From NCBI RefSeq assembly GCF_014279895.1, contig NZ_CP047954.1, positions 372,001-436,000 of the forward strand: a DNA stretch of 64,000 nucleotides, read 5' to 3'. A model generated the notes under the pieces. The model had not been told where the DNA came from and made no database searches. It saw nothing but the letters and a program-made list of their open reading frames with translations. Below, piece by piece: positions 1 through 64,000 of the stretch. Each line of letters begins with the position of its first letter. The first letter of the stretch is position 1. This DNA is from Synechococcus sp. M16.1. GTDB taxonomy: Bacteria > Cyanobacteriota > Cyanobacteriia > PCC-6307 > Cyanobiaceae. Position numbers and translations under genes: made by a program.

Positions 1-1269
1 CATCATCTGGCGGGTCGCATCCTGGCTTAACTGCAGGCTCCCGGTGCTGGGATCCCAGCTCAGGACGGTGCCCACGTCCTCGCGTTGGGGAGACGGGCCG
101 GCCTCCGTGGCCTGGCTCCTGTCGGGATGCTCCACATGCAGCTGAAGCTTCACCCGTGGACCGGCTGCCTGGAGGTGAAGCGTGAGCTGACTGCCGGAGG
201 GGAGCCCCCTGGTGCTGCGGTCGATCAGACCCCCCAGCATCGGTTCCAGTCGACGGGAGTCACTGAGGATCGCCGGTAGGTCGGCGCTGAGATCCAGCTC
301 CAAGGCGATCCCGCGACGGTTCAGCTGCTTCGTCCAGCTGGGTGCAAGGGCGCTCAGCATGGCCTGCAAATCCGTGCGGGCCAGATTGGCCTCGTTGGGC
401 TCCCGTTGCAGTTCAGCGGCATGGAAGATCAGGCCAAATCGATCGATCTGCTCGCTGCATTCCACATCGATCTGCCGCAAGCGATTCACAACGACATCAG
501 CCAGATCCTTTCGCCGCAGAAGAGAGCGGATCAGTGTTCGGATCGTGGCCAGCGGGGTGCGCACCTCATGGGTGATCGCTTCCAGCAAATTCAGATCTCC
601 ATGGCTGGGCGCTTCCGGTGGGCGCTCAGCCTGGATGGGTTGCAGCATCAGCCCAGGGGCTGTGCCGGTGAGCCGCTCCGTCAGACGGGGCCAGAACTGT
701 TCTGACCAGGCTGCATTGCTCTGCAGGGAGCCGATCGATTCGAGCGCTTGGCGCAGCTGCTCGGCCTGCGCTGGTGACTGGTGCTCAAGCCGCCCCCCCA
801 GCTGCACCAGCACATCACTGAGCGTGGCCGGGTCGCATCGCATCAGCAGCTGCCGCTTCTGGGGCGGCCCATGCAGGGCAAGTGCCACCTGGACCTCGGG
901 CGTGATCACCAGCAGCAGTGGGTCATCTCCGTCGTCGGGGCGCAGGGACAAGCGTTGGAATCCCCGCAGGGAACCGGACTCATCGCTGCTGGACCGTCCC
1001 GGCAGTGCCGTTGGATGCGGACTCAGTTGATCCAGTTGATCTGGAGCCCACACCCATCCCTGCAGATGTTTCAGCAACTCCGGCTCATAGAGGGCTGGCA
1101 GGGGGGCAGCCAGCCAGATGCCGCGTTCCAGGCCTCGCTCAAGCAGGTCCTGTTGCAGGGTTTCCAGGGCAGCCCACCAAAGCCGCCGCACACCAATCTC
1201 ATCGCAGCGGCCCTGGGGCACGTCCTGTGCCAGCCGTTGCCGCAGGTTGGTGAAGGAGGGGCCGGTCAA
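1..1269 (-). CDS. Sensor histidine kinase, 3' end cut by the window edge
   Basis: The reverse strand stays open from the edge to the end of rodA. The translation holds a clear H-box, EAITHEVRTPLATIRTL, near plus-strand 540-590, with the phospho-acceptor His. About 200 residues before it show no membrane segment, so the kinase looks soluble. After the H-box the expected ATP-binding N-box has lost its Asn (the segment reads GGLIDRSTRGLP) and the G-box region is weak, so the ATPase part looks degenerate. No ATG is available. The best start is a TTG overlapping the rodA stop as TTGA, which implies translational coupling. Family: two-component signalling. The signal and partner regulator cannot be told from sequence. 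Confidence 0.8.
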   Translation of the reverse strand, partial: MTGPSFTNLRQRLAQDVPQGRCDEIGVRRLWWAALETLQQDLLERGLERGIWLAAPLPALYEPELLKHLQGWVWAPDQLDQLSPHPTALPGRSSSDESGSLRGFQRLSLRPDDGDDPLLLVITPEVQVALALHGPPQKRQLLMRCDPATLSDVLVQLGGRLEHQSPAQAEQLRQALESIGSLQSNAAWSEQFWPRLTERLTGTAPGLMLQPIQAERPPEAPSHGDLNLLEAITHEVRTPLATIRTLIRSLLRRKDLADVVVNRLRQIDVECSEQIDRFGLIFHAAELQREPNEANLARTDLQAMLSALAPSWTKQLNRRGIALELDLSADLPAILSDSRRLEPMLGGLIDRSTRGLPSGSQLTLHLQAAGPRVKLQLHVEHPDRSQATEAGPSPQREDVGTVLSWDPSTGSLQLSQDATRQMM

Positions 1270-2504
1270 CGGAGGTGCGACAAGGAGCGACGGCTTTGCC
1301 GGACCACCGACAGGCAGAGGCCGAGCGCGATGAAGTTCACCACCATGGCTGAGCGCCCATAACTGAGGAAGGGCAGGGGGATTCCTGTGACGGGGCCCAA
1401 GCCGATGGTCATGAAGATGTTGACCACCACCTGGAACATCAGCATCGTGCCGATCCCGATCACCACGAGTGATTCGAAGTCGGTGCGGGCATTGCGTGCG
1501 ATCTGGAGCAGCCGTGCCATCAACGCGGCAAAGCCAAGAACCACCAAAAGGCAGCCAATAAAGCCGGTTTCCTCACCGAGGGCGCTGAAGATGAAATCGG
1601 TGTGTTGTTCAGGGATGAAACGAAGCTTGGTCAGTTGTCCTTGAAGAAGACCTGTGCCCAAGACGCCGCCTGAACCGATGCCAACGGTGCTCTGGAGCAG
1701 GTGATAGCCCCCGCCCAATGGATCCTGACTGGGGTCGAGGAACAGCACCAAACGGTCCCGTTGATAGTCCTTCAAACCATGCATCCAGAGCCATGGCGTC
1801 ACAGCAGCCATGGCGCCGTGGATGGCCAGGGTTGCTGTGGCTGCCAGACGTTTCCAGGGCAAGGAGCGGTATGCGAGAACTCCCATCAGCGGGATCCAGA
1901 TGGCCATGGCCCAGGGGAGAAGGCCTGAGAGCAGGGCCGTCACCAGCGGTGACAACAACAGAATCACCCACTCGACCGGCATCCCCGACCAATAGAGCAT
2001 CGTGAGCATCAGGGCGCCGAATACAAGCGATGTGCCGAGATCAGGCTGGATGAACACCAACAGCCAAGGCACTGCAATCACCCCGAGCGGGCGCATCAGA
2101 TCAACCGGTCGTTCCACCGGGTGTCGCGACAAGACTGCTGCCACGAGCAGGATCGCCGCGATCTTGGCGAACTCCGATGGCTGAACATGAACCCCACCAA
2201 TGCTGATCCAGCGTTGGGCACCCAGCGCTGTGGTCCCAATCACACGCACCGCCACCAGGCTGATCACCGTGAGGGCGTAGACGGGAACCAAAAGAGGCCG
2301 GAGACGCTGCAACGGCAGCCGTTCCAGCCCCAGCGCCAGCAGCACTCCGAAGGCCGCGGTGACCCAGTGGTGATACCAGTCGGCATAGTCCGCCTGGCGT
2401 TGGGTGCTGGCGATCAGCACCCCGGCGATGGTGATCATTCCGAGCGGAACACCCCAGAGCACCCACTCCCGGTGCGATCTGCGGCGGTCACGTCGGCTGA
2501 ACAT
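1266..2504 (-). CDS. rodA: Rod-shape peptidoglycan glycosyltransferase RodA (SEDS family)
   Basis: This 412-residue polytopic membrane protein has the SEDS hallmarks: an early GAQRWISIGGVHVQPSEFAK motif, the loop YQRDRLVLFLDPSQDPLGGGYH, GLLQGQLTKLRFIPEQHTDF and a late PLPFLSYGRSAMV segment. SEDS proteins polymerise lipid II into glycan strands; RodA works with PBP2 in lateral wall growth. FtsW is the close alternative, but the length and the GLGPVTGIPLPFLSYG ending fit RodA better. It lies directly downstream of mrp on the same strand (2-nt gap) and its stop overlaps the kinase start. Confidence 0.88.
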   Translation of the reverse strand: MFSRRDRRRSHREWVLWGVPLGMITIAGVLIASTQRQADYADWYHHWVTAAFGVLLALGLERLPLQRLRPLLVPVYALTVISLVAVRVIGTTALGAQRWISIGGVHVQPSEFAKIAAILLVAAVLSRHPVERPVDLMRPLGVIAVPWLLVFIQPDLGTSLVFGALMLTMLYWSGMPVEWVILLLSPLVTALLSGLLPWAMAIWIPLMGVLAYRSLPWKRLAATATLAIHGAMAAVTPWLWMHGLKDYQRDRLVLFLDPSQDPLGGGYHLLQSTVGIGSGGVLGTGLLQGQLTKLRFIPEQHTDFIFSALGEETGFIGCLLVVLGFAALMARLLQIARNARTDFESLVVIGIGTMLMFQVVVNIFMTIGLGPVTGIPLPFLSYGRSAMVVNFIALGLCLSVVRQSRRSLSHLR

Positions 2505-2506
2505 CG

Positions 2507-3583
2507 TCAGACGGGCTGGGTGACGGCCTTGAGCACCGCTTCAGCAAGGTTCTTGAACTCAGCGGCGCTGGCGGAGTCGCTGCGGTTGATCACGATCGGT
2601 CGTCCCGTGTCACCGCCTTCCTGCACGGGCATTTCCATGGGGATCTGAGCCAGCAGGGGTACGTCGTAATCCGCAGCGAGTTGGGCGCCGCCGCCACTGC
2701 CGAAGAGGGCGTAGCGGCAGTCGGGACGGTCCGGAGGAATGAAGGTGCTCATGTTCTCCACCACGCCCAGAACGGGAATGCCCATCTGCCGGAACATGGC
2801 GAGCCCCCGTCGCGCATCCTGCAGCGACACCTGTTGTGGGGTGGTCACGATCACAACGCCCGCCATCGGCACTGCCTGGGCCAGGGAGAGCTGTGCATCA
2901 CCGGTGCCCGGCGGCAGATCAACGATGAGAACGTCCCGCTCACCCCATTCGGCCTGATACAGGAACTGCCGAATGATGCCGTTGAGCATCGGGCCGCGCC
3001 AGATCACAGGCTGGTGATCATCGATCAGCAGACCCATCGACACCATGGCGATGCCGCAGGTCTCGATCGGGACAATCCGCTGCTGATCGCCGCTGCCCTG
3101 CACCTCAGGTGTTTGGTCAGCGACGCCCAGCATGGTGGGTGCGTTAGGCCCGTAAATATCGGCGTCCAGAAGTCCGACCCGCAGGCCGGTCTGGGCGAGG
3201 GCGCAGGCCAGATTGACCGCGACGGTGCTCTTGCCGACGCCGCCCTTGCCGCTGCTCACGGCAATCACCTGGCGCACGCCGGGGATCGACTGGCGTTCCG
3301 CCGGCTGACCATGGCCAGCCTGGCCAATGCCCCCTTGGCTTGGCGGTTGGCCGACCTCGATCTGCACGTCGTCAATGCCATCGAGGGCCATCAGAGCTCC
3401 CCTTGCTTCGGCCACGATGCGGTCTCGCTGGCTTTGGGCGAAGCCTGGAAGGCTGAGGCGAAACACAGCCCTCGGCGGGGTGATGCGGATTTGTTCGATC
3501 CAGCCAAGCTCCAGGGCCGTTTTGCCACTGCCGGCATCTTTGACTTGCTGGAGGGCTTGGTTGGCCTGCTCGACCGGGGTCAT
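2507..3583 (-). CDS. mrp: Mrp/NBP35-type Fe-S cluster carrier ATPase (ApbC)
   Basis: A 358-residue P-loop ATPase. The first 100 residues form the MIP18/DUF59 domain common at the N terminus of bacterial Mrp (WIEQIRITPPRAVFRLSLPG). The deviant Walker A follows as [18 protein letters not shown], then DADIYGPNAPTMLG and VDLPPGTGDAQL. Mrp proteins bind and transfer 4Fe-4S clusters to apo-proteins, which matters for photosystem I and ferredoxins. The frame is open further upstream, but the DUF59 domain begins at the ATG used here, leaving a divergent 115-nt gap to hemF. A start 3 codons earlier (MKRMTPV) is equally possible. Confidence 0.9.
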   Translation of the reverse strand: MTPVEQANQALQQVKDAGSGKTALELGWIEQIRITPPRAVFRLSLPGFAQSQRDRIVAEARGALMALDGIDDVQIEVGQPPSQGGIGQAGHGQPAERQSIPGVRQVIAVSSGKGGVGKSTVAVNLACALAQTGLRVGLLDADIYGPNAPTMLGVADQTPEVQGSGDQQRIVPIETCGIAMVSMGLLIDDHQPVIWRGPMLNGIIRQFLYQAEWGERDVLIVDLPPGTGDAQLSLAQAVPMAGVVIVTTPQQVSLQDARRGLAMFRQMGIPVLGVVENMSTFIPPDRPDCRYALFGSGGGAQLAADYDVPLLAQIPMEMPVQEGGDTGRPIVINRSDSASAAEFKNLAEAVLKAVTQPV

Positions 3584-3698
3584 CCGTTTCATCAAGGCAA
3601 GCCGGATCCTAGGGGCGCCGCCCGTGACAGTCCCTGACGGATGCTTGTCCAGGCCTGGGGTGACCTGGTTAGGTTTCGATGTCTTCAGTCTCTGACAC

Positions 3699-4787
3699 AT
3701 GGTCCGCTCCCTGATTCGCCGCGTCCTCGGACGCCAGGACGTGGGTGTCAGCAAGGCTCCCCTTGAGCTGCCCCCCAGCGATTCCAGAGAGCGGGCCCGG
3801 TCGATGGTGATGGGGCTGCAGGACGAAATCTGTGCGGGCCTGGAAGCCCTCGACGGTGAAGGTCGCTTCGTTGAGGAGAGTTGGGTCAGGCCTGAAGGGG
3901 GTGGTGGGCGCTCCCGGGTGATGCGTGAGGGGCGCGTCTTTGAACAGGGCGGCGTGAATTTCTCCGAGGTTCAAGGCGAAGAACTGCCCCCGTCGATCCT
4001 CAAGCAGCGTCCTGAGGCCAAGGGGCATCCCTGGTTCGCCACGGGAACCTCGATGGTGCTGCATCCCCGCAACCCCTACATCCCGACCGTTCACCTCAAT
4101 TACCGCTATTTCGAGGCTGGCCCGGTGTGGTGGTTCGGCGGTGGTGCCGACCTCACGCCCTACTACCCGTTCCTCGACGACGCCCGTCATTTCCATCGCA
4201 CCCACCAGGCGGCCTGTGATTCAGTTCACCCGGATCTGCACAAGGTGTTCAAGCCCTGGTGCGATGAATACTTTTATTTGAAGCACCGTGGTGAAACCCG
4301 CGGCGTTGGCGGCATCTTTTACGACTACCAAGACGCCAACGGCACCCTCTACAAGGGTCAGGATCCCTGCGGGTCTGCTGCTCAGGTGTCGGCTCGCTTG
4401 GGAGCTCGGCCGTTGAGCTGGGAGCAGCTGTTCTCCTTGGGGCAGGCCAATGGCAGAGCCTTTCTTCCCGCCTATGCCCCCATCGTGGAGAAGCGCCACC
4501 CGATGGCCTATGGCGATCGCGAAAGGGACTTTCAGCTCTATCGCCGGGGACGTTATGTGGAGTTCAACCTGGTGTGGGATCGCGGCACGATCTTCGGCCT
4601 GCAGACCAATGGACGCACGGAGTCGATCCTGATGTCTCTGCCCCCGCTGGTGCGTTGGGAGTACGGCTACACCGCCGAGGCCGGATCAAGGGAAGCCCTG
4701 CTGACCGAACTGTTCACCAAGCCGCAGGACTGGCTCGGTGATGCCTCGCTGGATGAGCGCTGCCGCCCCCATGGAGCGATCAACTAA
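3699..4787 (+). CDS. hemF: Oxygen-dependent coproporphyrinogen III oxidase
   Basis: HemF converts coproporphyrinogen III to protoporphyrinogen IX using O2, feeding both haem/bilin and chlorophyll synthesis. The 362-residue protein shows the family signatures: [55 protein letters not shown], the long [16 protein letters not shown] stretch, and [30 protein letters not shown] near the C terminus. It is divergent from mrp and its TAA stop overlaps the stop of the convergent amidase gene. In a phycobilisome-making organism this step supplies the tetrapyrrole pool used by pebA and pebB. Confidence 0.95.
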
Positions 4788-5617
4788 CTGACGCCTTGAA
4801 CGAGCGCGTTCACCACGCGCTCGGCCAGGCAATTCACCGTGTGATCTCTGGAGCGTGGATCCCTCAGTTTCGTCTCGAGAGGGGGCTCCAGCATGGCGAT
4901 TTCAAGAATTCCGATCCCGCGCCGAGGACCGCCAAGGCCTCCGCGGAACAGGCGTGGGTAGCGCCCAAATGCCTGGGCCAGGTTTTCATCGACGACATTC
5001 AGTTCGCGCACATTTGGGAGCACCGGAATCAGACCGGAGCCGAAGCCATGGGGCCGGTAGGCATCGAAATGGATCTCCAGGACATATTCACCACGCTCTG
5101 AAAAGACCTTGGCCTTCGACCAGTTGGTGCTGGGGTCGTCATCGTTCGAGATGCTGATGGACGGCGGGGTGTAGGCGCGGATGTTCAAGCCACGGGCCTG
5201 GCCTTGGCTCACCACAGCGGCCTGAACTTCGCGGTTCCAGAACAGCTCATCGCGAATGCCCGGTTGCATCGGCGGTCGCGTCTGCTGATCCACGGCATAT
5301 CCAGGGGTTCCTGGACTAGCAGTGCCCTGGGAGTCGGCATGTCCTGCCATGACGACGATTGGCAGGTTGCTCTGCACAGGGCTTCTGCCAACCCAGCTCC
5401 CGGGTTTCTTTGTGCGTGGGCCGAGCAAGGGATCTGGCGTGGCGGGCTCAGGACAGGGGGCTGGCTGTTTCGGTGCTGGTTTTTTGCTGGGTTCGGCTGT
5501 GCCAAGCCAGTTGTGCTGTTCCGCAGCCTTGGTCATCGCCAGGGTTGCCAGTGACAGGCCTGCGATGGCAAGTCCTGAGGCAAAGCGACGCCGTCGCATC
5601 CAGGCCGGCAGACCCAT
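4784..5617 (-). CDS. Exported N-acetylmuramoyl-L-alanine amidase-like protein
   Basis: The 277-residue protein starts with an arginine-rich stretch and a hydrophobic helix (residues 13-30), a signal anchor. A Pro/Ala/Lys-rich linker follows up to about residue 80. The rest resembles the amidase_3 zinc fold: [12 protein letters not shown] (first His), [10 protein letters not shown] (Glu), [10 protein letters not shown] (second His) and [13 protein letters not shown] (catalytic-type Glu). Such enzymes cut the amide bond between MurNAc and the stem peptide in the periplasm. The zinc-ligand assignment is by eye. The gene converges on hemF and follows the next gene by 3 nt, so the two probably share a transcript. 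Confidence 0.65.
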
Positions 5618-5620
5618 TGT

Positions 5621-6175
5621 TCAGATGGGGGAGGAGAGCAGGGATCCGTCACTGGCGAGTTGCAGGGTCTCAGCCAGTTCCAGTTCGATGGCGATCAATT
5701 CGTCCCGATGAGCCCGCAGACGAATGGCGCTGCCGTCTCCCTCGGGAGCAGGAAGGAGTTGCAGTTCAAGGGCTTCTGTGCGAGCTGCCCGCCGTGTGTA
5801 GACAGCTCCTGCCAGAGGGCCGAGGCCAATCAGCAGCAGAGGCCACCAGTGCAGTTGGGGTGCCAGCTGACGCAGGACCAGGCCGAAGCAGGCGGAGCCA
5901 GTGGCCGCCAGCACTGACAGCAATACGGCAAGGGGTTGGCTGGAGGCCACTTTCCCCTTGAAGCGGAGCACCTGGCGCTCAGCATCGCCGCCATCCCGGC
6001 TCCAGCCGCGCTCTTCCAGCCAAGTGCTGAGCCCGTCAAGCACGGTGATGGGGGGTTGGGGGGACATCACGTCCACCACTGTGGTTCGGTCTTTGCTGGC
6101 TGCACGAAGAAAGAAGACCAGACCAATCGCCAGCAGAACAGTCAGCAGGAGGGTGGATTGAAATCCTGCAGGCAT
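5621..6175 (-). CDS. CCB-like membrane protein (cofactor assembly of cytochrome complex, subunit B type)
   Basis: A 184-residue protein with one N-terminal membrane helix (residues 7-25) and a pair of hydrophobic segments (about 78-125, including LAVLLSVLAATGSACFGLVL and WWPLLLIGLGPLAGAVY) around a short loop. The layout and the C-terminal domain (ELQLLPAPEGDGSAIRLRAHRDEL) match the cyanobacterial and plastid CCB2/CCB4-type family, which helps attach haem ci to cytochrome b6. The match is from memory of the family, so the function is a moderate-confidence inference. Confidence 0.5.
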   Translation of the reverse strand: MPAGFQSTLLLTVLLAIGLVFFLRAASKDRTTVVDVMSPQPPITVLDGLSTWLEERGWSRDGGDAERQVLRFKGKVASSQPLAVLLSVLAATGSACFGLVLRQLAPQLHWWPLLLIGLGPLAGAVYTRRAARTEALELQLLPAPEGDGSAIRLRAHRDELIAIELELAETLQLASDGSLLSSPI

Positions 6176-6225
6176 GGCATCCCGGTGGTGTTCAACCTTT
6201 TTAAGCCTTGCGCCGGCTGAATCGC

Positions 6226-6609
6226 TTAGTTCAAGGCGAACCGGTGGGAGTCCAGCCAGCTGCGCCAGGGGTGCATCAGTCGCTCGGCTTCGCCGCGTGC
6301 ATCGGATTCAAGGTGCAGCATGCGCCGCGGCCGTCCGCGGCTCGGGCAGCGTTGGGTGTAACAGCTGATCGAGCCCTGTTGCTCAAGGAACTCCAGGGCC
6401 TGTTGCAGCACGGTTTCAGAAAGCCGCAGTTGCGGCTCCTCCTGGATCAGTTTCTGCAGGAGTCCGGAGGGGTAGTTGTCGTCTTTGAGCAAGCACTCGA
6501 GGATCCAGCAGACAGCCAGCTCCAGGTCGAGGAACTGCGGCGGCGGCTGATGGAAGTACTGCTCGATGTCTGCCAGACAGGTGCGCGAAGGCTTTCTGCG
6601 AGAGAACAC
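6226..6609 (-). CDS. Conserved hypothetical protein, possibly winged-helix
   Basis: I do not recognise this 127-residue protein firmly. The middle is helical and leucine-rich (LELAVCWILECLLKDDNYPSG, then LSETVLQQALEFLEQQGSI), followed by CYTQRCPSRGRPRRMLHL. The last part looks like the beta-wing of a small winged-helix DNA-binding domain with an RGRPRR basic turn. It ends with WRSWLDSHRFALN. It is divergent from the RNase D gene, with about 115 nt between the starts. Confidence 0.55.
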   Translation of the reverse strand: MFSRRKPSRTCLADIEQYFHQPPPQFLDLELAVCWILECLLKDDNYPSGLLQKLIQEEPQLRLSETVLQQALEFLEQQGSISCYTQRCPSRGRPRRMLHLESDARGEAERLMHPWRSWLDSHRFALN

Positions 6610-6724
6610 AGGCGCGGGACGACTTCACCAATCAAAAGCGATCTCATTTCGAGATTCAAGAGGAGAGTCTTGAGACTTGCTGTGGAGGTGATTGGCCACA
6701 CTGGCCCTATCCCTTCCTGAAGTC

Positions 6725-7369
6725 ATGGCTGAGAAGTCGTCATCCCCAGCGGAATTCGCCGTCTTTGATCGCGACCTCGATGCAGCTTGGACGGAGCGCT
6801 ATCTGCAGTCCCCGCGGCTTGCGGTTGATACCGAAGCGATGGGGCTGATCCATGGGCGTGATCGGCTTTGCCTGGTTCAGATCGCCGACGCCGAAGACCG
6901 TGTGGCCTGCGTCCGCATTGGCCTGGGCCAGACCGAGGCGCCGAATCTCAAGCGCCTGTTTGAGGCGCTCACGGTGGAGAAGGTGTTTCACTTCGCCCGT
7001 TTTGATGTGGCTGCGCTTGCCGCCGGTTTGGGGATCGACGTGAACCCCGTGTTCTGCACCAAGGTCGGCAGTCGGCTCGGCCGCACGTACACCCCCCGCC
7101 ATGGCCTCAAGGATCTGGTGATGGAATTGGTCGGCGTTGAGCTGGACAAGGGCGCCCAGAGCAGTGACTGGGGCCGGGTGGACGAACTCACGGATGCCCA
7201 GCTGGCCTACGCCGCCAACGATGTGCGCTATCTGCTGCCAGCCCGTGAGCGCCTGGAGCAGATGTTGCGGCGGGAAGGGCGCTGGGATCTGGCGCAACGC
7301 TGCTTCCAGTGCGTTCCGGTGGTAGCCGAGCTGGATCGGCTGCGCTTTCACCAGATCTTTGAGCACTGA
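6725..7369 (+). CDS. rnd: Ribonuclease D-like 3'-5' exonuclease
   Basis: A DEDD-family exonuclease of about 214 residues. The catalytic motifs are visible: Exo I as LAVDTEAMGL (D and E), Exo II as VFHFARFDVAAL (D), and Exo III as QLAYAANDVRYLLPARERL (YxxxD). It stops before any HRDC domain, so it is the short catalytic-only form usual in cyanobacteria. RNase D trims the 3' ends of tRNA precursors and other small RNAs. The start chosen (MAEKSS) leaves out 11 upstream residues that do not look like protein. Confidence 0.85.
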   Translation: MAEKSSSPAEFAVFDRDLDAAWTERYLQSPRLAVDTEAMGLIHGRDRLCLVQIADAEDRVACVRIGLGQTEAPNLKRLFEALTVEKVFHFARFDVAALAAGLGIDVNPVFCTKVGSRLGRTYTPRHGLKDLVMELVGVELDKGAQSSDWGRVDELTDAQLAYAANDVRYLLPARERLEQMLRREGRWDLAQRCFQCVPVVAELDRLRFHQIFEH

Positions 7370-7378
7370 GGTTGGGGC

Positions 7379-7645
7379 TCAGTCTTCCAGCATGAAATTG
7401 CCGTCGCCTTCGCTGTTCTCGAGCAACGCGTCCAGCTGACGGGCGTGGTCACCGTTGTCCTTGTCGAGGGCGGCCAGCATGGATTCAGCCATGGCTCGCC
7501 GTCCCTCCACATCGCGATGTCCTTCTCGGGCCGCGGCTTGTTCCACCTGGCGCCGGGCACTGGCGAGGCTGATGCTCAGTCGACTCGCCAACTGGGCACA
7601 AAGTTTGACGAGGGTGGGGTCTTGAATCGCGGCCATCGCAACCAA
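7379..7645 (-). CDS. Small conserved hypothetical protein
   Basis: An 88-residue, mostly helical, charged protein (LVKLCAQLASRLSISLASA, then RRAMAESMLAALD and LDALLENSEGDGNFMLED). It has no membrane segment and no cysteine cluster. It looks like the small acidic hypothetical proteins that recur in marine Synechococcus, but I cannot name a family. A second possible start lies three codons in. It is 10 nt downstream of the LpxB-related gene on the same strand, so co-transcription is likely. Confidence 0.55.
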   Translation of the reverse strand: MVAMAAIQDPTLVKLCAQLASRLSISLASARRQVEQAAAREGHRDVEGRRAMAESMLAALDKDNGDHARQLDALLENSEGDGNFMLED

Positions 7646-7655
7646 CCGAAGATCT

Positions 7656-8897
7656 TCAGTATCCGTTGAAGCGATCCAGGATCAGGCGTGCCAGCTGATC
7701 GCTCCCGCCTGCCGGCCCCATCCGCTGCGTGCCGATTCGTCCCAGGTGGGAGCGGAGTGTCGGGTCGTCCAGGAGGAATTCGAGCCGTCTCGTGAGCTCG
7801 GATTCATCAGAGCAGGGACGAACCGCACCCCCCAGCAGGCGGCTCTGACGGCGAGCGAAGCCCGGCTTGAACTGCGGTCCTGGTCCCGGCAGGGACAGGG
7901 CCGGAATGCCCAGCCCCACCAGTTGTTCTGTCGCCGTTCCGGCAGTGGCGATGCCGGCTTCTGCCCAGCCAGCCCATTGGTCAAAGCAACCTCGCCCGAT
8001 CAGCACCAGGCAGGCTCCTTTCACCCAGCAGGCTTCGGCACCCAGTTGGTCTGAAGGCGGAAGGCTGCGTCGAAACCCCAGTTGTTCAAGACTGTTGCTC
8101 AGGGCCTTTGCATCGGGTTGGGCGCCCACGGCCACGAGCAGTGCCATCGGCACACGGCCGGGCAGCGCTATGGCACTGCGAACCAACCGCTGCAGGTTTC
8201 GCTGGGCCTCCGGCATGCGACTTCCGCAGAGCAGGAGCACTCGGCGGCAGCGGTCCAGGGCTGATGGCAGTGGTTGGACCTGAAGGCCATCCATCATCGG
8301 ATTGCCCGGCGCAAGGGCGCCCACGCCCTTGCGTTGCAAGCCTCGGGCCGTGAGCCGATCACGCATGGCCACCAGCTGACAACGGCGCGAGCGCATCAGG
8401 CGCCATTCCCATGGATCCCACTCACTGCCTTTGAGCCGGTGGTAGCAGTCGCTCTTGGACCGTCCGGGACCGCTGAGCCAGGTGTAGTCGCTTTTGGGAG
8501 TGCCGATGAAGCCAAAGGGGGCACCACTGCTCCAGGCCATCAGCAGCGGCAGCAAATCACCCACGGCAACGATGGGTTGGCGCTCATGTCCTAGGCGGCG
8601 TACCAACTGCCATTGACTCCAGCTCAGGCTGGGGAGCCCAGCTCTGACGTCTGCCAGCAGACCTCTCAGGCTTTGGTTGCTGAAGCCACCACTGGGCAGG
8701 GCCGCTTTTGGCCCCAGGCGTGTCAACCATCCCTGCTGAACAGCAGCATCAAACACCCGTCCGGCACCCACCAGAGGAAGCACGGTCAGGGGGCGTCGCG
8801 GTGCGCGCCGATGCACGGCCTGGATGATCCGCAGGGTGATCAGGTCTTCGCCGTGCCCGTTGCAGAGAAACAGCAGTGAGCCAGGGGCGTGGCTGAT
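7656..8897 (-). CDS. Lipid-A-disaccharide synthase-related glycosyltransferase
   Basis: The protein follows the cyanobacterial LpxB-related family: an N-terminal LLFLCNGHGEDLITLRI loop, PFGFIGTPKSDYTWLSGP, CQLVAMRDRLTARGL, and a C-terminal nucleotide-sugar-binding half with LCGSRMPEAQRN, GIATAGTATEQLVGLGIPAL and GPGPQFKPGFARRQ. LpxB itself joins UDP-diacylglucosamine to lipid X; the role of the related family is unproven. The start is a problem. No ATG, GTG or TTG lies in frame between the conserved core and tRNA-Cys. The only upstream candidate is a TTG inside the tRNA. An ATC 6 nt after an AGGGGA ribosome-binding sequence is the start used here, tentatively. Confidence 0.7.
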   Translation of the reverse strand: MSHAPGSLLFLCNGHGEDLITLRIIQAVHRRAPRRPLTVLPLVGAGRVFDAAVQQGWLTRLGPKAALPSGGFSNQSLRGLLADVRAGLPSLSWSQWQLVRRLGHERQPIVAVGDLLPLLMAWSSGAPFGFIGTPKSDYTWLSGPGRSKSDCYHRLKGSEWDPWEWRLMRSRRCQLVAMRDRLTARGLQRKGVGALAPGNPMMDGLQVQPLPSALDRCRRVLLLCGSRMPEAQRNLQRLVRSAIALPGRVPMALLVAVGAQPDAKALSNSLEQLGFRRSLPPSDQLGAEACWVKGACLVLIGRGCFDQWAGWAEAGIATAGTATEQLVGLGIPALSLPGPGPQFKPGFARRQSRLLGGAVRPCSDESELTRRLEFLLDDPTLRSHLGRIGTQRMGPAGGSDQLARLILDRFNGY

Positions 8898-8930
8898 ACG
8901 ATCCCCTGATGGGGACAGCTGTTCCCGGGC

Positions 8931-9001
8931 GGCGGCATGGCCAAGTGGTAAGGCAGAGGATTGCAAATCCTTTATCCCCAGTTCGAATCTGGGTGCCGCC
9001 T
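8931..9001 (+). tRNA. trnC: tRNA-Cys (GCA)
   Basis: A complete cloverleaf: 7-bp acceptor GGCGGCA/TGCCGCC, D arm GCCAAGTGGTAAGGC, anticodon loop TTGCAAA with anticodon GCA, and T arm CCCAGTTCGAATCTGGG, followed by discriminator T. No CCA is encoded. The gene runs head-to-head against the LpxB-related gene. Confidence 0.97.
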
Positions 9002-9012
9002 TTGAATCCTCA

Positions 9013-9486
9013 TCACAGTTGAGCCTCCGCGCTCATAGCGGCAACGTTGCGTGAGTGACTCTTGCAGCTCACGGTGTTCGCATCAATCCAGCAACGCCCC
9101 TGGGCCATGCGGGTTGCAGGAAGGCCCTTGGGGAGGCCTCTGGCATCAAAGCGAACCCATGACGTGCTGAGCAGGGTTGCGCTCCAGAGGCGTGAATCCA
9201 CGCGGCAGCCTGAGTTATCGCAGCTGAGCGGACTGCCTTGATCTCCATCCAGGCTGACGAAGCTCAACTGGTAGCTGCCCCCCGTTTCTTGATCGTCTCC
9301 GATGAATCGAAGCCGCAGGCCACGGCTTCCGTTCGCGCTGATCTGCAGGCGCTCGCAGGCCAAAGAACGCCCACCGACGACGACGCGGCAATGCGCAGGC
9401 CTGTGCTCCAGACGGCCAAAAGCCTGGGCTGGATTGACCGTTGCTGGCACGGCAAGCAGCAGTGGCGCCATCCAGAGATGAATCAT
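9013..9486 (-). CDS. Secreted hypothetical protein
   Basis: A 157-residue protein with a short signal peptide (MIHLWMAPLLLAVPATVNPAQA, cleavage after about residue 22). The mature part has two Cys pairs (CRVVVGGRSLACERL; SCDNSGCRVDSRLW) and a later CWIDANTVSCKS, suggesting disulfides in the periplasm, and looks beta-rich. I know no function. It starts at an ATG overlapping the stop of the small upstream gene (TGATG), so translation is probably coupled. Confidence 0.6.
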   Translation of the reverse strand: MIHLWMAPLLLAVPATVNPAQAFGRLEHRPAHCRVVVGGRSLACERLQISANGSRGLRLRFIGDDQETGGSYQLSFVSLDGDQGSPLSCDNSGCRVDSRLWSATLLSTSWVRFDARGLPKGLPATRMAQGRCWIDANTVSCKSHSRNVAAMSAEAQL

Positions 9487-9644
9487 CAGTAATCGCTGTC
9501 GGCAACGCACATGCCCAGGCAGCGAATGCCATTGCTGGCGGTTCTGCGGCAGTGGTTGCAGAGGATGCGTTCCGCGTCCGCAGTCGATCCCTCCACGGCT
9601 TGATCGGTCGATCGCGCAGGTTCCTGCGCGGGGGATGCGGTCAT
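9486..9644 (-). CDS. Small four-cysteine protein
   Basis: A 52-residue protein. The first half is polar and low in complexity; the C-terminal half is ILCNHCRRTASNGIRCLGM CVADSDY, with CxxC followed by CxxxC, a possible small metal site. The compact conserved-looking end argues that it is a real gene. It overlaps the next gene by TGATG. Its ATG overlaps the ATG of the divergent aldo/keto reductase gene within a single CATG, so any promoter for one lies inside the other. Confidence 0.5.
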   Translation of the reverse strand: MTASPAQEPARSTDQAVEGSTADAERILCNHCRRTASNGIRCLGMCVADSDY

Positions 9645-10659
9645 GACGCAACGGGACGGGCTGGTGGCGATCATGGCTGGCAGCAGCATCGCCCTGTTGA
9701 ACGGCATCGGTTTCGGCACCTGGGCCTGGGGCAACAAGGCGGTTTGGGGATACGACGCCCAGCGGGACGACGCTCGCCTTCGTGCCACGTTTCGTCAGGC
9801 CCTCAGCTCTGGGCTCAACTTGATCGACACGGCGGATTCCTATGGAACGGGGAGCCTGAGTGGACGCAGTGAAGCGTTGCTTGGCGACTTCATGGCCGAG
9901 TTGCCATCCCTGCGTCGATCCCAGTTGACGGTGGCCACGAAGTTGGCCCCATTCCCCTGGCGATGGGGGCGTCGGGGCTTTGATGCCGCCTTTGAGGCCA
10001 GTCGAACGCGGCTTAAGGGGCAGCTTCGGCGGGTGCAGCTGCACTGGAGTACAGCGCGCTACGCGCCCTGGCAGGAGACAGGCCTTCTTGATGGCTTGGC
10101 TGATCTTGTTCTGTCTGGCCGGGTTGAGGAGTTGGGCCTGTCCAACCTGGGTCCCCAACGCCTGCTGTTGATCCATCGCCGTCTGTTGGAGCGGGGCGTT
10201 TCCCTACGCAGCGTTCAGGTGCAGTGCTCGCTCTTGGCACCTGCGGATGATCAGCTGCGCGAGTTGATTGCCGTCAGCAGGGAGCTTGGCGTGGAGGTGT
10301 TGGCCTACAGCCCTCTGGCTTTCGGCGTGCTGGGTTGTGCTCCAGGGTCTGAGGAGAGGCGTCCTGTCACCTGGTTGAGACAACGCCTGTTCCAGCGCCT
10401 GCTTCCGGCAAGTCTTGAGTTGCGCAGTGCGATGCAGGCCATCGCGATCGATCGCGGGGCATCGATGGTTCAAGTCGCTTTGAACTGGTGCAGAGCTCTT
10501 GGCACAACGCCGATCCCGGGGCTGCGAACTCCAGAGCAGGCCAGGGATGTCGCCGCTGCGCTGCAGTGGTCATTGTCACCGCAGGAGTTTCAGCGGTTGA
10601 ATGCGGCCCGGCTCCATTGCAGCGAGCGGATGCCCGCCAATCCCTTCCAGAGCCGCTGA
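9643..10659 (+). CDS. Aldo/keto reductase
   Basis: A 338-residue TIM-barrel oxidoreductase. It shows GIGFGTWAWGNK at the first strand, NLIDTADSYGTGSLSGRSEALLG with the catalytic Asp and Tyr, TVATKLAPFPWR with the Lys, and LQLHWSTARYAPWQE where the active-site His sits. The C-terminal NADPH-binding part is present (IAIDRGASMVQVALNWCRA, TTPIPGLRTPEQARD). These enzymes reduce carbonyls with NADPH; the substrate is not predictable. A start 10 codons later (MAGSSIALL) would remove the overlap with the divergent gene and is possible. Confidence 0.88.
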   Translation: MTQRDGLVAIMAGSSIALLNGIGFGTWAWGNKAVWGYDAQRDDARLRATFRQALSSGLNLIDTADSYGTGSLSGRSEALLGDFMAELPSLRRSQLTVATKLAPFPWRWGRRGFDAAFEASRTRLKGQLRRVQLHWSTARYAPWQETGLLDGLADLVLSGRVEELGLSNLGPQRLLLIHRRLLERGVSLRSVQVQCSLLAPADDQLRELIAVSRELGVEVLAYSPLAFGVLGCAPGSEERRPVTWLRQRLFQRLLPASLELRSAMQAIAIDRGASMVQVALNWCRALGTTPIPGLRTPEQARDVAAALQWSLSPQEFQRLNAARLHCSERMPANPFQSR

Positions 10660-10668
10660 GTGTTGTGC

Positions 10669-11301
10669 TCAGGCCTCTGAGGCGGATTCAGGGGCTGGAC
10701 TCACCACCACCGGGAGGCTGTCTCCGTCATTGCGAATCGGAACGACTTTGTCTTGCGAGGGTTCCAGGCGAGTGGGGGCTGGGGCAGTGTCCTGCTGTTG
10801 GGCACAGGCGGCGAGGGCTTCCTGCAGCAAGGAATCAAAGGTTGCCCCAGGCAGTCGATGCCGGGCGACCTCCAGAAAGGTGCGCGGAAGCGATTCGCCA
10901 GCAGCGCTCCTCAGAGCGGGGTTGTTCTGGCGATGTTCCTGCTCGTCCTGAATGGCGCGGATGAACCTGCGCGTGACGTCGCGCTTGGTGGACGCCTTGA
11001 TCAGGGTGTCGCGCTCCTGAGGACCATGACTGAGCTCCTGCTCCATGTCTTGAATACGCCGTTCGAGGCTTTCCAAAACCTCCTGGGCTTCCTTGCCGAT
11101 GTGAGCCAGTTGCCCATCCGAAAGGTGGGGCATGTCGGCCACGAACACCTTGCCGTGATCCCGGAGCGTGAGAAAAGTTGGTCGTGGACCCTGCCTGTAG
11201 CCCTGTTGCCTGTCCTGGCCTGAAGGCAAAGGACGCCTCGGAGGAACAGGACCTGCAGACGATCGACGGCGCGTAATGCGCTGGGGCTTATCAAAAGGCA
11301 T
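10669..11301 (-). CDS. Conserved hypothetical protein with coiled-coil centre
   Basis: A 210-residue protein. The N terminus is basic and low-complexity (QRITRRRSSAGPVPPRRPLP). Residues 60-150 are helical and charged, with heptad-like spacing (AHIGKEAQEVLESLERRIQDMEQEL), and the Pro/Ser-rich tail (PVVVSPAPESASEA) looks disordered. It has no membrane helix or catalytic motif. I do not recognise it. It converges on the aldo/keto reductase, with a 9-nt gap. Confidence 0.55.
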   Translation of the reverse strand: MPFDKPQRITRRRSSAGPVPPRRPLPSGQDRQQGYRQGPRPTFLTLRDHGKVFVADMPHLSDGQLAHIGKEAQEVLESLERRIQDMEQELSHGPQERDTLIKASTKRDVTRRFIRAIQDEQEHRQNNPALRSAAGESLPRTFLEVARHRLPGATFDSLLQEALAACAQQQDTAPAPTRLEPSQDKVVPIRNDGDSLPVVVSPAPESASEA

Positions 11302-11417
11302 TGAAAAAAGATGTATTGACGCCGCTATCGGAAAAGGTTCCGATGTGCTTCAGGCACCCTATTCGATCCCTTCTGGGGTGTGGCCGACTGCATTAAACCT
11401 GTCTGAAACTGACGTAA

Positions 11418-12455
11418 TCAGGCGGGAACACCGTCCAGAACAGCGGCGCTGCCTGGGGTGTTGGAGGTCACGTTGCCAATCACCCAAGCCCGATGGTTCT
11501 TGCCGCGGCAATGCTCGATCACAGCGGTTTCGCTCCCAGCCGGCACCACCAGGCAGAAACCGATGCCGAGGTTGAACGTGTGCCAAAGGTCTCTTTCGGG
11601 AATGTCTCCGGCCTCCTGCAGCCATCGGAACAGGGGTGGTCTTGTCCAGCTGGAGGCATCGATGCGCGCAGAGCAGCCATCCGGCAGGCAGCGCGGCAGG
11701 TTTTCCGGGAGTCCTCCGCCGGTGATATGGGCCATGCCGTGGAGCTCGCATCCGCTCTGCAGCAGGTGCTGCACCAGGTCGGCATAAAGGGTTGTCGGCG
11801 CCAGCAGGTCGCCGATGAGAGGGCGCTGGTCGTCGCCATACAAGGTGTTCGCTTTGGCGTTGGCCTTCTCCAGCACCTTGCGCACCAGGCTGAAGCCGTT
11901 GCTGTGCACGCCGCTGCTGGCCACACCGATCACGCTGTCGCCAGGTTGGATGCGCTGGCCGTCAATGAGCTCGTCCTCTTCAACGACGGCCACACAAAAG
12001 CCGGCGAGGTCGTAGCGCCCCTTCGGGTAAAACCCCGGCATCTCGGCCGTTTCGCCGCCGAGTAGGGCGCAGCCGCTCTGCCTGCAGCCATCGGCGATTC
12101 CTTCAACGACCTCGGCCATTGCCGATGGCGCTAAGGCCCCGGTGGCCATGTAATCCAAGAAGAAGAGCGGCGCGGCTCCTGAGGTGATCACGTCGTTGAC
12201 GCACATCGCCACCAGGTCGATGCCCACGCCGTGATGGCTGCCATGCTCCTGGGCCAGCTCAAGTTTGGTTCCGACGCCATCGGTGCCTGAGACCAGAAGG
12301 GGCTTGCGCAATCCGGCTGGAAGACGCATCAGCCCGCCAAAGCCGCCAAGGCCGCCGATGACCTCCGGTCGGTGGGTGGCTTCCACAGACGCCTTGATGC
12401 GTTGCACGAACGCGCGCCCGGCCTCAACGTCAACTCCAGCGCTCTTGTAATCCAT
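11418..12455 (-). CDS. purM: Phosphoribosylformylglycinamidine cyclo-ligase (AIR synthetase)
   Basis: PurM closes the imidazole ring in purine synthesis, using ATP to convert FGAM to AIR. The protein begins [21 protein letters not shown] as in the family, then [53 protein letters not shown] and [36 protein letters not shown] and a CLVV plus HNGR-like ending follow. Full length is about 345 residues, as usual. A start six codons earlier is possible, but the MDYKSAGVD start matches known PurM proteins. Confidence 0.95.
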
Positions 12456-12473
12456 GGAACGAATCCGATGCAT

Positions 12474-12774
12474 TGATCCTGCAATGCCGCGGAACCTGTG
12501 CTGATTGGCTTGTCGGCACAGCAGCTGATTGGCTGTGCTTATCGACTGTTCTCTCTCGGCTTATGCCCGGGGGCTTGCGTTCCGGCGTTGATCTGCCAGT
12601 CGGCACGCGGTTTAGCGCAAGAGGCGGGCCTGGGTGGCTGTGCCGATCGCTCTGATGGCGCCCAGTTTCTTTCCAAGAGCACCCTTTTTAAGTTCACAAC
12701 ATTCTTTTTTGTGAGGCCTGCCAACGGCCGAGAACTGCGCGCTCAGTTCCCAGTCCTTGGCAACGCCGTTCTGC
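12474..12774. other. Intergenic region, no convincing gene
   Basis: About 300 nt between the divergent purM and rlpA genes. Short reading frames exist on the minus strand but their composition (Arg/Pro-rich, no ribosome-binding site) does not look like protein. It presumably holds both promoters. A T-rich patch (CCCTTTTTAAG and CATTCTTTTTTGTG near 12680-12712) lies close to rlpA. Confidence 0.5.
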
Positions 12775-13314
12775 ATGCGAGTCCTCCTGACGTTGGCCAC
12801 GCTCTCCGGAGCGATCTCAGGCAGTGCGGCCCTCCTGCCGGTCGTGGCCAGTGATTTCCTCTCGGTCAACGGTGCAGAGCCGCTTGACCCTCTGGATCTG
12901 GTGGTCGAGCCCCAGGCTTCTGGGCTGCAGGCAACGCTTACTCCGGCGGAGGTCAAACCGGTTCTTGCACCTCCTTCCCCTGAACTCCCCAAGCCGAAGC
13001 TGAAGGTCGTTCCAGAAGTGGTGAAGGTCATCACTGGTGAGGCCAGTTGGTACGGCCCCGGTTTTTACGGCAACCTCACGGCCAACGGTGAGGTTTACAA
13101 GCGCGGCACGATGACGGCGGCCCACCGCACGCTTCCCTTTGGAACAAAAGTGCGCGTCACCAACCTCTGGAACGGGCGCACGGCCGTGATCCGCATCAAC
13201 GATCGCGGACCTTTCATTGATCACCGGGTGATCGACCTGGGCCACGGCGCCGCCTCTGACCTGGGACTGACTGCCTCTGGAATTGCCCAGGTCAAGCTTG
13301 AGGTGCTGCGCTGA
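12775..13314 (+). CDS. rlpA: RlpA-like septal ring lytic transglycosylase
   Basis: An exported protein of 179 residues with a signal peptide (MRVLLTLATLSGAISGSAALL) and a Pro/Lys spacer. The double-psi beta-barrel domain follows: GEASWYGPGFYGNLTANGE, the TMTAAHRTLPFGTKVRV motif and VIRINDRGPFIDHRVIDLG with the catalytic-type Asp. RlpA proteins cleave glycan strands lacking stem peptides. There is no SPOR domain, as is common in cyanobacteria. It overlaps the start of the panC-cmk gene. Confidence 0.85.
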   Translation: MRVLLTLATLSGAISGSAALLPVVASDFLSVNGAEPLDPLDLVVEPQASGLQATLTPAEVKPVLAPPSPELPKPKLKVVPEVVKVITGEASWYGPGFYGNLTANGEVYKRGTMTAAHRTLPFGTKVRVTNLWNGRTAVIRINDRGPFIDHRVIDLGHGAASDLGLTASGIAQVKLEVLR

Positions 13315-14828
13315 GCTGCGTCGTTCTCTCCACCCAGGCCGAGCTGGAACGCTTCCGGGCCAACCTCGGTGGACCTCTGCAATTCGTGCCCACCATGGGG
13401 GGGTTGCACCAGGGTCACGGTGAGCTGATCCGCCTCGCTGCAGGACGGGGTCCTGTGCTCGTGAGTGTGTTCGTTAACCCACTCCAATTCGGGCCAGCTG
13501 AAGACTTTGATCGCTACCCGCGAACCCTCGAAGCGGATCGCGATTTAGCCGAACGTTGTGGCGCCCATGCCCTTTGGGCCCCGAGTGTCGTCGCCATTTA
13601 TCCAAGTGGCCTCCAGTCAGCGGTGACGCGTTCTGCACCTGCTGACCTGCAGCCCCATCTTTGTGGAGCCTCCCGTCCCGGTCACTTTGATGGTGTGGTC
13701 ACGGTCGTGGCCCGACTGCTGCAGCTGGTGGAGCCGTCCTGCCTTTGGCTGGGTGAGAAGGACTGGCAGCAGCTGGTGATCCTGCGCCGGCTCGTGGCCG
13801 ATCTTGATCTGGGCGTGGCGGTGCAGGGCGTTCCCACCGTTCGTGAATCCGATGGTTTGGCGTTGAGTTCCCGTAACCAATACCTCTCTTCTGTTGATCG
13901 GGCTCGAGCCGCTGCTCTGCCGGCGGCACTGCGTCATGCCGATCCCAGTGATCCTGAGACTTCGGTGCGACAGAGCCTCGCTGAAGCAGGACTTGAAGTG
14001 GAGTATGTAGAGAGGGTCGATCCCCGCACCCTTCAGCCCTGTGGCGCTGAAACGGCCATCTCACTGTTGGCCGCGGCGGTGCGTTGCGGGACGACCCGTT
14101 TGATTGATCACGTCTTCCTGATGACCCGCCAGCCTCTTGTTGCCATTGATGGCCCTGCCGGTGCTGGCAAAAGCACCGTGACCCGGGCCTTTGCTGAGCG
14201 GATGGGGCTGGTTTACCTCGATACCGGTGCGATGTATCGGTCGGTGACCTGGTTGGTGCAACAGAACGGTGTGGACCCGCAGGATGCGGCGTCGATTGCA
14301 CCGCTGTTGAACGACCTCGACCTTCAGCTGCGGTCGCTGCCCGGTGGTGGCCAGCAGGTGTTGGTGAATGGGCAGGACGTGAGTGACGCGATTCGCTCGC
14401 CGGAGGTCACCGCGTCGGTTTCGGCCGTGGCCGCCCACCGTTGCGTCAGGCAAGCGCTGACCGCTCAACAGAAAGCGATGGGTGCCAAGGGTGGTTTGGT
14501 GGCAGAAGGCCGCGACATCGGCACCGCTGTTTTCCCGGATGCGGATTTGAAGGTGTTCCTTACGGCCACGGTGGGCGAACGGGCCCGGCGCCGGGCTCTG
14601 GATCTGGACCAGCGGGGCTTCCCGGTGCCTGAGCGATCTGAGCTTGAAGCACAGATCGCCGAACGGGATCACCTCGACAGCACCCGTGAAGAGGCTCCTC
14701 TGGTGCAGGCGGACGATGCCGTTGAGCTCGTGACCGATGGCATGAGCATCGAGGCTGTGATCGATGCCCTGGTGGGGCAGTTCCGGTCTCGGGTGGCTGA
14801 AGAAGCCTGGCCTACGCCGGCGGGCTGA
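13311..14828 (+). CDS. panC/cmk: Bifunctional pantoate-beta-alanine ligase / cytidylate kinase
   Basis: A natural fusion, usual in cyanobacteria. The N-terminal half is PanC (FVPTMGGLHQGHGELIRLA, FVNPLQFGPAEDFDRYPR, EKDWQQLVILRRLV, SDGLALSSRNQYLS), which condenses pantoate and beta-alanine for coenzyme A. From about residue 275 comes Cmk (VAIDGPAGAGKSTVTRAFAE with P-loop, LVYLDTGAMYRSVTW, VAEGRDIGTAVFPDADLK), which phosphorylates CMP/dCMP. The PanC homology begins about 25 residues before the first in-frame GTG. The only reasonable start is a CTG overlapping the rlpA stop (CTGA), 6 nt after a GAGGT ribosome-binding sequence; I use it with caution. Confidence 0.92.
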   Translation: MSCVVLSTQAELERFRANLGGPLQFVPTMGGLHQGHGELIRLAAGRGPVLVSVFVNPLQFGPAEDFDRYPRTLEADRDLAERCGAHALWAPSVVAIYPSGLQSAVTRSAPADLQPHLCGASRPGHFDGVVTVVARLLQLVEPSCLWLGEKDWQQLVILRRLVADLDLGVAVQGVPTVRESDGLALSSRNQYLSSVDRARAAALPAALRHADPSDPETSVRQSLAEAGLEVEYVERVDPRTLQPCGAETAISLLAAAVRCGTTRLIDHVFLMTRQPLVAIDGPAGAGKSTVTRAFAERMGLVYLDTGAMYRSVTWLVQQNGVDPQDAASIAPLLNDLDLQLRSLPGGGQQVLVNGQDVSDAIRSPEVTASVSAVAAHRCVRQALTAQQKAMGAKGGLVAEGRDIGTAVFPDADLKVFLTATVGERARRRALDLDQRGFPVPERSELEAQIAERDHLDSTREEAPLVQADDAVELVTDGMSIEAVIDALVGQFRSRVAEEAWPTPAG

Positions 14829-15291
14829 GCTCGTCGAGCAGGTTGGCGCAGGCATCCTCGAGCAGGTCGAGCACATGCTCGAAGCCCGCCTCGCCCCCGT
14901 AATAGGGATCCGGCACTTCCGTTTCAGAGAACCGGCCGGCGTAGCTGAGCATGGGCTTGATGCTGGCCGTTGCTCGGGGCCCGGCTTCGCGAGCCAGTCC
15001 CTGGACGGCCGCGAGATTGTCGTCGTCCATGGTCAGCATCAGATCGAAACTCGAAAAATCGTCGAGGCTGATCTGCCTTGCTCGGCTGGGGAGGTTGATG
15101 CCGCGGCGGTTGGCGGCAGCCTGCATGCGTCGGTCTGCCGGGTTGCCCACATGCCATCCGCCCGTTCCGGCGGAATCCACCAGGAACTGATCACTGAGGC
15201 CACGCTCTTCAAGCAGATGCAGGAAGACGCCTTCGGCTGCCGGTGAGCGGCAGATGTTGCCGAGGCAGACGAACAACAGTTTCTGGGTCAT
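14812..15291 (-). CDS. Low-molecular-weight protein tyrosine phosphatase
   Basis: A 159-residue enzyme with the signature loop near the N terminus, LLFVCLGNICRSPAAEGVF (CX5R with the nucleophile Cys and Arg), and the general acid in the late VPDPYYGG motif. LMW-PTPs dephosphorylate phosphotyrosine proteins. The gene is the last of a string whose stop and start codons overlap (rpcT-rpcE-rpcF-this gene), so it is translationally linked to phycocyanin lyase genes. Its 3' end overlaps panC-cmk by 17 nt on the other strand. Confidence 0.92.
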   Translation of the reverse strand: MTQKLLFVCLGNICRSPAAEGVFLHLLEERGLSDQFLVDSAGTGGWHVGNPADRRMQAAANRRGINLPSRARQISLDDFSSFDLMLTMDDDNLAAVQGLAREAGPRATASIKPMLSYAGRFSETEVPDPYYGGEAGFEHVLDLLEDACANLLDELSPPA

Positions 15292-15920
15292 CCGGCGTTG
15301 AGGCGTTGGAGGGCTTTCAGCGCCCGCAGCTGCACCACCCTGACACCTTCCGCATCGGATGCGAGCTGGTTTAGTGCGGCCCGGCCCTGTTCGGCGAGGT
15401 GCGCTGACAAAGCTGCGCTGTTCAAGCGTTGCTCGAGTCCGTAGGCCGCTGCATAACGCACCACCCACTCGTCGTCTCGCACGGCTTTGAGCAGTCCCTC
15501 GAAACAGCGCACAAGCTGATCGTGCGCTGCGTCTTCACTGAACTCCAAGTCCGCCAGGCCACGGGTTGCGGAGCGCCGCACGCTCGGAGCGATGTCGGCC
15601 TGAAGGGCATGCTCCAGGAGGTCAAGACCCCGTGGATCCCGCAGGGCGGCAATCACCTTCACCACCCATGCCCGTGCGCCGTAATTGCGGGCATCCAGGC
15701 TCACCAGAAGGATGGGAATGGTGTCCCGTCCCAGTTGGATCAGCCCCTGTGTTGCCACTGCTGCCACCGCTGGATTGTTGAACCCCAGCACTTTCACGAG
15801 CGGCTTGGCGGCCTCAAGGTCGTTCAGTGCACAAAGGGCTTGCGTTGCTTTAACCAGCTCAGGAGTGCTGGTGGCCCGCTCGAGCGTCTGAAGCGCCTGG
15901 TCCAATGCTGTGTTGGTCAT
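15288..15920 (-). CDS. rpcF: Phycocyanin alpha-subunit bilin lyase, F subunit
   Basis: A 210-residue HEAT/PBS-repeat protein of the CpcF type (ALCALNDLEAAKPLVKVLGF, NPAVAAVATQGLIQLG, DDEWVVRYAAAYGLEQRL). With the E subunit it attaches a bilin to Cys84 of the phycocyanin alpha subunit. In marine Synechococcus this pair is called RpcE/RpcF, and some strains carry a single fused RpcG lyase-isomerase instead. Separate E and F genes suggest that this strain attaches phycoerythrobilin without isomerisation to phycourobilin at that site (family knowledge, not seen directly). Confidence 0.88.
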   Translation of the reverse strand: MTNTALDQALQTLERATSTPELVKATQALCALNDLEAAKPLVKVLGFNNPAVAAVATQGLIQLGRDTIPILLVSLDARNYGARAWVVKVIAALRDPRGLDLLEHALQADIAPSVRRSATRGLADLEFSEDAAHDQLVRCFEGLLKAVRDDEWVVRYAAAYGLEQRLNSAALSAHLAEQGRAALNQLASDAEGVRVVQLRALKALQRLNAG

Positions 15921-16696
15921 CAGAGCAGTCCGTCCATTGCGTCGAGAACGTCATTGGGGTCGACGTTGCGTTCCGCCACCTCTCGGAGTGCAACCAACTT
16001 GAGGCTGGGTTCCACCGCAGCCGTGCGGATCGAGGGCACGGCGGCAAGCCAGCCGGTGGCGCCGAGGTCGAGCAGCGCGCCGCGGCGCACCAGGGGTTCT
16101 GGATGGTTCAGCAGCTTTTTCAGTTCCATACCCCATTGATCAAGTCCGGTCAGCTGCAGCAATGCTCGGCAGGCCGCTGAACGGATCAAGGGCCGAGGGT
16201 GCTCCGTGAACGGATGAATCACAGCGAGATTGCTACTGCTGCCATCACCGATGTCACCCAGGGCTTCCAGCAACGCTTCACAGGGTTCATTGAGCAAGGG
16301 GGATGAGGGTTGCTCAGCTCCTGCTCCCTCCAATCCACTGGCAAGCAAGGCCCGGATGCCCTCAACAGCCCCACAGCTGCCCATGGCACCAAGCGTGCGG
16401 ACCACCTCCTCTCGCACGGTGTAATCGTTGGAGTGCAGCAGCGCCAGAAGAGGTTGTTCCGCTCTCATGTCCCTGAGCAGACCGAGGGCACGGATTGCGT
16501 TGAGAGCGACACCGCGCTGCTCTGGATCAATCGGCGTGGCATCCAGTGCTTCAAGAGCCCTGAGCAGAAGAGGGATGGCATCGGGATGCTGGCTGCGCAT
16601 TTTTCCGAGCCACCAGGCGGCGTAGTACTGCGCCGAAGGGTCCTCCGTTTGGCGGAGGTTTTTGATCACCTGCGTTTCACTCAGCGGTTCCATCAC
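15920..16696 (-). CDS. rpcE: Phycocyanin alpha-subunit bilin lyase, E subunit
   Basis: A 258-residue HEAT-repeat protein of the CpcE type: SETQVIKNLRQTEDPSAQYYAAWWLGKMR, then repeats such as VALNAIRALGLLRDMRAEQPLL, NDYTVREEVVRTLGAMGSC and PLIRSAACRALLQLTGL. It is the larger half of the heterodimeric lyase for phycocyanin alpha Cys84. Its ATG overlaps the end of rpcT and its stop abuts rpcF. Confidence 0.88.
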   Translation of the reverse strand: MMEPLSETQVIKNLRQTEDPSAQYYAAWWLGKMRSQHPDAIPLLLRALEALDATPIDPEQRGVALNAIRALGLLRDMRAEQPLLALLHSNDYTVREEVVRTLGAMGSCGAVEGIRALLASGLEGAGAEQPSSPLLNEPCEALLEALGDIGDGSSSNLAVIHPFTEHPRPLIRSAACRALLQLTGLDQWGMELKKLLNHPEPLVRRGALLDLGATGWLAAVPSIRTAAVEPSLKLVALREVAERNVDPNDVLDAMDGLL

Positions 16697-17286
16697 ACCC
16701 AGGCCGATGCCATATCGGCTGTCCAGCTTTCAGTTCGTTTGAACCGGAACGGTCCCGCCACCGAGCCCCAGCAACGCTCATTGGTTTCCGGGTCATGACC
16801 GCGATCGAGGGTCGCAAGGGAGTCTCCTTCCAAATGAAAGCTGCTCACCAGCACGGTGTCTTTGCCATTCCGTTGCACGATGCATTTGCAGCCTGGTTCC
16901 ATGGCGCCGTGGTAGCCGTCTGGCTGTTCGAGCACTTGGTAGTGGCACTCATCCAGGCTGATCAGGTCGCTGTCCTGAATGGCAAGGCGCAGTTGTGGAT
17001 CAAACGTGGCTCCAGCGAAGCGTTCCGGATCACGGAAGGTGTGATTCCAGAGCTTGATGGCGCCGGAGGCCTGCTCTTCAGCGCGGATCATGCGCAACCG
17101 ATAGGGATGCTTGGGATCAACGGCATAGGTCTGTTCGAGCAGAATTGACCCTGGATGGAGCTGTATGAGCGGGCGATACCTCAGAAAGATGTGGGCATAG
17201 AGGGGTGGATTGTCGAAGGCTTGCTGCTGGTTGCTGTATTCGCCGCAGAGCAGGTTGAGAAAACGCCGAACGTTGGGGGTGATCAC
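16693..17286 (-). CDS. rpcT: CpcT-type lyase for phycocyanin beta subunit Cys153
   Basis: A 197-residue member of the CpcT/CpeT fold (RFLNLLCGEYSNQQQAF, YRPLIQLHPGSILLEQTYAV, PYRLRMIRAEEQ, MEPGCKCIVQR, GHDPETNERCWGSVAGPFRFKR). CpcT proteins form a calyx that delivers a bilin to Cys153 of the phycocyanin beta subunit. It is related to, but clearly distinct from, the CpeT at 30.2 kb. It is the first gene of the overlapping lyase string, about 75 nt downstream of rpcA beyond a terminator hairpin. Confidence 0.85.
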   Translation of the reverse strand: MITPNVRRFLNLLCGEYSNQQQAFDNPPLYAHIFLRYRPLIQLHPGSILLEQTYAVDPKHPYRLRMIRAEEQASGAIKLWNHTFRDPERFAGATFDPQLRLAIQDSDLISLDECHYQVLEQPDGYHGAMEPGCKCIVQRNGKDTVLVSSFHLEGDSLATLDRGHDPETNERCWGSVAGPFRFKRTESWTADMASAWV

Positions 17287-17310
17287 AGCGCTCTTATGGG
17301 GCCGAAAAAG

Positions 17311-17341
17311 AACAATAAAAAAAGCCCCCCGAGGGGGGCTT
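17311..17341 (-). terminator. Terminator after rpcA
   Basis: A strong stem (AAGCCCCCC-TCG-GGGGGGCTT on the minus strand) followed by a T run and ATTG. It sits between rpcBA and rpcT-E-F, so it probably cuts lyase transcription to a fraction of that of the structural genes. Confidence 0.85.
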
Positions 17342-17360
17342 GGAACGCAACGTCGGCTGA

Positions 17361-17849
17361 TCAGATCAGGGCGTTGATGGCGTAATCGATGTAGCTGTTG
17401 GCTTCAGTAGCAGCATCGCCGCTGAGGCCGTGGTTGGCCTTGATGTGCTTCAGAGCTTCCACGTACCAGGACGGGGAGAGCTCGAAGGTGCGATTGATCT
17501 CGTCGAGACCAGCGATCAGGTAGTCGTCCATGGGGCCGGTGCCACCTGCCACGAGGCAGTAGGTGATCATGCGCAGGTAGTAGCCCACGTCACGGGAGCA
17601 CTTGGCTTTGCCTTCCGCAGTGGCGGAGTAGTTGGACCCCTCCATCTGGGTGGTGTAGGGGAACTTGGTGTACACGGCCTGGGCAGCGCCGTTCACCAGG
17701 GAATCAGCCTTGCTGGTGAGAGCCTTGGCAGCCTCGAGGCTGGCCTTGGCACGGTTGAAGCGACCGGAGGCAGCCTGAACTTCGGTGTTGCTCAGGAAGC
17801 GGCCCTGGGAATCAGCTGCTGCAACAGCTTCGGTGAGGGGAGTTTTCAT
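17361..17849 (-). CDS. rpcA: R-phycocyanin alpha subunit
   Basis: A 162-residue phycobiliprotein alpha chain ([20 protein letters not shown] start). The bilin-binding Cys84 lies in [20 protein letters not shown], with the conserved Asp87 contact. The ending [11 protein letters not shown] is typical. With RpcB it forms the hexamers at the core-proximal base of the rods. It lies 41 nt downstream of rpcB in a two-gene operon. Confidence 0.95.
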
Positions 17850-17890
17850 TGATCGTTATGGGAATGAAAGACGTCGAATCCAGGCGCCGA

Positions 17891-18409
17891 TCAGGCGACG
17901 GAGGCGGCGGCGCGGTCGAAGTAGGTGCCGATTTCGCTGCTCAGGGAGGCGCAGTCACCAGCTGCGATGCCAGCTTTGTCGTTGACGATGGCCAGAGCGG
18001 CGTCCTTCATCAGGTTCACGCCGGCGGCGACAGAAGCACCGGGGGTGCCGAGGGCCAGGTAGGTCTCACGCAGGCCGTTCAGGCAGCGGTCTTCCATCAC
18101 GGAAGCGTCGCCGGTGAAAGCGGAGTAGGTGACGTAGCGAAGGATGATCTCCATGTCGCGCAGGCAAGCGGCCATGCGGCGGGAGGTGTAAGCGTTGCCG
18201 CCGGGGGCGATCAGAGCAGGCTGCTGAGCGAACAGCTGGCGGGCAGCGGAAGCAACGATGGTGGAAGCGTTGCTGGAGATGCGGTTAACGGCATCCAGAC
18301 GCTTGTTGCTGTCGGAAACCATGGCAGCGAGGGCGTCGATCTCGCTGGTGCTGATGAATTGTCCCCGGGCATCGGCCTGGGCGACAACCTTGGTGAAGGC
18401 GTCGAACAT
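17891..18409 (-). CDS. rpcB: R-phycocyanin beta subunit
   Basis: A 172-residue phycobiliprotein beta chain starting [20 protein letters not shown]. The bilin sites are Cys82 ([19 protein letters not shown]) and Cys153 ([14 protein letters not shown]); the Asn72 that is usually methylated falls in GGNAYTSRR. There is no Cys50/61 pair, which separates it from phycoerythrin beta chains. It is the first gene of rpcBA. The 134 nt upstream to pebB hold the probable promoter and leader. Confidence 0.95.
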
Positions 18410-18543
18410 GGTTGTTGTTCCTGTGAACTACGTCTGGAAGGGAATTTCAGACTTGGAGGGATGGCAGAAGGCTATTGCCTCGATCCCGACGTCCGCGATT
18501 CTGACCAACTGCTCGGGAGCCTCCCGAAAGCTGTTCATAATGC

Positions 18544-20671
<2,128 letters not shown>

Positions 20672-20674
20672 CGC

Positions 20675-20890
20675 TCAGGCGTTGGTCATGATCTTTTGCT
20701 GCTTGAGCAGTTGCTCCAGCACCTCTTCCAGCCGTTGCAGCTCAGCATGCTCCGCAACAGTGGCGTCAATTCGCTTCTGCGGCAGCTTCAGCTTTTTCCC
20801 CATGGCGATCACGTCATCGCGCAGGCGGTTGCGGTACGCCTCGAGTTCGGCAATCGAATCGTTCAGTTCTTGCAGCGTGGGTTCGGCCAT
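20675..20890 (-). CDS. Small coiled-coil protein at the head of the bilin operon
   Basis: A 71-residue, highly charged, helical protein with leucine heptads (LQELNDSIAELEAYRNRLRD and LQRLEEVLEQLLKQQKIM). It has no cysteine or membrane segment. It lies 3 nt before the lyase gene, so it belongs to the cpeU-pebA-pebB transcript. Small unknown genes are regular members of marine Synechococcus phycobilisome regions; the role is unknown. Confidence 0.65.
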   Translation of the reverse strand: MAEPTLQELNDSIAELEAYRNRLRDDVIAMGKKLKLPQKRIDATVAEHAELQRLEEVLEQLLKQQKIMTNA

Positions 20891-21816
<926 letters not shown>

Positions 21817-21860
21817 GTCAATCGGGTTTTCCCATTTCCTCAACACCAACCTCCATCTAA

Positions 21861-22367
<507 letters not shown>

Positions 22368-22400
22368 GCATCTGTTTCGCGTCACTCATTCATAGGAATC

Positions 22401-22425
22401 AGGAGGCCGAAAGGCCTCCTTTTTT
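22401..22425 (+). terminator. Terminator after cpeA
   Basis: Stem AGGAGGCC-GAAA-GGCCTCCT followed by TTTTT. cpeZ begins 115 nt later, so cpeZ is expressed by read-through or from its own promoter. Confidence 0.88.
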
Positions 22426-22539
22426 AATGCTCATGTCGACGGATGTCGTTCAACTTGAATGATGTTCATTGGCAGCAGTGCTCCACTTAGGCTGCAAATA
22501 ACCCTGCTGTTCAGGGGGCTTTGCAGTTTTTAAGTTCTG

Positions 22540-23157
22540 ATGACTTCGCAGTCGCAGGTTGAACGTCCGGATCTGGATGCGTTGTTCGCGGATCTGGCCC
22601 ATCCCAACCCCCATCTGCAGACCCAGGCCTATTTGGCGATGGTTGACCATTGGCCAAACGAGTCGATGCCACGCCTAATCTCGCTGTTGGATCAACCCGA
22701 TGTGTCCTTGCGTCGCGCTGCTGTGCGAGGGCTCGGAGCCTTTGGTGCGACAGCACTGCAACCCCTGGCGGAGCTGTTTGAAGCCAGTACGGATGGCACG
22801 GTGCGCGCCAGCTGCGTGAAGGCCTACGCCCAGATTGCATCCAACTACCCGGATCAGACCTTCTCTCCTGCCGCGATGGCTGTGCTGGAGAAGGCACTGT
22901 CGGACGACTCTCCCGTGGTGTCGCAGTCGGCGGTGATGGCTCTTGGCCAGGTGGGTGTTCAAGCGCTTCCGTTGCTGATTCAGATCTGCAAGGGAGACAA
23001 CATCGCCCATGTGCAGTCAGCTGCCATGGCGTTGGCTGAAATTCCCGATCCCAGTGCGGAAGCCTGTCTCAGAGAGGTGCTGGCTGATCCCTCCACCGAT
23101 CCGCTGTGCCGGCAGATGGTGGAAGCTTCCCTCGGCCGTCTGGAGAGCAGCCGATAA
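22540..23157 (+). CDS. cpeZ: Phycoerythrin lyase subunit / chaperone CpeZ
   Basis: A 205-residue protein made of HEAT/PBS-lyase repeats of about 30 residues (LISLLDQPDVSLRRAAVRGLG, LFEASTDGTVRASCVKAYAQIA, KALSDDSPVVSQSAVMALGQVG, HVQSAAMALAEIPD). CpeZ works with CpeY in attaching phycoerythrobilin to the alpha subunit of phycoerythrin I, and has chaperone-like activity in freshwater relatives. Its position after cpeBA is the usual one; cpeY, usually next, here stands 2 kb away across two other genes. Confidence 0.82.
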   Translation: MTSQSQVERPDLDALFADLAHPNPHLQTQAYLAMVDHWPNESMPRLISLLDQPDVSLRRAAVRGLGAFGATALQPLAELFEASTDGTVRASCVKAYAQIASNYPDQTFSPAAMAVLEKALSDDSPVVSQSAVMALGQVGVQALPLLIQICKGDNIAHVQSAAMALAEIPDPSAEACLREVLADPSTDPLCRQMVEASLGRLESSR

Positions 23158-23159
23158 GC

Positions 23160-23199
23160 AAAAAATACGGGACGAAGGCCCCTCAGCCTTCGTCCCGTA
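23160..23199 (-). terminator. Convergent terminator between cpeZ and the MpeU/V-like gene
   Basis: A perfect 14-bp stem (TACGGGACGAAGGC paired with GCCTTCGTCCCGTA) with a 6-nt loop. A T run follows on the minus strand. On the plus strand only the A run precedes it, so it mainly ends the minus-strand gene. Confidence 0.85.
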
Positions 23200-23268
23200 G
23201 TTGCGCATGCAGTGCTCGACGCGAACACCACGGATGTGACATTACGTGAACGACGCACGCGTCTGGGT

Positions 23269-24189
23269 TCAATCGTCGCGGCTGAGCTGATTCACAGCAA
23301 GTTTCAGCACCACAGCGACTGACGGGTCGCTTTCCGTCTCCATGCACTCCTCGAGTTGGCTGATCACGGAAGGGTCCTCCAGTTTCATCAGCGATAACGC
23401 AGCATTTTTGCGAACCAGTGCCGCTTCGTCCCGCAGGTTCGGCAGCAGCAGTGGGGTGGCCCATTCGCTTTCGTTGAGCTTGCCCATCAGGGTTGTCGCT
23501 TCAGCCCGCACGTCTTCATCTGGATCCCTCAGGGCATTGGTGAGCAGTTGACGCGCATCCTCATCACCAAGGTTCTGTATTTGATCCCCGAGGGCGGCGA
23601 TGGCTGCCGTGCGGATCTGGGCATGGGGTGATTGGGCCGCCTTGCGTAAGGCCTCCGGGGCCCGTGCGCCCACAAAAGCCAGGCCCCAGCTGGCCAGGCC
23701 CGTCTGCATCGGGGTGCTTCCGGTGTCCACCAGGATGTCGAGCAATCCGTCAACGGCAGCGGGGCCAATCGCTGCCATGGCGCCAACGGCCGATCCCTGG
23801 ACGACCGGATCGGCATCGTTAAGCAGGGCCTTCAGGAGAAATGGAAGGGCGCGTTGATCGGAAATCAACGTCAGTGTCTTGGCGGCCGCGCGGCGCACCG
23901 TCACGTTCTCGTGGTCGCACATCGCGGTGCAAAGGGCTGGAACGGCAGCACCGCCAACGGTGCCGAGGCTTTCGGCAAAGGTGAGGCGCAGCAGTCCACG
24001 CCGGTCTCCCAGGCCGGCCACCATGCGCTCGATTGCCTGGGTGTCACCAGCGAGACGCTCACCCTGACGCAGTTGTTGCTTCAGCTCCTCAGCCAGTTGC
24101 TCGGCTTCCTCTTCGCTCAGCTGAATCGTTTCAGGGCTGCTTACGGGAGACATCGATTCGGTCACGGCAAGGCTGAAGCAGCCATTCAT
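23269..24189 (-). CDS. MpeU/MpeV/CpeF-family bilin lyase (HEAT repeats)
   Basis: A 306-residue HEAT-repeat lyase. After an acidic helix (EEEAEQLAEELKQQLRQGERL) comes VAGLGDRRGLLRLTFAESLG, then repeats ending in SVAVVLKLAVNQLSR. The length and N-terminal half fit the family containing CpeF (phycoerythrin beta Cys50/61) and the marine MpeU and MpeV, some of which isomerise phycoerythrobilin to phycourobilin while attaching it. Lyase and lyase-isomerase cannot be told apart by eye, so no symbol is given. Its start has a GGGAG site 8 nt upstream; a later start at MSPVSS is possible. Confidence 0.72.
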   Translation of the reverse strand: MNGCFSLAVTESMSPVSSPETIQLSEEEAEQLAEELKQQLRQGERLAGDTQAIERMVAGLGDRRGLLRLTFAESLGTVGGAAVPALCTAMCDHENVTVRRAAAKTLTLISDQRALPFLLKALLNDADPVVQGSAVGAMAAIGPAAVDGLLDILVDTGSTPMQTGLASWGLAFVGARAPEALRKAAQSPHAQIRTAAIAALGDQIQNLGDEDARQLLTNALRDPDEDVRAEATTLMGKLNESEWATPLLLPNLRDEAALVRKNAALSLMKLEDPSVISQLEECMETESDPSVAVVLKLAVNQLSRDD

Positions 24190-24235
24190 TATCCGTTTCT
24201 CCCATCGCTAAGGTCACCGGACTGCACTGTTTGTT

Positions 24236-24670
24236 GTGACCCGATTCGTCCTTTCCCACAACCTGCAGATCCAGGATTCCGCCGTGCCTCCTCTCGCCTT
24301 TGATGCCCTGGCCAAGGCGTTGGCGGAGCAGTGCAATTCGGTGACAGCGTCGGAAGCGCTCAGCCACCCGCATTGGAAGATCAGCCTCGAGTCCACGGCG
24401 ACTCCAGGACAGTTGGCTGAAGAGATCAGTCAGGCCTGGCGAAAGATCCGCGCTGATCAGGGGCAATCCACCGACCATGCCGTCATGGCTCTTGGTGGTC
24501 GTAAGGATTCTGAGGGAACGCCCGGCGCCCCGCTTCAGCAGGGCGGCTGGGGTGTGGATGTGGTGGAAACCCGCGATCCAGACGGTTTCCTGCAGGCGAT
24601 CAATTGGAGTGGACTCACGGCCGGCCGGCCGGCCGATGGCATCTTCCAGGTGATTGATCGCCCGGGCTGA
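24236..24670 (+). CDS. Unknown protein of the phycobilisome region
   Basis: A 144-residue soluble protein with no cysteine pair, membrane helix or repeat (PLAFDALAKALAEQCNSVTA, PGQLAEEISQAWRKIRADQ, GGWGVDVVETRDPDGFLQAI). I cannot assign a family. It is divergent from the MpeU/V-like gene, sharing a 46-nt gap, and ends 2 nt before the convergent CpcD-like gene. The crowding within the pigment cluster suggests a phycobilisome-linked role, by context only. Confidence 0.6.
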   Translation: MTRFVLSHNLQIQDSAVPPLAFDALAKALAEQCNSVTASEALSHPHWKISLESTATPGQLAEEISQAWRKIRADQGQSTDHAVMALGGRKDSEGTPGAPLQQGGWGVDVVETRDPDGFLQAINWSGLTAGRPADGIFQVIDRPG

Positions 24671-24672
24671 CT

Positions 24673-24960
24673 TCAGCCGCGCTTGCGACGTCCGGCGCGT
24701 CTGGCTGGCTTCTTGGCCGCAGCTTTGGGAGCCTCCTCTGTAACGGCGGCCACGGGTGCGGCTGCTGGGGCCGGTGCGCTGGCTTCACCGGAGGCGTAGG
24801 AGAACGCCACCGAGTCAATGGCAAGGCCACGGTTGTGCATCGACTGCATGCTGCGGCAGAGCTGTGCAAACGGCACCCGCACTGAGCGTGCCGTCCAAGG
24901 GCGCGAACCGGGCTCAATCCCTGTTCGTACAGCAATTGATGTGGCGAGGGTGGGTCCCAT
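24673..24960 (-). CDS. Stand-alone CpcD-like linker domain with basic tail
   Basis: A 95-residue protein. Residues 8-57 (IAVRTGIEPGSRPWTARSVR, VPFAQLCRSMQSMHNRGLAI) look like the CpcD/ApcC-type small linker domain that usually forms the C terminus of rod linkers, with the RxVxVPFxxLxxxMQxxHxxG pattern. An Ala/Pro-rich stretch follows, then a Lys/Arg-rich end (KKPARRAGRRKRG). A free-standing domain of this sort could cap rods or bind the thylakoid surface; this is inference. The frame is open further upstream, but homology begins at the ATG used. Confidence 0.6.
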   Translation of the reverse strand: MGPTLATSIAVRTGIEPGSRPWTARSVRVPFAQLCRSMQSMHNRGLAIDSVAFSYASGEASAPAPAAAPVAAVTEEAPKAAAKKPARRAGRRKRG

Positions 24961-25098
24961 GGCAGGCGATGTGACTGCGTTGAAGATGCCGCAGCTGCTG
25001 GGATTTTCGAGACTTTCGCAATCTTCCTTACGAGAGCAGTTCCACGCCCTGCGGCCTGTGGGGTCCTGCAGAATTAACCCCCCCAAGAGCGTGCTGCC

Positions 25099-26397
25099 TT
25101 GACCGGAGCTTTTGACAACATCCATCCGGGGCTGTCCCAAGGCGATGCGATCCGCCTGCTGAGCACTCCGCTGGAGGAGCTGGAGTCACAGAGTGATCCC
25201 TACATGGCGGCGGCCCATCTGATCAACTTTCCGGGCCCCGAAACGGAAACGGCGTTGATCGCCTTGGTGATGGATCCGGAGCAAGCGCAACCACGCAAAT
25301 TGGCGCGGCGGAAGGCTGTGGAAGTGCTGGGACGGCTGGGCTGTCAGGAGGCCATGGCTGCCATCGCCAACTGCCTGAACAGCGACGACCCCTATCTGGT
25401 TGAGAACTCTGCTTTTGCGCTTCAACAGCTGAACTGCCAAGACGCCTCCGTTCATGAGGCGTTGCAGCAGCTGTTGTCAGACCCCGCCCAGAACCGACGG
25501 GTGTTGATTCAGAGCCTTGCCGCGTTGAACGTCTCCGAAGCGGAGCCGTTGATTGCGAGCTTCCAAACGGCTGATCAGCCGGGGGTTCGCGGTGCGGCCA
25601 TCAGTGCCAGCATCCGTCTGGGTGGCAGCCGTGACCAAGTCTCCGTTCTTGGCGAGCAGACGTTGTTGCCCAATCAGATGGATCGCCAGTCGGCGATTCA
25701 GGATGCGATCAATGCAGGAGCAAGGGAGCTTCTGCCTCAGATCCTGCGCGCACCTGTTTCGCCGGTGTTTCGGATGCGGGCGTTGCGTGCGCTCTGGCCT
25801 GAGGGTCGGCTGCAGAACGATGGTCTTGATCTGATCGACCTGCTTGATGGCTTGATCGTCGATCGACCGGAAGCCTTGGAACTGGTGCACGCCTACGACC
25901 AGCCGCCTTCAGCCGATTTCCTGATTCAGGAATTCTTCGGCACGGATTTCAGTCGTAGTTACCTCGCGCTCCAGACCTTGCAGGACCATTCAGCGGAGCA
26001 GCTCTGGCCGGCTCTGGAGCAGCGATGGCATGCCGAGGCCCACAACGACTATGGGGCGCATTACTTTTTCATCCGCCTGTTTTCAAGGATCGGTCCCTGG
26101 CCTGATGAGGCCCTCAGCCTGATCGAATTCATCCTTGCGGAGGCCATCACCACACGCCGGCCGCAATTCATGAAATCCAAGCCGGCAGCTGTGTTGGCCA
26201 TGGCCGGTTTGAAGCTCGTGAAGGATCCAGACACAACGGTGGCGTCATGGCTTGATCCACAAGTGACGCCGTTCTGGGAAGCCCGCTATGCCGCTGCGAT
26301 GGTGGCGTCTCCCGCGCAGTTGGCGTCGGCCCTGGATGACCCTGAGCCCTTCGTGGCGATGCGTGCGCGAGCCGCCCGCAACGCCACCGCTGGTTGA
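25099..26397 (+). CDS. cpeY: Phycoerythrin I alpha-subunit bilin lyase CpeY
   Basis: A 432-residue HEAT-repeat lyase of the CpeY type: LESQSDPYMAAAHLINFPGP, RRKAVEVLGRLGCQEAMAAI, DPYLVENSAFALQQLNCQDA and a long C-terminal part with AEAHNDYGAHYFFIRLFSRIGPWP. CpeY attaches phycoerythrobilin to Cys82 of CpeA, helped by CpeZ. The start is a TTG. The same domain order recurs in the MpeY-like lyase at 27.7 kb, as expected for paralogues. It converges on mpeBA with a shared terminator. Confidence 0.85.
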   Translation: MTGAFDNIHPGLSQGDAIRLLSTPLEELESQSDPYMAAAHLINFPGPETETALIALVMDPEQAQPRKLARRKAVEVLGRLGCQEAMAAIANCLNSDDPYLVENSAFALQQLNCQDASVHEALQQLLSDPAQNRRVLIQSLAALNVSEAEPLIASFQTADQPGVRGAAISASIRLGGSRDQVSVLGEQTLLPNQMDRQSAIQDAINAGARELLPQILRAPVSPVFRMRALRALWPEGRLQNDGLDLIDLLDGLIVDRPEALELVHAYDQPPSADFLIQEFFGTDFSRSYLALQTLQDHSAEQLWPALEQRWHAEAHNDYGAHYFFIRLFSRIGPWPDEALSLIEFILAEAITTRRPQFMKSKPAAVLAMAGLKLVKDPDTTVASWLDPQVTPFWEARYAAAMVASPAQLASALDDPEPFVAMRARAARNATAG

Positions 26398-26402
26398 GCA
26401 TG

Positions 26403-26430
26403 AAAAAAGGGGGCGGATGAACCGCCCCCT
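26403..26430 (-). terminator. Terminator after mpeA
   Basis: Minus-strand stem AGGGGGCGG-TTCAT-CCGCCCCCT followed by TTTTTT. It lies only 5 nt past the cpeY stop and serves the convergent mpeBA operon. Confidence 0.85.
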
Positions 26431-26465
26431 GCAATGGAGTTCGAATCGAATCTCTCGGCTGAGAA

Positions 26466-26963
26466 TCAGGCGAGGGAGTTGATCACGTAGTCCAGAGCAG
26501 CGTTGTACTCGGTCAGAGCCTGGGGGCTCAGGTCACGAGGAGCGCAGCCGTCGTTACGCATTTGGGTGAAACCAGCAACGTAGGTGCCGGGGTCGATGCT
26601 GAGGGCCTTGTAGACCTCACGCTGACCGTTGATGGCCAGTTCGTCCAGAGGGCCGGTGCCGCCAACAACCAGGGAGTAGTTGATCAGACGCAGGTAGTGG
26701 ACGAAGTCGCGCTTGCACTTCTCCTTGCCTTCGGTGGCGCACTGGCGGGGCTGACGGCCGGTGGCACCGTTGGGGTACTGGGTGTAGACGGCGTCGACAG
26801 CGCGCTGAGCGATGGCGTCGTAGTTTTGAGCGATCTTCTCAGCAGCCTCGAGACGGGCGGCTGCACGCTGCAGGGAACCCTGCACAGACTCCAGGTCGGA
26901 GCTGGTGGGGAAACGGGAGCCGCTGTCTGCGGCGCCGATGACGGTGGTGAGAACGGACTTCAT
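26466..26963 (-). CDS. mpeA: Phycoerythrin class II alpha subunit
   Basis: A 165-residue alpha chain with three bilin cysteines: Cys75 and Cys83 in [20 protein letters not shown] and Cys140 in [14 protein letters not shown]. The extra Cys75 is the diagnostic feature of marine phycoerythrin II. These sites carry phycourobilin or phycoerythrobilin depending on strain and light, set by the MpeY/MpeZ/MpeQ lyases. It lies 39 nt downstream of mpeB. Confidence 0.94.
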
Positions 26964-27002
26964 TGATTTAAAAGAAGGTTGTGCTTGAAAATCTCAGGCG
27001 GT

Positions 27003-27699
<697 letters not shown>

Positions 27700-28893
27700 T
27701 TAAGAAAGAAGGAGTGCCACTTCACGGCAGCTCCACTGCAGCGGCTGCCACGGATGGCTGCGGCCAACCTCCTCCAACATTGATGTTTGATCCCTCAGCT
27801 TCAGCCGCAGGCAGCTCCAGGCGCCCGCGATTCGGGACTTCGCATATTGCGGTGCTGTTTCCGCCAGTGCCTCTCGCACCAGGTCGCTGCGTTCATGCAG
27901 CTCCAGCAGCCCGGTGCAGCTCGCCAGCAGGTAGTGGACGCCGTAGTCGCTGCCGAGGCTGGAGCGCAACGCATCGATCTGATCGAGTTGCGCTGCCCTG
28001 GGCATAGCCATCAAGGCCTTGGCGGCGGCGTACTGGCGGGCTTCGTCCCGATGCTGCAGTCCCTCCTTGATCGCTTCGGGTTCGGCAGCGGTTTCTGGAA
28101 TGCCGTCCAGATTCAACTGTCTTGGATCGTCCTGAAGCAGCTCCTTCAACAGATCTGACGCATCAGGATCAATGGCGCCCGCTTGGCTGGTGGCCATCTG
28201 AAACGCACTCTTGGCGCGCAGGGGCATCGAGACCGGGCAACGGATCAACGGAGCCAGGGCTTCGATCCTGCCCGCATCTCCCAGATCGATCACGGCGGCC
28301 CGTCGTCGCCCGGGGTTGTCATCCCGGAGCTGCTCCATAAGCGGTTGGAGGCCTTGCTGGTCGCCCAGCACCCGAACGGCATAGGCATGGGCCGCTCCCG
28401 CCACCAGGGGATTGATGTCGTTGCGGCAACGATCGATCTGGCCGCTGGCATCGTTCATGCCCAGGCGGCAGAAGGCCTGAAGCACCGCCCGGCGTTGGTT
28501 GTCGGGGCCCTGAAGCGCTTGCAGCAGTGCCGTTTGCTCTTCCTTATTAAGAGGTGTGCCGAGCCGGGCGATGGCATCAGCCGCATTGACGACGGTGGGT
28601 TCGTCATCGGCCTGTAGGGCAGCAAGAAGAACAGGAAGTGCTGAGCGGTCTTTGCGTCGGCCCAGGGCTTCGAGGGCCTTGCGCCGGGTGATGCGCTCGT
28701 AGAGGTCGTCGGAATCGTTGGCTCCGGCTGCCAGGAGTCTCTGAAGGGACTCGGGGGATTGGCAGGCCCCTAGACGGGTCGCGGCGAGATATTTAAGGCC
28801 GGGATTCTTCAGCTCGGCAGGCGGCTTGAGCAACGTTTCCATCGCCGTCTCTTCACTCATTCCAGCGAAAAGAGTGTCGAAGCGTTCGCTCAT
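27700..28893 (-). CDS. mpeY: MpeY/MpeQ-type phycoerythrin II alpha-subunit lyase
   Basis: A 397-residue HEAT-repeat lyase paralogous to CpeY: LKYLAATRLGACQSPESLQR, RRKALEALGRRKDRSALPVL, EPTVVNAADAIARLG, and a C-terminal SDYGVHYLLASCTGLLELHERSDL. Members beside mpeBA attach phycoerythrobilin to Cys83 of MpeA (MpeY) or attach and isomerise it to phycourobilin (MpeQ, MpeZ). The two activities share one fold, so the symbol is the default for this position rather than proof of the reaction. It lies upstream of mpeBA on the same strand. Confidence 0.78.
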   Translation of the reverse strand: MSERFDTLFAGMSEETAMETLLKPPAELKNPGLKYLAATRLGACQSPESLQRLLAAGANDSDDLYERITRRKALEALGRRKDRSALPVLLAALQADDEPTVVNAADAIARLGTPLNKEEQTALLQALQGPDNQRRAVLQAFCRLGMNDASGQIDRCRNDINPLVAGAAHAYAVRVLGDQQGLQPLMEQLRDDNPGRRRAAVIDLGDAGRIEALAPLIRCPVSMPLRAKSAFQMATSQAGAIDPDASDLLKELLQDDPRQLNLDGIPETAAEPEAIKEGLQHRDEARQYAAAKALMAMPRAAQLDQIDALRSSLGSDYGVHYLLASCTGLLELHERSDLVREALAETAPQYAKSRIAGAWSCLRLKLRDQTSMLEEVGRSHPWQPLQWSCREVALLLS

Positions 28894-28938
28894 TGCCGAT
28901 CAAGAATTTGAAAAATCTGAGGATGGTTCATTTGGCTT

Positions 28939-29274
28939 ATGATCCCGTCCAGCCAAAGCTTAAGCCGAATGGCCGTTGCCGAAAGCGCAGCTCAAGAGAT
29001 CCGTCGATTTGTTGAATTGCATCAATCCGGATCGGCATTGAATCAAATTGCCTCGCTTGATGATCTCAATGCATTGTTGAAGCAGGCTGAAAGCCCTTTG
29101 GCTGCCTCGCTTATCCCGCTTGAGCAGGCGACGCGTCCCCCCAAGATTCTGGTGGACTCGGGCGTAACAGAATCAAAGGTGCCCTGGCGAATTCTTCAGT
29201 GCCCGGGCGGTCCTTTGGTGCTGCAGATGATCTGTGAAAAGATTAATTTTGCCCTCTGGATTCAGGAGTGTTGA
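28939..29274 (+). CDS. Nif11-like small protein of the phycobilisome region
   Basis: A 111-residue protein. Its first half (AAQEIRRFVELHQSGSALNQ, IASLDDLNALLKQAE) has the helix-turn pattern of Nif11-type leader domains, in a diverged form. The second half (PWRILQCPGGPLVLQMICEK, INFALWIQEC) is different and ends in Cys. Nothing firm is known. It is divergent from mpeY (46-nt gap) and its stop overlaps the start of the next gene as TGATG, so the two are coupled. Confidence 0.55.
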   Translation: MIPSSQSLSRMAVAESAAQEIRRFVELHQSGSALNQIASLDDLNALLKQAESPLAASLIPLEQATRPPKILVDSGVTESKVPWRILQCPGGPLVLQMICEKINFALWIQEC

Positions 29275-29864
29275 TGATGGCTAACTCTGAACTTGAGCGT
29301 TTCGTCCAGGCAATTGCTGATGATCACGGGCTAGCAACGGGAATCAAGACGCTTGGCTCCCATTACGACATCGTTGCCTACGCCAACATCCGTGGATACT
29401 CGATCACCTTGGCGGAATGGGGGAGATATCTGGCCATGGATTGGTTGCAGACCTCCGATGCCGATCTGGCCTCCGTTCACCGGGCCGATTCAGCCCATTG
29501 GAGCTGGGCGTTCCGTCAATTGTCCCGCTGGCGAGCGCTGTTGATGGATGGTGCTGAATCTGAGGGCATGCTTGGCCCCGCAGATTTTGCAGTGACCCGG
29601 GATCAGTCCGTTGCCCAGCCGGCCAGTGTCCCGGCACCCACCCTGACGGATGCAGAGAAAGATGCGGCTTTGGCGTCGTTCATCCAGCTGGTGAAAACAC
29701 GGCCTGATCTCAAGGACCAGGTGAAATCAGCACGGAACCAAGATGAGGTGATTGGCTTGGCCCAAGCCCAGGGTTTTGCGATTGATTCGCTCACGCTGTT
29801 GCGGAGTTGGAGTCAGGTGTCTGACTTCAGCAAACCCACCTGGTTTGGCTGGTTTGATGATTGA
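29274..29864 (+). CDS. Protein with two Nif11-type domains
   Basis: About 196 residues with two copies of the Nif11 pattern. The N-terminal copy is LERFVQAIADDHGLATGIKT with IRGYSITLAEW; the C-terminal copy (about residue 127 on) is LASFIQLVKTRPDLKDQVKS with AQGFAIDSLTLLRSW. Nif11 domains often serve as leader peptides of ribosomal natural products, but here no precursor core, protease site or lanthionine enzyme is nearby, and the neighbours are pigment genes. It ends 5 nt before the convergent cpeR. Confidence 0.62.
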   Translation: MMANSELERFVQAIADDHGLATGIKTLGSHYDIVAYANIRGYSITLAEWGRYLAMDWLQTSDADLASVHRADSAHWSWAFRQLSRWRALLMDGAESEGMLGPADFAVTRDQSVAQPASVPAPTLTDAEKDAALASFIQLVKTRPDLKDQVKSARNQDEVIGLAQAQGFAIDSLTLLRSWSQVSDFSKPTWFGWFDD

Positions 29865-29869
29865 TCGCT

Positions 29870-30178
29870 TCAGCTGATCTCCGCATAGCGGGTGCGCGTG
29901 GTGCCGCGTTTGGCCCAATAGGTCACCAATGACTCACCACCGGGCCTGGGAACTGATGCTGTGGCGCGAAGGATTTTGAAGGTGCGCCTTGGCCCCATCG
30001 GCCAGTTCCCGGCAGCTGCAATTTTTCGCACGCGTCCACCGATGGCTTCAATGCAACGCTCGAATTTTTCGAGGTGGGTTTGATCCACCGTTTCAAAGAT
30101 GAAATCGGTTCCTTCGCAAATCAGATGCTGCGACCGGATCCAGGTTTTCAGTTGTTTCTCGGCCTCAATTGCAGACAT
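29870..30178 (-). CDS. cpeR: CpeR, activator of phycoerythrin genes
   Basis: A 102-residue protein that matches CpeR as I remember it: AEKQLKTWIRSQHLICEGTD, FIFETVDQTHLEKFERCIEA, WPMGPRRTFKILRATASVPR and the C-terminal YWAKRGTTRTRYAEIS. In freshwater cyanobacteria CpeR is needed for expression of phycoerythrin genes and is the last gene of cpeCDESTR; it has no recognisable DNA-binding fold. Here it also closes the cpeC-linker-cpeE-(small)-cpeS-cpeT string, 28 nt after cpeT. Confidence 0.85.
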   Translation of the reverse strand: MSAIEAEKQLKTWIRSQHLICEGTDFIFETVDQTHLEKFERCIEAIGGRVRKIAAAGNWPMGPRRTFKILRATASVPRPGGESLVTYWAKRGTTRTRYAEIS

Positions 30179-30206
30179 CGTCTAGCCGCTCAGACGAGGA
30201 GGTTGC

Positions 30207-30821
30207 TCACCACTGGAGCCAGTTCTGGTCCAGCTCGTTTCCGAGGTGAGCCACACGTTTGAACCGCAGCGGCCCGTGTTCGGAGCCCCAGCGCTGCTCT
30301 TCCGTGTCGGGGTCAAAGCCTCGATCGCGACTGATCCAGTCTGTGGCGTTGACATCCACTTCACTGACCAAATACGTCAGCCGGCCATCCCGGGGAACCA
30401 TGCAGTTCTTGCCGGGCTCCACTTCACCCAGGTATCGACCGGACTCAACCTCACGAAAGTGCATCCCACAGCCACAACGTGGTTTCAGGGACTCAGGCTT
30501 GAGGCTGTTGAGGAGTTCAGGGCGTTGGCCTGCACCCGCCAGCCGGATGGGATCAGCGAATCCGTAGTTCTCAACGATGAACGTCTCACCCTCGGCCGGG
30601 AGCAATCGATGAATGCCTTGGCGGTAGGGCCGCCAAGGATCATGGTCATAACTTTGCTCTGAATAAAATCCAGGTGCCTTCAACACATCCCAGGGAAGCG
30701 GGCGAAAAAAGATATTGATATGAGCGAAATCCTTGGGATTCTCCTGAGACTGTTGAAGATTGCTGTAATGCCCTGCGAGCGTCTTGGCGAAGAGGAGCAG
30801 AGCATCGTTGTTGTCTGACAT
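30207..30821 (-). CDS. cpeT: Phycoerythrin beta-subunit lyase CpeT
   Basis: A 204-residue CpcT/CpeT-fold protein: LLFAKTLAGHYSNLQQSQEN, HINIFFRPLPWDVLKAPGFY, HDPWRPYRQGIHRLL, the Cys-containing RCGCGMHFR, EPGKNCMVPRDGRLTYLVSE and a C-terminal SRDRGFDPDTEEQRWGSEHG. CpeT attaches phycoerythrobilin to the C-terminal Cys of phycoerythrin beta chains. It lies 10 nt downstream of cpeS. It is distinct from the phycocyanin-directed RpcT at 16.7 kb. Confidence 0.88.
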   Translation of the reverse strand: MSDNNDALLLFAKTLAGHYSNLQQSQENPKDFAHINIFFRPLPWDVLKAPGFYSEQSYDHDPWRPYRQGIHRLLPAEGETFIVENYGFADPIRLAGAGQRPELLNSLKPESLKPRCGCGMHFREVESGRYLGEVEPGKNCMVPRDGRLTYLVSEVDVNATDWISRDRGFDPDTEEQRWGSEHGPLRFKRVAHLGNELDQNWLQW

Positions 30822-30831
30822 TGGCGTGGGA

Positions 30832-31368
30832 TCAGTTGCTCAGGCGCCGCACTTCAGAAGCGAAGGACGTTTGCAACACACCTGATCCAGCCGATGTGCG
30901 CAGCACGGAGGAGCGGCAGCGAACATGCTCCGAGACAAACCAGATGCGTTCCTCGGCGATGGATTGCTCGTATTGGGTGGTGAGCAGAAATGTTCCGTCG
31001 CTGAGAAAGCTGTAGCTCGATTCTGCTGGCGCTGCTTCTGCATAGCCAACACTCCGCAGCAGAACTCCTTTGCTGTCATCGCTTGGAATGGGCACAATCA
31101 GGCATGAACCGGATGACACCTCATTGGGATCATCAGGTTCCCAATCGCTTTCGGCGGCCCAGGTCATTCGAAATGGTGCCGAAACCTCTGATCCTTCACT
31201 CAGGCTCGACGATTGAATTAAGTCGTTGATCTCTTTATCGGAAGCGTCAATCCGTGATATCTGAACTTCACTGAGGACTTCTTCAAATTGCTGAAAAGCG
31301 AGGGAGTGGCCGGATCGCATCGATCGCCACGTTCCCTCGCTTTGAGCAACAAATTGCTCGATGTTCAT
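30832..31368 (-). CDS. cpeS: Phycoerythrin Cys82 lyase CpeS
   Basis: A 178-residue S/U-type lyase: IEQFVAQSEGTWRSMRSGHS, LAFQQFEEVLSEVQISRID, GVLLRSVGYAEAAPAESSYS, FLLTTQYEQSIAEERIWFVS and a C-terminal TSFASEVRRLS. CpeS attaches phycoerythrobilin to Cys82 of phycoerythrin beta chains. Its ATG overlaps the stop of the 56-codon gene before it. The place directly before cpeT matches the cpeSTR order of freshwater strains. Confidence 0.87.
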   Translation of the reverse strand: MNIEQFVAQSEGTWRSMRSGHSLAFQQFEEVLSEVQISRIDASDKEINDLIQSSSLSEGSEVSAPFRMTWAAESDWEPDDPNEVSSGSCLIVPIPSDDSKGVLLRSVGYAEAAPAESSYSFLSDGTFLLTTQYEQSIAEERIWFVSEHVRCRSSVLRTSAGSGVLQTSFASEVRRLSN

Positions 31369-31535
31369 TTGGTGCTGGAGTCGGTCTCAGCCTTCAGATC
31401 AGGACGGCTGTTCTGCACCATGTTCACCATGGAGTCGATCATCATCGACATGGCAACAGGAACGGAGGACAGGGAAGACTGAAAGCCCTGATTCGATCCC
31501 GGCTGGCTGTTGGTGGGTTGACGAAGGATGGGCAT
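31365..31535 (-). CDS. 56-residue protein between cpeE and cpeS
   Basis: A short gene starting MPILRQPTNSQPGSNQGFQS, with a hydrophobic, Met-rich middle (VPVAMSMMIDSMVNMVQNSR) and a polar end. Its stop overlaps the cpeS start by ATGA, and the frame fills the gap between cpeE and cpeS. The Met-rich amphipathic helix is the only clear feature. Translational coupling to a lyase argues that it is a real gene. Confidence 0.65.
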   Translation of the reverse strand: MPILRQPTNSQPGSNQGFQSSLSSVPVAMSMMIDSMVNMVQNSRPDLKAETDSSTK

Positions 31536-31656
31536 GATTCAAATGCTGGCGGTTTCAGGAGACGAAATCTCCCTGGATTCACCGATTGGGTCCAGACGTT
31601 TCAGGCACCAATCATGACGGACTGATCCGGCCGAAAGGGCCGGATCAGCACAAGGA

Positions 31657-32388
31657 TTAAGCGTTCGCAATAGAAAGAATGTTCCCGCCCTGAGCCTGGA
31701 TGCTCTGAATGGTGCGGGACAGGGAGGCGTAGCTCACCACCGAGCGCTGGGAAGAGCGACGCACGGCACCCAGTTGAACGCGGGAGGTCCAGAGGATGGT
31801 GAAGCTGTTGCCGCCGCCCACCACTTTTCTGGTGCCAGCTGCCGAGGGATTCGTATTGGAGGCCAGGCTCACCTGCAGCACAGAGGCTTGATTGGCATCG
31901 AAGCCAGCGAAGCCAGGATCCATGGCCTGGTTGCGCTGGTAGGCCACGGTGCTTTCGCCGTCCACGCTCGTTTGGGTACGGGCGTAGGGAACCGAGTCGA
32001 TGCCGAAGTTGTTCAGATACTCGTCGCTGTAGGTGTAGCTGGCGATTTCGGCTTCGAAACCTTCGTCGGCCAGGCGACGCACGTGCTCACTGATTTCAGC
32101 CTGATCCCGGGGAGGACGGCCCAGCAGGTGCTTGAAGTTCAGTTCAACGAAGCGGTAGGGGTTGTTCGTCTCAAGGAACAGCCGCCGGTAGCTTTCCGAC
32201 TGAGCCAGTGCTGTGACCAGACCCTGAACAGTGAGGTCGCCGTTGATGAAGAGAGCTTCGATGGAGGGCTGAACGTCCAGCTCCATCAGGTGGCGGTTGC
32301 CGAAGACCTGCCGGTACACGGCACGAATGATGTCTTCAGCGTGGCTGCGATCTTGGTTGGCGGGTGTGGCCAGGGTGGCAGTGGTCAT
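31657..32388 (-). CDS. cpeE: Phycoerythrin rod linker CpeE
   Basis: A 243-residue rod linker. The Pfam00427-type linker domain covers about residues 15-150 (IIRAVYRQVFGNRHLMELDV, NPYRFVELNFKHLLGRPPRD), and a CpcD-type domain closes the protein (SRVQLGAVRRSSQRSVVSYA, SLSRTIQSIQAQGGNILSI). It has no N-terminal Cys and is thus uncoloured. Such linkers sit inside phycoerythrin hexamers and join them end to end. An imperfect hairpin (31622-31647) follows within the operon. Confidence 0.82.
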   Translation of the reverse strand: MTTATLATPANQDRSHAEDIIRAVYRQVFGNRHLMELDVQPSIEALFINGDLTVQGLVTALAQSESYRRLFLETNNPYRFVELNFKHLLGRPPRDQAEISEHVRRLADEGFEAEIASYTYSDEYLNNFGIDSVPYARTQTSVDGESTVAYQRNQAMDPGFAGFDANQASVLQVSLASNTNPSAAGTRKVVGGGNSFTILWTSRVQLGAVRRSSQRSVVSYASLSRTIQSIQAQGGNILSIANA

Positions 32389-32490
32389 GGGTTGAGGGGA
32401 GTTGCGTCGAAAGGGGCCGGCACCGGAGTGAGGGTGATGGGCCCCTTGAGGGAAGGGGTGGTGTGAAGCGGGTCGTGATGACCCGCGCCA

Positions 32491-34137
32491 TCACATCACT
32501 TCGGTAATGGAGACGATCCGGCCGCCGCGGGCGTGGATGTACTTCATCTGGCTGCTCATGTCCTTACCGGAGACGAGATAACTCGCATTCGGCGTGCGCT
32601 GGCGTCCGCCGCGCGGCTGAGCTTCCACCACGATGCGGAAGCGCTTCGTGGTGGCGGCAGGAGATCCGGCCACAGCGCCGTTCCGGTTGGTCCGGGTCGT
32701 GGTGGTTCTCCAGCCACTGGGGACGGAGTTGGTGGCCACGGAGGTGACCAGGGATGCGCTGTTGAGGACGGAGTCGCTGGCTGCGAAGCCTTCTGCCAGG
32801 GAGAGGTGGCGGTTGAAGGCCACCTGAGCTCTGCCTTGTTCGCTGAGGATGCGCATGTAGGGCACCGTGTCTTCACCGAAGGTGTTCTGGTACTCAGCGC
32901 TGTCGAGGTAGCTGTTGATCTCTGCCTCGTAGCCGTCGTTGGCCAGGATCTGGATGTGCTCACTCAGTTCCGCCTGAGACTTGGGTGCCCGGCCCAGGAA
33001 GTGCTTGAAGTTGAGCTCAACGAAGCGGTAAGGGGCGTTCGTTTCAAAGAAACGGCGGCTGTACTCGGGGGAGAGAGCGATGGCGCGTACTAGCTCTCTG
33101 GTGCTCAGATAGCCCTCGGCGAAACGGCTCTCAGCCGACATCGCCCGTTCGGACTCCATCAGATGGGGGTTGCCCATCACCTGGCGGTAGGTGGCGCGAA
33201 TCAGACCATTGATCTGATCGGCGGTGTCACCCGGGCAGCGCTGGAACACTTCCTGTTCCCGTTGACCCAGGCCGAAACCGACGTAAGCGTCGTTGCGGAT
33301 CGGGGTGGAATCTCCACCATCACTGCTGGTCCGCTTCTTGGCAGCGAATTGCGCATTGCTGCCCAGGCCGCTGGGCTGAGCGCCGCCGGTGAAGCTGGCT
33401 CCGGAAGGCAGCTGGATGTAGGCCGTGGTGTTGCGTGCCAAGCCATTGGCAAGCTGGCTGCGGCTGCCGACGGCGCTGTCGCTGATGGCGAAGCCGCGCT
33501 CGAGCGTCGCCATGCGGGCGAAGCTGTTGTTGGGGATGCCAGCGGCGGACGTGAACGAGCGGGTGTAAGGCACCACGTCGTCACCGAACACTTCCGCGTA
33601 TTCAGCCCCATCGACGATGAAATCGATCACGGCCTCGTGGCCACCACTCGCCAGCAGTGAAATGTGAGCCGACATCTCGGCCTGATCCACGGGTGGCCGG
33701 CCCAGCAGGTGCTTGAGGTTCAGTTCGATGCCGCGCTGAGGCGCAACACCCTCGAAAAAGCGGGCTTTGTAGAAGGAGGTTTTGGCCAGGCCGCGAACGA
33801 AATCGCGGGTGCTGAGCTCGCCATTGCCATAACGGGCTTCCAGCTCAGCGGAACGCTCGTTGTCCATCACATGGGCGTTGCCGTAAACCTGGCGGTAGGC
33901 AGCACTGATGGCTGTGGCCAGGGCTGCGGAGTCGTCCGGTGCGTAGCGCTGAGCAGTCACGCCATGGGGGCAATCCTCATGATTGCGAGGCCCGATGGCG
34001 ATCTTCATCGAAGCGCAGGATTGGCGCAGGAATTCACCGTTGCTCAGGGCCGCTTTGGCAGATGCGTTGCGGGTCCGGCTGAAGGAGACGGGAGCATCGT
34101 TGAGGGAAGCGGCGCCGAAGCCTTGTGAGGCAGACAT
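32491..34137 (-). CDS. Phycoerythrin linker with two linker domains and N-terminal cysteines
   Basis: A 548-residue protein with two complete linker domains: residues ~70-210 (ISAAYRQVYGNAHVMDNERS, RGIELNLKHLLGRPPVDQAE) and ~300-430 (IRATYRQVMGNPHLMESERA, RFVELNFKHFLGRAPKSQAE). A CpcD-type domain ends it (RFRIVVEAQPRGGRQRTPNA, MKYIHARGGRIVSITEVM). Cys42 and Cys55 in the N-terminal extension (LRQSCASMKIAIGP, NHEDCPHG) resemble the region where the coloured gamma-linkers of phycoerythrin II bind phycourobilin. It stands where freshwater strains have cpeD. It may be the large linker of the MpeC/D/E or CpeC type; I leave the symbol open. Confidence 0.75.
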   Translation of the reverse strand: MSASQGFGAASLNDAPVSFSRTRNASAKAALSNGEFLRQSCASMKIAIGPRNHEDCPHGVTAQRYAPDDSAALATAISAAYRQVYGNAHVMDNERSAELEARYGNGELSTRDFVRGLAKTSFYKARFFEGVAPQRGIELNLKHLLGRPPVDQAEMSAHISLLASGGHEAVIDFIVDGAEYAEVFGDDVVPYTRSFTSAAGIPNNSFARMATLERGFAISDSAVGSRSQLANGLARNTTAYIQLPSGASFTGGAQPSGLGSNAQFAAKKRTSSDGGDSTPIRNDAYVGFGLGQREQEVFQRCPGDTADQINGLIRATYRQVMGNPHLMESERAMSAESRFAEGYLSTRELVRAIALSPEYSRRFFETNAPYRFVELNFKHFLGRAPKSQAELSEHIQILANDGYEAEINSYLDSAEYQNTFGEDTVPYMRILSEQGRAQVAFNRHLSLAEGFAASDSVLNSASLVTSVATNSVPSGWRTTTTRTNRNGAVAGSPAATTKRFRIVVEAQPRGGRQRTPNASYLVSGKDMSSQMKYIHARGGRIVSITEVM

Positions 34138-34252
34138 TGGGAGGGGGGAGGTGAGGGGAGGGAAGGTGTTGCCGAATGCGGTTTGATCAGAGGCGGTGTG
34201 CTGGCGTCATGCGCGAACGCGCTTGCACCCGCCTGCTGAACAGGAAGCAGCG

Positions 34253-35137
34253 TCAGTTCACGGGAGTGATGCTGGCGATCTTGCCGCCTTCGGCATGGAT
34301 GCGTTTGAACTGCTCAGAGAGCTTGTCGAAGGGCACGAAGTACACCCGGTTGGAGCGGGTGTAGCGGGAGATCCGGCGCACGTTGTTGGCGCTGTAGCCG
34401 GTGACTTCCACCCTGTAGGTCTTGCCCTGTTCGCCTGCACCCACGCCATGGCGGGTGGGGGCGTCCTGCAGGTTCTTGGAGGGACGGAAGCTCCAGCCGG
34501 TGGCTTCGATGGAGGAGGGGGGAACCACCGCCATCGGACGGTTCTGGTAGGCGTTGCCGCCGAGCTTGCTGCTGATCCCGGAAAGATCGCCTTTCAGGCT
34601 GCTGCTGCTGTTACCGCGCAGAAGCTGGAAGCTCCAGGTGAATTCCTGCAGGGTGGTGCAGGATTCGGTCTTCCAGCCCCGCTGGAAGGGAACGGTCCAT
34701 TCGCCGAACGTGTCCTGGTAGTCGGAGCAATCCAAGAAGCTGTCGATGTCGGCTTCGTAGCCGTGGCTGTCGAGCCGTTCGGCGTGAGCACGCATCTCAT
34801 CGAAGTCCACCGGGGCGCGACCCAGCAGGTGGCGGAAGGCCAGCTCGATGTAGCGGTAGCGGGAGCAGGCGTCGAAGAAGCGATCGCGGTACAGCTCGCT
34901 CTTGGCGATGCGGCGCACCAGCTCTCTCACGCTGATCTCACCCAGCTTGAACTGGGATTCGGCGACGAGCTGTCGCTCGCTCTCCATCACGTAGGCATTT
35001 CCCAGCACCTGCTTGTAGACGGCGCGGATGATTTGTTCCTTCTTGGCGTCGTCATCACCAGGGATGAGTTCAAGAGGAGCTTCGCTCTCTTGCGAGAAAC
35101 GCTCGACCCCGAGAAGAGAGGCAGGACCGAAGGGCAT
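34253..35137 (-). CDS. cpeC: Phycoerythrin rod linker, CpeC-like
   Basis: A 294-residue linker that begins MPFGPASLLGVERFSQ, the CpcC/CpeC start. The linker domain follows (IIRAVYKQVLGNAYVMESER, YRYIELAFRHLLGRAPVDFD, FQLLRGNSSSSLKGDLSG). The C-terminal CpcD-type domain is YRVEVTGYSANNVRRISRYT to KLSEQFKRIHAEGGKIASI. There is no Cys before residue 90, so it is not a coloured gamma chain. It is the first gene of the linker-lyase-cpeR string, and the 150 nt upstream should hold the promoter. The name CpeC follows freshwater homology. Confidence 0.75.
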   Translation of the reverse strand: MPFGPASLLGVERFSQESEAPLELIPGDDDAKKEQIIRAVYKQVLGNAYVMESERQLVAESQFKLGEISVRELVRRIAKSELYRDRFFDACSRYRYIELAFRHLLGRAPVDFDEMRAHAERLDSHGYEADIDSFLDCSDYQDTFGEWTVPFQRGWKTESCTTLQEFTWSFQLLRGNSSSSLKGDLSGISSKLGGNAYQNRPMAVVPPSSIEATGWSFRPSKNLQDAPTRHGVGAGEQGKTYRVEVTGYSANNVRRISRYTRSNRVYFVPFDKLSEQFKRIHAEGGKIASITPVN

Positions 35138-35287
35138 GGACAACCTGACGTGTGCGTCACGCCATGGTCATTCAGAAGTGGTGGCCTGGAACGGGTTCTT
35201 TATAAAGCTCAATCAAATGTGTCCGAATGTTGCGTGACATGACGATTCGGTCCCTGGTGTTCGGGTGGTGGATCGGCGTAATCCGCT

Positions 35288-35983
35288 TCAGGACAGGGAT
35301 TCGAGGCTGTCGCGGGTCGTGCTCCGCGTCAGGGCGTTCCAACAGTCGAGTTCTTCGAAGGAGCGGGCCAGAAGCGCATCACGCTGCCCGCTCAGCCCAG
35401 TCGTGAGCGAGAAATCGGCGCCTTTGATCGATTCCGCGCTCTCCAGGCCTGCCTCGGAGAGGTCAGCACCACGAAAGTCGGTGAAATCCAGCTGGCATGT
35501 GCCAAAGCGGGCCCCACGGCACATGGCGCCTCGCAGGATCGCGTGGCGGAGATCCGATCCCACCAGGCGAACGTTGTCCAGCAGGGCGCCACTCAGGTCA
35601 GCCCCACTCAGATAGGCCCCCATCAGCACGGCACCGCGTAGATCCATCCCCCGCAGATCGGTGCTGTTCAAGAAGACGCCACTCAGCTTGGCTTTGGGGC
35701 CAACGGCCCCGCTGCTGAGCAGATCAAAGCCCTCCGGCACGCGGGTGCTGGCGTCGTAGCGCGCCAGGCGCAGGTCGGCTCCTTCCAGCTGGCAGCTGGA
35801 GAGGTCGGCGCCCCTGAGATCAGCGCGACAGAGGTTGGCGCCCCGCAGGTCGCCCTTTTCAACGGTCACCCCCCTCCAATCGGCGCCCCGGGCATCAACC
35901 GCGCCATCCAGGGACCCTGAGGCCAGGGTTTGTTCCGGCGGCTGCCAGCTGTCCAGATTCAGGGGGGTGGAAAGCGCCGTCAA
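35288..35983 (-). CDS. Pentapeptide-repeat protein
   Basis: A 231-residue protein with about 25 tandem A(D/N)LxX-type repeats in two blocks (GDLRGANLCRADLRGADLSS; STDLRGMDLRGAVLMGAYLS), forming a right-handed quadrilateral beta-helix by family knowledge. There is no membrane segment. It lies 5 nt downstream of the cpcG-type linker gene, so it shares that operon; the function is unknown. Confidence 0.82.
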   Translation of the reverse strand: MTALSTPLNLDSWQPPEQTLASGSLDGAVDARGADWRGVTVEKGDLRGANLCRADLRGADLSSCQLEGADLRLARYDASTRVPEGFDLLSSGAVGPKAKLSGVFLNSTDLRGMDLRGAVLMGAYLSGADLSGALLDNVRLVGSDLRHAILRGAMCRGARFGTCQLDFTDFRGADLSEAGLESAESIKGADFSLTTGLSGQRDALLARSFEELDCWNALTRSTTRDSLESLS

Positions 35984-35988
35984 GGAAA

Positions 35989-36747
35989 TCAGCTGCGAAG
36001 CATCGAGAAGGCGATGGTAAGGACCACACGGCCCAGCTCGAATCCGCCGACAACAGCCAGGCCCAGCCAGAGCTTGAGGGCGAAGGCAGGAGGTTGGCCA
36101 TTGACCCAGGCCGATGACATCTCCAGCTGCTGCATCTGAGCGGCCTGGTCGCTGGGAGCTCGATCCTGCAAGGCATCGCGCCAGTCGGCCCCGTAGCGCG
36201 GGAATTGCTGGTAAATCGGGGTCTCGCCCAGGGATCGACCCGGCAACACCCGCGAGCGTTGCTGAGGAACCAGGTCGTAGCCGAAGCTCTCCATGTATTC
36301 AGGGCTGTCGAGCACCGCGTCGACAAAGGCTGTGAAGCCCTTTTCGCCGATCACGATCGACCAGGCGCGGCGTTCGGCGTCGCCATGGGTCGGGCGGCCG
36401 AGCACCCGTCCCACCACCTGATCCACCATCCGGTAGTTGGAGCTGCACTGGTAATAGCCCTGCTGGAAGCGTTCCGAGAGCAGCAGGCCTCGGATGAAAT
36501 CCCGCACCGTGATGTTGCCGCTGCGGAGTTGTGATTCCAGGAATGGTTCGCGATCACTGCGCATTGCATGGAAGAAGACCTGGCGGTAGGCCTGTTCGAT
36601 CACGGCATCCATGTCGCTGCGGTTGGTGTCGTCACCTGCAGCAGAGGAGGGATAGAGCTGGCTCTGAACGGTGCTGTTGTCTCCGGCGAGATTGCTCACC
36701 CGACCGTTCTGCGTGCTGAGCGGGTACCCAAGGAGCGGGATGGCCAT
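35989..36747 (-). CDS. cpcG2: CpcG/CpcL-type rod linker with a C-terminal membrane helix
   Basis: A 252-residue linker starting MAIPLLGYPLSTQNGRVSNL, as in CpcG proteins. The linker domain covers about residues 47-180 (VIEQAYRQVFFHAMRSDREP, YRMVDQVVGRVLGRPTHGDA). Instead of a core-binding tail the protein ends with a hydrophobic helix (FALKLWLGLAVVGGFELGRV). That ending is the mark of CpcL/CpcG2, which anchors core-less rods in the thylakoid next to photosystem I. The rod attached here would be the phycocyanin/phycoerythrin rod. The membrane role is inferred from the family. Confidence 0.82.
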   Translation of the reverse strand: MAIPLLGYPLSTQNGRVSNLAGDNSTVQSQLYPSSAAGDDTNRSDMDAVIEQAYRQVFFHAMRSDREPFLESQLRSGNITVRDFIRGLLLSERFQQGYYQCSSNYRMVDQVVGRVLGRPTHGDAERRAWSIVIGEKGFTAFVDAVLDSPEYMESFGYDLVPQQRSRVLPGRSLGETPIYQQFPRYGADWRDALQDRAPSDQAAQMQQLEMSSAWVNGQPPAFALKLWLGLAVVGGFELGRVVLTIAFSMLRS

Positions 36748-36819
36748 GGCGTGCGCCGTGAGTAGAAATACTTGCCGGAAATCTTCCCTTGAACAAACCG
36801 TTTTCAGGCCAGCCGCTTA

Positions 36820-37395
36820 TCAGCTCTTAACTGCAGTTTTGTTGAGCTGATCTCTCAGGTGTTGGAAGCAGTCGCTGATCAGCTGCTGTTCGTTCGATCG
36901 TGAGACCCCTTCCAGCCCAAGCTTTTTGAGCTGAACGAGGGCGATGTTCATCCCCTCGATGGGCACGTTCATTCGTCTGTACAGCTCTCTCAGGGCGGCC
37001 ATGCCGCTCGGGTTTGTAAAGCAGCTCTGGTTGCAGGCCACCGCGTAGATGACCACGCGTAGAAAGTTCCAGCAGTCCCGCCAGCAGGCCTCTGCCCTGT
37101 CCTGAGGGTGAAGAGCTCCGCCCGGTTGCACCAGATGCGGTTGGGTTGCAAGCAGCTGTGCCCGGGCCTGGTTCACCAGGTGATCCGATCGTTGGATCAG
37201 GCTGCTGGGGAGCGACTGATCAATGCCGGAGGCCTGGCAGATCGTGGCGAGCTCCTCACTCGTGAGCTGGCGTTGGGCTTGATCAGCACGCTCAAGAATG
37301 CGGCGTGTGGCCTGCGGCAAATCTTGGTTGAGGCTCAGCCCTTGAACCTGGGCGGTCTGCACCAGGGTTTTGAAGTCGGTGTTTTGAAGGTTCAA
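36820..37395 (-). CDS. Divergent phycobiliprotein-like protein
   Basis: A 191-residue protein with a globin-like phycobiliprotein plan. RAEACWRDCWNFLRVVIYAV lines up with the [20 protein letters not shown] helix around Cys82, and AVACNQSCFTNPSGMAALRE with [20 protein letters not shown]. The Cys before the R/WRD motif is kept, so a bilin might be bound, but the rest is far from any known subunit, and no normal alpha or beta partner is adjacent. Family assignment is by eye. Confidence 0.65.
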   Translation of the reverse strand: MNLQNTDFKTLVQTAQVQGLSLNQDLPQATRRILERADQAQRQLTSEELATICQASGIDQSLPSSLIQRSDHLVNQARAQLLATQPHLVQPGGALHPQDRAEACWRDCWNFLRVVIYAVACNQSCFTNPSGMAALRELYRRMNVPIEGMNIALVQLKKLGLEGVSRSNEQQLISDCFQHLRDQLNKTAVKS

Positions 37396-37817
37396 GGTTT
37401 AACGCTGGCCACCGGTGTGGCAATCAGCCAGCCGTGGCGTTCCAGGTAAAAAGCCCACACCAGGTCGTCCCCCAGGCCAGGACAACGGCTGATGGCTGCT
37501 TCCGTGAGTTCAGTTGGTACCCCCAACTGCGTTAACAGCCAGCCGACGGCGTCTGGGCTTGATGCCGTCGCTGTGCGGATGGCAGATCCCACCACCCAGG
37601 TCAGGCGGGTGTCCTTGAGGTCTCCATTGCTTTCTTCGCAAGCCAGCAGAAGGTTGGCCGCCGTGGTGTGTTGATCAAATGTCTCCTGCCAGAGCGCGAT
37701 GTTTTCATCTCGGAGGTTGATCCGAAAACAACCGTCTCCCACCGGTAGATCCAGCTCACCGCTGCTGCCGGCCTGGTTCTGCAGGGTGGCAATTCTCGGA
37801 TCTGCCAGTGCGCTCAT
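37392..37817 (-). CDS. Hypothetical protein paired with the phycobiliprotein-like gene
   Basis: A 141-residue soluble protein (GDGCFRINLRDENIALWQET, LTWVVGSAIRTATASSPDAV, GLGDDLVWAFYLERHGWLIA). I recognise no family. Its stop overlaps the start of the phycobiliprotein-like gene by ATGA, so the two are co-translated and possibly work together. It marks the right end of the phycobilisome region. Confidence 0.6.
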   Translation of the reverse strand: MSALADPRIATLQNQAGSSGELDLPVGDGCFRINLRDENIALWQETFDQHTTAANLLLACEESNGDLKDTRLTWVVGSAIRTATASSPDAVGWLLTQLGVPTELTEAAISRCPGLGDDLVWAFYLERHGWLIATPVASVKP

Positions 37818-37926
37818 CGAGAAACGCCGATCAACTCGAATGTAACCAGTGTCCAGGAATTTCCTCGACCCAGTCAGCGGTTCGTGGGAATCGACATGGA
37901 TCGGCTGTCATCCCCCAGGGCTCCTG

Positions 37927-38583
37927 TCAGGAGTGGGTGTTGGAGGGCGCCTCTGAGGATTTCTTTTTCAGCACACCGGTGATGGTGGCTAGAGCAAACA
38001 TTGCCAGCAGAGCCAAGCCCAAGGTAAGGCTGGCGCCCTGAGCGGCGCCTGCTCCGACGGCCACGAGGATCGAATCGCTGATCAGCACGCTGATCAGCAG
38101 TGCCGGAGCGAATAGACGCCAGTGGGTGCGGCTGATTCCGATCGCATAGCTGAGGAAATCAAACAGCCCGGTCATCAGCAGGCCTGTCATCAAGAAGAAG
38201 TTGCCCTCAAGCTGGTTCTTGCTGAAGCCATCGATGCGTTTCATCGCGCTTGCCCCCACCAGACGGCTCACCGGTCCGCGTCCCCAGCGGCGGGCAATGA
38301 AGAAAGCCGCGCTGCAGAACACCAGGTCCGAAAGGATGATCGTGAGGTAGCCCGCTTTGAAGCCCAGCAGCGAGCCGGCCAGGAGGGAATACACCGAACT
38401 GGGCAGCGCTGGCAGGATGATGCTCACGCCCCGCAGCAGGAACAGGCCGAGTGGGGCCCAGATGCCCATGTCATTCACGGCGCTTTGCAGCGGTGCGATG
38501 CCGTATCGCTGCAGATAAACGACGGCAACAATGAAGATGGCGATCCAGGCGCTGACCTTCAGCCCCGTCTTCAGCCTGGACAT
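37927..38583 (-). CDS. TVP38/TMEM64-family (VTT domain) membrane protein
   Basis: A 218-residue protein with about five membrane helices and the VTT/DedA-like core: GVSIILPALPSSVYSLLAGS, LLGFKAGYLTIILSDLVFCS, ARRWGRGPVSRLVG and LLMTGLFDFLSYAIGISRTH. Proteins of this fold act in lipid scrambling or ion-coupled transport; the role in cyanobacteria is not settled. It stands alone between the phycobilisome region and the following unknown gene. Confidence 0.78.
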   Translation of the reverse strand: MSRLKTGLKVSAWIAIFIVAVVYLQRYGIAPLQSAVNDMGIWAPLGLFLLRGVSIILPALPSSVYSLLAGSLLGFKAGYLTIILSDLVFCSAAFFIARRWGRGPVSRLVGASAMKRIDGFSKNQLEGNFFLMTGLLMTGLFDFLSYAIGISRTHWRLFAPALLISVLISDSILVAVGAGAAQGASLTLGLALLAMFALATITGVLKKKSSEAPSNTHS

Positions 38584-38624
38584 CTCTTCAACCGCTCGAA
38601 AGCCCTGGGGAATGTAGGCCAGTC

Positions 38625-39140
38625 GTGGCTTTTCCCAGAGCCGTGGACACGAAGCTCAGCATCGATACCATCAGCGAAATTTCTCAACACGAGGCCAGCC
38701 CGGTGACCACCACCTCCCCGCGCACCGCGTTCGAGCAACAGCTGTGCACCCATCTGCTCAGTCTCAGTGAGGTGGTGGAAACGCTGGCGGATCGGTTGAT
38801 GGAGCTGGAGACGCGGTTGGTCGCCGTTGAGGGCCAGCAGCTGGAAGATGCGGAGATCGCCGCGGTCAGTGATGACGCCGGTGAACTGCTCCTGGCCAGC
38901 GAAGAAAAGGTGCGGATGCTTCGGGATCGTCTGAGCCCAGGCGAGGTGGTGGAGCTTCACGCTGATTCCCACGCCGAGGAGGCCTCAGCAGAGCACGATC
39001 ACGACACTCCAGAAGCTCCTGAAATGGAGATGGGGGGGATAGATGACGACCGAGTCGAGGATGAGGCCTTCAGTGATGAGCCCCTCAGCGATGACACGGA
39101 ATATGTGGATGATCCCCAGATCGATTTGCTCTCCGCCTGA
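38625..39140 (+). CDS. Acidic hypothetical protein with coiled-coil
   Basis: A 171-residue protein: a helical middle with leucine heptads (LLSLSEVVETLADRLMELET) and a strongly acidic, disordered C-terminal third (HDHDTPEAPEMEMGGIDDDR). No cysteine cluster or membrane segment. The function is unknown. The N-terminal 30 residues are doubtful, and a start at a later GTG is possible. Confidence 0.55.
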   Translation: MAFPRAVDTKLSIDTISEISQHEASPVTTTSPRTAFEQQLCTHLLSLSEVVETLADRLMELETRLVAVEGQQLEDAEIAAVSDDAGELLLASEEKVRMLRDRLSPGEVVELHADSHAEEASAEHDHDTPEAPEMEMGGIDDDRVEDEAFSDEPLSDDTEYVDDPQIDLLSA

Positions 39141-39440
39141 TCAGGCCAGTTCCAGCAACCTGATCCGGAAGGCAGCCACCTGGCGTGCCATGTCTGGGGA
39201 ACTGATCAGGAAGGGGTGATCAGCCATCGCCTCGAGCACGGCTTCGAGATGCTCTTCCTGGCTGAGTTCAGCCTTGTTGCTGCTTCGCAGTTGCTTCCAG
39301 GTGCGGTCAAACACCATGGCAAAACTGTCCGCGTTATCGAAAACCCGATCTGTGCCTGCATCTGGAGAGATGAATGACACGGCAGTTTTGGCATCAATGT
39401 GATGCCAGGACCCAGATTTGAACTGGGGGCGTTGCGACAA
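39141..39440 (-). CDS. Hypothetical protein whose start lies in the attachment site
   Basis: A 99-residue soluble protein (FAMVFDRTWKQLRSSNKAEL, HLEAVLEAMADHPFLISSPD). Its first dozen codons read through the tRNA-like attachment repeat at 39402-39428 (the QFKSGSWH residues come from tRNA sequence). Either the true start is an internal non-ATG codon after the repeat, or insertion of the element supplied a new 5' end. Without the element this gene would lie just downstream of tRNA-Phe. Confidence 0.5.
   Translation of the reverse strand: MSQRPQFKSGSWHHIDAKTAVSFISPDAGTDRVFDNADSFAMVFDRTWKQLRSSNKAELSQEEHLEAVLEAMADHPFLISSPDMARQVAAFRIRLLELA
39402..39428. repeat. Left attachment repeat (tRNA-Phe 3' remnant)
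   Basis: 27 bp identical to 46342-46368. It holds the T arm and acceptor 3' half of tRNA-Phe without the rest of the gene. The flanking bases differ at both ends, so the repeat length is exactly 27. Confidence 0.93.
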
Positions 39441-39478
39441 TTTGCCCCTTTAAGCGCTCAATCTGTATAGCAGCGATA

Positions 39479-39507
39479 CTAAAAATGCCCTTTTTGGGCG
39501 TTTTTGC
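39479..39507. terminator. Bidirectional terminator at the left end of the element
   Basis: AAAAATGCCC-TTT-TTGGGCGTTTTT forms a stem flanked by A and T runs, so it can work on both strands. It would insulate the integrase from the chromosome. Confidence 0.65.
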
Positions 39508-39512
39508 TTGCT

Positions 39513-39534
39513 GCTCCCATACCGCTCCCATACC
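39513..39534. repeat. Tandem 11-bp repeats, probable recombinase arm sites
   Basis: GCTCCCATACC occurs twice with no spacing, 85 bp inside the left attachment repeat. Near the right end GCTCCCCTACC (46233-46243) and a partial copy GCTCCCCTG (46222-46230) repeat the motif in the same orientation. Repeats of this kind near both att sites are typical arm-binding sites of tyrosine integrases. Confidence 0.6.
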
Positions 39535-39595
39535 ATCGGGATGATTTGCGGTAGGTCCGAACCACTCCTGGAAGGTGTTTCGGTAGGGGAACTCT

Positions 39596-41023
39596 ATGGG
39601 ACGGTCGCTGCCACAGGAATGGATAGACGGCACCCTTCACACCCTCAACGTGGTGCGCGACCTGGGGGGCAAAGGGAACATCCCCCACACCTCTCTATCG
39701 ATCGTCCGTCAGAAACCCAGCGCGAACAGCAGAAAGACCAAGAACCTCCAGTGGCGCTTCCTGCCGGAGAAAGCAGATGACCCTCGTCCGTTTGCTGGCA
39801 AAACCAATCGGGGGCGGGGAAAGCGCATTTATATAGAAGGCACTTGCGGGACCACCGACCCCTGGGAAGCAGCAAAGGTCGCGGTTGCTGCCTCTCAAAA
39901 GAAGTGGCAGGACCTCCTCTCACAGTCCCAAGTGCGGGAAGTGGAGAAGCAACACGCTCTGTCGGTCTATTGGGAGCGTTGGTATGCCAAGGCGGAACTG
40001 GAACCACGGAACAACCGAAGTCGTTGGTTGAGCGATAAGCGGAACCTTTGGAACGGGACCACAGGCATAGGCGTTCAACCCTGGGCGACGGTCAAAAGCA
40101 TTCAGGCGATCACGAGCAACGACTTTTTGGAGTTCTTCCGTCTCGTCAGGGAGAACTGTGAAGCGAAGGGCAACTCAGGAGAAGAGACCAGAAGGCAATA
40201 CAAGACCCTTATCCGCAACCTGTTCAAAGAGGCGAAGGCAGATTTTCCCGCTCTGTCATGCCCTGAGTTCCCTGCGATAAAGAAGAGCGTGCGTCAGAAG
40301 AGGCACTTCACCCATCAGGAGTGGGAGCAATTGGTTCGCGTTGCCGCCGAACTGTCTGGTGGTGCTGCTCGCCGGTCTCTGACGGCGGAGGAATATCGGG
40401 AACTGCCTTGGACCCCGACGAACCGTCAGAACTCACGCAACTGGGTTGATTTGTATGACGCGCTCCACTTGGAGTGGTTCTATTACCTCCGAAGTGAAGA
40501 TGCTCCTCGGTTGAGAAGTGAGTGGTTCAGCGAGCAACTGACCGATGCGGGAGAACCACAAGTCATCTGCTTCCTTGAGAAAACGAAGGGTGACAGGGAC
40601 AAGCACGACACCTATGCCTACCGACCAGATGCGTTGGAGAACATCCGCCGCATTCTCAAGAGGAAACCACAGGGGTGGTTGAACTTTCCCCACATCAAGA
40701 GAACGGAAGGCAGCGAAAACGAAAGCAACGTTGGAGAGACGATCAACTTCCTTCTCAAGAAGGTGTGTGAGAAGGCAGGAATCTCAACCAAAGGGATTGA
40801 TTGGACTACCTGTCGCCATACCGCATTCCGGTTGACCTTGGAGGACTACCCAGAACTCGGGACCACGCAATACATCCGGGATTTTGCGGACAACGGGCAT
40901 ACGTCGCCAAAGATGCTGGAGGAGCGTTATTTGCGCTTTATCCAGCGTGAGAAGACAGCAGCAAAGGCGCGGGCAGCAATCACTCCAGGAAAGTGGTCGC
41001 TAATCAGCAGAAAGAAGAATTAA
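39596..41023 (+). CDS. int: Tyrosine recombinase (integrase) of the element
   Basis: A 475-residue phage-type integrase. The C-terminal catalytic domain (from ~235) shows box I as YYLRSEDAPRL (Arg299), a Lys near 329-331 in LEKTKGDRDK, box II as TTCRHTAFRL (Arg407), GHTSPKMLEERY with His435 and the nucleophile Tyr445. The usual first His of HxxR is Thr404. Residues 1-110 look like an arm-binding domain with many basic residues, and 115-225 like the core-binding SAM-like domain. It lies 170 nt inside the left repeat and reads inward, so it is the likely enzyme for insertion in tRNA-Phe. Confidence 0.9.
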   Translation: MGRSLPQEWIDGTLHTLNVVRDLGGKGNIPHTSLSIVRQKPSANSRKTKNLQWRFLPEKADDPRPFAGKTNRGRGKRIYIEGTCGTTDPWEAAKVAVAASQKKWQDLLSQSQVREVEKQHALSVYWERWYAKAELEPRNNRSRWLSDKRNLWNGTTGIGVQPWATVKSIQAITSNDFLEFFRLVRENCEAKGNSGEETRRQYKTLIRNLFKEAKADFPALSCPEFPAIKKSVRQKRHFTHQEWEQLVRVAAELSGGAARRSLTAEEYRELPWTPTNRQNSRNWVDLYDALHLEWFYYLRSEDAPRLRSEWFSEQLTDAGEPQVICFLEKTKGDRDKHDTYAYRPDALENIRRILKRKPQGWLNFPHIKRTEGSENESNVGETINFLLKKVCEKAGISTKGIDWTTCRHTAFRLTLEDYPELGTTQYIRDFADNGHTSPKMLEERYLRFIQREKTAAKARAAITPGKWSLISRKKN

Positions 41024-41454
41024 GAGCAATTAATTTAATTACGCTCTGGCGCCAATTAAAACTTGACTCGATATTAATTAACCTGTAGAATTACCTTTGT
41101 AGAGGTTGATGGGGAGTTTCTAGGTTCTTGTGTCCTTTATGTCTCAATTGTTACGTTAGATGTTAGTCAAACTTCTTAGATACATAACTAGGTTTGTGAC
41201 CTTTGATCTCAAGGGTGTGTCTAAATAGGTTCTAAAGGGATGCAAACACACTGGAGACCATGAACGAAGTGAGTATTCCCTGAAGGGGAATGAATTAAAT
41301 GTCCAAATAAATATAGTTGGGTTCTCCATTTAAGACTGCAAGAGAACTGAAAACCCGACCACGACTAGGAGGTCCCAATAAATCAACCACCAACGCAACG
41401 CCTAATTGCCCCCAGACGAACATGATGCGTAAACCAAATAGTCAGAGATTTAAC
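41024..41454. other. A/T-rich non-coding stretch of the element
   Basis: About 430 nt with no convincing gene, much richer in A/T than the surroundings (for example TTAATTTAATTACG near 41031 and ATTAATTAACC near 41073). An imperfect inverted repeat, TTCCCTGAAGGGGAA, lies near 41276. It could hold the promoters of the mini-genes that follow, or an origin-like region; nothing in the sequence decides. Confidence 0.4.
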
Positions 41455-41604
41455 ATGACCTATACCAAGAGAGAAGCACCAATCTTGGTTCCAATTGAGC
41501 ACAAACTTTGTTCTGAACTGGGACTTGATCGCTCTGAACTCCATAAGACGGCAATCAAGGAGTTCTGGAACCGCCGTCAGCAATCCACCTTGGCGTTGAT
41601 TTGA
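41455..41604 (+). CDS. Mini-protein, ribbon-helix-helix-like
   Basis: A 49-residue protein: a short strand (REAPILVPIE), then two helices (HKLCSELGLDRSELHKTAIK, EFWNRRQQS). That layout and size fit a MetJ/Arc-type ribbon-helix-helix DNA-binding unit, such as elements use as excision or copy-control repressors. An AGAG sequence lies 6 nt before the ATG. The frame is open upstream, but that part looks non-coding. It precedes another RHH-like gene by 7 nt. Confidence 0.45.
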   Translation: MTYTKREAPILVPIEHKLCSELGLDRSELHKTAIKEFWNRRQQSTLALI

Positions 41605-41611
41605 GGTGGGT

Positions 41612-41749
41612 ATGGCGAAGTCAGTGAAAGTCAGCGATGTCCATTACCAGATGCTTGTCGATGTCGGGAAGCGTTGGCGGATGAAACCAGATGACCTGGT
41701 GAAGGAACTGATCCAGGAGACCTACACAAACAAGACCAAGAGGAAGTGA
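41612..41749 (+). CDS. Mini-protein, ribbon-helix-helix-like (second)
   Basis: A 45-residue protein, MAKSVKVSDVHYQMLVDVGK followed by RWRMKPDDLVKELIQETYTN. The pattern (short basic strand, helix, turn, helix) is the classic CopG/Arc ribbon-helix-helix fold. A GAGGTGG ribosome-binding site lies before the ATG. With its neighbour it forms a two-gene unit and could control the element's integrase or cargo. Confidence 0.55.
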   Translation: MAKSVKVSDVHYQMLVDVGKRWRMKPDDLVKELIQETYTNKTKRK

Positions 41750-41872
41750 TGAATGGCATTCACAAGAGGTATTTGGATCGCACTACAAGAAGGACCTTCG
41801 ATAGGTCCACGGAGATCTACGGGCAGACGCTTTGGTGATTAAGCACCACCGATATTTGCCGTAGGCGCTTTT

Positions 41873-42052
41873 TTAATCACTGCCTTCCAGTGATCGAGAT
41901 GTAATTACATCAAACTCCTGAAGAAGAGCGTACGCATCCTCGAACCGCTCAGCATCTCTGAGTTCTTGGACCTTGTGATTCCACCAGATTCCAGTGTCGA
42001 TAATTGCTTGGAGTTGTTCAGGTGAGGGGTTAAACCCTGATCCTCCAGACAT
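41873..42052 (-). CDS. Small hypothetical protein of the element
   Basis: A 59-residue soluble protein starting MSGGSGFNPSPEQLQAIIDT, helical and acidic (WNHKVQELRDAERFEDAYAL). An AGAAGGA site lies 5 nt before the ATG, which favours this start over upstream ones. A terminator-like hairpin in the 41840-41870 region faces it. No family is recognised. Confidence 0.5.
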   Translation of the reverse strand: MSGGSGFNPSPEQLQAIIDTGIWWNHKVQELRDAERFEDAYALLQEFDVITSRSLEGSD

Positions 42053-42107
42053 AAAAGTCCTTCTGATTTCACGGAAGAGTATCTGCTGAGAGAAGAAAAG
42101 CAAGTAA

Positions 42108-42218
42108 ATGAGGATAAAGGAAGATTTACCTATGGATCTAATCTTTGGGATGGATATGATCGGTTTCTTCTGCTTAATTTTGGGTCCTGTGCTGCCTCCA
42201 GAGGAGGTGCATTCATAA
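42108..42218 (+). CDS. Possible 36-residue membrane peptide
   Basis: MRIKEDLPMDLIFGMDMIGF then a hydrophobic run (FCLILGPVLPP). A GGAAG sequence precedes the inner ATG at 42132. One hydrophobic helix with charged ends is the size of a small membrane peptide, but a frame this short can arise by chance. Confidence 0.25.
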   Translation: MRIKEDLPMDLIFGMDMIGFFCLILGPVLPPEEVHS

Positions 42219-42247
42219 GAGGTATTGGACCACTCCCAATGTTGAAT

Positions 42248-42502
42248 TTAAGAGATCTGAAGGAGTTGGATTAGGTCTGATAATTCGTCTATCTGAGCAG
42301 GTTGTTTGTCCCTGTTATCAACAAAGGTCACCTCATACCCCTCGTAGTTCTTCATTAAATCCAGTTCGACGACGTCTCCGTTCAGGAACATCCGTACGTT
42401 GATCCCCCAGTCAGCGCACTGAACCAGGAGTGACTCCACCTTGTCCTCCTTCAAGTCGGTTAGGAGAGAGCGGATGGTTTCTTCGGTTTGCGCTGCGTCC
42501 AT
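42248..42502 (-). CDS. Small acidic hypothetical protein
   Basis: An 84-residue soluble protein with good alpha/beta composition (IRSLLTDLKEDKVESLLVQC, VRMFLNGDVVELDLMKNYEG). A GAGGGA site lies before the ATG. It lies 14 nt downstream of the next small frame on the same strand, suggesting a two-gene unit. No family is recognised. Confidence 0.5.
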   Translation of the reverse strand: MDAAQTEETIRSLLTDLKEDKVESLLVQCADWGINVRMFLNGDVVELDLMKNYEGYEVTFVDNRDKQPAQIDELSDLIQLLQIS

Positions 42503-42516
42503 TGGTCCCTCGGGTG

Positions 42517-42696
42517 TCAGGGAATATCCGCGGAGTCTGAATCCAGAGGCAGGGGACTGGAGTTCATAGTCGTTCCGTCTGCCCCTTTTGACTCCTTTTC
42601 TGCTCTGGTCAATCTCTCCACCAGGTTCAGGGTGTCGTGAGGGGACAAATCACCGTCATCGCCCCACTTGAGACTGGAAAGGTCAGGCGGGCACAT
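42517..42696 (-). CDS. Possible 59-residue protein upstream of the acidic gene
   Basis: MCPPDLSSLKWGDDGDLSPH followed by LNLVERLTRAEKESKG and a Ser/Asp-rich end. The composition looks protein-like (amphipathic helix, no rare runs) and the stop lies 14 nt before the next gene. No clear ribosome-binding site precedes it, which keeps confidence low. Confidence 0.35.
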   Translation of the reverse strand: MCPPDLSSLKWGDDGDLSPHDTLNLVERLTRAEKESKGADGTTMNSSPLPLDSDSADIP

Positions 42697-42824
42697 GAGG
42701 GGTAAGGCAACTATGTGCGCAACCTAAGGACGTGAGATCCCTGTTGTGCCAATGCTCCCCGAAGATTCATGGAAGAAATGCTGAATTGAGTGTCCTTGCG
42801 ATACCGAACTGGTTGGGGATGGTT

Positions 42825-43289
42825 TTAACCGCGCAGAACCCGACCACCCAGGCATTGCGCAGAGATGGTCCAGAACCCCGCCGCTGCTTTCAGGAGTTCT
42901 CGATTTGGAGCGAACTCCTCTGTTCGCCAAAAAAAGAGCGCATTGTCTAACCCAACAAAAATCACTCGATTGACGTCCTGGGGTTTGGGGACTCGCTTGT
43001 GTGGGTTCCATACAAGGTCGTTCTCAAACAGCAGAGCAGTGCCTGAATTGGCGGCGTCCTGGGTGAAGAACGACCAAGTGGTTTGGCGGTATTGCTTGGG
43101 TTTGCTGGACATAAATATTCCAAGTCGTTTGTCGTCCTGGATCAGAACTCCTCGAAGTGCAGTAGGGGTTCGCTCTTCCAATCGAATGGAAATGGTGGGG
43201 ACCTCTTCGCTGATTACTTCGCAGACCAAGGGCAGTGGTACTGCACTCGCAGGCATCGCTGACAGAAGCAGAAGGAGTAACGCCCTCAT
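42825..43289 (-). CDS. Secreted hypothetical protein of the element
   Basis: A 154-residue protein with a clear signal peptide (MRALLLLLLSAMPASAVPLP, cleavage after ASA) and a mature part that looks beta-rich with two Cys (LVCEVISEE near the start, SAQCLGGRVL at the end) that could form a disulfide. Upstream codons are open but lack protein character. No family is recognised; it is the only exported product in the element. Confidence 0.55.
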   Translation of the reverse strand: MRALLLLLLSAMPASAVPLPLVCEVISEEVPTISIRLEERTPTALRGVLIQDDKRLGIFMSSKPKQYRQTTWSFFTQDAANSGTALLFENDLVWNPHKRVPKPQDVNRVIFVGLDNALFFWRTEEFAPNRELLKAAAGFWTISAQCLGGRVLRG

Positions 43290-43466
43290 TCGCTGCCCTC
43301 TTGGGATGCTCAGTACGTAAGTTGTAACCCCCACTACAACGTTCTTTACACTTCTCCACACCTTTTTCCACAGAAACTCTTAACGCCAAGATTTGCTCTG
43401 ATGGTGCTCTGAGGCACAGATCCTTCCGGTCGTCAGGCGAAGACTGAGCGCCGCATCTTTTGGTTA

Positions 43467-43637
43467 ATGAGGGATGGGCACTGGAGAGAAGGTGATCACG
43501 CACATCCCTTCAGTAGTACGCAATGTGTGATCTGCGGTAGGGCATTGCAGTTGCCTTCATCGTTTGCCCTTGATGAGGTGACTTGTACGAACTGCCGCCT
43601 AAGGCAAAAAAAAGTCGTTGAGGAGTGGGGCGACTAG
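43467..43637 (+). CDS. 56-residue zinc-ribbon-like protein
   Basis: MRDGHWREGDHAHPFSSTQC then VICGRALQLPSSF and VTCTNCRLRQKK. The two CxxC pairs, 16 residues apart, are the usual zinc-ribbon ligands, flanked by basic residues. No strong ribosome-binding site is visible. The stop overlaps the stop region of the convergent 55-residue gene by 3-4 nt. Zinc ribbons of this size bind DNA, RNA or protein. Confidence 0.5.
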   Translation: MRDGHWREGDHAHPFSSTQCVICGRALQLPSSFALDEVTCTNCRLRQKKVVEEWGD

Positions 43638-43801
43638 TCACCTGCCAGCACCTCGTTGATTCGGTCTTCGAGCGTCCTGTCCTCATCGGCAGGAGCAATG
43701 GCATCACCAGTTGCCCTGAGTAGGTCAGCAGTTATCTGCCTCGCGTCTTGGTTGGTGAAGAGGAGGAACCCCAGACCAACACCCAAAAGAATCTTCAGCA
43801 C
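43634..43801 (-). CDS. Small membrane-anchored protein after the resolvase
   Basis: A 55-residue protein: GTG start, MLKILLGVGLGFLLFTNQDA, a single membrane helix, then a soluble acidic tail (ITADLLRATGDAIAPADEDR, TLEDRINEVL). Small proteins of this plan (short hydrophobic N terminus, DAR-TAD-LRATxDAIAP) are familiar to me from marine Synechococcus and cyanophage genomes, with no known function. The GTG overlaps the end of the resolvase gene, with a GGAAGAGG site inside that gene. Confidence 0.55.
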   Translation of the reverse strand: MLKILLGVGLGFLLFTNQDARQITADLLRATGDAIAPADEDRTLEDRINEVLAGD

Positions 43802-44376
43802 GGCACCTCTTCCTGTTGCTGAATGATCCGACGAACCATCGATGTCGTCATCCCCATTACTGACGCGATGGTTCCGTATCCATCTCCTCTCTGGCGCATC
43901 TCCACCACTGCTGCCGCCTGTTGTGGCGTGTAGTTCCTCTTCCTGCCGAACTTCACCCCTCTGTTCTTGGCGACTTCTCTGCCTTCGGCAGTGCGTTTTT
44001 TGATGCCCTTGAGTTCCATTTCAGCGGCGTAACCCATTACGCCCACCACCAACTTCACCAACTCCTCAGGCATCGAGGCAGTGTCCAGGCGTCCATCCAG
44101 GGTCTTGATCGCCACCCCGCGTTCGATCAGACCGTTGACCTGAACAAGCATTTCGACCATTGAGCGCCCAAGACGATCCAGTTCGTGGATCACCAGGGTG
44201 TCCCCATCACGGAGACCGTCCAGGCACTTGCTCAGTTCAGGTCGATCTCCATAAGCGGAGGTTCCAGTGATCTGGTCCCCGTAAATCCGATCGCACCCTG
44301 CTTCCTTCAGCGACTTCTGCTGCCGCTCGCTGTCCTGCTCAGTAGTGCTGGTCCTCCAGTAACCCCAGATCGCCAT
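43795..44376 (-). CDS. Serine recombinase (resolvase/invertase family)
   Basis: A 193-residue enzyme. The N-terminal catalytic domain starts MAIWGYWRTSTTEQDSERQQ with the nucleophile Ser10 in the YxRTS motif, then DGLRDGDTLVIHELDRLGRS with the conserved Arg pair. The E-helix is long, and the C-terminal helix-turn-helix (PQQAAAVVEMRQRGDGYGTI, ASVMGMTTSMVRRIIQQ) binds DNA. It is a small resolvase/invertase, not a large serine integrase. It is a second recombinase in the same element and may act on the repeats upstream of its own gene. Confidence 0.9.
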   Translation of the reverse strand: MAIWGYWRTSTTEQDSERQQKSLKEAGCDRIYGDQITGTSAYGDRPELSKCLDGLRDGDTLVIHELDRLGRSMVEMLVQVNGLIERGVAIKTLDGRLDTASMPEELVKLVVGVMGYAAEMELKGIKKRTAEGREVAKNRGVKFGRKRNYTPQQAAAVVEMRQRGDGYGTIASVMGMTTSMVRRIIQQQEEVPC

Positions 44377-44381
44377 GACTG

Positions 44382-44439
44382 CCCTGTCGAATCTCTGCTG
44401 AAATTATAGAGCAATTCGACAGGGTATTTCGACAGGGTA
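44382..44439. repeat. Repeats upstream of the resolvase gene (possible res site)
   Basis: TTCGACAGGGTA occurs twice, 13 nt apart start to start (44415-44426 and 44428-44439). An inverted copy, CCCTGTCGAAT, lies at 44382-44392, so the first two form an inverted pair separated by 21 nt. Partial copies (CTGTCGGAA near 44471, TTTCGACACCC near 44488) continue upstream. All lie in the resolvase promoter, where family members bind to act on DNA and control their own expression. Confidence 0.6.
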
Positions 44440-44578
44440 AGAACGTAGTTGTGATGGTTTTTCGTCTGATCTGTCGGAACTTGTAAGTTTCGACACCCAT
44501 CAGGACTTCTTCCGTTTTCGCGCTTGACCAAGCCCGGTCATCCGTGACTAAAACAGATGTACTACTAACGGAGGGTTC

Positions 44579-44824
44579 ATGGCAGAGGGTTGGTTGATCG
44601 ACGCCAATGACCATTGGGTCTGGCGCTTCCACAGGGACAACTCCGCTTGGGTCAGAGATCCGAAGGTCTTCATTGACCGAGGGCGATCAATGCCTGAAGG
44701 ACCACCACTGCTCAAGGAGCGTCGGTATCTGAGGAAAGATGCCGCAGAGCAGTTGTGGAAGTCACTCCAGACCCAGGGATGGAAGAAGACGACTCCCTTA
44801 TGGGGTGCGACTGTCGAACCCTGA
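44579..44824 (+). CDS. DUF1651-type protein
   Basis: An 81-residue protein: EGWLIDANDHWVWRFHRDNS, then DRGRSMPEGPPLLKERRYLR and KDAAEQLWKSLQTQGWKKT. This matches the DUF1651 family as I recall it, which is multiplied in marine Synechococcus and Prochlorococcus and has no known role. A GGAGGG site precedes the ATG. It is divergent from the resolvase across the repeat region. Confidence 0.7.
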   Translation: MAEGWLIDANDHWVWRFHRDNSAWVRDPKVFIDRGRSMPEGPPLLKERRYLRKDAAEQLWKSLQTQGWKKTTPLWGATVEP

Positions 44825-44918
44825 AGGTGTCTCCGCCACCTAAATCCCAATCCAGTAAAAATTGCTGCCGCTACCCATATGGCGGGTGCCTACAACCTCA
44901 AAAAGGTGTTGCCCCGCC

Positions 44919-45089
44919 ATGTCTTACAGAGACGCCAACCACCTCAAATCAACCTTCCAGCGGGAACTTTGGAGTGAAGCGGGGACTTGGTTGCTGGAGA
45001 GGACGCAAACGCTTTGGGATGGCGGGATGCCCGATGAAGCATCGGCGCTCTATTCAGAGTTCTCCAGAGGTCCTGCTCTGGGCGAATGA
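44919..45089 (+). CDS. Small hypothetical protein
   Basis: A 56-residue helical protein (MSYRDANHLKSTFQRELWSE, AGTWLLERTQTLWDGGMPDE, ASALYSEFSRGPALGE). The regular amphipathic helices and clean start (AAGGTG site 9 nt before the ATG) suggest a real gene. A perfect-frame upstream extension looks non-coding. It is the last plus-strand gene before the terminator array. No family is recognised. Confidence 0.5.
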   Translation: MSYRDANHLKSTFQRELWSEAGTWLLERTQTLWDGGMPDEASALYSEFSRGPALGE

Positions 45090-45612
45090 CTGTGTGCCTT
45101 AGGGGATACATAAAGCGGTAGTTCCGCTCATGCCCAGGTGCTCTGACCCGCCTTAGAATAGGGATGAGGTCAGAGACCGCTGAAGCAGTAAAACCAGGTC
45201 TCAACGACCTTCAGGGGGGCACCGCTTGCCCCCCTTTCAAATGCGCTCTTCTACGGATGGCAGCAGGTCCGTAGCGGGGCGAGCATCCGTTCAACCTTCT
45301 TCGGAAGGGTGAATGCGTCATCGAGGGAGGGACTAGGGAACCCTCCTTTTTCTTGGTTGCCTCACGCCAGGGACTTTTTGTCGTGACGGCGACGACCCGT
45401 AGGTATTTATTCCGTCATCTTCGGTTCGTTCCCTTCGGTGAGGGGACGATGCGTCGTACGGGGAGGGATTAGGGACCCTCCTTTTTTTTGGCAGTTCGTA
45501 AACGGCGCCCACGGCACCGCCGTTGGTTTTAAGAGGGTGTTTTCGCTGGAACGACAGCACCTTCGACGCATACGTCCCCTTTAGTGGCGGCATTCCCTGC
45601 CGCCTTTTTTAT
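45090..45612 (+). repeat. Gene-poor array of terminator-ended structured units
   Basis: Four rho-independent terminators follow each other on the plus strand at about 45212-45238 (GGGGGGCACC-GC-TTGCCCCCC), 45329-45355 (GGAGGG...CCCTCC-TTTTT), 45460-45488 (GGAGGG...CCCTCC-TTTTTTTT) and 45587-45612 (GGCGGC...GCCGCC-TTTTTT). Units two and three are imperfect copies of a hairpin (stems round TTCG, at 45286 and 45431) joined by an ATGCGTC spacer to the terminator. No convincing gene fits between them. The first unit starts near a TTAGAAT -10-like box (45153). Tandem small RNAs or insulator-like terminators are the possibilities. Confidence 0.55.
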
Positions 45613-45613
45613 T

Positions 45614-45676
45614 GCTTGCGGGCGACCGAACCATGAACGGTCCTCACCACCTCTTCTGACGGTTCTCCTGCTCCTC
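45614..45676. repeat. 63-bp direct repeat, left copy
   Basis: 57 of 63 positions match the copy at 46018-46080. The invariant core GACCGAACCATGAACGGTC can form a hairpin, or pair differently with GGTTC further on. On the minus strand each copy holds the same 12-residue frame (GTG start, MRTVHGSVARKQ here) with an AGAAGAGG site; on the plus strand each holds a nine-codon frame (MNGPHHLF). Confidence 0.7.
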
Positions 45677-45700
45677 CTTAAGAGTCCTTAGGCAAGGGAA

Positions 45701-45880
45701 TCACTCCTCCTCATCAAGGATTCCTTGTAGAGCAAACAACTTGTCTTGCTCCTCTTCCCCGACAATCACATGGACTGATGTGCCGTCAGGTAGGGAGTAG
45801 TCCGCAGTAATAACGGCATCGGGGTGGACTCCCAAAGAGACCTTCTGACCTTCCAAAAGCATGTAGCAGTGGGAGTTCAT
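45701..45880 (-). CDS. Small acidic protein between the 63-bp repeats
   Basis: A 59-residue protein, MNSHCYMLLEGQKVSLGVHP, then a beta-rich middle (VITADYSLPDGTSVHVIVGE) and an acidic helical end (DKLFALQGILDEEE). The composition is convincing for a folded protein. Its ATG overlaps the stop of a 53-codon frame upstream. It and its upstream frame are flanked by the 63-bp direct repeats, like a small cassette. No family is recognised. Confidence 0.5.
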   Translation of the reverse strand: MNSHCYMLLEGQKVSLGVHPDAVITADYSLPDGTSVHVIVGEEEQDKLFALQGILDEEE

Positions 45881-46038
45881 GCCTGGAAGGGGAGTTGCTC
45901 CACATGCTTGGTGGAGATAGGAAATGGAGCACCCAAAGCACAAACAACTTCACAGGTGTTCGCAACGAACAGCACGGGTCGTTGGGGAATCTGTGTCTGA
46001 CCGTCCCCTTTCTCAATGCTTACGGGGGACCGAACCAT
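45877..46038 (-). CDS. Possible 53-residue protein coupled to the cassette gene
   Basis: MVRSPVSIEKGDGQTQIPQR, then FVANTCEVVCALGAPFPIST with two Cys, and an ATGA-type overlap with the next gene. It starts inside the right copy of the 63-bp repeat. No ribosome-binding site lies at the ATG (an AGAAGAGG lies 16 nt upstream), so it could equally be the untranslated leader of the downstream gene. Confidence 0.3.
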   Translation of the reverse strand: MVRSPVSIEKGDGQTQIPQRPVLFVANTCEVVCALGAPFPISTKHVEQLPFQA

Positions 46039-46080
46039 GAACGGTCGCCACTACCTCTTCTGACGGTTCTCCTACTCCTC
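46018..46080. repeat. 63-bp direct repeat, right copy
   Basis: Copy of 45614-45676 with six differences, all outside the two long invariant blocks. The minus-strand frame here reads MATVHGSVPRKH (GTG start at 46051) and the plus-strand frame MNGRHYLF. Both micro-frames stay intact in both copies. Confidence 0.7.
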
Positions 46081-46278
46081 ACGGGAGAGCACCAGGAGGA
46101 AGGTGATGGGGAGAAGAACGAGAGGGCGGGACCTCTGGGGTGGGTTGGCACTCCAGGGGTCTTTTTTTGCCCTTGGGTAGGGGAAATCTGGGGACCTTTC
46201 CCCGCCCGACCGAAAGGACGTGCTCCCCTGCTGCTCCCCTACCGTTTCGGCAAAATCCAATTGGGTGCTTGAGGCACT

Positions 46279-46325
46279 AAAAAGGCACGTAACAACATCA
46301 GATATGGTGCTTTCACGTGCCTTTT
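46279..46325 (-). terminator. Terminator of tRNA-Phe
   Basis: An 11-bp stem (AAAAGGCACGT paired with ACGTGCCTTTT) with a 24-nt loop, 18 nt past the tRNA 3' end, followed by a T run on the minus strand. It lies inside the element, so the element brings its own terminator for the tRNA it occupies. Confidence 0.7.
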
Positions 46326-46342
46326 AAGGCGTTTTCGGGAAA

Positions 46343-46415
46343 TGCCAGGACCCAGATTTGAACTGGGGACACGGCGATTTTCAGTCGCCTGCTCTACCAA
46401 CTGAGCTATCCCGGC
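46343..46415 (-). tRNA. trnF: tRNA-Phe (GAA), target of the element
   Basis: Complete cloverleaf: acceptor GCCGGGA/TCCTGGC, D arm GCTCAGTTGGTAGAGC, anticodon loop CTGAAAA with anticodon GAA, T arm CCCAGTTCAAATCTGGG, discriminator A. The 3' part is shared with the left attachment repeat. Integration has kept the gene whole. Confidence 0.97.
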
Positions 46416-46445
46416 GCGCCGCCGAAGCGACATCGGAATCTTAAA

Positions 46446-47090
46446 TCACCGCCTGCGCTCCCTTGCGGGGGTTCGTCCCAGGCAGATCAATCCAGCCACG
46501 CGGTGGCCAGCAGCTTCAAGGGCCTGACGGGCAGCCAAAGCGGTGGACCCGGTCGTGAGGATGTCGTCAACGAGCCAGACCGAGCTGTGGGGTCCTTGAT
46601 TGTCCATGGGGAAGGCCTGGAACGCCCCGATCAGGTTGGTTTGGCGTTGGCGTCTGTTCAGATGGTGTTGGCTCAACCCGGCACGGGTGCGCTGCAGCAG
46701 CTCTGCCGTCGGCCGGCCCAATCCCAGGGCCATGCGCTGCGGCAGGGGGTTGGATCGTTGCTGCTTCCAGCTTGGAATCGGCACCAGCACGGCTGTTGCA
46801 GGCAGGGTGAAGCGCTCAGGCAGCAGCTCAACCAAGGCCGCAAGCGCTTTGCCTTGGTGCTGTTGACGCAGCTTCAGCAGCAGCTGGCGCAAGTGGCCTG
46901 CGTAAGGCCCGAGAGCGCACCACGGCAAGGGCAGCAAGCCCTTGAGCCCCTCACAAGGGAGAGCAAGGGCATCGAGGCACGTGGTGCAGGGAGCCGTCGG
47001 CGGCAGTGGGCTGTCCCAAGGTCCATCGCAGATCGGGCAGCGGGGCTCGATCAGAAGGGTTTGGGCAAAGCTCAGGAGCGCGCGATGCAC
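46446..47090 (-). CDS. comF: ComF-family phosphoribosyltransferase-like protein
   Basis: A 214-residue protein. The N terminus has a four-cysteine zinc site (RCPICDGPW, PCTTCLDAL), and the PRPP-type motif VWLVDDILTTGSTALAARQA lies near the C terminus. The middle has the VLVPIPSWKQQRSNPLPQRM motif typical of ComF. ComF acts in natural transformation, probably at DNA entry into the cytoplasm. It reads away from tRNA-Phe. dprA is also in this window, consistent with a competence-capable lineage. Confidence 0.88.
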   Translation of the reverse strand: MHRALLSFAQTLLIEPRCPICDGPWDSPLPPTAPCTTCLDALALPCEGLKGLLPLPWCALGPYAGHLRQLLLKLRQQHQGKALAALVELLPERFTLPATAVLVPIPSWKQQRSNPLPQRMALGLGRPTAELLQRTRAGLSQHHLNRRQRQTNLIGAFQAFPMDNQGPHSSVWLVDDILTTGSTALAARQALEAAGHRVAGLICLGRTPARERRR

Positions 47091-47144
47091 AGCAGGTGGG
47101 TCGCTGCAACGAGCGTTCCCCTGTTGGGCTGAATCCCTCCGAGA

Positions 47145-47420
47145 TCAAGCGCCTTCTTTGGGCATCGCCCGCAGCATGGCCACCAAGGTGCGGTGGGCGT
47201 CTTCGCTGTCGGTGAGGGTGTGATCAAAGGCAATGCTGACGCTGGCGCCATCCACCTCCAGTTCCATGGTTTCTGCTTTTACAGACACCATGCGCGCTGC
47301 AGCGGGATTGCTGACGCCGCCGTAGTGCTTGGCGTAGGCGAGCACCGCTTCGGCATGGTCGTCGTTCATGTGTTTGCAGATCCGTGTGCTGACGGCATCA
47401 GTGAGGGGGTCTGCAGGCAT
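47145..47420 (-). CDS. DUF2470-domain protein
   Basis: A 91-residue protein: DAVSTRICKHMNDDHAEAVL, AYAKHYGGVSNPAAARMVSV, DGASVSIAFDHTLTDSEDAH. This is the DUF2470 domain found at the C terminus of haem-related FMN-binding proteins and alone in cyanobacteria. The CxHMNDDH motif is the conserved core; a tetrapyrrole-related role is suspected but not shown here. The start three codons earlier is an alternative. Confidence 0.78.
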   Translation of the reverse strand: MPADPLTDAVSTRICKHMNDDHAEAVLAYAKHYGGVSNPAAARMVSVKAETMELEVDGASVSIAFDHTLTDSEDAHRTLVAMLRAMPKEGA

Positions 47421-47460
47421 TGGGATCAAACAGGTGAGTGCAATCTTTGCAGTGATCGGC

Positions 47461-47574
47461 TCAAGCGAAGCGCTCGATCAACAAAAGGCCGAGGCGAATA
47501 CCACTGAATCCCACGTACCCGGCCAGAACGACGAAAAGGCCGATGGCCAGACCATCGCGGAGCTTGGTGGGCAT
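47461..47574 (-). CDS. 37-residue membrane peptide
   Basis: MPTKLRDGLAIGLFVVLAGY then VGFSGIRLGLLLIERFA: a basic N terminus and one membrane helix. It sits in the 180-nt gap between the sugar kinase and the DUF2470 gene, on the same strand. Small single-helix proteins of this form are common next to cyanobacterial photosynthesis and housekeeping genes. It matches no named photosystem subunit that I recognise. Confidence 0.5.
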   Translation of the reverse strand: MPTKLRDGLAIGLFVVLAGYVGFSGIRLGLLLIERFA

Positions 47575-47600
47575 GGGGGTGGGGCGTGATGCCGGAATTC

Positions 47601-48839
47601 TCACCCGACCAGGGCCTGTTGGGCCAGTCGCGCCACCCCTGCAGCAGGGGGAGTTTGGCAACTCGTTACGGCGCAGCCGAGGCGGCGTTCCCGCAGCCGT
47701 CGCCATTGGGGATTGCGCGCTCCACCGCCGATGCTGATGATCCGCCTGGGTGCAGCAGCACCCAGCTCGTTCAGGCGCTGCCAACCCTGCGCTTCGATCT
47801 CGGCGAGACCTTCCAGCAGTCCATGCAGATAAAGGGCATCGCTCACCGGCCGTGGTTCAAGCACCGGCAGCAGCTCTGGATCATCCACAGGGAAACGTTC
47901 CCCCGGGGCGGGAAGCGGCCGCAGGCGGAGTCCGCTGTCGGTGTTCGGGTTGATCTGGCGGCTCAGTTCGCTGAGTTGGTCGTCGCTGTAAAAACGCCGC
48001 AGCACACCGGCCCCTGCATTGGAGGCACCTCCACAGAGCCAGCGTCCCCCCACGCGATGGCTGGTGACGCCCGGGGCGTGCAGGGGCGTCTCGGTGAAGC
48101 ACTTCATCACCAGGGTGGTGCCCAGCACGGTGATCCCATCTTCGGGACCGGGATCGGCGGCGAGCACGGCGGCATTGGAATCCGTTGTGCCAGCAACGAC
48201 GATCAGATCGTTCTCCAGGCCCAAGGCCTTGGCCTGCTCCGGTGCGATCGTCCCGAGAATGCTGCCGCTAGGACGGATTTCAGGCAGTGCCTGCCGCCAG
48301 GGCTGTTCGGCAAAACGGTCTGGCCAGCTGTTCGTGATCAGATCCCAACCCAGGCGCAGGTTGTTGCCTTCTTCTCCCCAGCGCCAATCGTTCAACAGCC
48401 ATCCGCTGATCCAGTCGGCCTGATGCCGCAGCAGGATCGCCTCGCCATGGCAGTTGAGGAGCCGCAAGGCCCGGGCCAAGCTGCCGCTGCAGCTGGCGGC
48501 CGGACTACCGGGATCCACCAAAGGCTGCAGGGCTGACTGCAGCTCAGGGCAGCTCTGGGAGTAGGCCAGTGCTTTCCCCAGTGGGGAACCATCGCGATCA
48601 CAGGCCAGCAGCGTGCCGGAGGTGCCATCCACGGCGAGTGCTTGCAGCCGGGATCGCAGCTGGGCTGGGATTGCCCTGATCAGATCCCCACAGCCTTCGC
48701 GCCAGCTGTGGGGGTTGGCGAAGTCTCCGCCGTAGGCCTGGGATCGGCTGTCGAGAACCGCGCCGTTAGCGGCAACAACGGCTGTGCGGATTCCGCTGGT
48801 GCCCAGGTCGATTCCGAGCACCAGCGGTGAATCCGTCAT
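47601..48839 (-). CDS. FGGY-family sugar kinase (ribulose/xylulose-kinase-like)
   Basis: A 412-residue ATP-dependent kinase of the FGGY/actin-like fold: VLGIDLGTSGIRTAVVAANG (phosphate 1), LAVDGTSGTLLACDRDG, TTDSNAAVLAADPGPEDGIT, VLGTTLVMKCFTET and RIISIGGGARNPQWRRLRER (adenosine site). It resembles the cyanobacterial and plant sugar kinase shown to phosphorylate D-ribulose (SePSK-type), more than classic xylulokinase. It would return free pentulose to central carbon flow. The start lies 4 nt past the metK stop on the same strand. Confidence 0.83.
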   Translation of the reverse strand: MTDSPLVLGIDLGTSGIRTAVVAANGAVLDSRSQAYGGDFANPHSWREGCGDLIRAIPAQLRSRLQALAVDGTSGTLLACDRDGSPLGKALAYSQSCPELQSALQPLVDPGSPAASCSGSLARALRLLNCHGEAILLRHQADWISGWLLNDWRWGEEGNNLRLGWDLITNSWPDRFAEQPWRQALPEIRPSGSILGTIAPEQAKALGLENDLIVVAGTTDSNAAVLAADPGPEDGITVLGTTLVMKCFTETPLHAPGVTSHRVGGRWLCGGASNAGAGVLRRFYSDDQLSELSRQINPNTDSGLRLRPLPAPGERFPVDDPELLPVLEPRPVSDALYLHGLLEGLAEIEAQGWQRLNELGAAAPRRIISIGGGARNPQWRRLRERRLGCAVTSCQTPPAAGVARLAQQALVG

Positions 48840-48843
48840 GGCT

Positions 48844-50079
48844 TCAGGCCGCGGCGACCTGCTTCAGCTCCTGGCTTTTCGCTGTCACGTCTTCCCAGGG
48901 GGCGTTGAGGTCGTTGCGCCCGAAATGGCCGTAAGCCGCAGTGTCCTGATAGAAACGGCCGCCCCGTTGCTGGGGCAGGTTGCGCAGGCCGAAGGTCTCG
49001 ATGATGGCGCCGGGGCGCAGATCGAAGTGCTCCTGCACTAAGGCGGTGAGCGCATCGTTGGCCAGTGCGCTGGTGCCGAAGGATTCCACCAGGATCGAAA
49101 CGGGCTTGGCCACGCCGATGGCGTAGCTCAGCTGCACTTCGGCCCGTTCGGCGAGCCCTGCGGCCACAAGGCACTTGGCCACGTAGCGCGCGGCGTAGGC
49201 GGCCGAACGGTCCACTTTGGTGGGGTCCTTGCCGGAGAAAGCACCACCGCCGTGGCGGGCATAGCCGCCGTAGGTGTCCACGATGATCTTGCGGCCGGTG
49301 AGACCGGCATCGCCCTGAGGGCCGCCCACCACGAACTTGCCGGTGGGGTTCACCAGATACTTGGTGGCCTCGCGGGAGGGCTTGAGGGCCAGATCGGCGG
49401 TCGCCGGCTCCACCACATGGGTCCAGAGGTCTTCGGTGATGCGCTCGCGGATGCCCTGCTCATCACTGATCCCGTCCACTTCAGCGGTGTGCTGGGTGGA
49501 GATCAGGATCGTGTCGATCGAGACGGGCTTGGCGTTTTCGTAGACGACGCTCACCTGGGTTTTGCCATCGGGAAGCAGGTAACCCAGGGTTCCGTTGTGG
49601 CGCACTTCGGCCAGGCGGCGCGACAGCCTGTGGGCCAGGCTGATCGGCAACGGCATCAGCTCGGGCGTCTCGTTGCAGGCGTAGCCGAACATGATTCCCT
49701 GGTCGCCGGCTCCCACCAGATCAAGGGGATCACCGGCGTGGTCGTCGGCCTCGTTCACGCCCTGGGCGATGTCGGGGGACTGTTGGTCGAGGGCCACCAG
49801 CACCGCACAGCTGTTGGCATCGAAGCCACCGGCCCGGGCGCCGCTATAACCGATCTCCTTGATCACGTTGCGCACCAGGTGGATGAAATCCACCTGCGCC
49901 TTGGAGGTCACCTCACCGGTGATCATGCAGAGGCCGGTGTTCACAACGGTCTCGCAGGCCACACGGCTGGCGGGATCCTGGGCCAGCAGAGCATCCAGAA
50001 CGGCGTCGCTCACCTGGTCGCAGATCTTGTCGGGATGCCCTTCGGTTACGGACTCAGACGTAAAGACGTAACGGCTCAT
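48844..50079 (-). CDS. metK: S-adenosylmethionine synthetase
   Basis: A 411-residue MetK making S-adenosylmethionine from methionine and ATP. Signatures: [20 protein letters not shown] at the start, [40 protein letters not shown] and [20 protein letters not shown]. The frame is open 73 codons upstream, but the [10 protein letters not shown] start is the family one. SAM is used for bacteriochlorin methylation among many reactions. The HAD gene upstream ends 24 nt before it. Confidence 0.95.
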
Positions 50080-50102
50080 TCGGCGCTCCAGATCGGGCGA
50101 CT

Positions 50103-50876
50103 TTACGAGTTGGTGCTTACGGAGAGGTGATCCCAGCTGTGGAGGAGATGCTGGGCTGATGGCAGTTCCGGAGCACGCTTCCAGCCATCGGTGAAGCCGA
50201 TCACGCCGCCGATACCGGCTTCGAGGGCCATCTGAAGGTCGGTCTCCGCATCGCCAACCAAGGCACACCGTTGGGGTGGCAGGCCAAGCCTGTCGCACAG
50301 CTCCAGAACAGCCTGTGGATCGGGTTTGCGCGGATGGTCATCAGCACTCCAGATGCCAGCAACGCCTGCGCCGAGCTGATGGTGACCCAGGAAGTCTTCA
50401 ATGCCTGAATGGGTGTCGTTGCTGATCACAGCAGCGATGACGCCCTGCTGGTGCAGGTTCCGCAGCAGTTGCCCAGCCCCGTTGATCAACGGGCTTGGGG
50501 TTGTGTCGATCAGGCCCTCCTGGTCAACTGCGTCGAAGCAGGTGTGGGCCAGGGAGAGAGCCTGGGGCCATGAGCAGCCCAACAGGCAGAACACCGTTGC
50601 AGTCGAGGCGATGTTGTCCTGCCTGGAGGCAACCGCCAGTGTTCCGCCGGGATCGAGCATGCCGTGGTCAACACCAAACGCTCTGCTCAGGGTGTGGCTC
50701 AGCTCAGAGGGGTTCATCGCAGGTGCTTGTTCCTTAGCAACCTTGACGGCTTTGTTGATGCGTGCGTCTGCTAAGGCCAGCAGATGCGGCTCGCTATGGG
50801 AAAGGGTGCCGTCCTTATCGAACAGCACCCCTTGGAAATTGCCGATGGGATGTCCCTTCAGCAGCAGTTGGGCCAT
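50103..50876 (-). CDS. HAD-family hydrolase, phosphoglycolate-phosphatase-like
   Basis: A 257-residue HAD phosphatase. Motif I is [18 protein letters not shown], with Asp nucleophile and acid; motif II is [13 protein letters not shown]; motif III/IV is [19 protein letters not shown] and [19 protein letters not shown] four-helix cap lies between motifs I and II. The DKDGTLxxSE form is typical of cyanobacterial Gph-like proteins. The substrate is not shown by sequence; phosphoglycolate is one candidate in a photorespiring organism. Confidence 0.83.
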
Positions 50877-50881
50877 CAGGC

Positions 50882-51973
50882 TCAGATCATCATGGAGCTG
50901 ATCGGATCTTCGCCCTCTTCGGCCTGCTCCATCAGCATCTGCTTGTAGCGAGCAGCCATTTCCTCGGCTTTTTCGAACACCTTCTGGGGGTCGGTCAGCA
51001 TGTCGCCGGGTTCGGGCTCAAGAGCCTTCGTGGACAACGAAATCCGGCCGCGCTCGGCATCCAGATCGATGATCATCACTTTCATCTGATCATTCACGTT
51101 CAGCACCGAGTGGGGGGTCTCGATGTGCTCGTGGCTGATCTCGGAAATGTGCAGCAGACCGCTCACACCACCGATGTCGATGAAGGCGCCGTAGGGCTTG
51201 ATGCCGCGGACGGTACCCACCACAACTTCGCCCACTTCCAGGCGATTCATCTTCCGCTCCACCAGGGCGCGGCGGTGGCTGAGCACCAGGCGGTTGCGCT
51301 CTTCGTCCACCTCGAGGAACTTCAGAGGCAGGAAGTCGGCAACCAGTTCTTCCTTCGGCTTGCGGGTGCTGATGTGGGATCCGGGGATGAAGCCCCGCAG
51401 ACCTTCAACACGTACCAAGGCACCACCACGGTTGGTGGCAAACACTTCGGAGTAGATGGTGGCGTCTTCCTTCTGGAGCTGGCGGACCCGCTCCCATGCC
51501 CGCTGGTATTCGATCCGACGGATCGACAGCGCCAGCTGACCATCCTCGTTCTCCTCACTCATGATGAAGAACTCACGGATTTCGCCGGGGGCGAGCACGT
51601 CGCTCAGACCCTCGACCCGGTTGATCGACACCTCTTGCAGAGGCATGAAGGCAGCCGTCTTGGCGCCGATGTCGATCATGGCGCCCTTCGATTCCAGGGC
51701 GAAGACCGTGCCGTTGACGATGTCGCCAGGCTTGAAGTTGTAGTCGTACTTGCTGAGGAGAGCCGCGAACTCATCCAGGGTGAATCCGGCGTCGTCCAGG
51801 CTGCGGCTGGCGGCGCGGCTGCTTGGATCATCCGCGGTGGGGACGTCTTCAGGAATGCTCAGATCCTCACCTTCAAACGCCTGTTCGGCGGCGGCGGTTT
51901 CTGCAGAGGCTTCTGTGGCGTTCGCGTCCTGAACCTGATCCTGGATCTGATCTTCTGTCGGAGTCGCAGACAT
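50882..51973 (-). CDS. rpsA: 30S ribosomal protein S1
   Basis: A 363-residue S1 with an acidic N-terminal stretch (residues 1-75) and three S1 repeats, the short cyanobacterial/plastid form: NFKPGDIVNGTVFALESKGA, RVEGLRGFIPGSHISTRKPK and GEVVVGTVRGIKPYGAFIDI. S1 binds mRNA leaders and helps initiate translation. The ending EEGEDPISSMMI is family-like. The in-frame MRFFSNYPPEVDRQ extension at the other candidate start is not conserved-looking, so the MSATPTED start is used. Confidence 0.93.
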   Translation of the reverse strand: MSATPTEDQIQDQVQDANATEASAETAAAEQAFEGEDLSIPEDVPTADDPSSRAASRSLDDAGFTLDEFAALLSKYDYNFKPGDIVNGTVFALESKGAMIDIGAKTAAFMPLQEVSINRVEGLSDVLAPGEIREFFIMSEENEDGQLALSIRRIEYQRAWERVRQLQKEDATIYSEVFATNRGGALVRVEGLRGFIPGSHISTRKPKEELVADFLPLKFLEVDEERNRLVLSHRRALVERKMNRLEVGEVVVGTVRGIKPYGAFIDIGGVSGLLHISEISHEHIETPHSVLNVNDQMKVMIIDLDAERGRISLSTKALEPEPGDMLTDPQKVFEKAEEMAARYKQMLMEQAEEGEDPISSMMI

Positions 51974-52134
51974 GGGGGGCTGGCGGTCTACCTCAGGTGG
52001 GTAGTTCGAAAAAAATCGCATGGAACGCCCGCCGACGTTTCACGGAGAACTACTGACTTTACAGACCGGACCGACGGCGTTTTCAGCGCAGCGATGCTGC
52101 GCATTGCTTCAACGATCCGATTCAGTGCACTAGT

Positions 52135-52617
52135 TCAACGAACTGTGGCCAGATGGTTCTGTTCCTGATCGGCGTTCATTGTTTCCAGGGTCGACACGAA
52201 GTCGTCAATCCCACGGAACTGGCGGTAGACGGATGCGAACCGGATGTAGGCCACTTCGCTGATCTGTTTGAGATCCCTCAGCACGAATTCACCGATCTCG
52301 GTGCTGCTCACTTCCTTGCCGGTGCGTTGCTGAAGTTTCAGTTCGAGTTCTTCCACGAGGGATTCGAGCCGAGAGGTGTCCAAGCCCGTTTTCTCGCAAG
52401 CCCGATTCAAGCCGTGCAGCAACTTGCTGCGACTGAAGATTTCCCGGTTGCCGTTGCGTTTGATCACCGTGATCGGAACGGTCTCCACCCGTTCATAGGT
52501 GGTGAAGCGAAATTCACAGTTGAGGCATTCACGCCGTCGTCTCACGCTGCGTCCACCATCCGCTGCCCTGGATTCGAGAACGCGACTATCTGTGTTTTGG
52601 CAGGAGGGGCACTGCAT
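52135..52617 (-). CDS. nrdR: Transcriptional repressor NrdR
   Basis: A 160-residue regulator of ribonucleotide reductase genes. It has a zinc ribbon ([37 protein letters not shown]) and an ATP-cone ([52 protein letters not shown]). It binds ATP/dATP and represses nrd promoters. The start at MQCPSC matches family members; four more codons upstream are open. It is followed at a distance by rpsA on the same strand. Confidence 0.95.
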
Positions 52618-52792
52618 CCCCGATGGCATCTATTAGTTGCACCAACTGTAGACACTGATTTGAGACTTGAGAAGGGCCTTGTGGACATCAGTCTCATTTG
52701 AGGATTGCGTCCACGGCTGTTGCTGACGTGAGACTGCTGTGATCCGCTCGCACAGACGAGACCGGCTTGCGACGGTGGGTGATGGAAAGCAT

Positions 52793-52820
52793 GAAAAAAC
52801 CCCGCCGAGGCGGGGTTTTG
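52793..52820 (-). terminator. Terminator after psbT
   Basis: Minus-strand AAAACCCCGCC-TCG-GGCGGGGTTTTTT. It ends the psbB-psbT transcript. Confidence 0.9.
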
Positions 52821-52830
52821 GGAGATCAAA

Positions 52831-52926
52831 TCACTTACCGATTTTCGGCGGATCGCGGAAGGCGATTGCGAAGAAGAGGGTGGCAATCGCAAGGGTAAGG
52901 ATGAGGACGTAAGCGAAGCTTTCCAT
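52831..52926 (-). CDS. psbT: Photosystem II protein PsbT
   Basis: A 31-residue single-helix protein, [20 protein letters not shown] then [11 protein letters not shown]. PsbT sits at the photosystem II dimer interface and helps stabilise and repair the QA site. The sequence matches cyanobacterial PsbT nearly throughout. It follows psbB by 21 nt, the usual order. Confidence 0.95.
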
Positions 52927-52947
52927 CGTGTTGTTCCTAGAGGGCGA

Positions 52948-54507
52948 TCAGTTGAGGGGAGTTCCAGCGGGGGGAACGTAGCCCTCGGGCAGGCGACGGG
53001 TGGACTTGTCGCCCAGTTTTTGGAACAGGCCGAATTCCACCTGATCGCCGAGGTCGGGATCAATACCAGCGAACACGTCGCGGTACAGGGTGCGGGCACC
53101 GTGCCAGATGTGGCCGAAGAAGAACAGCAGCGCGAAGGTGGCGTGGCCAAAGGTGAACCAGCCGCGTGGCGAGCTGCGGAACGTGCCGTCAGAGTTGTAG
53201 GTCTCACGGTCGAAGTCGAAGGCTTCACCCAGCTGAGCCTTACGGGCGAGACGCTTCACGTCGGCAGGGTCAGTGAAGGTCTGGCCATCCAGTGCTCCAC
53301 CGAACACCTTGGCGGTCACGCCCTGTTGTTCGAAGGAGAACTTTGCTTCCGCACGACGGTAGGGAATGTCGGCACGGACGATGCCTTGCTCGTCTTGCAG
53401 AACGACAGGGAAGTTTTCGAAGAAGTTCGGCAGACGGCGGACTTCGAGGTTGCGACCTTCTTTGTCGCTGAATGCGATGTGACCAACCCAAGCGGTTGCC
53501 AGACCATCACCGTTCACCATCGGACCCACACGGAACAGACCGCCCTTGGCAGGGCTGTTGCCGACGTAGTCGTAGAAGGCGAGCTTCTCAGGGATGGCCT
53601 CGAAGGCTTCTTCCTGGGTAGCGCCATCGTCCATCGCGGTTTGTACGCGACGGTTGATCTCAGTCTTGAAGTAGCTCTGATCCCACTGGTAACGGGTGGG
53701 GCCAAACAGCTCGACAGGAGTCGCAGCAGAGCCGTACCACATGGTTCCAGCCACGATGAAAGCGGCGAAGAACACAGCTGCGATGGCGCTGGCCAGAACG
53801 GTTTCGATGTTGCCCATCCGGAGCGCTTTGTAGAGACGCTCGGGCGGACGCGTGGTGATGTGGAAGATGCCGGCAATGATGCCGACGATGCCAGCAGCAA
53901 TGTGGTGGGCAACGATTCCACCGGGATTGAAGGGGTTGAAACCTTCGGGTCCCCAAGACGGTTGAACCGCCTCTAGATGACCGGTAAGTGCATAAGGGTC
54001 AGAGATCCACATTCCTGGACCGAAGACGCCAGTGAGGTGGAAAGCGCCGAAGCCGAAGCAGCCGAGTCCAGCGAGAAGCAGGTGGATGCCGAAGATCTTC
54101 GGCAGGTCGAGAGCAGGCTCGCCGGTGCGCGGGTCCTGCCAGATCTCAAGATCCCAGTAGGTCCAGTGCCAGATGGCGGCCAGCATCATCAGGCCGGAGA
54201 AAACGATGTGAGCGGCAGCGACGCCCTCGAAACTCCAGAAGCCGGGATCAACACCCGTTTCACCGGTGATGCTCCATCCACCCCAGCTGCCAGTCACGCC
54301 CAGGCGGGACATGAAAGGCATCACGAACATGCCCTGACGCCACATCGGGTTCAGGACAGGATCAGACGGATCGAAAATGGCCAGCTCATAGAGAGCCATG
54401 GAGCCGGCCCAGCCGGCTACGAGGGCTGTATGCATGAGGTGCACAGCCAGAAGGCGGCCCGGGTCATTAATGACAACGGTGTGCACCCGATACCAGGGCA
54501 ATCCCAT
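52948..54507 (-). CDS. psbB: Photosystem II CP47 chlorophyll protein
   Basis: A 519-residue inner antenna protein with six membrane helices. It begins [20 protein letters not shown], has the chlorophyll-binding His residues in segments such as [20 protein letters not shown] and [20 protein letters not shown], the large lumenal loop between helices V and VI, and the [20 protein letters not shown] ending. CP47 passes energy from phycobilisome and chlorophylls to the D1/D2 core. It heads the psbB-psbT operon, divergent from a ferredoxin gene. Confidence 0.97.
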
Positions 54508-54689
54508 GGGTCAGGTTCGGGGGACAAGACTGCTTATGCAGTCAGACATGGGCGATCGTAAGGGCTTCAGTCCATAGGGCGGGGGAAAAGTGACCTGCCC
54601 GCAACGGTCAGTGACATGAAAGTCTGGACCCTGCTGTTCACAAAACGCAATGCTTCAGCCCATGATGGGGATTGGTTGCTTGTGAGCTC

Positions 54690-55166
54690 ATGCCCGTTAT
54701 CCGGTTTGTTCGCGAAGGGCGTGATGTGGAGTGTTACCCCGGTGAGAATCTGCGTGAGGTGGCCCGTCGCGAGGGGATCGAGCTCTACGGCCTGAAGGGG
54801 CAGCTGGGCAATTGCGGAGGGTGTGGTCAGTGCATTACCTGCTTCGTTTCCGTGGTGGACGAAGACAACGCCGATGCGCTGACGGCACGCACTGCCGTCG
54901 AAGACAGCAAGTTGCGCCGTCGACCCCAGGAGTGGCGTCTGGCATGCCAGGCCCTGGTGGAGAAGTCCGTCATGGTTCTCACCCGGCCTCAGGTGAGGCT
55001 CGCCAATGCCGATTCGAGATTGGCTGCGGCCAGGCAGGCCCCGCTGCCGGCGGGTCCCACGGCATGGCCAGCGCCTCCGGCCAGTGAGCTCGATGAGGAG
55101 GAGCAGGATGGGGGCGATGGCGACGGCCGAGATGCCAAGGCTGCTACCGCCGGTGACGAGGCCTAG
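54690..55166 (+). CDS. 2Fe-2S ferredoxin-like protein with acidic tail
   Basis: A 158-residue protein. The N-terminal ~95 residues form the plant-type ferredoxin fold: VIRFVREGRDVECYPGENLR, then QLGNCGGCGQCITCFVSVVD with the Cys ligands and a later WRLACQALVEKSVMV. A Pro/Ala-rich then Asp/Glu-rich tail (residues 118-158) is not part of the fold. It is the long-tailed ferredoxin type found beside psbB and psbM in picocyanobacteria. The frame is open six codons upstream. It reads away from psbB. Confidence 0.82.
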   Translation: MPVIRFVREGRDVECYPGENLREVARREGIELYGLKGQLGNCGGCGQCITCFVSVVDEDNADALTARTAVEDSKLRRRPQEWRLACQALVEKSVMVLTRPQVRLANADSRLAAARQAPLPAGPTAWPAPPASELDEEEQDGGDGDGRDAKAATAGDEA

Positions 55167-55225
55167 GGCAGACGCTCCCCAGGCCTCTTGTCGGTGATAC
55201 CTTCGCCTGGATCCCTCCAACGGCC

Positions 55226-55330
55226 ATGGAAACCAACGATCTCGGATTCGTCGCCAGCCTCCTCTTCATCCTGGTTCCGGCGATCTTCCTGATCGTGCTC
55301 TACATCGGCACGCAGAACAACGAGGCCTGA
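55226..55330 (+). CDS. psbM: Photosystem II protein PsbM
   Basis: A 34-residue single-helix subunit, METNDLGFVASLLFILVPAI then FLIVLYIGTQNNEA. PsbM lies at the monomer-monomer interface of photosystem II. The sequence matches cyanobacterial PsbM along its whole length. It is 59 nt downstream of the ferredoxin gene. Confidence 0.95.
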   Translation: METNDLGFVASLLFILVPAIFLIVLYIGTQNNEA

Positions 55331-55331
55331 T

Positions 55332-56180
55332 TCAGCCTTGTTCAGGCTCACGCACCAGCAGCACAGGGGCTGGTGCGTGCACTCGGATGTAGTCGCTGAC
55401 TGATCCGCCCAGAAGCTTGTCCAAATCCACCAGTCCTCTGGCGACAAGAGGACGTCGGTCCTGAGAGGCGATGACCACCAGGTCGGCGTTGCATTCCGAT
55501 GCAGCCAGGCAAACGCTGCGACCGATGTCCTTCCCTTCGGTGTGGATAGCTTTCATGTCGACGCCGAAACCCCTGGCCCGCTGAACAGCGGAGTCAAGAA
55601 CCTCGTCTGCTTTTGTGCGGCCTCCCCGGGACGGTGCTGACTCCTGACGTACGACATGGACACCGGTGAGGGTGCCGCCGGGGATTTCACGCACCAGTTC
55701 GCAGGCCGTGCGTAGAGCGTCGTCCCCAACGCCTGTTCCGTCGATCGTCACCATCACGCGGTTGACATGCTTGACGTAGAGGTCATCCCGCACCAGCAGC
55801 ATCGGCCGCGTGGACAGTTGAAAGACGTATTGGCTGGTGCTGTTGGCCAGGATCGATTGAAGCCGTCCCAGGCCGCGGGATCCCATCACGATCAGGTCGG
55901 CCTGAACCTCATCGGCAACCTTGAGCACGGTCTGCTTGGTGTCGCCCTCGCGAATCAAGGTGCTCACGCTTGATGGGCTCAGGCCCATGCGCGTGATTGC
56001 GCTGTTCAAGAGGTTTTCTGCTTCGTCGCGATGGCCGTCGGATTGCGACTTGCTTTGCTCCGACACCACATGCAGCAAATTGATTTTTGCGGCCTTCAGG
56101 CTGGGAATGTCCTGGAGCATCCGGATCATTTCCTCGACGTGACCCTTGCCCGAGTCGGCAATTAGAAGGTTCCTGAACAC
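55332..56180 (-). CDS. Universal stress protein, two tandem UspA domains
   Basis: A 282-residue soluble protein. Domain 1 (1-140) has IVMGSRGLGRLQSILANSTS, with the ATP-binding G-2x-G-9x-S/T motif; domain 2 (about 141-282) has a looser LVVIASQDRRPLVARGLVDL and VLLVREPEQG ending. Such double Usp proteins are adenine-nucleotide binders induced by stress. Its stop lies just past psbM, convergent. Confidence 0.87.
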   Translation of the reverse strand: MFRNLLIADSGKGHVEEMIRMLQDIPSLKAAKINLLHVVSEQSKSQSDGHRDEAENLLNSAITRMGLSPSSVSTLIREGDTKQTVLKVADEVQADLIVMGSRGLGRLQSILANSTSQYVFQLSTRPMLLVRDDLYVKHVNRVMVTIDGTGVGDDALRTACELVREIPGGTLTGVHVVRQESAPSRGGRTKADEVLDSAVQRARGFGVDMKAIHTEGKDIGRSVCLAASECNADLVVIASQDRRPLVARGLVDLDKLLGGSVSDYIRVHAPAPVLLVREPEQG

Positions 56181-56262
56181 AGGGAGATGAAGCAGCCTCT
56201 GCGGAAGCCTATGGGTGGTTGCCTCCGTGGAGAGAAGCTGATGTCACAGCGTTACGCGGATC

Positions 56263-56667
56263 ATGTACACCCTGAACAAGCGTGTGCTGCCACAGCACAC
56301 CGATTACGCCGGTGTGATGTGGCATGGGGCCTATGTGCAGTGGCTTGAGGAGGCCAGGGTTGAGGCCCTCCAGGCTGCGGGCCTTGGCTATGCCGCCATG
56401 ACCGCGATGGGTGTCGATATGCCGGTGGTGTCCCTTCACCTGGATTACCGCAAGCCACTCCGGCACGGCGACGAAGTGTGTGTTGAAAGCCGATGCCCTG
56501 GTCAGCAGGGGGTGCGCTGGCCATGGATCTCACGCTTTGTCTGCGGAGACGCGGTGGTTGCGGAGGCGTCGGTGAATCTGGTGATGGTGCGTGAGGGGCG
56601 CGTGCTCAGGCGCGTGCCGGCGCAGCTGCAGGAGGTGATGGATCAGCTGGTGCGCCAATCGCTCTGA
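56263..56667 (+). CDS. Hotdog-fold thioesterase (DHNA-CoA thioesterase-like)
   Basis: A 134-residue single hotdog domain: LPQHTDYAGVMWHGAYVQWL, with the catalytic Asp in the HTDYAG motif, then EEARVEALQAAGLGYAAMTA and VVSLHLDYRKPLRHGDEVCV. This is the 4-hydroxybenzoyl-CoA thioesterase group; the cyanobacterial member hydrolyses 1,4-dihydroxy-2-naphthoyl-CoA in phylloquinone synthesis. The assignment to that substrate is by family only. Confidence 0.78.
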   Translation: MYTLNKRVLPQHTDYAGVMWHGAYVQWLEEARVEALQAAGLGYAAMTAMGVDMPVVSLHLDYRKPLRHGDEVCVESRCPGQQGVRWPWISRFVCGDAVVAEASVNLVMVREGRVLRRVPAQLQEVMDQLVRQSL

Positions 56668-56722
56668 ATCGAACCCTGAGCCACCGCTGCCGTGCTAGTG
56701 CACATGTACTTGCTCGAGGCTG

Positions 56723-57790
56723 GTGCGGGGGTGGTGGCTCTGGACCTGTTGCCCTGGCTTGGGCAACGCCCGCATGGCTGATCTGCGCAGGCTTTGCCGC
56801 GACCAAGCCATCGGCCCTGATCAGCTCTGGGGGTGGCCGATCGAACGCTTGGGCCAGGCGCTGGCTTGGCCGGCGCACTGTTTGCGCGACGTTGAGCGTT
56901 ACAGGTTCGAGCACGGGGCTGCTCCGAAGCTTGACGTGCCTGCTTGTGCCCTTTTGCCGGGTGATCCTGGTTGGCCTCCTGGCTTGGATGATGTGCACTC
57001 ACCCCCTTCCGGGCTCTACGTCGAAGGGGATCGATCGCTGCTTCGGCACATCCATGCCCGCACAGCCATCGCAGTGGTGGGCACGCGTTCCGCCTCGGAC
57101 CATGGTCTTTCCATGGCTGAAGAACTGGGCCGTGGTCTGGCCGAGGCGGGTTGGCCCGTCCTTAGTGGTCTTGCGGAAGGGATTGATGCTGCAGCCCATC
57201 GCGGCTGTTTGGCCAGAAACGGTGCACCCATCGCGGTGTTGGGGACACCCTTGGACCGTGTCTATCCAGCCCACCACCGATCGTTGCAACAGCAGGTCGG
57301 CAGGCAAGGGCTGTTGATCAGTCCGAGTCGGTCCGGCTGCCGTGTGCGCCCAGGGCACTTCGCAGCGCGGAACCGTTGGTTGGTGGCCTTTGCCCAGGCG
57401 CTCGTGGTGGTGGAGTGTCCGCAACGCAGCGGAGCATTGATTTCGGCCCGCTGGGCGAGCCGGATGCAGTGCCCTATATGGGTGGTTCCGGGGGATGCCC
57501 GCCGTTGGTCCTCTCGGGGCAGCAATGCCCTGCTTCGCGATGGTGCGACTGCCTTGATTCACCCTGAGGATCTGCTCGCTTCCATTGGCGAGGGCCCGTT
57601 GAGGTCAGAGGAGTCACGCGGCAAGCATCAACGGTTGATGAAGGCCATTGGCTCAGGGGCGACCTTTGATCAGCTGGTGCTTCTTTTGCAGTGCTCCCCC
57701 GCTGAGCTGGCCCCCCAGCTTTTGGCGCTCGAATGTCGGCGCGAACTGCTGTGTGAATCTGGATTGCATTGGCGCAAGCCTCGGCCTTGA
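56723..57790 (+). CDS. dprA: DNA-processing protein DprA
   Basis: A 355-residue protein with the Rossmann-like DprA core: TAIAVVGTRSASDHGLSMAE, GWPVLSGLAEGIDAAAHRGC, IAVLGTPLDRVYPAHHRSLQ, then ISARWASRMQCPIWVVPGDA and GSNALLRDGATALIHPEDLL. DprA loads RecA on incoming single-stranded DNA during transformation. It starts with GTG. With comF at 46.4 kb it supports competence. Its 3' end overlaps prmC by 22 nt. Confidence 0.92.
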   Translation: MRGWWLWTCCPGLGNARMADLRRLCRDQAIGPDQLWGWPIERLGQALAWPAHCLRDVERYRFEHGAAPKLDVPACALLPGDPGWPPGLDDVHSPPSGLYVEGDRSLLRHIHARTAIAVVGTRSASDHGLSMAEELGRGLAEAGWPVLSGLAEGIDAAAHRGCLARNGAPIAVLGTPLDRVYPAHHRSLQQQVGRQGLLISPSRSGCRVRPGHFAARNRWLVAFAQALVVVECPQRSGALISARWASRMQCPIWVVPGDARRWSSRGSNALLRDGATALIHPEDLLASIGEGPLRSEESRGKHQRLMKAIGSGATFDQLVLLLQCSPAELAPQLLALECRRELLCESGLHWRKPRP

Positions 57791-58674
57791 GAGACTGCAC
57801 AACCGTTGCCGGCACTGATGTGTTGCAGTGGCGGCGCCGACAACTCGCCCGGGGTGGCACCGCGGCTGATCTGGATTGGCTGCTTGATCTGGCCGCTGGT
57901 CTTCGTTGGGCCAGCCTGCAACGGCTGTTGCTGGACCCCACGCGCACCGTCGCCCTGGAGCAGTCCCTTGAGGTGCTCTCTGAGCTGTGGGAGCGTCACC
58001 TTCATGGGAATGTTCCCCTCCAGCACCTGGTTGGGCTCTGTCCCTGGCGGGATGTGCTGCTTGAGTCGTCGCCTGCCGCCTTGATTCCCCGTCAGGAAAC
58101 GGAACTGCTGGTGGATCTGGCCATGAGCCAGTTTAAAGCCACCCCTCCCGCTCGTTGGGCTGACCTCGGCACTGGTTCAGGAGCCATCGCTGTGGCTCTG
58201 GCCCGTGCCTGGCCCACGGCACCAGGGCATGGCGTTGACCTCAGTTCCGATGCCTTGCAGTTGGCAGAACGCAATCTTGAGCGTTGCGCCCCGCATCACA
58301 ACTGTTCGCTGCACCTCGGGTCGTGGTGGTCTCCCCTCAAGAGCTGGTGGGGAAGCCTGGATTTGGTGGTCAGCAATCCTCCATACATCCCCAGTGCTGT
58401 GGTTGACGGTCTTGAGGCTGTGGTGCGTGACCACGAACCTCACTTGGCGTTGCTTGGGGGAGCAGATGGCTTGGATGCGATCCGCACGGTGGTGGATGGC
58501 GCCCTAATGGGGCTGTCGCCCGGAGGTTGGCTTCTGCTCGAACACCACCACGACCAGAGCGCTCAGGTGACGCAGCTGCTGCGGGATGCCGGCTTGGTGG
58601 AGGTCAGAGCGGCCGCTGATCTTGAGGGGACCCTCCGCTTTGCGCTTGCTTGCAAACCTGCCGCATCAAGCTGA
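57769..58674 (+). CDS. prmC: Peptide chain release factor glutamine methyltransferase
   Basis: A 301-residue SAM-dependent methyltransferase. After an N-terminal helical domain (HLHGNVPLQHLVGLCPWRDV) comes ALIPRQETELLVDLAM, then LGTGSGAIAVALARAWPTAP (SAM motif) and LVVSNPPYIPSAVVDGLEAV, the NPPY active site. PrmC methylates the Gln of the GGQ motif in RF1 and RF2. The TTG start overlaps dprA. Confidence 0.9.
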   Translation: MAQASALRDCTTVAGTDVLQWRRRQLARGGTAADLDWLLDLAAGLRWASLQRLLLDPTRTVALEQSLEVLSELWERHLHGNVPLQHLVGLCPWRDVLLESSPAALIPRQETELLVDLAMSQFKATPPARWADLGTGSGAIAVALARAWPTAPGHGVDLSSDALQLAERNLERCAPHHNCSLHLGSWWSPLKSWWGSLDLVVSNPPYIPSAVVDGLEAVVRDHEPHLALLGGADGLDAIRTVVDGALMGLSPGGWLLLEHHHDQSAQVTQLLRDAGLVEVRAAADLEGTLRFALACKPAASS

Positions 58675-58687
58675 TGCAACGCCTGCG

Positions 58688-59302
58688 ATGAAGGAAGGAT
58701 TCATGCCTGCTCCGGTTCTGGCCGCCTCCGACCTGGCGCTGCTGCTTCGTGCCGGTGAAGCCGCCATCATTCCCACCGACACGCTGCCGGGCCTGGCGGT
58801 GCTTCCCGATCAAGCCCAGACCCTCTGGCTCTTGAAATGCCGACCAGCCGATAAGCCCCTCATTTTGATGGGTGCATCCGTCAATGACTTGCTCCAAGAG
58901 GTTGAGGGGCCCTGCCATCGGGAGGTTGAAGCTTTGGCTGAGCGCTATTGGCCTGGAGCGCTCACGCTGGTGTTGCCTGCCCGTGATGGTGGTGCGGGCC
59001 GGTATCTCAACCCAGGTGGAACAACCCTGGGCTGCCGCATTCCGGCCTGTGAGCAGACCCGCGCGCTGCTTCAGATCAGCGGGCCGTTGGCCACCACCAG
59101 TGCCAATCGCTCCGGTGAACCCGCCAGCACGACCGCAGCAGAGGCGGCTCTGGTTTTCCCTGATGTCGCGCAGCTGGGTCCCCAGCCCTGGCCTCAACCC
59201 TCGGGCCAGGCCAGCACGGTGTTGGTCTGGGTGGAGGAAGGACGCTGGCGCCTGGTGCGCCGGGGTGCTGTGATTCCAGCAGGGGTTGAGGTGCTCGAGT
59301 GA
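58688..59302 (+). CDS. Sua5/YrdC/TsaC-family threonylcarbamoyl-AMP synthase
   Basis: A 204-residue protein with the family core: AGEAAIIPTDTLPGLAVLPD, LWLLKCRPADKPLILMGASV, LAERYWPGALTLVLPARDGG and GPLATTSANRSGEPASTTAA. It makes threonylcarbamoyl-AMP for the t6A37 modification of tRNAs that read ANN codons. A start five codons later is possible. It overlaps the end of the following small gene by GTGA. Confidence 0.85.
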   Translation: MKEGFMPAPVLAASDLALLLRAGEAAIIPTDTLPGLAVLPDQAQTLWLLKCRPADKPLILMGASVNDLLQEVEGPCHREVEALAERYWPGALTLVLPARDGGAGRYLNPGGTTLGCRIPACEQTRALLQISGPLATTSANRSGEPASTTAAEAALVFPDVAQLGPQPWPQPSGQASTVLVWVEEGRWRLVRRGAVIPAGVEVLE

Positions 59303-59472
59303 TCTCGCTTGTTGGGTTCTGCCTGCTGGTGATGGCCTTGCTTCATTGGGTGCTGGAACCCCTTGAAGCGGTCTTCACCTGGACGCTTCAACTGAATCTT
59401 CTCCCCTGGTTGTTGGGGGTGTTCTTCATCTGGCTGCTGGCGGGCGAATCAGACCGCAGTACGTCGCCCTGA
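59299..59472 (+). CDS. 57-residue membrane protein
   Basis: GTG start overlapping the previous stop. Two hydrophobic helices (LVGFCLLVMALLHWVLEPLE and LLPWLLGVFFIWLLAGES) with a short turn and a polar end. It is translationally coupled to the threonylcarbamoyl-AMP synthase gene and stands 10 nt before tRNA-Thr on the other strand. No family is recognised. Confidence 0.55.
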   Translation: MISLVGFCLLVMALLHWVLEPLEAVFTWTLQLNLLPWLLGVFFIWLLAGESDRSTSP

Positions 59473-59481
59473 TCCAGATCA

Positions 59482-59553
59482 AGCCGGCTAACGGATTTGA
59501 ACCGATGGCCTTCGCTTTACAAAAGCGCTGCTCTACCGCTGAGCTAAGCCGGC
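59482..59553 (-). tRNA. trnT: tRNA-Thr (TGT)
   Basis: Cloverleaf: acceptor GCCGGCT/AGCCGGC, D arm GCTCAGCGGTAGAGC, anticodon loop TTTGTAA with anticodon TGT, T arm with GGTTCAAATCC, discriminator T. Its 5' end overlaps the last codons of the LuxR-type gene upstream by 10 nt. Confidence 0.93.
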
Positions 59554-59798
59554 ATGGGCTGCATCGTACCGGCTGCCAGGCGATTCAAGGCGGGGTCTTG
59601 ATCGCTAATCAGCCAAAGCACCAGCTCGAGTCGATTGCGACATCCGCTTTTCCGGAGTGCCCTGCTGATGTGGCATTCAACGGTGCGATGACTGATCACC
59701 AACCGCTGGGCGATGGCTCGGTTGTTGAGGCCTTCGAGGAACAACAGCACCACCCGCTGTTCAGCGGGGGTGAGGAGGTTCGGGATTCGAGGTTTCAA
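59544..59798 (-). CDS. Stand-alone LuxR/GerE-type helix-turn-helix regulator
   Basis: An 84-residue protein that is just a LuxR DNA-binding domain: [56 protein letters not shown]. There is no receiver domain, so a partner or concentration would control it. It begins inside the minE end (4-nt overlap) and so shares the minCDE transcript; its target is unknown. Confidence 0.8.
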
Positions 59799-60103
59799 GC
59801 TTGAGCAGGTTGCTGCTCAGAGGGTTCCACCTTGGCGGGTTGGGCGATCGGGCGACGGATCGGCAGGTTCGCCACCAGGGCGGTGACGCGATCTTCCGTC
59901 TCGAGGCTCACATCACCTTCAGCGAGGTCGATCTCCACGTAGCGGGCCACCACTTCGAGGATCTCGCGCCGCATTTGTTCGAGCAGCTCCGGATTGAGGT
60001 CGCTGCGGTCGTGGGCCAGCACCAACTGCAGCCGCTCTTTGGCTGTTTCTGCACTGGCGGGCTGACGGCGCAGGAGTTTGTCGATGAATTCCTTGAGTGT
60101 CAT
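59795..60103 (-). CDS. minE: Cell-division topological factor MinE
   Basis: A 102-residue Min[61 protein letters not shown]. The N-terminal amphipathic and MinD-binding region and the C-terminal dimer domain are both present. MinE drives MinD-MinC oscillation so that division occurs at midcell. It follows minD by 4 nt. Confidence 0.93.
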
Positions 60104-60107
60104 CGCC

Positions 60108-60920
60108 TCAGAAAATCCGGGTTTGCATCAGCTTGCGCATCCTGGCGCGGAGGCCGCGGCGGGCCTGGGAGGGGTCCATCAGAGGAATGTCTTCACCCTG
60201 AAGCCGTTGAGCGATGTTGCCGTAGGCCTGGGCCGCTGGGGACGACGAATCACTCAGGGTCAAGGGTTCACCGCGGTTGGTGCTCACGATCACCTGTTCG
60301 TCTTCAAAAACAAGCCCCAGAAGAGGTAACGCCAGGATGTCGGTGACGTCGTCCACCGAAAGCATTTCCTGATTCGACATCATCTTCGGCCGCACCCTGT
60401 TGAGCACGAGCTGCACAGGCTGCACGCCCTGGGTGTTTAGAAGCCCGATCACCCGATCAGCGTCCCGCACGGCGGCCACTTCCGGGGTGGTGATCACCAC
60501 TGCTTCTCGAGCTGCGGCCGCGGCATTTTTGAATCCGTCCTCGATGCCTGCCGGGCAGTCGATCAACACGTAATCGAACTGGCGTTCCAGCAGCGCAACG
60601 ATGGCCTGCATGTCCTTGGGCTTGAGCCACTCGAGCATCCGAGGGTTGCCCGCAGGGAGCAGGGCCAGATTGGGCTCCTGCTTGTGCTTCACCAGGGCTT
60701 GCTCCAGCCGGCAGGTCTCGGCCAACACCTCCTGAGCGGTGTAGACGATGCGGTTCTCCAGGCCCAGGAGCAGATCGAGGTTCCTCAGACCGAAGTCCGC
60801 GTCAAGAACCACGGTCTTGGCGCCTTGGCGGGCAAGTGCGATCCCAAGGTTTGCCGTGGTCGTTGTTTTTCCGACACCGCCTTTGCCAGAACAGATGAGG
60901 ATGGTTCGGGTCGTCGACAC
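60108..60920 (-). CDS. minD: Septum-site determining ATPase MinD
   Basis: A 270-residue ParA-type ATPase: [20 protein letters not shown] (deviant Walker A), [40 protein letters not shown], and a C-terminal amphipathic membrane-targeting helix ([17 protein letters not shown]). It carries MinC to the membrane. The start is a GTG; the 17 open codons upstream do not look conserved. Confidence 0.95.
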
Positions 60921-60976
60921 CAGGGTTCTGCTTTGGTGCGGCCAGAATAATCTGGCTTTTGGGCCTGACAACGACG

Positions 60977-61615
60977 TCAGCGTTTTTGAAAGCTCTGGAT
61001 GACGGCGGGTTCAATGGCGATCACGCCATCCTTGAGCTCGGCCTGTTCGGCCAAACCCGCCTGGGGCAGATCCTCGGGGCCTCGGGCGACAACGTCAGCA
61101 ATCCTCAGTTGCAGTGGCCGCAGCTGCAGGGCAACGATTTTCGCGGTTGTTGACCCCTCACATCCGGCATGGGCCACGCCCCGCAGGCGACCCCACACCA
61201 AAACATCAGCGGCTGAACTGATCCGCGCTCCGGGATTCACATCGCCATAGAGAAGGATGGTGCGCTCGCTTTGGAGATGGTCGCCGGAGCGCAGGGTTCC
61301 GTGATGAAACAACAGCTCGGAAGGGGCTGCCGTCACAGGATTGGGCTGGAGTTCACGGCTGGACGGCGTGTTGGACCGGCTTGCGTCCAGTCCCAAGGCT
61401 GAAGCACTCACAACCGTCTCGGCGGCCTGGCCGGTGATGCGTCCGAGTTGATGGCCTGCCTCGCTCACGGCGGCGCACAAATCAGCGAGGTCGCTGCAGG
61501 TCAATACCCAGTCCCCGCAATCGAGATCAACAATCGGCTGGGAACACCTGCTCAGCAGATCCGGCAAACGATCCCTCCAGTGATCCAGGCGCTGGTCGGG
61601 AAGCCTCAAGGTCAT
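60977..61615 (-). CDS. minC: Septum-site determining protein MinC
   Basis: A 212-residue MinC. The short N-terminal domain is followed by a linker rich in Ser, Asn and Pro, then the right-handed beta-helix domain: LLFHHGTLRSGDHLQSERTI, LLYGDVNPGARISSAADVLV, WGRLRGVAHAGCEGSTTAKI. MinC blocks FtsZ assembly away from midcell. The start at MTLRLPDQ lies 7 nt past the HD gene stop. Confidence 0.9.
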   Translation of the reverse strand: MTLRLPDQRLDHWRDRLPDLLSRCSQPIVDLDCGDWVLTCSDLADLCAAVSEAGHQLGRITGQAAETVVSASALGLDASRSNTPSSRELQPNPVTAAPSELLFHHGTLRSGDHLQSERTILLYGDVNPGARISSAADVLVWGRLRGVAHAGCEGSTTAKIVALQLRPLQLRIADVVARGPEDLPQAGLAEQAELKDGVIAIEPAVIQSFQKR

Positions 61616-61622
61616 GGCTGCT

Positions 61623-62888
61623 TCACGCTGCTGCTGCTCGGGGCCATTCAACGTCCATCTCCTGCCTTAGTTCGTTGCTGATGTCGCGGGGGTGAATCAA
61701 CCAGGAGGTTGCCGCCGGGGTCGCCAGACTTGCGACAAGGGGAGAGGCTTTCTCCAGGGCTTGGAGTTGTTGCCCGTCCCAGAGGCGCAAGCCGCCTCGA
61801 TAGGGGTGGTACCCGCGCAGCTGTTGATGACGCAATCCGCAGCAGAGTTCAGGGTCGTGGCCATGACGATCGGCCAGACGCCTTGCTGTTGCGAGCAATT
61901 GCAGTTGATCCGCCGGGGAAAGATGTTCAACGGCCGTTGCTTTGAGCAGGCGTCGATCCAGGAAACGCCCACTCAGTTCAGCCAGGGCTGCTGGCGCTTC
62001 GGCTTGCCAACGCTGGAGGTGGTAGCCGGTGCGTTGGTCATCGTTAGCGAGGAAGTCCTCCAAGCGGATCTGGTCTGGTTGCCAGAGCCAGGTGGCCATC
62101 ACCTCATCAGCCCACACCTGGTCAGGACCCAGTTGTCGTGCCGTCAGGATCAGTTTTTCCAGCAGCCAGTTGCACACCACATTCAACCGGTGGTTGTAGA
62201 CGCTCCTGTACATGAGGTTTCTCACCACCAGGTAGTGCTCCACAGCCATCAGACCCTTGGGATGAATGGCCATGTCCCCGTCAGGGGCCAGGGTCAGTGC
62301 TCCCAGGATGCGGTCGAGATCCAGTTGCCCGTAGCGCGTTCCGGTGCTGTAGCTGTCGCGCAGGAGGTAATCCAGTCGGTCGCAATCCAGCTGACTGCTG
62401 ACCAGGTGTTTGATCAGGGGGTGAGGGCTGCGTCCATGCTCCAGCAGGTTCGCCACCGCCTCAGCCGTGCCGGATGCATGGCTCTCCAGACAGTCATGGA
62501 TCTCTGGGTGATGCCGGATCACCCGCGCTGACCACGCTTCATGGTGCAGGCCAAACATCTCTTCGCCGGTGTGGCTGAGGGGGCCATGGCCAATGTCATG
62601 GAGCAAAGCAGCTCCGTAGAGCAGCCCCCGATACGTCTCCAACTCGGGTGCCAACGGCAGCATCCGCTCAAACGCACGGCGTGCCAGATGAAAGACCCCC
62701 AGCGAGTGGGTGAATCGACTGGATTCAGCGCTGTGAAAGGTGAGGTAGGCCGGACCCAGCTGGCGGATGCGTCGCAGGCGCTGGAATGGCGCCGTGTCCA
62801 CCAGGTCCATCACGATTCCCTCGGCTGGGGCTTGGCGGTCAAGACCAATGCCGCGATGCAGAGGGTCGTGATAGGTCCGCTGACTCAT
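61623..62888 (-). CDS. HD-domain phosphohydrolase (dGTPase-like)
   Basis: A 421-residue protein. The HD motif is complete: RFTHSLGVFHLARRAFERML (first His), YGAALLHDIGHGPLSHTGEE (HD with metal ligands), and a later VSSQLDCDRLDYLLRDSYST (Asp). The form is that of the cyanobacterial HD superfamily near dGTP triphosphohydrolases; the natural substrate is not known. Its start overlaps the stop of the protease gene by ATGA, so the two are coupled. Confidence 0.82.
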   Translation of the reverse strand: MSQRTYHDPLHRGIGLDRQAPAEGIVMDLVDTAPFQRLRRIRQLGPAYLTFHSAESSRFTHSLGVFHLARRAFERMLPLAPELETYRGLLYGAALLHDIGHGPLSHTGEEMFGLHHEAWSARVIRHHPEIHDCLESHASGTAEAVANLLEHGRSPHPLIKHLVSSQLDCDRLDYLLRDSYSTGTRYGQLDLDRILGALTLAPDGDMAIHPKGLMAVEHYLVVRNLMYRSVYNHRLNVVCNWLLEKLILTARQLGPDQVWADEVMATWLWQPDQIRLEDFLANDDQRTGYHLQRWQAEAPAALAELSGRFLDRRLLKATAVEHLSPADQLQLLATARRLADRHGHDPELCCGLRHQQLRGYHPYRGGLRLWDGQQLQALEKASPLVASLATPAATSWLIHPRDISNELRQEMDVEWPRAAAA

Positions 62889-64000
62889 GCCTCGGTCTCG
62901 TCAGCGGGTTGTTCCAGCAGGGCCTCCATCCATTGCTCAGCTTCCGAGAGCCAGCGATCACCGTCACCGCCGGGGTTCAGGGGTTCCGGATCTGACAACC
63001 CACGATCGGGAGCGATGCCTTCCCCTTGAATGTCCCGTCCACTCGGTGTCACGTAGCCAGCAACGGTCACGGCGAGACCGCTGCCATCACTGAGGTTTGT
63101 CAGCGTTTGAATCAGCCCTTTGCCGAACGTCTGTCCTCCGAGAAGCGTGGCGCGTTCGTTGTCCTGGAGGGCGCCAGCCAGGATTTCACTCGCACTGGCC
63201 GTCCCTCCGTTCACGAGGGTGACCATCGGTCCGTCGTACACCGTCTGGAGACTGGCCTGGATGGTGTCATTGATGCCCTCGCGGTTGCGGGTTTCAACGA
63301 TGGCGCCACCGGAAAGGAAGTCGTCGGCGACCGCCAATCCAGCGCTCACCAAGCCGCCTGAGTTGTTGCGGAGGTCGAGCACCAATCCTTCGATCTCCTT
63401 GTTCTGCAGCTCTGTGATGGCTTCTTTCACCTGTTCGGGAACTCCCTCGCTGAACTGGGTGATCCGCAGATAGCCAAGGGTGTGACTGCCGCTGCGCAAG
63501 CGCCTTGTGCGCACCGGTCTGAGGTCCACGCTGCGGCGTTCCAGGGTCAGCTCGTTTGTTTCTCCGCTGCCGTTGTCCAGCGTCAGCACCACCTGCGAAC
63601 CCACGTCTCCGCGCAGCGCTGCCACGGTTCCCTCCAGACCCAGATCCACCACGTCCTTGCCGTCAACAGACAGCAATTGCGTGCCACTGGTGATCTCCGC
63701 CTCGCCGGCGGGTGAACCCTCGAGGGCAGATATCACCACAACACCATTGCTGCTTTCATCCGGCCCGAGTTGCAAGCCCACACCACTGAGGCTGCCGTTG
63801 GTGCTGTTCTTCAGCGCCGTGTAGTCCTCTGGACGAAGCAGCCGCGTGTAGGGGTCGCCCAGCTGAGCCAGCATCGATTCGATGGCTTCATAGGCATCGT
63901 TGCTGCTCTCGATACTGCGTTCCATGGCCTTCTGCCGTTGACGCTTCCAACGCACCGCATCAAGTTGCTCTGGGTTCCAAAAGCCCTGGTTCACAAGCCG
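62885..64000 (-). CDS. ctpA: C-terminal processing protease (CtpA family), 5' end outside the window
   Basis: At least 369 residues of a PDZ serine protease. The PDZ domain lies in SLSGVGLQLGPDESSNGVVV with GTQLLSVDGKDVVDLGLEGT. The catalytic region includes LDLRNNSGGLVSAGLAVADD, VNGGTASASEILAGALQDNE (nucleophile Ser) and LGGQTFGKGLIQTLTNLSDG (Lys). In cyanobacteria CtpA removes the C-terminal extension of D1 before the oxygen-evolving site forms; paralogues CtpB and CtpC exist, so the symbol is tentative. The frame is open at the right edge and the signal sequence is not seen. Confidence 0.85.
   Translation of the reverse strand, partial: RLVNQGFWNPEQLDAVRWKRQRQKAMERSIESSNDAYEAIESMLAQLGDPYTRLLRPEDYTALKNSTNGSLSGVGLQLGPDESSNGVVVISALEGSPAGEAEITSGTQLLSVDGKDVVDLGLEGTVAALRGDVGSQVVLTLDNGSGETNELTLERRSVDLRPVRTRRLRSGSHTLGYLRITQFSEGVPEQVKEAITELQNKEIEGLVLDLRNNSGGLVSAGLAVADDFLSGGAIVETRNREGINDTIQASLQTVYDGPMVTLVNGGTASASEILAGALQDNERATLLGGQTFGKGLIQTLTNLSDGSGLAVTVAGYVTPSGRDIQGEGIAPDRGLSDPEPLNPGGDGDRWLSEAEQWMEALLEQPADETEA

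Follow-up and report, generated by a model that had tools for sequence, protein, structure and literature searches.

The block of mostly small genes beside the tRNA-Phe gene of Synechococcus sp. M16.1 raises the question whether it is a mobile element, to which group it belongs and how it might move. The original prediction, made from the letters alone, had described a compact, intact element integrated in tRNA-Phe, with arm repeats at both ends, and had placed it with the tycheposons or satellites. The description is supported by our analysis of the window, i.e., the whole stretch of 64,000 nucleotides; the placement is not. Judged from sequence comparisons, the marine Synechococcus carries in this 6.9-kb stretch a genuine mobile element, inserted precisely into a tRNA gene. 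It is very probably an intact integrative member of the tRNA-Phe/tRNA-Cys integrase element family of picocyanobacteria (EFAM cluster158946), which was first described in 2023 (PMC10187409).

Boundaries and Target Site

The insert of 6,940 bp is bounded by a perfect 27-bp repeat, found at both ends as predicted.

39402-39428, no strand: left attachment repeat, a 27-bp copy of the tRNA-Phe 3′ half, perfect match to 46342-46368
46342-46368, no strand: right attachment repeat, inside tRNA-Phe
46343-46415, minus strand: intact tRNA-Phe (GAA), recognized by ARAGORN and as Rfam tRNA; integration took place in its 3′ half

The right repeat copy is the 3′ half of the tRNA, since ARAGORN places tRNA-Phe(GAA) at these positions on the minus strand. 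Comparison shows a precise insertion into this half, and the tRNA gene is left whole because the element brings its own copy of it. The GC content is 52% in the element vs 61% in the window. About 12 plausible genes were counted, most of them encoding fewer than 90 residues, in line with the expected ten or so small products; as also expected, none matched phage structural or replication proteins in Pfam and PHROGs searches of the element. Purifying selection supports the genes for the integrase, the resolvase, the 84-, 154-, 59- (module H) and 55-aa ORFs, the DUF1651 protein and the first RHH-like ORF.

The tRNA-Phe locus was compared across Synechococcus genomes, as the prediction had proposed. 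It is empty in six congeneric species, with clean sites, and the junction of the left repeat with the chromosomal flank is identical to that of these empty sites. Related elements occupy the locus in three other species (G001, G020, and G032). The prediction had named two observations that would speak against mobility, namely a 7-kb block at the same place in all relatives and a 27-bp repeat in strains lacking the integrase; the block is absent from the six congeners, and each empty site holds one repeat copy only. The nearest flank, that of G029 at 96%, is empty, and the flanks of G001, G020, and G032, at 87–91%, are occupied; element presence, as far as these flanks indicate, does not track flank similarity.

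These sites also bear on the reading that the element is a static island in decay, which the four occupied species received by vertical descent from their common ancestor. The shared position in four species, the rearranged cargo and the remnants without integrase in G006, G015, and G028 would fit such an island. It is nevertheless decidedly unlikely, given the clean empty sites in closer relatives, the purifying selection on integrase and resolvase, an integrase dS lower than that of the flanks and the arm sites retained at both ends.

The Tyrosine Integrase

39596-41023, plus strand: tyrosine integrase, 475 aa, identified by motif alignment, phrog_1, AlphaFold and dN/dS

The gene starts 168 bp from the left repeat, where a tyrosine integrase had been predicted. 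In the motif alignment, R299, K331, R407, H435, and Y445 fit the catalytic motif, with Thr at the His-II position. Pfam and NCBIfam profiles give no match to the protein, and in PHROGs it has a weak match to the phrog_1 integrase (E 6e-8). Its AlphaFold model (pLDDT 85) has lambda Int (1z1g) as best PDB match; in predicted fold and in catalytic residues, the protein is like a lambda-type integrase. The likeness to lambda-type integration (lambda Int, PDB 1z1g; Tn1549 Int, 6emy) lies in the predicted fold and in the arm and core sites. However, identity is about 12% over the match, and the element's integrase has a larger N-terminal region besides the Thr at His-II.

The integrase dN/dS of 0.12–0.17 indicates purifying selection. 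Its dS is 0.11–0.14 vs 0.22–0.34 in the flanking genes, i.e., about half the silent-site divergence, which could reflect homologous recombination at the locus or codon constraint, and not transfer.

Integrase relatives were not found in phage records, viral contigs (IMG/VR, three scans) or plasmid collections, and a phage or plasmid origin was rejected on these empty searches. They likewise weigh against the satellite option of the original prediction, in which a helper cyanophage would induce the element, which would then excise and be packaged in helper capsids. The small size (6.9 kb), the tRNA site, the integrase and the hypothetical small genes suit a satellite, as do a primase-like zinc-ribbon protein in some relatives and the first notice of the published integrase cluster in a virome protein set (PMC10187409). 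The packaging, capsid-remodelling or hijacking and replication genes of satellites (PICI, PICMI, VEIME) were not found in the element, though, and neither viral contigs nor phage genomes yielded integrase relatives. Without positive evidence in its favor, a satellite is unlikely. Relaxase or conjugation genes, as in an integrative conjugative or mobilizable element, were not found in the element either. HUH-like motifs occur in one ORF of four relatives, the fold model of which is unusable (pLDDT 37).

Arm Sites

39513-39534, plus strand: pair of left arm sites, direct repeats of 11 bp, GCTCCCATACC, with the same geometry in most relatives
39582-39592, minus strand: left inverted arm copy GGTAGGGGAAC, immediately 5′ of the int start codon
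46176-46186, minus strand: right inverted arm copy GGTAGGGGAAA
46222-46243, plus strand: right arm sites GCTCCCCTGCT and GCTCCCCTACC, at 11-bp spacing

The tandem arm-like repeats predicted at both ends thus correspond to 2 × 11 bp on each side, and the arrangement recurs in relatives: paired arm sites at 11-bp spacing are present at both ends in 12 of 14 elements. The arm word is usually common to both ends within one element and differs from element to element, with a mean of 0.5 mismatches within vs 3.3 between elements (1 of 40,320 permutations as good). In the Phe group, one base distinguishes the arm word at the left end from that at the right.

Serine Resolvase and res-Like Site

43795-44376, minus strand: serine resolvase, 193 aa, gamma-delta/Tn3 type (Pfam PF00239, Resolvase, E 6e-30)
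44382-44495, no strand: res-like site upstream of the resolvase, made up of five half-sites of the TGTCGAAA type in both orientations
43634-43801, minus strand: probable membrane protein, 55 aa, overlapping the resolvase 3′ end; G061, G005, and others have homologs next to their resolvases

The serine resolvase lies inside the element, as predicted. It matches gamma-delta resolvase in the PDB across residues 1–187 (E 1e-25) and has a dN/dS of about 0.04 (vs G020). The system resembles Tn3/gamma-delta resolvase-res (PDB 2gm4, 1zr2) in the full-length resolvase sequence and in the half-sites upstream of the gene, but the element lacks a Tn3 transposase and its resolvase is paired with a tyrosine integrase. 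The res-like array was equalled by 1 of 200 shuffles. Its layout is also present in G020 with the same words and in G060 and G043 with other words; the arrays of some relatives are not clearly better than shuffles. Most elements of the family have a resolvase with an intact motif and upstream half-sites.

The serine recombinase might instead reorder the cargo modules, as an invertase or a shuffler of cassettes. PHROGs labels its family DNA invertase, modules A and H vary in position or orientation across four sister elements, and fragments of the resolvase 3′ end adjoin module B in sister elements. Its best full-length solved relatives are nevertheless Tn3/gamma-delta resolvases, the half-sites adjoining the gene have a res-like layout, and a search for long paired inverted sites at module borders found none. 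A role as dimer resolvase is therefore preferred, and an invertase is quite unlikely.

Small Cargo Genes and Non-Coding Region

41422-41604, plus strand: RHH-like small protein, 60 aa, candidate excision factor or regulator; 9 other elements have homologs, dN/dS about 0.1–0.2, fold inferred
41612-41749, plus strand: second small protein of the pair, 45 aa; homologs in 10 other elements
41873-42052, minus strand: cargo ORF of module A, 59 aa, kept in three sister elements in other order
42248-42502, minus strand: cargo ORF of module B, 84 aa, 94–96% in G001 and G020, dN/dS about 0.1
42825-43289, minus strand: ORF of module B, 154 aa, with a signal-peptide-like N terminus, 92–97% in three sister elements, dN/dS 0.06–0.2
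44579-44824, plus strand: DUF1651 protein, 81 aa (Pfam PF07864, E 1.5e-23), dN/dS about 0.07–0.15
44919-45089, plus strand: cargo ORF of module F, 56 aa, 96% in G032; similar ORFs in the G006 and G015 remnants
45701-45880, minus strand: cargo ORF of module H, 59 aa, 86–88% in three sister elements and inverted relative to them, dN/dS about 0.2
45093-46170, plus strand: non-coding repeat region, highly structured, in which several hairpins resemble terminators; candidate small RNAs

An excisionase was not identified by homology in the element, and PADLOC gives no match to defence genes among the cargo. A homolog of the 154-aa ORF is also present in the G028 remnant. The structured repeat region matches no known RNA family in Rfam. 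In its eight-copy alignment, a few paired changes support the terminator hairpin, and the overall consensus fold is unsupported, with a covariation term of about 0.

Family Membership

The published family has a divergent tyrosine integrase, which standard profiles fail to detect and which is located upstream of tRNA-Phe or tRNA-Cys, often with a small serine recombinase nearby (PMC10187409). The integrase described here is likewise divergent and missed by Pfam and NCBIfam, with R, K, R, H, and Y in place; it lies upstream of tRNA-Phe, with a small serine recombinase nearby, as in most relatives. Related integrases of Synechococcus, Prochlorococcus and Vulcanococcus belong to islands located at tRNA-Phe or tRNA-Cys; they lie at the island end away from the tRNA, usually together with a Tn3-type serine resolvase. 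Elements with both ends visible share one layout, with the integrase tRNA-distal and facing inward, and the tRNA-end repeats measure 23–33 bp in the nine elements measured. Hosts, target tRNAs, divergent integrase, linked serine recombinase and variable cargo all agree with the published family, and no difference that would exclude membership was seen (PMC10187409). The shared features and hosts suggest that the integrase belongs to the cluster158946 clade. The original prediction had stressed the presence of two recombinases; both are present, but their combination is a hallmark of the family and no peculiarity of this strain.

Tycheposons of Prochlorococcus (cited in PMC10187409, PMC10872708) share tRNA integration, a tyrosine recombinase and picocyanobacterial cargo islands. 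A tycheposon sensu Hackl and colleagues, its cargo moved by a tycheposon-type tyrosine recombinase, would also account for the tRNA-end repeats and a content of cargo only. However, in the published tree the tRNA-Phe/tRNA-Cys integrases with linked serine recombinase are distinct from the integrases of tycheposons and of VEIMEs (PMC10187409). Because the features match this family, the predicted tycheposon identity is not supported; it was rejected on the published phylogeny and is very improbable.

The main text of PMC10187409 reports neither direct repeats nor empty, arm or res sites; these are given here, and among them are the DNA sites on which the two recombinases probably act. New for this additional member of a known family are the exact att repeats, the paired arm sites, the res-like half-sites and the selection on and divergence of the integrase.

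Proposed Mechanism and Meaning

The mechanism of the integrase family was reported as not yet known (PMC10187409). In the proposed scheme, the integrase would bridge its private arm sites (the 11-bp pairs at both ends) and the core sites that lie within the 27-bp repeat, and thereby integrate a 6,940-bp circle. Excision would require the integrase and a small DNA-binding helper, for which the RHH-like pair is the candidate, and the predicted circle junction reads ...CGTTTTCGGGAA / ATGCCAGGACCCAGATTTGAACTGGGG / GCGTTGCGACAA... in the 6,940-bp circle. The resolvase, acting at the adjoining res-like site, would reduce element dimers or tandem copies to monomers; its own promoter is probably repressed by it as well. 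The remaining genes would be exchangeable small cargo. Transfer from cell to cell would have to rely on an outside vehicle, i.e., a phage particle, a vesicle or transformation.

A further suggestion, tentative and somewhat short of probable, is that each element has a private arm-site code read by its own integrase. Elements at the same tRNA could then stay independent and stack in tandem without cross-excision, while the resolvase, using a res site that is just as private, would keep them monomeric. We know of no description of such a two-recombinase plan for tRNA-targeting islands in picocyanobacteria.

The gene pools of Prochlorococcus and Synechococcus are very large, but few routes of gene exchange are known for them. 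The att repeats, empty sites, arm sites and res-like site make the mechanism of the family testable, down to the junction sequence predicted for the circle, and the element offers a small and simple case for such tests.

Insertion at tRNA-Phe

A perfect 27-bp repeat flanks a segment of 6,940 bp in the window, as the original prediction had claimed. The right copy sits inside a tRNA-Phe gene, and the repeat therefore represents the 3′ half of this tRNA. The GC content of the element is lower (52% vs. 61%). The integrase, resolvase and arm-like repeats were likewise found where they had been predicted:

39402-39428, left copy of the 27-bp repeat
39513-39534, left arm words GCTCCCATACC, twice
39582-39592 and 46176-46186, inverted arm copies
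39596-41023, plus strand, tyrosine integrase, 475 aa
43795-44376, minus strand, serine resolvase, 193 aa
44382-44495, res-like site upstream of the resolvase, five TGTCGAAA-type half-sites in both orientations
46222-46243, right arm words GCTCCCCTGCT/GCTCCCCTACC
46343-46415, minus strand, tRNA-Phe, containing the right copy of the repeat (46342-46368)

Empty sites in relatives, which the original prediction had proposed to look for, do exist. With the two window flanks joined as query, an uninterrupted match was obtained in six congeneric species (comparison genomes G029, G003, G022, G010, G009 and G005), each with an intact tRNA and a single repeat copy. The left flank of the window ends in ...CATCAATGTG, followed by the repeat; this junction is identical in G029 and G003 and nearly identical in G022, G010, G009 and G005. 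Judged from these sequences, the insertion is real and precise. Elements of 7.9-10.7 kb occupy the same site in three species (G001, G020 and G032), with integrases 95-97% identical to that of the window, and a broken integrase lies at the same flank in G014. The nearest flank, that of G029 (96%), has an empty site, yet more distant flanks are occupied, so the presence of the element does not track flank similarity.

Short tRNA-Phe inserts in G006, G015 and G028 (loci L075, L076 and L078) contain homologs of the cargo ORFs without an integrase, and are likely remnants of related elements. In G030 (L074, G030:C1:443336-452737), the competence gene comF, which adjoins tRNA-Phe, is interrupted by approximately 9.4 kb in which one ORF is terminase-large-like and another encodes a large serine recombinase; this insert looks like a prophage or its remnant.

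Architecture of the family

Prochlorococcus, Vulcanococcus and both marine and freshwater Synechococcus encode relatives of the integrase, at 30-92% identity. Wherever a downstream tRNA is on the same DNA piece, it is always tRNA-Phe or tRNA-Cys, and the integrase is placed at the tRNA-distal end, pointing inward. In addition to the closest set of the window element, nine elements were measured, and in all nine the tRNA 3′ end is duplicated over 23-33 bp at the left end. Some left copies are identical only between the T-loop (GATTCGAA) and the 3′ end, which confines the crossover to this segment. When 16 integrases were placed in a tree, four of its five tRNA-Phe members grouped in a single clade with full support. 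The branching is discordant with host taxonomy, with for example Vulcanococcus next to Prochlorococcus MIT 0701.

The serine resolvase is full-length or nearly so in the window element and most relatives, and reduced to a fragment in the G001 element. Also recurrent are two paired RHH-like proteins of 45-60 aa and, next to the resolvase, a 55-aa membrane-like protein. Two further proteins, both absent from the window element, mark different subsets of relatives: a primase-like zinc-ribbon protein and a protein with HUH-like motifs. The latter, with HxH and YxxK motifs, was seen in four related elements (L031 in G106, L033 in G005, L085:12305-13024 and L086:15713-16033); it resembles HUH replication initiators or relaxases, and a family search gave no match.

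Integrase and arm sites

The AlphaFold model of the integrase (pLDDT 85, pTM 0.53) has a tyrosine-recombinase fold with uncertain relative domain placement, and its top PDB match is the lambda Int tetramer 1z1g (E 8e-6). Motif alignment, rather than structural superposition, assigns the catalytic residues to R299, K331, R407, H435 and Y445. The His-II position is a Thr, and H435 is substituted in two relatives.

Most elements have a direct-repeat pair, spaced by exactly 11 bp, approximately 80-140 bp inside each end, usually accompanied by an inverted copy further inward. The words vary among elements (CACCTTCC, TTACCTACC, TTTCCTACC, CCGCTACACC, CCCTATCA and others). Within one element, left and right words usually match: in five tRNA-Cys elements they are identical across 9 bases. 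Among eight distinct elements, excluding near-copies and L086, whose two ends are of different types, mean mismatches were 0.5 for the true left/right pairing and 3.3 for mispaired ends; only one of 40,320 pairings equals the true one. The search picked the best pair per end; none of 200 shuffled-end trials reached the observed score in 12 of 14 elements, and L091 and L097 gave no arm match under this rule. Matched ends with drifting words are the trace that would be expected if each integrase recognised the arm sites of its own element.

At the tRNA-Cys of Synechococcus sp. UW105 (L086, approximately 9600-18240), arm sites of a different type adjoin the element's left core, and those of a third type lie at the right end near the tRNA. 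The left core seems to border directly on the right end of another element, so stacking of elements probably occurs.

Resolvase and res-like site

The resolvase aligns with gamma-delta resolvase across residues 1-187 (E 1e-25). The half-site array of the window element was equalled by one of 200 shuffles. G020 has the same half-site words, G060 and G043 have similar layouts with words of their own, and support for the array is weaker in the other elements. The single res-like locus per element suggests that the resolvase resolves dimers or tandem copies.

Divergence and cargo

Silent divergence of the integrase from the three sister elements (G001, G020 and G032) is 0.11-0.14, versus 0.22-0.34 for genes on both flanks. 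Its dN/dS is 0.12-0.17 in these comparisons, and that of the resolvase is 0.04 against G020. These values fit a functional integrase exchanged between species later than the flanks diverged; local recombination is an alternative explanation for the low silent divergence.

Cargo order is permuted among the four elements, with one module inverted, and partial cargo copies also occur in the region 1.19-1.22 Mb of the genome that holds the window. The cargo of the G020 element (L027) includes an ion-channel protein of 328 aa and a DUF4236 protein. A non-coding repeat region at 45093-46170 of the window contains several strong terminator-like hairpins, with copies in L026, L027, L028, L033, L039 and L055 and up to three in the G001 element. 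Among 59 genomes searched, it was present in 13 of the same genus and in none outside it. It has no Rfam match and is a candidate for small RNAs.

Relation to a known integrase family

PMC10187409 describes a family of tyrosine integrases from Prochlorococcus and Synechococcus that is distinct from tycheposon and VEIME integrases. Its members typically lie upstream of tRNA-Phe or tRNA-Cys, on islands whose content varies, and frequently have a small serine recombinase nearby. As the window element agrees with this description in every testable feature, it very probably belongs to the family, the comparison being one of described features rather than sequence alignment. The element is a known kind of object, which the original prediction correctly recognised but probably misnamed in placing it with tycheposons or satellites. 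Searches of phage genomes and viral contigs with the integrase did not point to a phage partner. The main text of PMC10187409 contains none of the terms direct repeat, empty, attachment site, arm-type and boundaries; relative to that text, the anatomy of the att, arm and res sites therefore appears to be new. The same paper states that the mechanism of the family is not yet known; the interest of the element lies in its putative arm-site code and two-recombinase plan, which render this mechanism testable.
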